In this document: piece by piece, positions 1 through 24,996 of the stretch
Position numbering within the stretch: position 1 is the first letter of the stretch
Layout: every line of letters begins with the position of its first letter
Source of the DNA: a virus
IMG/VR virus record: IMGVR_UViG_3300006869_000099
Location: 1 to 24,996 of that record
Strand: one strand, 5' to 3'
Length of the DNA: 24,996 nucleotides
Notes under the pieces: generated by a model
Told to the model about the DNA's origin: nothing
The model's input: only the letters and a program-made list of their open reading frames with translations
Database searches by the model: none
Made by a program: the position numbers and the translations under genes

Positions 1-215
1 AACGTCCAGTAATGGTCTGACGTACCATAAAGTTTGAAAGAAACTTGGTCAGGTCTTTCGCTGTTTTGAATTTGATAGTTCTGATAAAACGAGACATATT
101 CTTTTATTTGATCTAGGATGTCAATATAAACACTTATGTTTTGAAACCTTGTGGATGTTTCGTTATTGCCGAACTTATACAGTACTTCCGGAAACTTTTT
201 GAAATAACTGCTCAT
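1..215 (-). CDS. 53: baseplate wedge protein gp53 (N-terminal part, cut by window edge)
   Basis: Reading from an ATG at 215, about 71 residues are visible before the window ends. The stretch ERPDQVSFKLYGTSDHYW is typical of T4 gp53, where a short chain of order 'RPD-x-x-S-x-x-LYG-x-x-x-x-YW' precedes the baseplate wedge fold. In T4, gp53 joins neighbouring wedges and is the last wedge protein before hub docking. The start ATG overlaps the stop of the upstream gp48-like gene (TAATG), so the two are probably translationally coupled. The C-terminus lies outside the window. The family call is by recognition of the motif and by the neighbouring tail genes. Confidence 0.82.
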   Translation of the reverse strand, partial: MSSYFKKFPEVLYKFGNNETSTRFQNISVYIDILDQIKEYVSFYQNYQIQNSERPDQVSFKLYGTSDHYWT

Positions 216-937
216 TAGAATCCTTCCTCGATTGACTTACGATCTAGCGTTCTAGATTCGGTCAGCGTTATGTTTATATCGGTTTCTAAGAATGCTACGT
301 CTCCCCCATTTTCTTGCACCAAACTTTGTCCAGTTGGATTATATGCTGCACTAAATGCTTCGATATAGCAAGGAGCGACCTTGGGCGCGAGAGGCGATAG
401 TTTATTGTTGTAATACATTTCTATTTGGAAACGATTCGGGAACTTATAACCAAGGGATGTTCCTTTTACTTCCCCTCCCCCAAGACTTTCTGGATACATT
501 TCTAATCTAAAAATTTTGATTATGTCTTTTATCGCTTGGGATTCAGCAGCATTAGTGGGGATCAATTTAAAGTTAAACTGAAATGAACGCAGACTAACCT
601 GTTTAAACAAGGCACGAGTGTTTGGGTTTGGCGCAACTTTAGTTCTATCCTGTACTGATTGACCTACTTTCGGCATAAACTTTTTTATGGTTTCAGTACC
701 TATCATTTCAGCAAGTTTAGGGTCTGACAGAGCATCAGTAAAACTACCTTCAAAACCACCTACCGTCATGCCTGCTACGCCCGTCTCTACGTTCTCATAT
801 TGAACGCGGTCAGCATATAAAGCACCAGCAGGGAAATATAGGTTGACTACTGTGGACAATGGCGCATCAGTTTCGTCAACTAGGGTGAACCGTATTTCAG
901 AAGGATATCCCTCGTCCTTTACTGGAAATTTAGCCAT
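215..937 (-). CDS. 48: baseplate tail-tube cap/initiator, gp48/gp54-like
   Basis: This 240-residue protein carries the pattern seen in T4-like tube cap proteins: an NPNTRALFKQV segment at about residues 104-114, then SFQFNFKLIP and an 'EA..I..IIK.FR.EMYPE' helix at about 116-150, then a beta-rich C-terminal part. T4 gp48 and gp54 sit on the hub and start tail tube polymerisation; they share the tube fold with gp19. The gene lies directly after the tape measure gene, as 29-48 do in T4. It is shorter than T4 gp48, so gp54 or a merged role is possible. A perfect late promoter box lies 43-50 bases upstream of the ATG. The family is likely; the exact paralogue is uncertain. Confidence 0.75.
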   Translation of the reverse strand: MAKFPVKDEGYPSEIRFTLVDETDAPLSTVVNLYFPAGALYADRVQYENVETGVAGMTVGGFEGSFTDALSDPKLAEMIGTETIKKFMPKVGQSVQDRTKVAPNPNTRALFKQVSLRSFQFNFKLIPTNAAESQAIKDIIKIFRLEMYPESLGGGEVKGTSLGYKFPNRFQIEMYYNNKLSPLAPKVAPCYIEAFSAAYNPTGQSLVQENGGDVAFLETDINITLTESRTLDRKSIEEGF

Positions 938-952
938 GAAAACACTCTCGTT

Positions 953-960
953 GATAAATA
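953..960 (+). promoter_or_regulatory. T4-type late promoter box (variant GATAAATA) for gp4
   Basis: GATAAATA differs from the T4 late consensus TATAAATA in the first base only. It lies about 31 bases before the ATG at 992, which would give a leader of roughly 25 bases. It faces away from the perfect late box at 980-987 on the other strand, so the two divergent late promoters are interleaved in a 55-base gap. Confidence 0.5.
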
Positions 961-979
961 AGGTTGTTATTATTTCAGT

Positions 980-987
980 TATTTATA
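980..987 (-). promoter_or_regulatory. T4-type late promoter box TATAAATA for the gp48-like gene
   Basis: A perfect TATAAATA on the minus strand lies upstream of the ATG at 937. In T4 this box is read by the gp55 sigma subunit with the gp33 coactivator and the gp45 clamp; gp33 is encoded at 8334-8576 in this window. Confidence 0.75.
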
Positions 988-991
988 TACA

Positions 992-1495
992 ATGCCGAGG
1001 ACTTACAAGGGGAAGTACACAGTAAAACACCCCAGCAAGTACAAAGGGAATCTTGAGGAGGTCGTGTACAGGTCTAACTGGGAAAAATCAGTTATGATTT
1101 GGTTGGACAATAACTCCGAAGTTGCCAAATGGAACAGCGAAGATTTTATCATACCATACTACTACGACGTCGACAAAAGGTGGCACAAATATCACGTTGA
1201 CTTCTGGATTAAGTTCAAAAGCGGAAACGTATTGCTAGTAGAGGTCAAACCTAAAAAGCAAACTCAACCGCCCAAGTCTAAGAACCCTCGTAGCAAACGC
1301 TCACTCAACGAAGCATTCGCATATATTAAAAACCGCAACAAGTGGGAAGCAGCAGAGCAGGTGGCGAAAGATAATGGTTACAAATTCGCGATATGGACTG
1401 AAGATGAGTTGACGAAAATGAAAATCCTCAACAAGACTCCAGGAAAACTGAAGAAACTAAAACCGCTCGCTCCGTTCAAGAAAAAGAAAAGTTAG
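992..1495 (+). CDS. 4: head completion protein gp4 (TnsA-like nuclease fold)
   Basis: The 167-residue product opens with KGKYTVKHPSKYKGN and VVYRSNWEKSVMIWLD, followed by an IIPYYYD...HKYHVDFWIKF segment and an LLVEVKPKKQTQPP segment. This order matches T4 gp4 (also called gp50/gp65), which completes the DNA-filled head before tail joining. The D (in HVDFW), E and K (in VEVKPK) are placed as in a PD-(D/E)XK/TnsA-type core. The tail is strongly basic. It is one of only two plus-strand genes here. It converges with the tape measure gene, and the two stop codons overlap (TAG at 1493-1495, minus-strand TAA at 1492-1494). No Shine-Dalgarno sequence is visible close to the ATG. Confidence 0.9.
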   Translation: MPRTYKGKYTVKHPSKYKGNLEEVVYRSNWEKSVMIWLDNNSEVAKWNSEDFIIPYYYDVDKRWHKYHVDFWIKFKSGNVLLVEVKPKKQTQPPKSKNPRSKRSLNEAFAYIKNRNKWEAAEQVAKDNGYKFAIWTEDELTKMKILNKTPGKLKKLKPLAPFKKKKS

Positions 1496-4332
1496 AGTTT
1501 CCTTCCTCTATATGCCCCGCGAGCAGTTCGATCGCTCTTATCCATTGGAGAAGGCATTGGACCAGAGTTTATAGTTGTACTGTTGCTTACGTTTGAGTTT
1601 TGCGTAGGGGCAAATACAGCGTTGCCAGCTGCCGTAGCAGATTCTTGTTCTTTATTCATTTCTGCTTTTTTCTGTTCCATATCGAGGACGTTAGATCTCT
1701 GCGCAGATTCTTGATTACCGCCAACTAACTCTGGAGATTTTGGCGTAATGCTGACTGCGTTTTCGATCTTACCACCAGTTTCCATGGCGATTTGTGCTGC
1801 CTCTTCTGGGGTGCTAGCAGTTCCTAACAGTTCGCCCGTCTCTGGATCAGTTACAGGATAACTAAACTGTTGCGCTGCCTCTGCTATATCAGGAGAGAAA
1901 GCATCTCCGTTCATCGCTTCCGGAGTTTCCTCTGGTTCTTTTGGTTCAAACGTGAAGTTCATTGAAGAGAAGAAGTTCTTGACCTTAGTTGCAAACTTCT
2001 CTTGATCTTGCAAGAACTCTTTAACTTGTTCTGGTGAAGAACCAGCATTAACCATTTGAAGAACTTTTTCAAATACTTTAGGACCAACATCAAATTTTTC
2101 GTAGGTATCTTCTAATTCTTTAAACTCGTCAGTGACTAGGTTGTCTATAGTTTTACCAGTGTCAATACTGACGGTGCCTTTAGCACTGTCGTCGTCAAAA
2201 CTGGCGATTAACGAACTAGTCTTCTCTACGATTTCTTTCTCGCCGAGCTCGTTAGTTCTGTACTCGCGCTCCGAACTGTTCGCCGAAGTGACTACTTTAT
2301 CTTGTTCAATTGTACTCGTGTGACCCGACATCCGTTGTGAGTCGCCGTTAGAATCGTACTCAGAACCAGAATCAACAATAAACTCAGTATCGCTTGAGGA
2401 ACGCACACCTCCTGCCACATCAGCTGAACTTTCCGGAGCGAATGGATAGAATGGACCAAACCCAACTTTGCCGACCAGAGGTATGTCAAACTCTATGCGA
2501 GGTATGCCGAATCCTTCAAACAAACCTTTGATTAACTTTTTAATTTTTCCAAAGTCAAACAAACCGCCGACCCACTCTTTGATGTCATTAAATCCTTCGA
2601 TCAGTGGATCTAGTAACCCATCGAATGGAGAAGTTTTAAGATCTTCTATTTGAGGTTGGATGTCAGTATCAATTACAGGTTGGATATTATCGTATTCACC
2701 ATCGTCTAAATCACTACCCGATGCGCCCATAAATACGCCAGCTTGTGGCGTCCCTATAATACCGCCACGCTTACCTGTCGCTGTATTAATTTTAGTGGGC
2801 GCAGGAGGTGCTTCTCCTATAACTCGACCACGTTTACCAGTTTCTTTACTAACTTTGGTTGGTACGGGAGGTGCTTCTCCTATAACTCGACCACGTTTCT
2901 CGGGCACTTTGGTTGGTTCAGATGCTTGAGCAGATGGTTCTGCTCCTTCTGCCTGTGGGAAAAGATCTGGTCCTCCCATTGCAATGGATGCAGTTCTCGC
3001 TGCGTTTATGTACTTGAGTTCTTCTTCTGAAAAATCCGTTCGCGCAACACCATCTTCCTCAACAACCACTCCACCTACTTTTTTAGCAGTTTTACTAGTT
3101 TCCCTCTTCCCAGTAAATTCGTCGAGTCGCCTTTGCCCTTCTTCGCTGAAGTTGGTATCGTCAGTCGCAGAAGGTATCTCCATACCACGCTTTGTGCTTT
3201 CCTCCTCTTCTTCGTCGTCACCGCCAAACCAATTAAGTGGATTGAGTTTAGATGCGAACCCAACTATGGCATCAACGATACCATCTTTCAGTCCTATCAC
3301 AAAATCTTTTACTGCGTCGACCATACTTCCAAATATATCGGTAATAGAGAACGAATCTAGTATTTCAGCGGCACCATCGAAACCAAAGAATCCTAATATT
3401 CCTGATATTAAGTCTTTTATCCAGTCCAGCGGGATTGTAAGAATCTTCATGATTCCTTTTATGAAACCTGCCACGCCGCCAAATATTTTATCAAGCAACG
3501 TGCCTTCTTGACTCTGGAATCCTTCAATGAAACTCATAATACCAGAAACTAGAGCAGTGACAGCAGCAGCGATAGCAGCAATCGGTAGCAATATCGGTGC
3601 GAGAGCAGCGACTATAGGGGAAAGCATGGTCATGAGTCCGGTAAAGAGTCCGGTGATCATAGGCATGACCGTAGCACTAATAAATCCTAGAGTGGCGGTC
3701 AAGGCAGAACCAATCGCAGGTAATACGGTTTGAATAAGAGTTGTGCCTATCCTCATCAGGAACGAGAACAGTCCCTTTCCCAATAATTTGATGCTATTTA
3801 ACAAGAACTTGCCCGCACCCGATATCAACTTACCTGCGCCAGTCAATGCTTTTGTTATACCACCAGCAAGTGTGGGGAATTTAGCAGCAAACAAAGACCA
3901 AGCGAGAGCAATTTTACCTGCCCACTCTCCAACGGTTGATGCGAAATCTTCGACTGCTTTGAACAACCCAAGTTTTTCTGGGTTCATTCCGTCTTCGAAT
4001 CCTTTTAAGAACGCACCCTTTATCTTTCCTGGTTTCTTTTCTCCGTCATCACCATCACCGCTTTCATCGCGCTGCCTTAACCTTTCTCGAGTATCAGCAT
4101 CTTTCTTTTGCCTTTCTGCGATACCTTCTTCTGTTTGAATAAGATCTTGGAACCCTCTAGAAAGTGCTTCTGGGACAGTGTTCATAAATGTAAGCATGAC
4201 ACTGGTCAGTTCTTGCATTCTTTCCGACAGTTGTCCTACACGGTCAGATATCTCAAACTGAGCATCGAGGTGAAGGTCTGAATAATCGTTCAGTTCTTTG
4301 AGTTCTGTTACGACGGTTTCTAAGGTTGCCAT
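1492..4332 (-). CDS. 29: tail tape measure protein, gp29-like
   Basis: At 946 residues this is the longest gene in the window. The N-terminal 100 residues are charged and helical and end in a Lys/Asp-rich linker. Residues about 130-330 are a run of hydrophobic, Gly/Ala-rich helices with several segments long enough to span a membrane, typical of tape measures. Residues about 370-560 are charged and low in order and include three copies of a 21-residue repeat (KRGRVIGEAPP type). The end is polar, with an N/S/T-rich patch. Tape measures fix tail length and are ejected before DNA. Position next to gp48 and near gp26 matches T4 gene 29, but T4 gp29 is only 590 residues, so a longer tail or large folded insertions are implied. 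A late promoter lies just upstream. Confidence 0.8.
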   Translation of the reverse strand: MATLETVVTELKELNDYSDLHLDAQFEISDRVGQLSERMQELTSVMLTFMNTVPEALSRGFQDLIQTEEGIAERQKKDADTRERLRQRDESGDGDDGEKKPGKIKGAFLKGFEDGMNPEKLGLFKAVEDFASTVGEWAGKIALAWSLFAAKFPTLAGGITKALTGAGKLISGAGKFLLNSIKLLGKGLFSFLMRIGTTLIQTVLPAIGSALTATLGFISATVMPMITGLFTGLMTMLSPIVAALAPILLPIAAIAAAVTALVSGIMSFIEGFQSQEGTLLDKIFGGVAGFIKGIMKILTIPLDWIKDLISGILGFFGFDGAAEILDSFSITDIFGSMVDAVKDFVIGLKDGIVDAIVGFASKLNPLNWFGGDDEEEEESTKRGMEIPSATDDTNFSEEGQRRLDEFTGKRETSKTAKKVGGVVVEEDGVARTDFSEEELKYINAARTASIAMGGPDLFPQAEGAEPSAQASEPTKVPEKRGRVIGEAPPVPTKVSKETGKRGRVIGEAPPAPTKINTATGKRGGIIGTPQAGVFMGASGSDLDDGEYDNIQPVIDTDIQPQIEDLKTSPFDGLLDPLIEGFNDIKEWVGGLFDFGKIKKLIKGLFEGFGIPRIEFDIPLVGKVGFGPFYPFAPESSADVAGGVRSSSDTEFIVDSGSEYDSNGDSQRMSGHTSTIEQDKVVTSANSSEREYRTNELGEKEIVEKTSSLIASFDDDSAKGTVSIDTGKTIDNLVTDEFKELEDTYEKFDVGPKVFEKVLQMVNAGSSPEQVKEFLQDQEKFATKVKNFFSSMNFTFEPKEPEETPEAMNGDAFSPDIAEAAQQFSYPVTDPETGELLGTASTPEEAAQIAMETGGKIENAVSITPKSPELVGGNQESAQRSNVLDMEQKKAEMNKEQESATAAGNAVFAPTQNSNVSNSTTINSGPMPSPMDKSDRTARGAYRGRKL
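2741..2898. repeat. three tandem 63-bp (21-codon) repeats inside the tape measure gene
   Basis: An exact 32-base direct repeat occurs at 2804-2835 and 2867-2898, with a degraded third copy one period earlier from about 2741. The period is 63 bases, so the frame is kept. The encoded unit is KRGRVIGEAPPxPTK plus a short linker, at about residues 478-531. It is a proline-rich linker that can gain or lose copies by recombination. Confidence 0.85.
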
Positions 4333-4359
4333 TTGTTATTCTTAGAGTTAGGTTTCCTT

Positions 4360-4367
4360 TATTTATA
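4360..4367 (-). promoter_or_regulatory. T4-type late promoter box TATAAATA for the tape measure gene
   Basis: A perfect TATAAATA on the minus strand lies 28 bases before the tape measure ATG at 4332 and directly after the TGA of the gp26 frameshift extension (4368-4370). Confidence 0.75.
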
Positions 4368-4562
4368 TCACATTTTAGACAGTCTTCGTTGTTCTGCCTT
4401 CTCGTTTTCTTCTTTAATGTACTCGGTGAGGAGAGTAATATAGATCTCCCTTTCCCACGGTAACATATTTTCTAACTCAGTCAACGAATAATTGTGATGC
4501 TGCATCAGGGCGAAGTTAGTCTTGTAATGGTTTACAAGATTATCATGGGAAAGGGTTATCAG
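4368..4562 (-). CDS. -1-frame extension of gp26 (gp51/tail chaperone T-like domain)
   Basis: This open frame is in the -1 frame relative to gp26 and runs 64 codons from the slippery site to a TGA at 4368-4370. The protein reads LITLSHDNLVNHYKT..., then NYSLTELENMLPWEREIYI, then a charged helix ending in LSKM. The 'LTELENMLPWERxIY' pattern resembles the small chaperone-like protein found after gp26 in marine T4-like phages and the T part of lambda-type G/GT chaperones. The first in-frame ATG (4505) would give only 45 residues, has no clear ribosome site, and would skip the conserved start of the frame. A fusion of 237 + 64 = 301 residues by -1 frameshifting is therefore the better reading. It resembles T4 gp51 by position only. 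Confidence 0.7.
   Translation of the reverse strand: MITLSHDNLVNHYKTNFALMQHHNYSLTELENMLPWEREIYITLLTEYIKEENEKAEQRRLSKM
4521..4538 (-). other. RNA hairpin downstream of the slippery site
   Basis: On the minus strand CTTGTAA and TTACAAG form a perfect 7-bp stem around a 4-base loop (ACCA). It starts 23 bases after the slippery heptamer, longer than the usual 5-9 base spacer, so its role as a frameshift stimulator is only possible. A second potential stem (GGGTTGTC/GATAACCC, one G-T pair, 4553-4579) encloses the slippery heptamer in its loop. Confidence 0.45.
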
Positions 4563-5272
4563 AAAAAATCAGACAACCCTTTCAGTTCTAATACGTTATT
4601 CGTGGCGCACTTAATACAATCAAACTCTGCTGTATGCTTTAGTGCTGGACTTTCTTGAAGAAAATCTGTGATATTTTTTATTTGTGTAGCAGTCATTGAG
4701 TTTAAGAACTCAACTACTTCTTGTTGTGCAAGATCGGAAGTGTCAATCCTCTCTTCAGCAGTGATCACAGCGGTGACTGACTTTGCCACTAGGTCAATAG
4801 CAGCAGAAACATCATTACGAGCACCGTCGACGTCGCCCTCTACCATAGAGTTGAATGTAGGGTATCTCATCTCTACTGAAATACTATCAGTAATTTTGAT
4901 AATATTCTTTTCCCTCTCTACAGGAATCTCTAATTCTTCAAGATTAATATGGTACTCGTTTGATTGCTCGCATTCTTTGCATCGAATATAAATTGTCGAC
5001 ATCTCGCCTACAGACTTCGAACGTAATTGTGTAAACAAATACTCAATGTCAAAAGTCGCAAGTTCTTGTACCACAATTTTTTCAGAAGGATCTAGGCAAG
5101 CAGTGATAGTGTCGCACATCGCCTCGAGACATGTCTTGGGGTCTTTCGACTCGAATGCTTGAAGTAGAACTTTTTCTTCTTTTACGAGGTAGGGTCTGTA
5201 TTTTACTTTTTGTCCCGTTGACGGGATATTCATAGTAAAATTCAAAGTTTCATTAATGCGTGGTAACGCCAT
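4559..5272 (-). CDS. 26: baseplate hub/assembly chaperone, gp26-like (T4_baseplate family)
   Basis: The 237-residue protein starts MALPRINETLNFTMNIPSTGQ and continues with a 'KYRPYLVKEEKVLLQAFESKD' segment, a hallmark of the T4 gp26-type family in marine phages. It has two Cys pairs, C98-x2-C101 and C219-x2-C222, each at the head of a short beta hairpin. Together they would make one split zinc ribbon. T4 gp26 is needed for baseplate hub formation. The gene ends on the slippery sequence T_TTT_TTC, so a minor 301-residue form fused to the next frame is expected. That is the arrangement of tail assembly chaperones in many long-tailed phages, so a chaperone role for the tape measure downstream is a reasonable inference. 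Confidence 0.82.
   Translation of the reverse strand: MALPRINETLNFTMNIPSTGQKVKYRPYLVKEEKVLLQAFESKDPKTCLEAMCDTITACLDPSEKIVVQELATFDIEYLFTQLRSKSVGEMSTIYIRCKECEQSNEYHINLEELEIPVEREKNIIKITDSISVEMRYPTFNSMVEGDVDGARNDVSAAIDLVAKSVTAVITAEERIDTSDLAQQEVVEFLNSMTATQIKNITDFLQESPALKHTAEFDCIKCATNNVLELKGLSDFF
4562..4568 (-). promoter_or_regulatory. -1 ribosomal frameshift slippery heptamer T TTT TTC
   Basis: The last gp26 codons are GAT TTT TTC followed by TGA TAA. Across the codon borders this gives T_TTT_TTC, the canonical X_XXY_YYZ pattern for tandem -1 slippage. After slippage the next codon is CTG and the frame stays open for 64 codons. The tandem zero-frame stops directly behind the site would end the short product. 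Confidence 0.75.
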
Positions 5273-5289
5273 GATATTCTCCGATAATG

Positions 5290-5835
5290 TTATGATACTG
5301 TATAGTGACTAAAATCTACCGTAACAGTCAATTCTCCAACAGCGCCAGCTTGTTGGTTGTTAAATTCAATTTCATTGATTGCTGTAGGGTATGCACCTTC
5401 CAGCGTTATTGTGTATTTCTTTGCGCCGAGTTTATCTAGTTGAGAAATTTGTATTTCTTCAACATAGTTATCTCGGTATCCGACAGTGTACGGTGGCGTA
5501 GGATTAACTATCCTATCCATCCATGCTTGCCAATATTTTCGAGCAACATAATTTTGAGTGAGATAAAACGTCATTGACACTGCATTAAAAGTGTACCCAG
5601 AAGCAACCTTTATTGGTTCTAGACCTATCTGACGATCTAACGTCGCAAGAGTTTTAGAAGGCAAGGAAACTTGGGTGCATAATTCGTTTACAGGTTGCGA
5701 AGGTTGGAAATCTACAAAGTCGCCGGATGGTGTGCTACCTGCCACTAGAGGAAGTTTGACTTCCCATCGGTTGATATATGCTGGTCCGCTCTCTTGTTCA
5801 AATCTTCCGCGAAGGGTATTTGTACTAAAACTCAT
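5290..5835 (-). CDS. tail-tube-fold protein (gp19/gp54-like)
   Basis: This 181-residue protein is beta-rich, with an 'LPSKTLATLDRQIGLEPIKVASGYTF' region at about residues 78-103, an aromatic helix (YVARKYWQAWMDRI) at about 115-128, a GYRDNYVEEIQI strand, and a final GELTVTVDFSHYTV strand. This order (sheath-facing strands, one helix, long strand, final 'F-x-x-Y' strand) is that of gp19-type tube proteins and their baseplate paralogues. A place among baseplate genes favours a hub-side tube protein (gp54-like) over the main tube subunit. AGGA seven bases before the ATG supports the start. The ATG overlaps the upstream stop (ATGA). The fold call is fairly sure, the exact role is not. Confidence 0.6.
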   Translation of the reverse strand: MSFSTNTLRGRFEQESGPAYINRWEVKLPLVAGSTPSGDFVDFQPSQPVNELCTQVSLPSKTLATLDRQIGLEPIKVASGYTFNAVSMTFYLTQNYVARKYWQAWMDRIVNPTPPYTVGYRDNYVEEIQISQLDKLGAKKYTITLEGAYPTAINEIEFNNQQAGAVGELTVTVDFSHYTVS

Positions 5836-6437
5836 GTCCTTTTCCTAGCGATTTCTCTACTGTCTTTATAAACTCTTGATTCTGCTGCCTTACGCCATGA
5901 AGCGAGTGGTAAGTGTACAGCAACTTCCCATTCTGGCGCTGGCACGTTTGCCATTCTACCATATATCTGATCGTAACGATATCGCTTGATGCATGCTTTA
6001 TGTGCTCTCAGTTGCGTTCTAGATTTTAGATAATCATAATCTATTTTCAAATATGTATTCCATCTAAACTCGCTTTGACTTGCACGATTAAGTAAATTGT
6101 AGAACAACCTTTGGCGCAAATCTATCGGGAGGTAATGTAGGTTCAATCCCATAAAACCGCCATCGTAGATATCCAACATAATCACCAAAGGAAACCTGTC
6201 AAAGTATGGCATTTTTTGCCTACCAACAGGATTGTAGCGAAATAAGTACATCCTGCCTTTAAACTGATTCGCCGCCATCTTAATCGGTGGATTCCTGACA
6301 ATGCTTTGGCGATCCACTGGTTCTTTATTTATCTCGCGAATCCTGTCGTAAAACCACTCTTGCGAAAGTTTAGAGTGTGCTTCGATACCATCTTGCTCAA
6401 GAAGGTCTTTGTATTTTTCGAACAGGTTCTCGTCCAT
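5832..6437 (-). CDS. conserved T4-like phage protein, function unknown
   Basis: The 201-residue product has an N-terminal helical part with SQEWFYDRIREI (about 25-36). A core follows with GRMYLFRYNP, MPYFDRFPLVIML and GFMGLNLHYLPIDLRQRLF (about 61-110), then a basic C-terminus with many Arg/Lys. The 'YDRFPLV..I....GFxGLNLHYLP' pattern is one I know from virion-region genes of marine T4-like phages, but I know no proven role. No ribosome site precedes the ATG, and a perfect late promoter box ends only six bases before it, so the mRNA may be leaderless. A later ATG (residue 54) would cut the conserved WFYDRI segment and is less likely. The strong positive charge would suit contact with DNA; this is inference. 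Confidence 0.7.
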   Translation of the reverse strand: MDENLFEKYKDLLEQDGIEAHSKLSQEWFYDRIREINKEPVDRQSIVRNPPIKMAANQFKGRMYLFRYNPVGRQKMPYFDRFPLVIMLDIYDGGFMGLNLHYLPIDLRQRLFYNLLNRASQSEFRWNTYLKIDYDYLKSRTQLRAHKACIKRYRYDQIYGRMANVPAPEWEVAVHLPLASWRKAAESRVYKDSREIARKRT

Positions 6438-6443
6438 ACGATG

Positions 6444-6451
6444 TATTTATA
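6444..6451 (-). promoter_or_regulatory. T4-type late promoter box TATAAATA with almost no leader
   Basis: A perfect TATAAATA on the minus strand is followed by six bases (CATCGT) and then the ATG at 6437. With the usual T4 late start about six bases after the box, transcription would begin at or beside the ATG. Confidence 0.65.
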
Positions 6452-6458
6452 CTAAATA
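6451..6458 (+). promoter_or_regulatory. possible divergent late promoter box (ACTAAATA)
   Basis: ACTAAATA departs from the late consensus at two bases. It lies five bases before the plus-strand ATG at 6464 and abuts the opposite-strand box at 6444-6451. By the same rule its transcript would also start at the ATG. Weak as a box on its own; the mirrored arrangement raises the odds. Confidence 0.35.
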
Positions 6459-6463
6459 CTTAC

Positions 6464-6727
6464 ATGAAAATACATCACAAAATTTGGGAATGGATCAAAT
6501 CGCTCTTTATAGACCGATACGAGATCACAATCTATTTTCCTGGTCCTGTCGAAGAACGTCAAGACGGATCAAAAATATTTGGCGCAAACCCTAAGACATT
6601 TAAGTGCAAAAGAAAACCAATTGTCAGCAAAGACAAGTGCTTATTTCGTTTCACTACACTAGAAAAGAAGGTGTACAAAGTCGAAACAACTTCTCCAGTT
6701 GGTTACGACATTGTTAAGGTAAAATAA
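6464..6727 (+). CDS. small conserved phage protein, function unknown
   Basis: The 87-residue product starts MKIHHKIWEWIKSLFIDRYEITIYFPGPVEE and ends SPVGYDIVKVK. The 'RYEITIYFPGPV' opening and 'VGYDIxK' ending recall small beta-rich proteins of marine T4-like phages. An ATG at 6464 is chosen because an upstream extension of the frame (from 6377) would run antisense through the start of the opposite gene. No Shine-Dalgarno sequence is seen. It is the second of two plus-strand genes here, lies between the late block and gene 32, and its TAA overlaps the T-tract of the gene 32 terminator. Confidence 0.7.
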   Translation: MKIHHKIWEWIKSLFIDRYEITIYFPGPVEERQDGSKIFGANPKTFKCKRKPIVSKDKCLFRFTTLEKKVYKVETTSPVGYDIVKVK

Positions 6728-6747
6728 AAAAGGGCACCGAAGTGCCC
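6726..6747 (-). terminator. intrinsic terminator of gene 32
   Basis: On the minus strand GGGCAC-TTCG-GTGCCC forms a perfect 6-bp GC-rich stem with a UUCG loop, followed by six T's. It starts 11 bases after the gene 32 stop. On the plus strand the hairpin is not followed by T's. Confidence 0.92.
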
Positions 6748-6758
6748 TGTCTTCCCAA

Positions 6759-7667
6759 TCAGTCAGCGTTCGCTAATTTCTGGAAGTAAGAGAAAGCGTC
6801 CTCGTCTCCGTCGTCACTTGCTTCTTCAGCAGTGGCAGCGGCACTTACCTTGATCTCAGGAACAGCAGCAACTGGAGCAGGTGCTGGATCAGCAACTGTT
6901 TCCATCGCTACTTGCTGTTGAGGAGTATGAGCAGATTCGCCCAACACTTCCATCAACTTTGCCTGAAGTTGATCAAACGACTTATAGTTCGCAGGATCGA
7001 CAAAGGTAGAGATGTCATGTAACGAGTTAACTGCTGCTTGCAGTTGAACCTCGTCACCGTCGAACAATGGTGAAGGTGCTTTAAACTCGGAACGATCATA
7101 ATTACGATACCCTTCAACGTTGCGAATCTTCAGTTGGAAGTCAGCACCGTTCCACAGGTCAAACGGATCGACGGGAGTCTCTCCAGGAAACTGTGGTTGC
7201 ATCAAGTCTTGGATCTTGTCAAAGATCTTTTTACCGAACTGATACATGAAGACTTTGCCTTCATTCTCAGGAGCAGAAGGATCAGAGATCACCAAAATGT
7301 TAGTAACATAATGGAGTCGCCGCTTTTGCTTACGAACCGTTTCTCGATCTTCTTCATTGCCAGAGTTCCACAACTTGGAGTTGTATTCGCCAAGAGGATC
7401 TTGCTGACCGAGTGAAGTCAGAGACTTCTCGATGTACCACTTACCAGTTGGTCCCTTGAAACCATGGTCCCAGTAGCGAACCCATGGTACTTCGTTTTCG
7501 GAAGGAAGGAATCGAATGACTGCGTAACCATTGCCTGCCTTATCGACAGTTGGTTTCCACATATTGGTATCTTCGGAACGTTCGGTTGAACCACCAGTTG
7601 CTTCTTGAGCAGCAGCAACCAGTTTATTGATGTCGTATCGACGTGATTTTAATGCGTTTAAGTCCAT
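6759..7667 (-). CDS. 32: single-stranded DNA-binding protein gp32
   Basis: The 302-residue product follows T4 gp32 along its length. A basic N-terminal LAST-like motif (LKSRRYD) is followed by an OB-fold core with YAVIRFLPSENEVPWVRYWDHGF, GKWYIEKSLTSLG, LHYVTNILVISDPSAPENEGKVF and FGKKIFDKI. The tail is very acidic and ends in SYFQKLANAD. gp32 coats ssDNA in replication, recombination and repair, and its acidic tail recruits partner proteins. The T4 zinc site (His64, Cys77, Cys87, Cys90) is not conserved: the matching stretch has no cysteine. The ATG has GGAG eight bases upstream. It is a single-gene unit with its own promoters and terminator. Confidence 0.96.
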   Translation of the reverse strand: MDLNALKSRRYDINKLVAAAQEATGGSTERSEDTNMWKPTVDKAGNGYAVIRFLPSENEVPWVRYWDHGFKGPTGKWYIEKSLTSLGQQDPLGEYNSKLWNSGNEEDRETVRKQKRRLHYVTNILVISDPSAPENEGKVFMYQFGKKIFDKIQDLMQPQFPGETPVDPFDLWNGADFQLKIRNVEGYRNYDRSEFKAPSPLFDGDEVQLQAAVNSLHDISTFVDPANYKSFDQLQAKLMEVLGESAHTPQQQVAMETVADPAPAPVAAVPEIKVSAAATAEEASDDGDEDAFSYFQKLANAD

Positions 7668-7712
7668 GTGTATTTCTCCGTATGTCTGAAATGTACAGTG
7701 TATTCAAAGTAT

Positions 7713-7734
7713 GTTGAGCAGTATAACGCTCAAC
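7713..7734 (-). promoter_or_regulatory. hairpin at the 5' end of the gene 32 leader
   Basis: On the minus strand GTTGAGC and GCTCAAC form a perfect 7-bp stem around an 8-base loop (GTTATACT), followed by about 45 A/U-rich bases up to the ATG. In T4, gp32 represses its own translation by binding the leader, nucleated at a 5' pseudoknot and spreading along an unstructured stretch. The layout matches; I could not find a clear pseudoknot partner for the loop. Confidence 0.6.
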
Positions 7735-7736
7735 CA

Positions 7737-7744
7737 TATTTATA
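7737..7744 (-). promoter_or_regulatory. T4-type late promoter box TATAAATA for gene 32
   Basis: A perfect TATAAATA on the minus strand overlaps the downstream edge of the sigma70-like -10 box. Its expected start near 7731 would remove the first bases of the leader hairpin. Confidence 0.7.
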
Positions 7745-7772
7745 TAATACTTGATTTTGAACAATATGTCAA
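7744..7772 (-). promoter_or_regulatory. sigma70-like promoter of gene 32
   Basis: TTGACA (7767-7772) and TATTAT (7744-7749) are separated by exactly 17 bases on the minus strand. The -35 box is a perfect consensus and overlaps the stop codon of the upstream oxygenase gene. The expected start is near 7737, giving a 70-base leader that contains the whole hairpin. Confidence 0.8.
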
Positions 7773-8356
7773 GCACTTTTTTCACGGTGAGGGAGTCGAC
7801 TCCCGCCCCAAGAAATCATTATAACTCTCCTGCCTTTAAACACAGGAGTCGCTTCATGCCAAAAGTAAGCAGGAAACACGACAGTTTCAAATGGTTCTAG
7901 ATCTACGTCTATAGATATATCTGAATTAGGCAACCATACCCTTAGAATCCCGCCATCTAGGTCATCAGATTTATCAACCATCGTAACACTGGTGTACAGT
8001 CGATCATGTTGTGGGTTATCTTCCCTATCATCTTGATGCTTAACAAAAGTTTGTGCTGGCGGGAGGTATCGCACAAATTCAAATTGTGTATACCAGAGAT
8101 TGGGATTCTCCGCTTCTGGATACCAGTCTAAAGTAAAGTCTCTCAGTGCTATAGAAACATCAAAGAATTCAGTATACCTGAAAGGCACATTATAGCAGGT
8201 GCGATCTTCGCGAGCGCCACCACCAGCTTTACTATAGACTTGCGCTTGATTCATTTTCGGTTCAAGTTCAACCAACTTAGCAATGATTTGCTCCTGTTGT
8301 TCTTCGTCGAAAATGAAGTCCCTTCGCAAAGGTTCAGTCAAAGGGTAATTGGGCAT
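7769..8356 (-). CDS. 2-oxoglutarate/Fe(II)-dependent oxygenase (prolyl-4-hydroxylase-like)
   Basis: The 195-residue protein has the metal triad of the family: H107-x-D109 in KHQDDRED, and distal H167 in FWHEATPV, followed by R176 in KGRRVIMISWGG, which would bind 2-oxoglutarate. Family members use O2 and 2-oxoglutarate to hydroxylate a protein, nucleic acid or small-molecule substrate; phage substrates are rarely known. Such genes are common in marine T4-like phages. It overlaps gp33 by 23 bases and is the last gene of the operon, ahead of the gene 32 promoter. Full length and intact. The fold and cofactors are sure; the substrate is not. Confidence 0.9.
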   Translation of the reverse strand: MPNYPLTEPLRRDFIFDEEQQEQIIAKLVELEPKMNQAQVYSKAGGGAREDRTCYNVPFRYTEFFDVSIALRDFTLDWYPEAENPNLWYTQFEFVRYLPPAQTFVKHQDDREDNPQHDRLYTSVTMVDKSDDLDGGILRVWLPNSDISIDVDLEPFETVVFPAYFWHEATPVFKGRRVIMISWGGSRLPHREKSA

Positions 8357-8576
8357 TTTTTTCCAAAAAATTTAATTGCATCGCTTCCGCTTCTATCTTC
8401 TGCTTGAGCGCAACGTTCACATATTTCCTAGAATCTTCTATCTCAATGTTGTGTTCCTCGCAAGCATACACAATAGCATCAATGTAAGATAACTTTTTAT
8501 CACGAACAATGCCTTCTATGAGTTTGCCAAACTTGCTTTTGGTCATAAACTCTATTTCTACTATTTCGTCATTCAT
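8334..8576 (-). CDS. 33: late transcription coactivator gp33
   Basis: The 80-residue protein matches the C-terminal two thirds of T4 gp33: a helix, then 'GIVRDKKLSYIDAIVYACEEHNIE', then 'LKQKIEAEAMQLNFLE', matching T4's MSYLEATTAFLEENSI and IIEKIQSEAIDENLL. T4 gp33 binds the RNA polymerase beta flap and the gp45 clamp and couples late transcription to replication. The ATG at 8576 is preferred to a TTG one codon earlier. The upstream gene stops inside the start (ATGAATGA), so the two are coupled. It explains the late boxes in this window, which need a gp55-type sigma outside it. Confidence 0.88.
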   Translation of the reverse strand: MNDEIVEIEFMTKSKFGKLIEGIVRDKKLSYIDAIVYACEEHNIEIEDSRKYVNVALKQKIEAEAMQLNFLEKNAQLPFD

Positions 8577-8745
8577 CAACTGCTTCCTCCTGTTCTTGCT
8601 CCGGAGTAGTCTCTATAACTCTAGCATTTTCCTTCAATGTTTCCATAAGGACGCTGACTTCATTGAAAGGTTTATTGCCAAGGTATTCAACAACTTTGTT
8701 AAAGATCTGTAACGGTATCGCTACATACTGTTCAGGATTTTCCAT
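8569..8745 (-). CDS. small acidic protein next to gp33, function unknown
   Basis: A 58-residue frame runs from an ATG at 8745 to a TGA at 8569. It has one predicted amphipathic helical unit (IPLQIFNKVVEYLGNKPFNEVSVLMETLKEN) and a Glu/Gln-rich tail. The 'VxxYLxxKPxxEVxxLxxxL' pattern is one I associate with small genes beside gp33 in marine T4-like phages. It overlaps the glycosyltransferase upstream by 14 bases and gp33 downstream by 8 bases. No function is known to me; co-folding or co-expression with gp33 is a guess from the overlap. Confidence 0.75.
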   Translation of the reverse strand: MENPEQYVAIPLQIFNKVVEYLGNKPFNEVSVLMETLKENARVIETTPEQEQEEAVDE

Positions 8746-9508
8746 TTTTAATTCCTAATGCCTCTTTCATTTCGTTATGCATAATCCTTAAATTAGGACT
8801 GTCGATCTCAATGTTCGGGAAATGGTTTTTTCTAAACACCAGATGATCACCCGTAACTTTTTCTTCCAATCTGTTAATACTATGATCAACCTTCAATCCG
8901 TCAATATTAACCGTACTAAGTTTTTCATATGCCACCACTGGCCAAGGATAGTATTCTTCCAACCAAGGGTAGTGCTGCTTGCATATATAAACGTCATTAC
9001 GGGTCAACATTCTGTTACTTTGTTCTACGTCTTGTACAAACTGCGTTGCAGCTTCAGGTTTTATCGCATAAGCATGATGCCCGAAAAAGATATCGTCTCT
9101 TAATGGATGTACTCCTTCTTTCGGTTCTATAAAATTACAATCGTCGGCACGAAAAAAAGAAGGTGCTCCAAAGTTTATACATTTATCGAACTCTAGATCT
9201 TCTGGGATATTCCTGATAAACTGAGCATCATGTTCTAATATCAATATGGGTTCATTCAGTTCTATACACTTTTTCCACAACAAATAATGTGAGGCGAAAC
9301 AACCCGCAATCGGATCTGTTGTTTTCACCAGATTCCACATATATGTATTGGCAGTTTTAGGGAGGTGTTTTCTCCAATCTCTAGCGAACACTCCCCAGAA
9401 AGTTTCTATTTCTGGTTTATACCCAACTTTCCTAGCAGACTCTCTGCAAATTTCTGCTTTCCTCTTTGAAAATTCTATATTTTCCAGAGTTATTATGAAA
9501 CTTCGCAT
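8732..9508 (-). CDS. glycosyltransferase family 25-like
   Basis: The 258-residue protein starts with the FIITLEN strand of GT25 enzymes, followed by a central 'GCFASHYLLWKKCIELNEPILILEHDAQF' region (about 69-97) and a later YYPWPVVAYEK stretch. GT25 enzymes (bacterial LPS beta-galactosyltransferases, collagen galactosyltransferases) have an EDD/DxD-type metal site at the end of that strand; here it is E-H-D (92-94). Unlike its relatives at 12930-20027 it lies in the gp33 operon. The substrate cannot be read from the sequence; a surface glycan or a protein is most likely. The last 14 bases overlap the next gene. Confidence 0.8.
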   Translation of the reverse strand: MRSFIITLENIEFSKRKAEICRESARKVGYKPEIETFWGVFARDWRKHLPKTANTYMWNLVKTTDPIAGCFASHYLLWKKCIELNEPILILEHDAQFIRNIPEDLEFDKCINFGAPSFFRADDCNFIEPKEGVHPLRDDIFFGHHAYAIKPEAATQFVQDVEQSNRMLTRNDVYICKQHYPWLEEYYPWPVVAYEKLSTVNIDGLKVDHSINRLEEKVTGDHLVFRKNHFPNIEIDSPNLRIMHNEMKEALGIKNGKS

Positions 9509-10071
9509 GCCATCTCTTTAGTCCATACCGCTCGAATATCCGGATAGTATGTACCAACGTCACGTTTGATATTACCGTCCTTGTCTTTTGCTGGAGCAAT
9601 ACAAACATATTCCATGGTGTTTTGCCTTGCTGCACCATATTTATGGTCGCACCAAACACCGTCTCTAATCCAGATGCCAAGGTTCTTAACATATGCTTCG
9701 GCGATTTGGTATTCTTGCCGCTGTTTAGAATCCTTAGAATCTTTTTGATGGCGAATGCTTTTTAACTTCTCGCGCCACTCTTTGAGTATCGCCTTGCTGT
9801 TTACATACGACAGAGGGTGATCCGGATCAAATGCCAACACGCGAGGGTGTGCGTTTGGTTCCTTACCGACGTTCCTCTTCGCGCGAGCGAGCGCGAGACG
9901 CTCTGCTGCTGCGATCTTCTGTTCAGGGGTCATGGGTTTACGTTTCCGCTTCACCTTGGTCGGTTTGCGATCTTCAACACCCATCTGATCAAGCATGGAC
10001 TTCTTCTTTGCTTCCATGGTCTTTGCTCTCTTTTGAGCAGGTGTTAGCAAGTGATCAAGATCGCTTGGCAT
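9493..10071 (-). CDS. basic protein, function unknown
   Basis: The 192-residue product has a highly basic N-terminal half (KKKSMLDQMG...KRKRKPMTPEQK) that looks disordered or helical. The more ordered C-terminal half contains YVKNLGIWIRDGVWCDHKYG and a final PDIRAVW. The ATG at 10071 has GGGAGAG six bases upstream, so it is preferred to a TTG two codons before it. It overlaps both neighbours (17 and 16 bases). Similar proteins occur in T4-like marine phages without a role. The charge suggests nucleic acid contact; I cannot say more. Confidence 0.7.
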   Translation of the reverse strand: MPSDLDHLLTPAQKRAKTMEAKKKSMLDQMGVEDRKPTKVKRKRKPMTPEQKIAAAERLALARAKRNVGKEPNAHPRVLAFDPDHPLSYVNSKAILKEWREKLKSIRHQKDSKDSKQRQEYQIAEAYVKNLGIWIRDGVWCDHKYGAARQNTMEYVCIAPAKDKDGNIKRDVGTYYPDIRAVWTKEMACEVS

Positions 10072-10342
10072 TGTCAACTCTCCCGTTGTATTCAGTTAGG
10101 TTTCGCCAGTCAAACTCTATCCAGCGTTTGGCATCAACATCCCAAACCTGATAAAAATTTTCGTCGTCTGAAGGATCTGGTTTATATGCTTCAGGGTCAA
10201 ACTTCACCAGTGTTATGTTGACCTCAACTTCTTCTTTATTTTCGTCAAGGTATTTTAAGTTGACTATGCCGTTATACAACTGCCTCCCGAACACATTGAG
10301 AGGCGGTCTAGAATATGCTAATGGTTTTAATGGAGTTTTCAT
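10055..10342 (-). CDS. small beta-rich protein, possibly WYL_2/SH3-like (DUF2693)
   Basis: The 95-residue protein has a beta-strand pattern (GIVNLKYLDENKEEVEVNITLVKF) and then FYQVWDVDAKRWIEFDWRNLTEY. The 'VWDxxxxxWxxFxxxxL' ending after a polar linker is typical of the short WYL_2-type Sm/SH3-like proteins common in T4-like phages, whose function is unknown. The ATG overlaps the stop of the wall hydrolase gene (ATGA). The assignment is tentative. Confidence 0.65.
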   Translation of the reverse strand: MKTPLKPLAYSRPPLNVFGRQLYNGIVNLKYLDENKEEVEVNITLVKFDPEAYKPDPSDDENFYQVWDVDAKRWIEFDWRNLTEYNGRVDNAKRS

Positions 10343-10866
10343 TTGTAGAATATGTGATCATCAATCACGCTCGTTTTATTAAGTGAATTTGCCCAATACG
10401 GAGTCACATAATCTGCATGATACCACAGAGCACCGTCAGTGAAGTCAGTCCAATATGGCGATGCTTGTGCCTCAAGTATTGTTTGTGCTAAACGCAATGA
10501 CTCTTCCCAAGTAACGCTGTCAACTGGCGTATCAGATTTGCCATCACAGTACCAACTAAACTGGCACTTGTGGCGTAACGGCACTTCGCGACCGTTGGCG
10601 AGGTGCCACTTACTTAACTTTGCTTGGTAGATGACTTCGCATACTGAATTAGGGAAATTATCGTTTAATACGCGATTAAATACAACTTGCGAAACAGCAA
10701 TCTTGCCTGCGATTGACTGATTACCTGCTTCGAAATACATATTTTGAGCGAGGCAGAACCTCGCACCATCTCGATCAGAAGCAAGTGTAGGTGGTGACCA
10801 AACAGCAAGTATTATTATCAGGAAAATAAAAAGTGCTGTGAAATATTTTGGCGTGGGGTCTTCCAT
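10339..10866 (-). CDS. exported cell wall hydrolase, SleB/CwlJ-like
   Basis: From the ATG at 10866 (AAGGAG seven bases upstream) the product has 175 residues. Residues 1-30 form a signal peptide or signal anchor: a short polar start, a core of about 16 hydrophobic residues (ALFIFLIIILAVW) and a likely cut near PTLAS. The Hydrolase_2 domain follows with CLAQNMYFEAGNQSIAGKIAVSQVVFNRV, FPNSVCEVIY, CQFSWYCDGKSD and GALWYHADYV. E46 is the expected catalytic acid. Family members cleave peptidoglycan. Export by Sec would put it in the periplasm, unlike the leaderless T4-type lysozyme at 21666-22112. A role in lysis, wall remodelling or exclusion of later phages is possible. Confidence 0.87.
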   Translation of the reverse strand: MEDPTPKYFTALFIFLIIILAVWSPPTLASDRDGARFCLAQNMYFEAGNQSIAGKIAVSQVVFNRVLNDNFPNSVCEVIYQAKLSKWHLANGREVPLRHKCQFSWYCDGKSDTPVDSVTWEESLRLAQTILEAQASPYWTDFTDGALWYHADYVTPYWANSLNKTSVIDDHIFYK

Positions 10867-10867
10867 C

Positions 10868-11068
10868 TTACCACTCCTTGAAATTTTGGATGTTTTCATT
10901 TTCCTCATAACCTAGGAAATACTCGCGTATTTCTGCTTCGGTCATATCTGCTTCAAGCACTTCGGGACTGTTGTAAGTATCACCTTTGAAGTAGTGAGGG
11001 CGAGGACCACGCTGATAATAAGAGTCAGCGGAACCACGATCGTACGGACTACCATGTCTCTTGTTCAT
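10868..11068 (-). CDS. small phage protein, function unknown
   Basis: The 66-residue product starts MNKRHGSPYDRGSADSYY, followed by RGPRPHYFKGDTY, and ends with an acidic helix (TEAEIREYFLGYEE). The 'SPYDRGSADSYYxR...PHYF' start is shared by small proteins of many unrelated phages. A faint likeness to ribosome modulation factor (a basic start, then a 'xGY' helix) is not enough to name it. The ATG overlaps the upstream stop (TAATG) and the gene is followed directly by the hydrolase, whose ribosome site lies inside its last codons. Confidence 0.7.
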   Translation of the reverse strand: MNKRHGSPYDRGSADSYYQRGPRPHYFKGDTYNSPEVLEADMTEAEIREYFLGYEENENIQNFKEW

Positions 11069-11571
11069 TACGCTGCCTCCTCAACATGAGCGTCCAACCA
11101 AGCACGAAGCTCGCTGAACAAAACGATGTCACCGTTTACCATCTCATAAGAGACACCGTGATGTACTTGCTCGCCGTTGTCCAGCACGTCATACGCAGTG
11201 AACTCCTTAGCGATCTCAGCACGCATACCAGACATCGGCTGGTTCTCAGTCGTGCGGTGAAACGAGATGCGATCTTCCTTGATCGTACCATAGTACGGAG
11301 CGTCCCACTCAGCACAGTGGTCAGCGACATTGAAGTCGATGTCATCGACAACGGTCTCGCCAACGGAGTACTCCTCAAAGTACTCGCTCTTGCTGGTGCA
11401 AGCAGCTTCGACACGCTCCCACCACTTGGGATCCATGTTCTCCTCAACGGAGCAGGTGAAGATGTAGGTGTTACCACCCTTGGGTTTCCAGTACTGAGGG
11501 CACTCGCCCTGACCGTCCCAGTCGTGGGCACCGTAGTTCTCGAGGTGTTGGGTCTGAATAACTGCAAACAT
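11068..11571 (-). CDS. conserved phage protein, function unknown
   Basis: The 167-residue acidic protein opens with MFAVIQTQHLENYGAHDWDG and QYWKPKGGNTYIF, a pattern I recognise from uncharacterised proteins in several phages and plasmids. Two Trp/Asp/Glu-rich stretches follow, and the end (LFSELRAWLDAHVEEAA) is helical. It is the first gene of its operon. AAAGGAAG is six bases before the ATG, and a sigma70-like promoter lies just upstream. Its codons look more GC-rich than those of its neighbours, with long open frames in the antisense and +1 registers as a result, hinting at separate acquisition. Confidence 0.75.
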   Translation of the reverse strand: MFAVIQTQHLENYGAHDWDGQGECPQYWKPKGGNTYIFTCSVEENMDPKWWERVEAACTSKSEYFEEYSVGETVVDDIDFNVADHCAEWDAPYYGTIKEDRISFHRTTENQPMSGMRAEIAKEFTAYDVLDNGEQVHHGVSYEMVNGDIVLFSELRAWLDAHVEEAA

Positions 11572-11601
11572 TTCTTTCTTCCTTTATCAACCTATGAGAC
11601 T

Positions 11602-11630
11602 ATTATGCCCTAAAATGACTGAAAAAGCAA
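11602..11630 (-). promoter_or_regulatory. sigma70-like promoter opening the 11571-7769 operon
   Basis: On the minus strand TTGCTT (11625-11630) and CATAAT (11602-11607) are 17 bases apart. The expected start is near 11595, followed by AAAGGAAG and the ATG at 11571. It lies in the only gap of notable size between two long operons. No terminator for the upstream operon is seen here, so read-through is possible. Confidence 0.6.
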
Positions 11631-11659
11631 ATCGAAAAAACTGTAGTAAAATCAATAAC

Positions 11660-12289
11660 TTAGACTTTCGTCCGGAACTCCATATTATCAAATATCTGGA
11701 TCTTGGCGTTCGGATGTTTATGGTATAGGATAAATTTGATGTCTGAGAACTCTTTAAAAATGTTCAACCAAATAGGTCGCCAGATATCAAGGAGACGGAA
11801 ATTGTTGCCTCCGCTTCGATCACTGCTCAAAACCGTATCGGTGTACGATCTCATGTTGTGATCAAATATCGAGTCGAACCCATACATATGAATCTCATCG
11901 GGTTTGTGCCTTCTCGCAGCATAGTGTGCCGCCATATGCCCGCAATTAAAATTAGTTGCCGCCTGCATGGGATCTGGTCCACAGTATTTAGGTACATCGG
12001 TGTAGAACTCTCGGATGTGCCCAGAATGCTTCATAAAGAATCCTGGATTTTGGTCGCACCAAATTTTTGGTCGATTACCCAAAACCCAATAATAACGATC
12101 TAGGTTGACAGAACCTTCTCCCAGAGCTGCCATCATTTTAAAATCAACCATCACCGTAGCATACACATTATGCACCTCAAAAGGTGGTTGATTACAAATT
12201 AAAAGTTTTCCGTCGCGATCATAACGCCACTTCTCTGGCATCATCTGCGACATGTCGCCATTACCGAGTATATGAATTTTCTTAGTCAT
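11660..12289 (-). CDS. DUF115/MAF-like or GT42-like Rossmann protein
   Basis: The 209-residue protein starts with KIHILGNGDMSQMM, a nucleotide-binding type loop. It then has LLICNQPPF, YATVMVDFKMMAAL, an 'NFNCGHMAAHYAARRH' helix, EIHMYGFDSIFD and a C-terminal ILYHKHP. The set 'hhGNGxS - CN - YGFD' is typical of DUF115/MAF-like and sialyltransferase-like proteins that act on glycans. It ends the long operon and overlaps the upstream glycosyltransferase by four bases. The context supports a part in making or adding a sugar. I cannot separate the two families by eye. Confidence 0.6.
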   Translation of the reverse strand: MTKKIHILGNGDMSQMMPEKWRYDRDGKLLICNQPPFEVHNVYATVMVDFKMMAALGEGSVNLDRYYWVLGNRPKIWCDQNPGFFMKHSGHIREFYTDVPKYCGPDPMQAATNFNCGHMAAHYAARRHKPDEIHMYGFDSIFDHNMRSYTDTVLSSDRSGGNNFRLLDIWRPIWLNIFKEFSDIKFILYHKHPNAKIQIFDNMEFRTKV

Positions 12290-12933
12290 AGTCCCATTTG
12301 CTTTTTAATTTCAAGTTTGCCTTTCTGCCCTGTCCAATGCATGATAATTGGATTCGGTGGCGCCACATTATCTATTAAGTCAATACGAAGCACGTTAAAC
12401 TTATGCGGTGCCTCTGAAATATGTATAGTCTTTTTCATTATGTCGCCGCCCATCATAGAGTGCAGTGCTTCTTGATCTCCAACGTGCCTACCAGTTTTAC
12501 ATTCTTTGTACCAGTCATGTAGTATCGCTGGACTGTTTTGAAACGCAACAACTCCAGAGTTATACCAGTGACCCAACTCTGGTCGACGTGTACTCCAAGG
12601 GTGATCGATGACCATTGTAAGTTTGTTTGGTTCGACCCAATTAAAAATACTAGAAGGATCTGCGCGAACCTCGCAATCTGTATCTAACCAACAATAACTT
12701 CCTGAATACATAGTTTGCAATTTTATCATTGCTTCAACTTTTGTAAACCAACCGTCTGACTTGCACTTCATGACTTCGACTGAGCAATCTTTAGCGAACT
12801 CAGTCATCTGTGCTGACATACCGAAGTCAGCAATTACTAGATCCTCATCGCAATGACGATGAAAGTTTTGGACAAACCAAGGCAACTGCCACTCGGTATT
12901 ATTATCACAACCTGTCAGAAAATATTTTCTCAT
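12286..12933 (-). CDS. GT-A-type glycosyltransferase (DTD motif)
   Basis: The 215-residue protein has YFLTGCDNN at the start, a DFG...EFAKD region, 'GWFTKVEAMIKLQTMYSGSYCWLDTDCEV' with a DTD metal/nucleotide-sugar motif (84-86), 'HWYNSGVVAFQNS' and a late MHWTGQKG. These are the steps of a GT8/GT32-like fold: DxD, 'NSGV' and a His near the end. The final H-W-T-G stands where GT8-like enzymes have a His that helps bind metal. The donor and acceptor are unknown. Both ends overlap neighbours by four bases. Confidence 0.72.
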   Translation of the reverse strand: MRKYFLTGCDNNTEWQLPWFVQNFHRHCDEDLVIADFGMSAQMTEFAKDCSVEVMKCKSDGWFTKVEAMIKLQTMYSGSYCWLDTDCEVRADPSSIFNWVEPNKLTMVIDHPWSTRRPELGHWYNSGVVAFQNSPAILHDWYKECKTGRHVGDQEALHSMMGGDIMKKTIHISEAPHKFNVLRIDLIDNVAPPNPIIMHWTGQKGKLEIKKQMGL

Positions 12934-13586
12934 AGAATTTTATAACTCTTTTGGTTTTTCTGATAGTTGTGTTTAGCAAGGCAACCTGTCTCAGTTTGTA
13001 TGCTGGTGAAACTATCTCTCGCCTCAACTGGCCATGGGTAATACTCTTTGACAAACTCAAAGTGCTTATTACATAGGTACAGATCAGTGGGGCATGCCAG
13101 AGCAGAAGCACGGCGAATCATTATATCCGCAGCATCAGGAGAAACTCCATACGCATGGGCACCAGGAAGGTATTCTTTAGAGCACAAACGATTTACACCT
13201 AATGTCGGTGGCGTACGAAATTGCCCATAACTTGGCGCACCGTAGGAAAGAACACCCTGTACTGGTATATTAGGGATAGGATCAACAAAGTATGCGTCGT
13301 GTTCAAGCACGACCAGAGACTTTTTTTCTTTAAAACATTTTTTCCACAACCGATAATGCGAAGTGAAAGCAGCAATGCAATTATCAAAGCGAGAGTAAAC
13401 TTCTTCAAAGTCTACAGTGCTGACACCTTCTTCGAGTAGATATTGAGCAGGATCATCTGCTGGGGTAGTGGCGGGAAACATCTCTACCTCAAACCCTACT
13501 CGCTCAGCGGATTTAATGCAACGCTCTGCTGACTCTACGGACTCGGGCAGGTCCATTATAGTGATCACATAACCTTTCATCATCAT
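12930..13586 (-). CDS. glycosyltransferase family 25-like
   Basis: The 218-residue product has GYVITIMDLPESVESAERC at the start, 'IAAFTSHYRLWKKCFKEKKSLVVLEHDAYF' (about 71-100) with E-H-D at 95-97, and YYPWPVEAR near the end. It is close in layout to the enzymes at 8732 and 13583. Three ATG codons in a row (ATGATGATG) begin it, overlapping the TGA of the gene before, so the exact start may be any of the three. The donor and acceptor are unknown. Confidence 0.78.
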   Translation of the reverse strand: MMMKGYVITIMDLPESVESAERCIKSAERVGFEVEMFPATTPADDPAQYLLEEGVSTVDFEEVYSRFDNCIAAFTSHYRLWKKCFKEKKSLVVLEHDAYFVDPIPNIPVQGVLSYGAPSYGQFRTPPTLGVNRLCSKEYLPGAHAYGVSPDAADIMIRRASALACPTDLYLCNKHFEFVKEYYPWPVEARDSFTSIQTETGCLAKHNYQKNQKSYKIL

Positions 13587-14311
13587 ATATCCGTTGTAGT
13601 TGAGATTCCTTCCTCGATATTAGTGTAGTATGGATATGCCACTTTTAAATCCATAGGAAATAATTGGCGACACATAATCGCATCGTTTGGCCACATACCA
13701 ACACGTTTCACTTCTTGCAGCAACTTTTTAGCGAACGCAGGTTTTATTGCGTACGCACTGTTGCCAGCAAGTCCCATCGGTAAAGGAGGATCAGTCGGTT
13801 CGTCGATGATGGGTACTCGGTGAATGCCTTCCCCACACGATGCGACTAAATCATGGAACCTACGTCCCTTGCGAGTGTTACCTCTCGGGTCATTCAACCC
13901 AACTGCACCCCAATTTACATCATCGAAATTTGACTTGTCAAACTCTCGAATGAATCTTGCGTCGTGTTCAAGTATGACGATTGGTTCGTCTAACTCAACA
14001 CATTTTTTCCATAAGCGAAAATGACTCAGCGCACATGCTATAACTCGTTTCTGATCTTTCGCTTCGTACATCCTTTTGTAGAGTCCAGTAGAGAAGTCCA
14101 GACCTTCACCGCTGTGCGAAGTCGGCCAAGTCCAATCTACATCCCTACCGAAACATTCTACGGTATCATCGTATATAGTGTCTGGAACGGTTGCGCGAAA
14201 CGTGCTAGTGTCCCTAATCTCAGTGTATTGCGCAACTGTAGCGATACCGCGCACTGCTCTTGCTACAGAGTCGGGGTCGTCCAGTATAGTGATGACAAAT
14301 AATTTATTCAT
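13583..14311 (-). CDS. glycosyltransferase family 25-like
   Basis: The 242-residue protein starts KLFVITILDDPDSVARA and holds 'ACALSHFRLWKKCVELDEPIVILEHDARF' (about 92-120) with E-H-D at 115-117. The C-terminal part has 'GNSAYAIKPAFAKKLLQEV', the usual GT25 acceptor-side helix, and AYPYYTNIEEG. It carries an insertion at about 35-80 that the neighbouring GT25 copies lack. Four-base overlaps link it to both neighbours. Confidence 0.78.
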   Translation of the reverse strand: MNKLFVITILDDPDSVARAVRGIATVAQYTEIRDTSTFRATVPDTIYDDTVECFGRDVDWTWPTSHSGEGLDFSTGLYKRMYEAKDQKRVIACALSHFRLWKKCVELDEPIVILEHDARFIREFDKSNFDDVNWGAVGLNDPRGNTRKGRRFHDLVASCGEGIHRVPIIDEPTDPPLPMGLAGNSAYAIKPAFAKKLLQEVKRVGMWPNDAIMCRQLFPMDLKVAYPYYTNIEEGISTTTDI

Positions 14312-14802
14312 TTTTTCCTGAGTGCAACCAAACTATGCGCTTCCTCTACCACTTCATACCAGTCCAGTATCCTATTATACCTTTCTCTTTTTGGATTGTC
14401 AAGCGGACCCCAATCATGCACGAAAACAACAGAATCTTTTGTTATATTGTCAAGTATAGATTTTGCGCACCATTGCCTAGCACGTCCATCAATCAATACT
14501 ACATCCCATATTTCTTTTTGACTTTTCGGCCAATCAATATATTCTTTATATTCCTTGTATGTCGCTGGTTTAACCTTCTTACAAGGTATGAAAACTAATT
14601 TTACATGCGGCAACTTTTTTACTTGCTCGTTAACTTTATTGAACCATCTGCGATTGTACTCTAATGAGGTCAACTTCCTCACCCTTTCTGAGTAGTATAG
14701 TGTACTGTTGCCCGAACCATACTCCAACATATTAACATCTTTGTTGAGATATTTTTCTATAAGTTCTATCTCATTATCTTGCATCAAAGGTTTATTTTGC
14801 AT
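14308..14802 (-). CDS. class I SAM methyltransferase-like protein
   Basis: In this 164-residue protein 'VNMLEYGSGNSTLYYSERV' (about 23-41) is a methyltransferase motif I with the 'E-x-G-x-G-x-S' loop. SLEYNRRWFNKV follows with the acidic residue that would hold the ribose, and 'WDVVLIDGRARQWC' and VVFVHDWG follow as motifs for strands 4 and 5. The short C-terminus ends in LVALRKK. It is small for a free-standing methyltransferase. The substrate is probably a sugar or glycan, given its place between two GT25 genes. Confidence 0.7.
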   Translation of the reverse strand: MQNKPLMQDNEIELIEKYLNKDVNMLEYGSGNSTLYYSERVRKLTSLEYNRRWFNKVNEQVKKLPHVKLVFIPCKKVKPATYKEYKEYIDWPKSQKEIWDVVLIDGRARQWCAKSILDNITKDSVVFVHDWGPLDNPKRERYNRILDWYEVVEEAHSLVALRKK

Positions 14803-15475
14803 TAGAAGTGCCTAGATTAACCTTGTTATATTTGCAAACTGACGGTGCATAATATTGCATTTTGACATTATGAGAATTAATTATGTAGTCTGACTGCTCC
14901 AATCCATAATTTTGTACAGCAGCAATTAACTTTCTGGCGCCCGATGGTGTAATCACATAAGCAGCGGTTCCTGGTGTTAATTGCGCACCGTTGTACATAC
15001 ACATGCGGTGGTGTGTAAGTGGATAATCTTTAGGAAAATCTCTGATCTCGTGCGCGAGGGCAGGTTCAGGACGCCAACGAAACTTACCCGCCAAGGCACC
15101 CCAATCGAAAGCATAGTCCATACTCAAAAAACAAAAGTCTTTCGTACGATTAAGCAAAGCGAAATCGGGTGTAGAGCAAGCAATGACGTCGTGCTCGAAA
15201 AATGCCATTGGTTCGTCCTTCTGAATAACTTCGTTCCAGAAAGAAATATTATTCATGACGCATGCTTTTTTAGTGAAGAACTTTTTGCCTTCAAAGCAAC
15301 TCAGACGACCGTTGGGTAGAATATTAAATGCGTGTTTACCCGACTGTACAGTCTCCGCTGTATACCCAGGAGTCAACTGCACTTCCCAACCAAACTTACT
15401 TAAAGATGATTCCGCTTCTTCCGCTTGCTTGATCGAAGCATCATGATTTTTAAGGTAGATTATTCTCCCTTTCAC
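14792..15475 (-). CDS. divergent glycosyltransferase family 25-like
   Basis: The 227-residue protein begins KGRIIYLKNHDASIKQAEE and has 'CVMNNISFWNEVIQKDEPMAFFEHDVIA' (about 72-99) with E-H-D at 94-96. 'GTAAYVITPSGARKLIAAV' is the usual GT25 C-terminal helix. It is more distant from the other copies: the S-H-x-x-L-W motif is N-I-S-F-W here. It overlaps the methyltransferase gene downstream by 11 bases and the unknown gene upstream by 26 bases. Confidence 0.72.
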   Translation of the reverse strand: MKGRIIYLKNHDASIKQAEEAESSLSKFGWEVQLTPGYTAETVQSGKHAFNILPNGRLSCFEGKKFFTKKACVMNNISFWNEVIQKDEPMAFFEHDVIACSTPDFALLNRTKDFCFLSMDYAFDWGALAGKFRWRPEPALAHEIRDFPKDYPLTHHRMCMYNGAQLTPGTAAYVITPSGARKLIAAVQNYGLEQSDYIINSHNVKMQYYAPSVCKYNKVNLGTSNAK

Positions 15476-15803
15476 TGCGCACCCTCAACTTTTCTTTAAT
15501 AACAGTGTCTCGTTCTTTTTCCCACCAATCATCATCATAGTTATTTTTATATTGGCGCAGTTTAGCGTCCATCTTCTTTGCCATTTGGTATGCCTCTTCT
15601 AGCATATCTAAAACAGCATCGTAGTGTTCGCTCTCTTTTAAATCTTCAAACAGGATATCATAGATCTCACGGTGTACTTCGCAAATAGTTCTACCGAACT
15701 TTGGATTGTAGTGAGCATTACTGATACTGCCACTGCCTTTTTTATTTGCTTCTTTATCTACATTACTGAAATTAAAAAATGGATTATCGTCCCAATCTTT
15801 CAT
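15450..15803 (-). CDS. helical protein, function unknown
   Basis: The 117-residue product starts MKDWDDNPFFNFSN and is followed by a long helical, charged stretch (EVHREIYDILFEDLKE, then VLDMLEEAYQMAKKMDAKLRQYKNNY). The end, rich in Glu, Lys and Arg, is probably helical too. No motif is recognised. It overlaps the methyltransferase upstream (ATGA) and shares 26 bases with the GT25 gene downstream. A scaffold or regulatory role in the cassette is possible, but nothing in the sequence proves it. Confidence 0.6.
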   Translation of the reverse strand: MKDWDDNPFFNFSNVDKEANKKGSGSISNAHYNPKFGRTICEVHREIYDILFEDLKESEHYDAVLDMLEEAYQMAKKMDAKLRQYKNNYDDDWWEKERDTVIKEKLRVRSERENNLP

Positions 15804-16408
15804 AGTCGTACCACCACTTGATTATTCCCGTATTTCTCTAGAGTCAAAAAATTGTCGCTCGCCCATTTATTAACTGCTTTCTTGACTCCACCTTTATCTC
15901 CGTCACGACCCCACTTATAGTCATCGCCGATGATAACACCACCAGTCTTGACAACTTTTAATGCATTACAAAAATCGCTGTATGCTCCAGTGTATGAATG
16001 GTCACCGTCAATATAGATCCAATCTAAAAACGGTGCGTCGAATTGGTCAAACCAATCGGTTGAATTCATACGGCAAATTTCTACGTTAGGCAATTTGCCA
16101 TATTCTTTATTAACTTTTTCTGCAATATCGTCATAGTATTTGGTGAAAGTGACTTTATCAGCGCCACCTGTAATTTTAGAATACTTGTTATAGTAAGTTT
16201 CCTCACTAAAAGTTTCATCACCTGCCTCAATAGCAGGTTGGTATCCAGTAACTGCCCAAGGATCTACCAAATACAGTTTCTTGGGGTTGCGTTTAATAAA
16301 CTGCTTGGAAGAACTTCCCATCCAAACGCCGATCTCAGCACCCACCGAACCTTCTTTTACAAAGTGCATGATATTGTGCGAATCGTCGTTATCAGTTAAT
16401 GCCATCAT
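15800..16408 (-). CDS. class I SAM methyltransferase (Methyltransf_24-like)
   Basis: The 202-residue protein has 'GSVGAEIGVWMGSSSKQF' (motif I, about 20-37), LYLVDPWA (motif II acid), LDWIYIDGDHSYTGAYSDF (motif of strand 4 with the D-x-D-H pattern) and VVKTGGVIIGDDYKW. These are hallmarks of the Methyltransf_24 family, found in sugar O-methyltransferases and some antibiotic pathways. The D-G-D-H set could hold a metal ion. The likely target is a sugar hydroxyl in the same glycan. Both ends overlap neighbours by four bases. Confidence 0.82.
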   Translation of the reverse strand: MMALTDNDDSHNIMHFVKEGSVGAEIGVWMGSSSKQFIKRNPKKLYLVDPWAVTGYQPAIEAGDETFSEETYYNKYSKITGGADKVTFTKYYDDIAEKVNKEYGKLPNVEICRMNSTDWFDQFDAPFLDWIYIDGDHSYTGAYSDFCNALKVVKTGGVIIGDDYKWGRDGDKGGVKKAVNKWASDNFLTLEKYGNNQVVVRL

Positions 16409-17121
16409 AATTTTTCTGCCCAGTAATTTTTGGTGGGACCTGTGTCGAAATCATATCCCCAAGTATCTATATCATCCTTGTACCAATCGGCAACGATTTG
16501 TATTGTCTTATCGTTGTACATATCCATGTACGTGCCTTCGTTCAACCCTGTGACGTTCCTCGCGCGATCCATTTTCAATATACCGAAATATTTCTCGAGG
16601 TCGCTATTTAAATTCTCAAATCTAATTATATCGCAACGAATATTGCCTTCCGAATCGCTGACATGTTCTTTAGCAGGAAACCATCCTCGTATAGCACGAT
16701 GCCACATGTACTCTACGTTGCCCCACTCGTGCCGTTCTTCTAGGAAATCCTCAAACGAATCCAACTTAAATTTTCCGACAGGGTCTTTACCTTCTACGAA
16801 CGTAGTCTTGCGCGCGAAGAAATATCTGGATACCACTCTGTCCCATGGGTTACGAATCACAGCGAAAGAATCCATTGTGTTTCTAAGCGAAGGGTGAATA
16901 TCGCGCCAACGACAGTGACCAACACCGATCTGGGCGCGAGTAGGATTGGGACCAGTCTTTTCTACCTTTATCATGTGCTGAACAAGACCGTCATAGTATT
17001 CCTTGTTCTTTAGATCTTCAACTGAGTCCACGTGATGAATGCGGTTCTCTAAATTAGGACTGCGTCTAATCGTCATACCCGCACACTTTGGGATATGCAC
17101 AAATATTTTTTTATCTATCAT
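16405..17121 (-). CDS. sulfotransferase (Sulfotransfer_2-like)
   Basis: From the ATG at 17121 the product has 238 residues. 'KIFVHIPKCAGMTI' is the 5'-phosphosulfate loop and 'FAVIRNPWDRVVSRYFF' the 3'-phosphate loop of PAPS-dependent sulfotransferases (HNK-1/heparan type). The family moves sulfate from PAPS to a sugar hydroxyl or amine. The ATG at 17121 is chosen because it gives a 4-base ATGA overlap with the upstream stop; an ATG two codons earlier (17127) is possible. It implies a sulfated glycan, with PAPS supplied by the host. The call is firm, the acceptor unknown. Confidence 0.85.
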   Translation of the reverse strand: MIDKKIFVHIPKCAGMTIRRSPNLENRIHHVDSVEDLKNKEYYDGLVQHMIKVEKTGPNPTRAQIGVGHCRWRDIHPSLRNTMDSFAVIRNPWDRVVSRYFFARKTTFVEGKDPVGKFKLDSFEDFLEERHEWGNVEYMWHRAIRGWFPAKEHVSDSEGNIRCDIIRFENLNSDLEKYFGILKMDRARNVTGLNEGTYMDMYNDKTIQIVADWYKDDIDTWGYDFDTGPTKNYWAEKL

Positions 17122-17849
17122 CCACATAATATGTGATGCTTAGGTTCCCAACCAAATTCCTTTAATACGGAAGGGTCGGCGCAAGTAATCGTTCGTTCGC
17201 CAGTTACTTTGCGGATTGGCAAATTGTTATCTGGCCAAACTTTATCTGCGAGTTGTTTAACTGTCACAGGATCACCAGTGCCGACATCTATTGCGACAAG
17301 GTGTTTCATGTCTTGAAAATTTTGTATACAAACGTCTATAGCACTGCAAACATCTTCAACATGAGTCCAATCTCTGACGTGATCAGTAATATACTCGACT
17401 TCGCGCTTTAGCAACTTATCGTATAGCATATCGGTACGACTGTTTGGACCATACACTGTGTGGAATCTTAGACCGAGCGCATCGGGTGGCGCGATACATT
17501 CCATAAACCATTTGGTACTGGCGTATGGCGACAACCACCACTCATATATCGAAGAAGAGGAAGCATAGATAATTGGAATACGTGCTTCTTCACACTGCTT
17601 GAATATTAATTGTGATGCTTTTACATTGACGTCCCAGTATTCTGTAGGGATCTCGTGCGAACGACGAACACCTGCGAGTGCCGCAAGATGCACGACCATG
17701 TCGTAGTCAAACGCACTCAGTTTCATATCAAAGTTTCGGATGTCACCATCATATTCAAAAATGTCATACTTGTCTTTGTATAACTTTAGGAAATTGTTCC
17801 CGATGAATCCTGGGCGATAACCTCTTGTGCCAGTCAATAATATATTCAT
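17118..17849 (-). CDS. NAD(P)-dependent epimerase/dehydratase (extended SDR)
   Basis: The 243-residue protein starts with MNILLTGTRGYRPGFIG, a variant of the G-x-x-G-x-x-G dinucleotide loop. D34 begins the acidic strand end. VVHLAALAGV, YASSSSIYEW and the catalytic pair Y109-x3-K113 (SPYASTKW) follow, then LRFHTVYGPN and the DWTHVEDV segment of sugar epimerases. Such enzymes convert nucleotide sugars (for example UDP-glucose/galactose). It is short for the class (usually 300 or more), lacking part of the C-terminal domain, yet is intact in frame. It probably supplies a special nucleotide sugar to the transferases. Confidence 0.88.
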   Translation of the reverse strand: MNILLTGTRGYRPGFIGNNFLKLYKDKYDIFEYDGDIRNFDMKLSAFDYDMVVHLAALAGVRRSHEIPTEYWDVNVKASQLIFKQCEEARIPIIYASSSSIYEWWLSPYASTKWFMECIAPPDALGLRFHTVYGPNSRTDMLYDKLLKREVEYITDHVRDWTHVEDVCSAIDVCIQNFQDMKHLVAIDVGTGDPVTVKQLADKVWPDNNLPIRKVTGERTITCADPSVLKEFGWEPKHHILCG

Positions 17850-18643
17850 ATTTGTTCCATCAACTTTTCAACGTTCTCGCCCTTTTCTGGCATCTTATCT
17901 TTTAAGTGAAAATGGACAAACTCGCATTTTTTTATGTTGTCTCCCCAAAAGCAACCAAAGAGTCCGTTATATTTCCAGTCAAGATACTTAGTCGGGATAC
18001 CCTCTTTCTTCAACCAATAGTTGAGTAGAGTTTGATCAGTCGACCACTTGTAATACCCGACTCCGTCTACCATATCTTGAAACTCAGGACGTTCTAAAAA
18101 CTGGCGAGGAGTTTGCCCTTTGAGGTATGGTTTCATCGCCCGAGTGTTTATCAGCATCAAACCCATATTAAAAAATTCTAGACCGCATGCATCATGGTAT
18201 CGCCAACCCTTTATCCTATTAGAGACATGACCATACTGCATATGCGAATATTCTTTAAGTTTTACCATGTGTTGAGCATTAGAGGGCATATCGCATTCAG
18301 CAACACCACCGAACGCGAATGTAGGTTCTATCTCTTCAAATATGTTAGAAGCATCGGGGCGGATGTACATATCTGCGTCAAGAATAAGAATTTGATCATA
18401 GTCATCTATCAACTCAAACGCATTCTCTTTTTCAAAGATAGGCAGGTATCCTAGTTCTTTCCAACCGCCACACTTACCTTCTCGTTGCGTACGGAAAACA
18501 TCAGGAACAATGCGTAGTTTAGGTTGAGTTTGTAAAATATGCTCTGCGCCAATTTTTTCAGCGTATTGCTTGACTGATTCTATGCAGTGATCGTACAGTC
18601 TAGACTTCTTACCGACATAAACTTGATAAATTAATCTTTTCAT
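17846..18643 (-). CDS. GT8-like glycosyltransferase (copy A of a tandem pair)
   Basis: The 265-residue protein opens MKRLIYQVYVGKKSRLYDHC and has the D-A-D motif (89-91) in 'YDQILILDADMYI', a 'FFNMGLMLIN' segment and STDQTLLNYW, which stand in the order found in GT8-like enzymes. The C-terminus has HFHLKDKMP, where the His would complete the metal site. It is clearly related along its whole length to the next gene (both have IYQV, VKxYAxKIGA, TQPKL, KEN, WKxN-LFG). A duplicated gene with separate donor or acceptor choice is the simplest reading. Confidence 0.78.
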   Translation of the reverse strand: MKRLIYQVYVGKKSRLYDHCIESVKQYAEKIGAEHILQTQPKLRIVPDVFRTQREGKCGGWKELGYLPIFEKENAFELIDDYDQILILDADMYIRPDASNIFEEIEPTFAFGGVAECDMPSNAQHMVKLKEYSHMQYGHVSNRIKGWRYHDACGLEFFNMGLMLINTRAMKPYLKGQTPRQFLERPEFQDMVDGVGYYKWSTDQTLLNYWLKKEGIPTKYLDWKYNGLFGCFWGDNIKKCEFVHFHLKDKMPEKGENVEKLMEQI

Positions 18644-19443
18644 ATTGTAGCAATCGCCCCTGCTAATTCATCAATGTTCTCACCGTTATTCGGTAACTTA
18701 TGGCGCATGAAGAAGTGGACAAAATGCGCCTCAGCGATCTTTCCCTGTTGTAGTGCACCAAACAATGCGTTAAACTTCCAATCTACATGCTGAATACTTA
18801 GGTCGTCTTTTCTTGCCCAATAATTCAAAGTGATCTGATCGGTCTGCCAACGGAAAGCACCGATGCCGTCAATAAAATCGCGGAAGTAAGAACGTTGCAT
18901 AAACTGCTTTGGCGTGGTGTTACCCAGCACCTCCAACATCTTTTTACAGTTATACACAATCATCCCAGAGTTAAAGAACTCGCCGCCATGGGGGTGATCA
19001 AAATCCCAGTCAAACTGTTTACATACTGAGTTTGTCAACTGCTCGCGCGAGTACTTGTTAATCTGCTGGGAGTATCTTTGGTTTACTGGTAGTTCGCGCT
19101 CAAATTGAGCAGCGAAGTGATAATCGGTACTGATGTCAGCGAATACATCGGGTGCATCAGGTTTGATAAAAATATCTGCGTCGATAACCGCAACTTGATC
19201 GAAATCTTTAAAGTATTCAAAGACGTTCTCCTTTTCAAATATCGGTAAGAACCCGCCATACTTTTCGTATGACTCTTTACTACGTTGCCCTGTAAACGGA
19301 TCAGGTTTGATCCATAACTTTGGTTGAGTTTGTACAATGTGGTCTGCGCCGATTTTATCAGCATATTCTTTGACGCTCGCCACGCAGTATTTGTACAACT
19401 TAGACTGTGGTCCAACTGCTACTTGATAAATTGCTCGCTTCAT
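18640..19443 (-). CDS. GT8-like glycosyltransferase (copy B of a tandem pair)
   Basis: The 267-residue product is a full-length paralogue of the 17846 gene. It begins MKRAIYQVAVGPQSKLYKYC, holds D-A-D at 88-90 in VAVIDADIFI, then FFNSGMIVYN, TDQITLNYW and WKFNALFG, and ends with a HFFMRHKLPNNGEN segment. Copy B is a little longer at the C-terminus (LAGAIATI). The overlap with both neighbours is four bases. The mismatch in the middle (loop at 50-65) may set substrate choice. Confidence 0.78.
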   Translation of the reverse strand: MKRAIYQVAVGPQSKLYKYCVASVKEYADKIGADHIVQTQPKLWIKPDPFTGQRSKESYEKYGGFLPIFEKENVFEYFKDFDQVAVIDADIFIKPDAPDVFADISTDYHFAAQFERELPVNQRYSQQINKYSREQLTNSVCKQFDWDFDHPHGGEFFNSGMIVYNCKKMLEVLGNTTPKQFMQRSYFRDFIDGIGAFRWQTDQITLNYWARKDDLSIQHVDWKFNALFGALQQGKIAEAHFVHFFMRHKLPNNGENIDELAGAIATI

Positions 19444-20027
19444 GTGTTATGTTCCGCAGATGTACCAACGTCATAGTTTACTACCTGAAAGCAAGATGCA
19501 AACTGCAAGTGGTAATCATTGAAATCCTTCTCTTTAGTTTTTAACATTATCTTTGCAGTCTTATGTAGGTGTCCATCAACGTTCTCATCTATGGGTTTAG
19601 AAATTGCCCAATCGCGAAGTATACTGGCGCCTGTCCTATTAACATAGTATCCGGATCCTGGAGAGACTACTTCTCTCTTACCTTGCCATGCATTGTCGTT
19701 GCGAGGAAACGTGGAAAAGAATCCTATAGGATCTTTAAATTTAGGAAGTTCTTTATACGGATACGTGTCGTGCTCAATAATACACGTTGGTTCTGTAACT
19801 TGCTTCCATAAATTGTAATGACTATACCATATCGCTTTTTCAATTGGTGTAAACTTGTTGCCATTGAACTTACATTCTGCGAAAGGTAATTCGTCACCAA
19901 GAGTATCAGGTACGATTCCTTCTTTCTTAGTTATATTGTACCCTAATTTTCGCCATCTGTCAAGACATATTTTAGAATAATAATCAGACTTCTGATCGCC
20001 AGAAACGACGATCATCCAGATGTTCAT
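19440..20027 (-). CDS. short GT25-like glycosyltransferase
   Basis: The 195-residue protein starts MNIWMIVVSGDQKSDYYSKIC and has 'IEKAIWYSHYNLWKQVTEPTCIIEHDTYP' (about 62-90) with E-H-D at 85-87. 'GSGYYVNRTGASILRDW' is the C-terminal helix. It is about 30-60 residues shorter than the other copies and lacks the final 'YYPWP' part. The S-H-x-x-L-W and E-H-D features make it a diverged GT25 member. It comes directly after the carbamoyltransferase. Confidence 0.7.
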   Translation of the reverse strand: MNIWMIVVSGDQKSDYYSKICLDRWRKLGYNITKKEGIVPDTLGDELPFAECKFNGNKFTPIEKAIWYSHYNLWKQVTEPTCIIEHDTYPYKELPKFKDPIGFFSTFPRNDNAWQGKREVVSPGSGYYVNRTGASILRDWAISKPIDENVDGHLHKTAKIMLKTKEKDFNDYHLQFASCFQVVNYDVGTSAEHNT

Positions 20028-21649
20028 GAAGTGAAGACTTTAACATTATACATATCTTCGAACGCAGTTGCTTGATCCCTATTGTTAACCATAGGTTTGC
20101 CTCTGATATTCAAAGAAGTGTTTAGTAGCATAGGCACGCCAGTGCGATCGTAATAGCACTCGAGTATCTTACGCAGTGCAGATTGAGAGTCTTTGTGTAC
20201 TAACTGTACTCGACCAGAACCATCTACGTGAGTCACCGACCCATAGTCGTGTTTCGCCTGAGCACTAAATTGCATCCACCGATTGGTGTAACCTTCAAAG
20301 TAATCGTCGACGTGCTCCTCTAGAATCGCAGGAGCGAAAGGTCTGTAGAGTTGCCTCTGTTTAATATTATTGACAGTATCCTTTACATCATATCTCACGT
20401 CGCCGAGCAGAGAGCGATTGCCATATGCTCTATAAGAAAATTCTGCGGGTCCGTTCGCAACACCACAAACTTTTTTCTTTAGCAGGTAATCAACAACCAT
20501 CTCTGGGTCTAACCAACCTTCAATCTCATATCCAAGGTATGGGTGTTCCCAATTGATCCTATCAGCGCCAGTTTCTTTCATGTAGAAATAAGCAGCTGCA
20601 CCAAGAGATCCGCCACCGTCTCCTGGGTTCACATCGATCCAGACATCATCGAATAGTTCTCGGATCCGATTATTTGCCATAATATTTTGAGCAACACCGC
20701 CACTGTAGCAAAGTTTGTTTCCGTACTTTCTTGCTTTGGCAGCAAATTCATATATGACTTCTTCCGTCATCCTTTGCAGTGAGGCAGCAGCATCTTTTTC
20801 GTTTTTGGTTTCGCGCAACAGGAAATCAATAATTTTTGATAGGAATAATGTTTTTATCCTGTATTTTTCTTGCCAAGGGACATTCTCAAACCCATCTTGA
20901 TCTTCCAAAGTCCAAGAGGGAACGCACTTATACATCTCAAATGCTTTTTCCCAATGAGTTGGTTCGCCATAGCAAGATAAACCCATGACAACATATTCGT
21001 CATCATTAGATCTCAATCCTGGCATTTTATCGGTAAAATTGGCGTACAAGTAACCAACTGATCTGGGGAAATTAGTTTCTTCTACTAGTTCTAAATCGTG
21101 GTTATAAGTTGCCGAAGATCTCATCTCGCCGACACCATCGATCACTAGCATCACACATTCTTCTTTCGCGAAACTTTTTGGTCTAGTTGCAAAAGCAGCT
21201 GACGCATGCGCGCGATGATGCTCGCATGCTGTTACTATATCACCCCTCTCCGCTGGGTGTTGACCCCACCACTTCCTATTAGGTCGTTTTCCCATTTTGC
21301 GCGCAAGGGCGAGTTCGTATTGTAACTCACTATTTTTTTCATGATGTTCGGGAAGTTCGCTCCAAGGGAGATCTTCTTTCCCGCGCAGTTCAGAAAAAGC
21401 ATCAGCTGAAGGAGTAAGGAAGTCGGTTCTAAATTTTAATCTGTATGCCCAATCATCATTGGTGTATAAACTGGTATTTGGATATCTGGTCGACCATTCC
21501 TTCAGAAATTCTTTAGACATGACTGCATCATGTTTCTTACCAGAAAATCTTTCATACATACTAGCAAATTTTATATCACCGTTTTCATCGATGATTGTAA
21601 TACCAGCATCATGGAGCATCTCGCCCCCAACACCCATATAATGTTTCAT
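20024..21649 (-). CDS. O-carbamoyltransferase (NodU/TobZ/CmcH family)
   Basis: The 541-residue protein has both domains of the family. The Kae1-like N-terminal domain contains EHHRAHASAAF (143-153, with H144 and H148 for metal), DGVGE (171-175), and 'LCYSGGVAQNIMANNRI' with 'GDGGGSLGAAA' further on. The YrdC-like C-terminal domain contains 'GPAEFSYRAYGNRSLLGD' (400-417) and 'RQLYRPFAPAILEEH'. Family members use carbamoyl phosphate and ATP to carbamoylate a hydroxyl on a sugar or antibiotic. Length fits the full enzyme. It leads the glycan genes of the operon. The target is probably a sugar; a modified base cannot be ruled out. Confidence 0.92.
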   Translation of the reverse strand: MKHYMGVGGEMLHDAGITIIDENGDIKFASMYERFSGKKHDAVMSKEFLKEWSTRYPNTSLYTNDDWAYRLKFRTDFLTPSADAFSELRGKEDLPWSELPEHHEKNSELQYELALARKMGKRPNRKWWGQHPAERGDIVTACEHHRAHASAAFATRPKSFAKEECVMLVIDGVGEMRSSATYNHDLELVEETNFPRSVGYLYANFTDKMPGLRSNDDEYVVMGLSCYGEPTHWEKAFEMYKCVPSWTLEDQDGFENVPWQEKYRIKTLFLSKIIDFLLRETKNEKDAAASLQRMTEEVIYEFAAKARKYGNKLCYSGGVAQNIMANNRIRELFDDVWIDVNPGDGGGSLGAAAYFYMKETGADRINWEHPYLGYEIEGWLDPEMVVDYLLKKKVCGVANGPAEFSYRAYGNRSLLGDVRYDVKDTVNNIKQRQLYRPFAPAILEEHVDDYFEGYTNRWMQFSAQAKHDYGSVTHVDGSGRVQLVHKDSQSALRKILECYYDRTGVPMLLNTSLNIRGKPMVNNRDQATAFEDMYNVKVFTS

Positions 21650-21665
21650 AACAAAGTTTTTTTCC

Positions 21666-22112
21666 TTAGACGTTTTCCATTCTAGTCATGAGTCGCTCTG
21701 CTCGGTTTGTTACCTGACGATACCAAAGACTGTCGCGTCCTTCGATCGCCGCAGTTTTCCAGTCGCCTTCTAGGATCGCGGCATTAAACTTCTTAAACTT
21801 ACTTAGTCGTGTACGACCCATGTTGAACATCATATTAACCAAGATTTGCTGGACTTCGTCTGGTAAGTTGTCAAATGTCCCTCTTTCGTATAAAGCGTGA
21901 CACTCTCCGATGGCAAGTTCAAGGTCTGCTTCAAAACACTCCTTAACTCTTTCTTCCGAGACTCGAGTACCAACTGCCCTTCCGTGCTCTTCGTCACTTT
22001 CGAGGATAAGGTGACCAACTCCAAACGTGGGGTAACCGAGGTGATCGTTGTATATGACATACTCAACTCCTTCGTCGATCTTGAGTTGTTCGTAAACTGC
22101 TTGTCTGTTCAT
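21666..22112 (-). CDS. e: T4-type lysozyme (GH24 muramidase)
   Basis: The 148-residue protein aligns by eye with T4 lysozyme. 'LKIDEGVEYVIYNDHLGYPTFGVGH' has catalytic E14, D23 and T29 (T4 Glu11, Asp20, Thr26), 'VNMMFNMGRTRLSKFKKFN' matches the T4 helix, and 'SLWYRQVTNRAERLMTRM' matches RWYNQTPNRAKRVITTF. The enzyme cuts the glycan chain of peptidoglycan after holin release. No signal peptide is present. It is slightly shorter than T4 gpe (164). It lies between PhoH and the carbamoyltransferase behind an early-type promoter, not in the late block. Wholly intact. Confidence 0.92.
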   Translation of the reverse strand: MNRQAVYEQLKIDEGVEYVIYNDHLGYPTFGVGHLILESDEEHGRAVGTRVSEERVKECFEADLELAIGECHALYERGTFDNLPDEVQQILVNMMFNMGRTRLSKFKKFNAAILEGDWKTAAIEGRDSLWYRQVTNRAERLMTRMENV

Positions 22113-22819
22113 TTTTTGCTCCTAGCAAGCATCTCTTTTGTCATGATATAATCTCTAACAAAATCAGAACGAATGATGTCTTCCCAACCAAATTCAATTA
22201 TTGAAAAATTTTTCATTACTTCTATTATAGATAGGAACGATTGAATGCCATTCCTATCAGATTCTTTCGTAAAATCCGACTGATAAAAATCTCCCGCAAA
22301 AATTATGCGAGAGTCCAGTCCGACCCTTGTAATCACTGAGTCCAGTTCATGGAACGTCAGATTCTGCATCTCATCTACAATGATGATAGCATTATCAAAG
22401 GTCGTACCTCTTATATAGGAAGTTGAGTAGAACTCAATAATACGTTGGTCTACTAACTGTTGATAACTTCCACCGAAATTAAATAAGTCGTCGCATATCC
22501 CAATGTAGGGTTGTATGAACGGTGCAAGTTTTTCGTCAGCGGTTCCTGGGAGGAAACCCATGTCGCGAGTAGCAACTACTGAGCGAACGAGGATCACCTT
22601 TTCCCAAGGAGTACTTTTATCTAGTACATCTTGCAACGCTAGATATAATGCAGTGAAGGTTTTGCCCGTTCCCGCACTGCCATTGAGTACAAGATTATGC
22701 CCGTCCTTCCACTCTTCCCATGCTACTTGCTGGTTATTGGTTAACGGATCGAATGTGCAAAGATTATCTATACGAATTTTAAAGTTAGACTCTTGCCGAT
22801 GTCTTTTAGTTTGAGTCAT
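22109..22819 (-). CDS. phoH: PhoH-like ATPase
   Basis: The 236-residue protein has a Walker A motif GSAGTGKT (47-54), then 'VILVRSVVATRDMGFLPGTADEKLAPF' (75-101), a signature of PhoH, and a Walker B IIIVDEMQN (146-152). 'RIIFAGDFYQSDF' (171-183) holds the sensor-like part. The family is an ATPase and predicted RNA/DNA helicase-like domain. It is common in marine phages and linked by context to phosphate stress or RNA handling, with no settled phage role. The ATG overlaps the stop of the FmdB-like gene (ATGA). It is next to the operon's promoter. Confidence 0.93.
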   Translation of the reverse strand: MTQTKRHRQESNFKIRIDNLCTFDPLTNNQQVAWEEWKDGHNLVLNGSAGTGKTFTALYLALQDVLDKSTPWEKVILVRSVVATRDMGFLPGTADEKLAPFIQPYIGICDDLFNFGGSYQQLVDQRIIEFYSTSYIRGTTFDNAIIIVDEMQNLTFHELDSVITRVGLDSRIIFAGDFYQSDFTKESDRNGIQSFLSIIEVMKNFSIIEFGWEDIIRSDFVRDYIMTKEMLARSKK

Positions 22820-23049
22820 ACCTTGATAGTATTGCCGCGACCTGAGTTATTCTTAATGTTTTTGAGAAGATCTTTATACCCATCAGGTGCTTTTGATAAG
22901 GTTCCTCCAGCGTGAGTGATCAGACTAGCAGAAGAAGTTTTGTGTAAAATTTGCCACTCTCCGGATTTTACATTTTCTTCCATAGTGGAGATAGAACAAA
23001 AAACTTCTTTTTCTTCTCCCTCTTTAGTCTTAACATCATATGTTGGCAT
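22816..23049 (-). CDS. FmdB-like small protein, zinc-free
   Basis: From the ATG at 23049 the product has 77 residues: MPTYDVKTKEGEEKEVFCSIS, a middle EENVKSGEWQIL part and 'SKAPDGYKDLLKNIKNNSG' at the end. This is the T4-like phage version of the FmdB family (MPTY..., '...GY.DLLK.IKK..PG'), usually next to phoH. Cellular FmdB proteins hold a zinc ribbon; here only one Cys is present, so no ribbon can form. A longer reading from 23100 starts before the promoter-derived mRNA and is rejected. The AGGA of the leader is 11 bases before the ATG. Confidence 0.8.
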   Translation of the reverse strand: MPTYDVKTKEGEEKEVFCSISTMEENVKSGEWQILHKTSSASLITHAGGTLSKAPDGYKDLLKNIKNNSGRGNTIKV

Positions 23050-23080
23050 AGTATTCAGTTTCCTGGGCAGCGATAGCTTT

Positions 23081-23109
23081 ATTATAGTGAATTTATACAA
23101 AAAGTAAAG
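23081..23109 (-). promoter_or_regulatory. early-type sigma70-like promoter of the long accessory operon
   Basis: CTTTAC (23104-23109) and TATAAT (23081-23086) lie 17 bases apart on the minus strand. CTTTAC is one base from the T4 early -35 (GTTTAC) and the -10 is perfect. The expected start is near 23074. It follows a terminator directly, so it begins a new unit: FmdB-like, phoH, lysozyme and the glycan cassette. A nearby TATAAATT (23091-23098) could also serve as a degenerate late box. Confidence 0.78.
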
Positions 23110-23111
23110 AG

Positions 23112-23142
23112 AAAAATAAACAATGCCCCACCGGAGTGGGGC
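23112..23142 (-). terminator. intrinsic terminator after the 57-residue gene
   Basis: On the minus strand GCCCCAC-TCCG-GTGGGGC makes a perfect 7-bp GC stem with a 4-base loop (23125-23142), followed by a T-rich run (ATTGTTTATTTTTCTC). It lies 20 bases past the stop of the upstream small gene. Confidence 0.9.
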
Positions 23143-23162
23143 ACGAGATAGATCACCTTCCT

Positions 23163-23336
23163 TTAATTAACCGTGAGGGACTCTTGGAGTTCGGAGATAT
23201 AGTCGTCGAGAAATACTCTCTTCTTCTCCACTTTGTGCGCTAACTTTGTTTTTCCTTTCCTATTCAGTTTGTGAATGTAGTGTTGTAGTTCTGCGCTATC
23301 CTTACGCAATCTCTCCAATTGAAATGTTGTTACCAT
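23163..23336 (-). CDS. 57-residue basic helical protein, function unknown
   Basis: A frame from an ATG at 23336 to a TAA at 23163 encodes MVTTFQLERLRKDSAELQHY, then IHKLNRKGKTKLAHKVEKKR, then an amphipathic end (VFLDDYISELQESLTVN). The protein is mostly helical with a basic centre, like a small coiled coil or nucleic-acid binder. AGGAG six bases before the ATG supports the start, and a strong terminator follows. I recognise similar small proteins in T4-like phages but no role for them. Confidence 0.75.
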   Translation of the reverse strand: MVTTFQLERLRKDSAELQHYIHKLNRKGKTKLAHKVEKKRVFLDDYISELQESLTVN

Positions 23337-23411
23337 AGGCGACTCCTAAAAGAATTTAAAGTTTAGCAATAACAACGATGTTTCTCACGGTTATTCCGTA
23401 ATAATGTCCTC

Positions 23412-23861
23412 CTAAGAAGGTAATAACTGAGGCGCTGCTTCCTTGATCACGCTTTCAGTTAGTCCCTTACATACTGTTTTCTTGGCGAGCATCATTACTA
23501 GAAATTCAGCGTCACGAGGGTGTACTGATTCTAACATGCCTATAAACATTGTTTCTCGTTTTAGTTCGTGCATTTGCGGACCACCCTTTACGAAATATTT
23601 TAATTTCATGTGTTGTTTATGCCACGTGGAAGGAACGTGTTCTTCTTCAGCAAGGTCAAAGGGAGGGCGACTTTCTGGCAACAGAAAGTTGATGCGGGGG
23701 TCAAATACACATCGCAAATAATCAGCGAACGCTTGATACGTTCCTACATAAGACTTCACTAGATCGATCTTATCCTTTCTTGATTTTGCTTTCGCAATGT
23801 TTTCCAGCATTTCATATAGTTCAGGACGAGACTTCTTGCCCTGTTGGGTTTCAGTAATCAT
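23412..23861 (-). CDS. DUF6433-like phage protein
   Basis: The 149-residue protein starts with a charged helix (LYEMLENIAKAKSRKDKIDLVKSY). It then has YLRCVFDPRINFLLPESRPPF, 'FVKGGPQMHELKRETMFIGMLESVHPRDAEFLVMML' and a late KGLTESVIKEAAPQLLP. This is the pattern of the DUF6433 family of T4-like phages: 'K-x-x-K...RxxFLLPEG.PPY...KRExLFIxMLEGLHPxEAxLL...KGLTxxLVxEAFP'. Its function is unknown. GAGGT five bases before the ATG supports the start. The following 75 bases carry an orphan ribosome site and a small hairpin. Confidence 0.8.
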   Translation of the reverse strand: MITETQQGKKSRPELYEMLENIAKAKSRKDKIDLVKSYVGTYQAFADYLRCVFDPRINFLLPESRPPFDLAEEEHVPSTWHKQHMKLKYFVKGGPQMHELKRETMFIGMLESVHPRDAEFLVMMLAKKTVCKGLTESVIKEAAPQLLPS

Positions 23862-23893
23862 ACATAACCTCTTTCACGAAAATATTTAGTATT

Positions 23894-24304
23894 TCACTTG
23901 TTCACACTCAGGTGTTTTCTTGAGATTCTACAATTAATTATACCATTGTAATAGTCGTCTCTCAGCAACACTTCGCGGTCAAACTGTTCTTTAGTTTCAT
24001 AGTATGCGCAGTCTCCCTTCGTCTTGCAGAGGTGCAATATCTCACGGGTAAAGGCATCTAACCCCTTTGACTCTACTAACTCCTGCACGCGCTCTGAGGA
24101 ACCACAGTAAGTCCTCCAGTCGCTTTCCACGAGAGTTTTCTTTCGCCGTTTGCGAGTCTTGGTGATAGGGAGAGTTTTGGTTCGGTAGAAGAACTTCTTA
24201 CCGACATATTTCATCTGGGTTTCTTTTTCTGTTATTATGTAAACAAACCCATAATAATCTTCAGGCAATGTATCGTATACCTCGCCGTTATAAGTCCAAG
24301 TCAT
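23894..24304 (-). CDS. GIY-YIG-type nuclease-like protein
   Basis: From the ATG at 24304 the product has 136 residues. 'YYGFVYIITEKETQMKYVGKKFFYRT' (17-41) is a variant of the GIY-x-YIG start ('FVYIIT...KYVGKK'). ESDWRTYCGSSERVQELV, 'FTREILHLCKTKGDCAYYETKEQF' and LLRDDYYNGIINCRI follow with the Arg and Glu expected for the family. Many T4-like phages carry free-standing GIY-YIG enzymes (the Seg family) that cut DNA. A further 9-residue upstream extension exists but overlaps the zinc-ribbon gene. The start overlaps that gene's stop (TAATG). The nuclease fold is likely; a homing role is not shown. Confidence 0.72.
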   Translation of the reverse strand: MTWTYNGEVYDTLPEDYYGFVYIITEKETQMKYVGKKFFYRTKTLPITKTRKRRKKTLVESDWRTYCGSSERVQELVESKGLDAFTREILHLCKTKGDCAYYETKEQFDREVLLRDDYYNGIINCRISRKHLSVNK

Positions 24305-24429
24305 TAGTCGACTTCTATAGGTGCAGCGCACATAGGACAGAAGGCAGGAATCTCGTCAACATCATGTACAATAAGTTCGCATTCAGTTTCGCAAACCTCA
24401 CATGTTATGTAAAAAGTTTCGTCTTCCAT
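24304..24429 (-). CDS. 41-residue zinc ribbon protein
   Basis: A frame from an ATG at 24429 to a TAA at 24304 encodes MEDETFYITCEVCETECELI, then VHDVDEIPAFCPMCAAPIEVD. Two knuckles, C-x2-C (with another Cys nearby) and C-x2-C, about 20 residues apart, make a standard four-Cys zinc ribbon. Both ends overlap neighbours by TAATG, so it is translated as part of the operon. It may bind nucleic acid or a protein; nothing more can be read. Confidence 0.8.
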   Translation of the reverse strand: MEDETFYITCEVCETECELIVHDVDEIPAFCPMCAAPIEVD

Positions 24430-24995
24430 TAAATTTTTCTCAATCTCTTGGATGGCGACAAGTACCCATCGCGCATTTCGTTAAACTGTTCTTTAGTTAT
24501 ACCTAAATTCATCCAACGCACTGTGTTTTCTACAATGGACGAGCTCTTGTTATATAGATCTTCGTAAAACACCAGTTTGGATTTTGGGTGAAAAGCAGCA
24601 AACTGAAATAGTTTTTTGTACTTTTTAGATTCATGCACAAAATTGTTTATGTAAGGAAATTCTGTTGGTTCGTATTCATGATAATATCCATACTTTGTAG
24701 CATTAACTCCGCTTATACACAACTCGCGAATATTCGCACGGACAAGCACTATAACATGGGAAAAGTTTTTTACATTTTTATTCAACCATTTTGGGTTATG
24801 ATCTATCATGGTTTTGAATACGCAGTTATCTGGTATAGGGTCGCCTTCTTTATACGTTGGTTCTCTTTTCTCGAGGTCTCTCCAGAAATGTGTGTTAAAG
24901 GGTTCTGCTATAAGTTCAAGGTTGAGAGTTTCAGATAGGCAGCGCATTAGATTAGTGCTGCCTGTACGCCCCATCGCTACGATCAAAATTTTCAT
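24429..24995 (-). CDS. sulfotransferase-like protein
   Basis: The 188-residue protein starts MKILIVAMGRTGSTNLMRCL, a PAPS loop of sulfotransferases ('R-T-G-S-T'), and has 'HVIVLVRANIRELCIS' as the 3'-phosphate region, where the more usual R-(N/D)-P is changed to R-A-N. A basic stretch near the end (LSPSKRLRKI) is present. It is shorter than the Sulfotransfer_2 copy at 16405-17121 and belongs to a different subgroup. The ATG at 24995 is almost at the window's right edge, so its promoter is not seen. The altered loop makes true sulfotransfer less sure. Confidence 0.75.
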   Translation of the reverse strand: MKILIVAMGRTGSTNLMRCLSETLNLELIAEPFNTHFWRDLEKREPTYKEGDPIPDNCVFKTMIDHNPKWLNKNVKNFSHVIVLVRANIRELCISGVNATKYGYYHEYEPTEFPYINNFVHESKKYKKLFQFAAFHPKSKLVFYEDLYNKSSSIVENTVRWMNLGITKEQFNEMRDGYLSPSKRLRKI

Positions 24996-24996
24996 T

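Follow-up and report, generated by a model that had tools for sequence, protein, structure and literature searches.

The window analysed here, 24,996 nucleotides in full, comes from an uncultured marine T4-like phage. Between positions 11,660 and 21,649 it carries a cassette of 14 open reading frames, all on the minus strand and uninterrupted (Table 1). All 13 gene junctions overlap, ten of them by 4 nt and the other three by 10, 11 and 26 nt, in agreement with the earlier note, which had described consecutive genes linked mostly by 4-base overlaps; all were present and intact. The enzyme activities named in that note were confirmed by Pfam scores above the cutoff for CARB, GT25b, GT25c, GT25d, EPIM, SULF and MTa, while the matches are weaker for GT25a, the GT8 pair, DTD and MTb.

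Table 1. Cassette genes and associated features of the window, from the high-numbered end downwards
Feature	Description	Position	Strand	Evidence
SULF2	Possible second sulfotransferase, outside cassette	24429..24995	-	PF13469 E 0.06, below cutoff
Terminator	Intrinsic, just upstream of promoter	23123..23144	-	
Promoter	Sigma70-like, TTTACT-16-TATAAT	23081..23108	-	Conserved in L009, L013, L016
u94	First gene of transcription unit	22816..23100	-	Start probably ATG at 23049
PhoH	Same transcription unit as cassette	22109..22819	-	Pfam PF02562
LYS	Phage lysozyme, same transcription unit as cassette	21666..22112	-	Pfam PF00959
CARB	O-carbamoyltransferase (NodU/CmcH/TobZ/GdmN family), 541 aa	20024..21649	-	PF16861 E 7e-40; PF02543 E 3e-32
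GT25a	Weak GT25-like glycosyltransferase, 195 aa, IEHD motif	19440..20027	-	PF01755 E 0.05; 13.9 bits, below cutoff of 24
GT8a	GT8-like GT-A glycosyltransferase, DAD motif; proximal frame gene	18640..19443	-	Alignments, predicted model
GT8b	GT8a paralogue (44% identical)	17846..18643	-	
EPIM	NAD-dependent nucleotide-sugar epimerase, 243 aa, YASTK	17118..17849	-	PF01370 E 3e-18; phrog_540 E 3e-40
SULF	PAPS-dependent sulfotransferase	16405..17127	-	PF03567 E 4e-8; 34.2 bits vs Pfam cutoff 22 (Sulfotransfer_2)
MTa	SAM methyltransferase (Methyltransf_24), variable middle	15800..16408	-	Pfam E 2e-15
hel117	Small charged helical protein, 117 aa, variable middle	15450..15803	-	No significant family match
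GT25b	GT25 glycosyltransferase, variable middle	14792..15475	-	Pfam E 9e-10; 39.2 bits vs cutoff 24
MTb	Methyltransferase-like, variable middle	14308..14802	-	Weak Pfam E 0.056
GT25c	GT25 glycosyltransferase, distal frame gene	13583..14311	-	Pfam E 4e-13; 50.1 bits vs cutoff 24
GT25d	GT25 glycosyltransferase, distal frame gene	12930..13586	-	Pfam E 2e-7; 31.8 bits vs cutoff 24
DTD	GT-A-like transferase, WLDTDC motif, distal frame gene	12286..12933	-	PF03407 E 0.001, below cutoff
DUF115-like	GT42/sialyltransferase fold (predicted), 209 aa, distal frame gene	11660..12289	-	Model pLDDT 93.7
GT25e	Fifth GT25 gene, outside cassette	8732..9508	-	Pfam E 2e-14; 54.5 bits vs cutoff 24

CARB combines a Kae1-like N-terminal domain with a YrdC-like C-terminal domain; PF02543 and PF16861 both score far above cutoff, GdmN and NovN align across both domains, and the PDB matches to GdmN, NovN and TobZ reach E-values of 1e-18 to 1e-40. 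The motifs HHRAH and EF..RA.GNRSLL are present. Assignment to NodU, the Nod factor carbamoyltransferase, was rejected at 111.7 bits against the equivalog cutoff of 1000 of NCBIfam NF041651. Orthologues of GT25a were found in L009, L013 and L015. The two GT8 proteins score 15.7 and 18.0 bits against Pfam PF01501 (E-values of 0.002 and 0.011), below the curated cutoff of 24.3, and are therefore labelled GT8-like only; a sequence-profile search of the PDB gave chance-level matches only. D88 and D90 are invariant among 31 aligned sequences, and the predicted model (pLDDT 93) has a GT-A fold with a DxD metal-binding motif, which strengthens the assignment. Its best structural match was domain 1 of A064R from chlorovirus PBCV-1 (Z 16.7), with LgtC (Z 14.5) and UGGT close.

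In the middle of the cassette, the PAPS-binding motifs IPK.AG.T and RNPWDR.VSRY of SULF are kept in seven sequences. The small protein hel117 is conserved at 73% in L015 and its Pfam match is at chance level, and a homologue of MTb (53%) is located elsewhere in G001. The near-complete pathway for making a sugar that had been proposed for this locus was not found, since the window holds one epimerase and no nucleotidyltransferase or dehydratase. Some cassettes of relatives do carry nucleotidyltransferases.

The distal end is formed by GT25c, GT25d, DTD and the DUF115-like protein. W82, D84, T85 and D86 of DTD are invariant in 33 sequences. The DUF115-like protein has no Pfam match itself, and PF01973 was weakly matched by 8 of 33 family members. 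A sequence-profile search of the PDB gave chance-level matches only, and a plain Foldseek search of its model against the PDB gave no significant match; the likeness to GT42 emerged in a second structural comparison, in which the model aligned with CstII over 180 residues (Z 10.8, rmsd 4.1) and unrelated Rossmann folds gave Z values of about 5. The model also matches a Pasteurella LOS sialyltransferase. Aligned by hhalign, the sequence similarity to CstII is weak (probability 4.7%), with the GNG and CNQ motifs aligned. The label of an unknown DUF115 protein was dropped, as the predicted fold is that of a GT42-like protein (sialyltransferase).

CARB is preceded by LYS, at a gap of 16 bp, PhoH and u94, and the transcription unit is thus longer than the 14 genes. 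It probably starts at the conserved sigma70-like promoter near 23100; the start codon of u94 is probably the ATG at 23049, because the listed TTG overlaps this promoter. The late box TATAAATA was absent from the ≤200 bp upstream of GT8 in all 69 loci checked, and the cassette promoter is probably of a non-late type. The operon of glycosyl-, methyl-, sulfo- and carbamoyltransferases put forward in the earlier note is supported, whereas its early timing is shown only in part because the lysozyme gene sits in the same operon.

A survey of related contigs revealed a frame common to 69 non-redundant uncultured loci, in the order GT8, a variable middle, GT25c, GT25d, DTD and DUF115. The middle occurs in 56 different gene orders among the 69 loci. 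It supplies genes for additional sugars and for methylation and sulfation, and the carbamoyltransferase lies upstream in this branch. When SULF was used as an independent anchor, the entire distal quartet was found downstream in 22 of 23 cases and GT8 upstream in 52 of 54. GT8 was dropped as a universal frame gene, as it is missing from 14 DUF115 loci whose upstream sequence exceeds 8.5 kb. The firmest unit is the distal quartet, with DUF115 present in 69 of the 69 cassettes, GT25d in 68, DTD in 66 and GT25c in 64. The cassette is placed between PhoH/lysozyme and u167/CWH. It had also been considered that most of the genes might be broken in relatives. This was refuted: dN/dS is ~0.02-0.28 in the genes where it was measurable, and every testable gene is under purifying selection. 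With these genes and their order seen again in dozens of independent contigs, and at such values, the cassette is not a chance assembly.

Among 675 cassette genes, a single transmembrane protein was predicted, and this was an antisense ORF. Accordingly, flippase, polymerase and membrane priming enzyme are all missing from the cassettes, and a Wzx/Wzy- or ABC-dependent polysaccharide locus was rejected, a transporter being absent as well. Genes that modify LPS are known in phages; a locus that combines a constant frame with a swappable middle appears to be a new variation.

The cassette as a unit was absent from the sequenced phage records searched, and our literature search found no published description of it. 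Searches of sequenced phage isolates gave no match for GT8, two weak ones for SULF, C48C1 only for DUF115 and HTVC008M only for DTD. The closest complete record found was phage C48C1 (OQ984149, Kyanoviridae), with relatives of CARB (43%), DUF115 (44%), LYS (69%) and ssb (57-64%); it differs in having no recognisable GT25c, GT25d, SULF or EPIM homologues between CARB and DUF115, and no full-length GT8. Members of the GT8 and DUF115 families are all but missing from the sampled Pseudomonadota and likewise from sequenced phage isolates. In 348 further Pseudomonadota genomes only two GT8 relatives were found, both in one type of locus, ordered GT9-like heptosyltransferase, HldD, GT8, GT25 and GT9-like, i.e., an LPS heptose locus. 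Seven matches in bacterial genome contigs came from unrelated MAGs (Opitutia, Flavobacteriaceae, Balneolaceae, Rhodobacteraceae, Sphingobacteriales and others). These contigs carry other cassette genes and, if long enough, PhoH or its neighbours, and we therefore read them as misbinned phage contigs and rejected a host assignment from them.

Of the targets previously listed, host surface and virion still make up the right short list. We favour, with about even confidence, that the operon is a soluble assembly line that extends and decorates the LPS/LOS core of the host, blocking superinfection. Several lines of evidence lead to this reading: the family assignments, the frame in 69 loci with 56 middles, and the absence of membrane proteins; the GT8 fold, which includes the LPS galactosyltransferase LgtC, and the predicted DUF115 fold, which matches two sialyltransferases; the LPS heptose locus, in which the only two cellular GT8 relatives sit; and the non-late promoter, conserved in relatives, together with purifying selection. 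Precedent comes from the pelagimyophages, whose GT8 genes were read as modifying the O-chain against coinfection (PMC7029224). Glycan assembly would take place wholly in the cytoplasm by phage-encoded enzymes, using host nucleotide sugars, PAPS, SAM, and carbamoyl phosphate with ATP as donors; for the GT42-like enzyme the donor may be CMP-Kdo. A stem would be lengthened by the frame enzymes on an acceptor that all members of the phage lineage share, for which the lipid A-core (LOS/LPS core) of a gram-negative host is the likeliest candidate; capping or decoration of this stem would fall to the variable enzymes. The product could then be exported by the MsbA/Lpt system of the host. With the receptor glycan altered in early to mid infection, sibling or rival phages would fail to adsorb and released virions would not stick to debris, and the swapping of decorations may track a receptor arms race. 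The isoelectric points of the enzymes were uninformative as a hint of membrane binding.

Some observations speak against the LPS/LOS core as acceptor. The GT8 and DUF115 families are nearly phage-specific, which would likewise fit an acceptor peculiar to the phage, for instance a virion protein; the best match of the predicted GT8 structure is a PBCV-1 capsid glycosyltransferase (with UGGT and LgtC close), and the lysozyme gene in the unit may mean that expression is not purely early. The main rival is that the soluble enzymes glycosylate a protein of the capsid or tail while it is in the cytoplasm, giving it a conserved core with variable decorations, as chloroviruses do with their major capsid protein; we regard this as possible, though less probable. 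Nearly the same standing, perhaps marginally lower, is given to the view that this uncultured marine T4-like lineage holds a phage-specific modular locus which builds a constant core with swappable decorations (methylated, sulfated or carbamoylated) on its own virion proteins, and so has a bacteriophage equivalent of the capsid glycosylation of chloroviruses. Every cassette enzyme is soluble, and the two families just mentioned are almost absent from cells. Chlorovirus glycans are assembled in the cytoplasm by enzymes of the virus itself, including a glycosyltransferase/methyltransferase fusion, and their conserved core parallels the constant frame and variable middle (PMC7826918). However, the cassette lies outside the structural genes and lacks an upstream late promoter box, the closest GT8 relatives in cells belong to an LPS locus, and a common GT-A fold, even with A064R as its top match, does not reveal the acceptor.

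It is improbable that the operon decorates a different glycoconjugate of the host (capsule, exopolysaccharide, flagellin or some other protein) or a small molecule that is secreted. Relatives of the carbamoyltransferase modify Nod factors and antibiotics, and flagellin glycosyltransferases are related to DUF115/MptE-like folds, which counts in favour of this reading; however, lipid-linked repeat-unit machinery is found in no cassette, a biosynthetic scaffold enzyme is lacking, and the frame is conserved over a broad phage lineage. DNA glycosylation is known in phages, and the cassette holds both glycosyltransferases and methyltransferases, which counts for hypermodification of phage DNA by sugars against restriction. 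This target, also named in the earlier note, is nevertheless highly improbable: PF00303 (thymidylate synthase/dCMP hydroxymethylase) was absent from a 151-kb relative and from the three complete relatives C48C1, HTVC008M and Mosig, and the cassette, in a window that is itself a genome fragment, has no match to the T4 alpha- or beta-glucosyltransferase families. GT25, GT42-like, carbamoyltransferase and sulfotransferase families are glycan enzymes, and the 151-kb relative has Dam-like methyltransferase genes instead.

Like the cassette, PBCV-1 encodes soluble glycosyltransferases and a methyltransferase (A064R, A111/114R, A075L) and has a conserved core glycan. It differs in being a eukaryotic virus with its capsid protein as proven acceptor, and shares neither synteny nor close sequence similarity with the cassette; no carbamoyl- or sulfotransferase is known to take part in its capsid glycosylation. 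The gtr serotype-conversion cassettes of P22 and Shigella phages are phage-borne means of changing surface glycans that need the membrane proteins GtrA and GtrB, both of which are missing from the present cassette, which has no transmembrane gene. Phage sugar genes are usually catalogued singly as auxiliary; in dozens of uncultured marine phages they are here grouped in one locus with a fixed frame and a swappable middle, resembling a bacterial O-antigen locus minus its membrane parts. If the host surface is altered, the locus would serve competing phages as a diversifying weapon, and if the virion is altered, phages would possess a chlorovirus-like glycan coat. Under either reading, the purpose of phage glycosyltransferases can be put to a defined test with the five frame enzymes.

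The host recognition cluster of the pelagimyophages (HTVC008M group), with its LPS genes, is similar in that these are T4-like marine phages with many glycosyltransferases, GT8 being the commonest (PMC7029224). HTVC008M has a DTD relative (34%) and a carbamoyltransferase (28%) within one sugar cluster, whereas the GT8 and GT42-like families of the cassette were not found in it. The pelagimyophage island is situated among tail-fibre genes, between VrlC and gp14, and was described as non-syntenic (PMC7029224); by contrast, the cassette is a fixed frame downstream of PhoH/lysozyme and away from tail fibres. In the 151-kb relative it is located at 2-12 kb, distant from the long genes of the tail-fibre region at ~111-131 kb. 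The same relative encodes one tRNA.

The earlier note described 14 consecutive minus-strand genes linked mostly by 4-base overlaps, and this description held: all 14 are intact and overlapping, with a 4-base overlap at 10 of the 13 junctions. They are transcribed in the order CARB (O-carbamoyltransferase), GT25a, GT8a, GT8b, EPIM (epimerase), SULF (sulfotransferase), MTa (methyltransferase-like), hel117, GT25b, MTb (methyltransferase-like), GT25c, GT25d, DTD and DUF115. Upstream members of the same transcription unit are u94, PhoH and lysozyme, and the unit probably begins at a sigma70-like promoter (TTTACT-16-TATAAT) directly preceded by a strong terminator. Both elements are kept in three related loci (L009, L013 and L016). 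As listed, u94 starts with a TTG that overlaps this conserved promoter, so translation more probably begins at the ATG at 23049. Coordinates are collected in the table.

Features of the window
Feature	Position	Strand
T4 late boxes, exact (TATAAATA)	980-987, 4360-4367, 6444-6451, 7737-7744	-
TnsA-like endonuclease fold (PF08722, E 1e-15)	992-1495	+
GT25e, fifth GT25 gene, outside the cassette	8732-9508	-
SleB-type hydrolase	10339-10908	-
Cassette, 14 genes	11660-21649	-
Phage lysozyme	21666-22112	-
u94, as listed (TTG start)	22816-23100	-
Sigma70-like promoter (probable)	23108-23081	
SegE-like GIY-YIG endonuclease (PF19835, E 5e-35)	23894-24331	-
SULF2, second, weakly matching sulfotransferase-like gene, outside the cassette	24429-24995	-

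The cassette is functional, and dN/dS against close relatives was ~0.02-0.28 for its genes where measurable. CARB could be aligned with GdmN, NovN and TobZ across its two domains. Both PAPS motifs of SULF were kept in 7 aligned sequences, the metal-binding aspartates of the GT8-like proteins in 31, and the W.DTD motif of the DTD protein in 33. The predicted GT8 model (pLDDT 93) has a GT-A fold, and its best structural matches were the PBCV-1 capsid glycosyltransferase A064R (Z 16.7), UGGT (15.7) and the LOS enzyme LgtC (14.5). For the DUF115 model (pLDDT 94), plain Foldseek gave no significant match in the PDB; a second aligner placed Campylobacter CstII and other sialyltransferases at the top (Z 10.8, 180 residues), alongside MptE-type HPPK. 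PF01973 was weakly matched by 8 of the 33 DUF115 members, in agreement with these structural matches, and the GNG and CNQ motifs align with those of CstII (sequence identical to PDB 1ro7), the profile match itself being weak. On these grounds DUF115 is predicted to be sialyltransferase-like; its donor is possibly a CMP-activated sugar.

Alignment-based searches of viral contigs returned 356 relatives of DUF115, 231 of SULF and at least 541 of GT8. After redundancy removal and gene clustering (BLAST with label propagation), 69 loci had GT8 upstream of DUF115. Their common layout is GT8, a variable middle, and then GT25c (64 loci), GT25d (68), DTD (66) and DUF115 (69). The middles showed 56 different gene orders and contain methyltransferases, sulfotransferase, other glycosyltransferases and epimerases, with nucleotidyltransferases in some phages; radical-SAM genes occur within some middles and also upstream of GT8. 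Because these loci had been fetched by frame genes, SULF was used as an independent anchor: the full distal quartet lay downstream in 22 of 23 loci and GT8 upstream in 52 of 54. GT8 is less constant from the other end, being present in 10 of 25 DUF115-anchored loci. Divergences of the distal frame genes correlate with one another (r 0.54-0.64) and more weakly with SULF (r 0.30-0.36), kinship being ignored in both cases, as would be seen if the frame genes moved as a unit and decorations were swapped. Between the window and L009, identities were 93% for GT8a, 75% for GT8b, 95% for EPIM and 38% for MTa; such sharp jumps between neighbouring genes form a mosaic pattern. The cassette is a conserved, soluble, selected and modular set of transferases. 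Sugar genes, including GT8 and carbamoyltransferases, are already known from marine T4-like phages; no published description of a locus with a fixed frame and swappable middle was found, most subscription journals lying outside the coverage.

A simple hydropathy test of the 675 genes in the 69 cassettes gave one candidate transmembrane segment, carried by an antisense ORF, and no flippase, polymerase, transporter or membrane priming enzyme; the glycan acceptor must therefore be reachable from the cytoplasm. We propose that the frame enzymes would lay a stem that the variable enzymes decorate, and that the acceptor is most likely the host LPS/LOS core, which can be reached from the cytoplasm and is exported by host machinery. 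We give decoration of this core about an even chance. Competing phages would be excluded, as has been proposed for pelagimyophage GT8 genes (PMC7029224). Chloroviruses likewise have a conserved glycan core made in the cytoplasm by virus enzymes (PMC7826918), and a comparable glycosylation of the virion is the main alternative, which we consider less likely. In the 151-kb relative, a related phage contig, the cassette is distant from the tail-fibre region. Phage DNA, also put forward in the earlier note, is an unlikely target: PF00303 was absent from the 151-kb relative and three complete relatives.

Among 348 Pseudomonadota genomes (one genome holding a phage contig left out), DUF115 had no relatives and GT8 two distant ones, both in the same locus type. 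Around the one examined fully are two heptosyltransferase-like genes, a GT25-like gene and an HldD gene scoring above the curated cutoff, a setting that reads as an LPS core locus. The DUF115 and GT8 families are nearly absent from sequenced phages. All seven GT8 matches in bacterial or archaeal genome contigs (L253-L259) co-occur with other cassette genes; these contigs had been assigned to MAGs from unrelated groups and probably represent misbinned phage DNA contaminating public MAGs.

The window, a complete virus record of 24,996 bases, is a fragment of a phage genome, assigned to a T4-like phage because of its genes for baseplate tube cap, hub, tail tube, DNA end protector and ssDNA-binding protein. 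The closest complete record is phage C48C1 (Kyanoviridae; ssb identity 57-64%). The four exact TATAAATA late boxes of the window occupy the gaps immediately preceding gp54, the tape measure gene, gp2 and ssb, which suggests T4-type late transcription in this lineage. In none of the 69 related cassettes was the box found in the 200 bp preceding GT8.

Several further genes were observed. The product with the TnsA-like fold, transcribed against its neighbours, is 93% identical to that of the 151-kb relative and 53% to that of C48C1, annotated there as head closure, and may be a head-completion protein whose fold resembles that of a nuclease. The SegE-like gene keeps its place in most relatives and therefore behaves as a resident, not a mobile, gene. 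No counterpart of GT25e was found at the corresponding place of the 151-kb relative. Two cell-wall lytic genes flank the cassette, the lysozyme and the SleB-type hydrolase, the latter with a hydrophobic N-terminal segment; a holin-like gene immediately precedes GT8 in 16 related cassettes. The 151-kb relative (G001) has a second sugar-type cluster (L026:4491-7671; G001 44491-47671) with sulfotransferase-like, radical SAM/SPASM, 2OG oxygenase-like and glycosyltransferase-like genes, and in other phages relatives of its radical SAM and glycosyltransferase genes immediately precede GT8.
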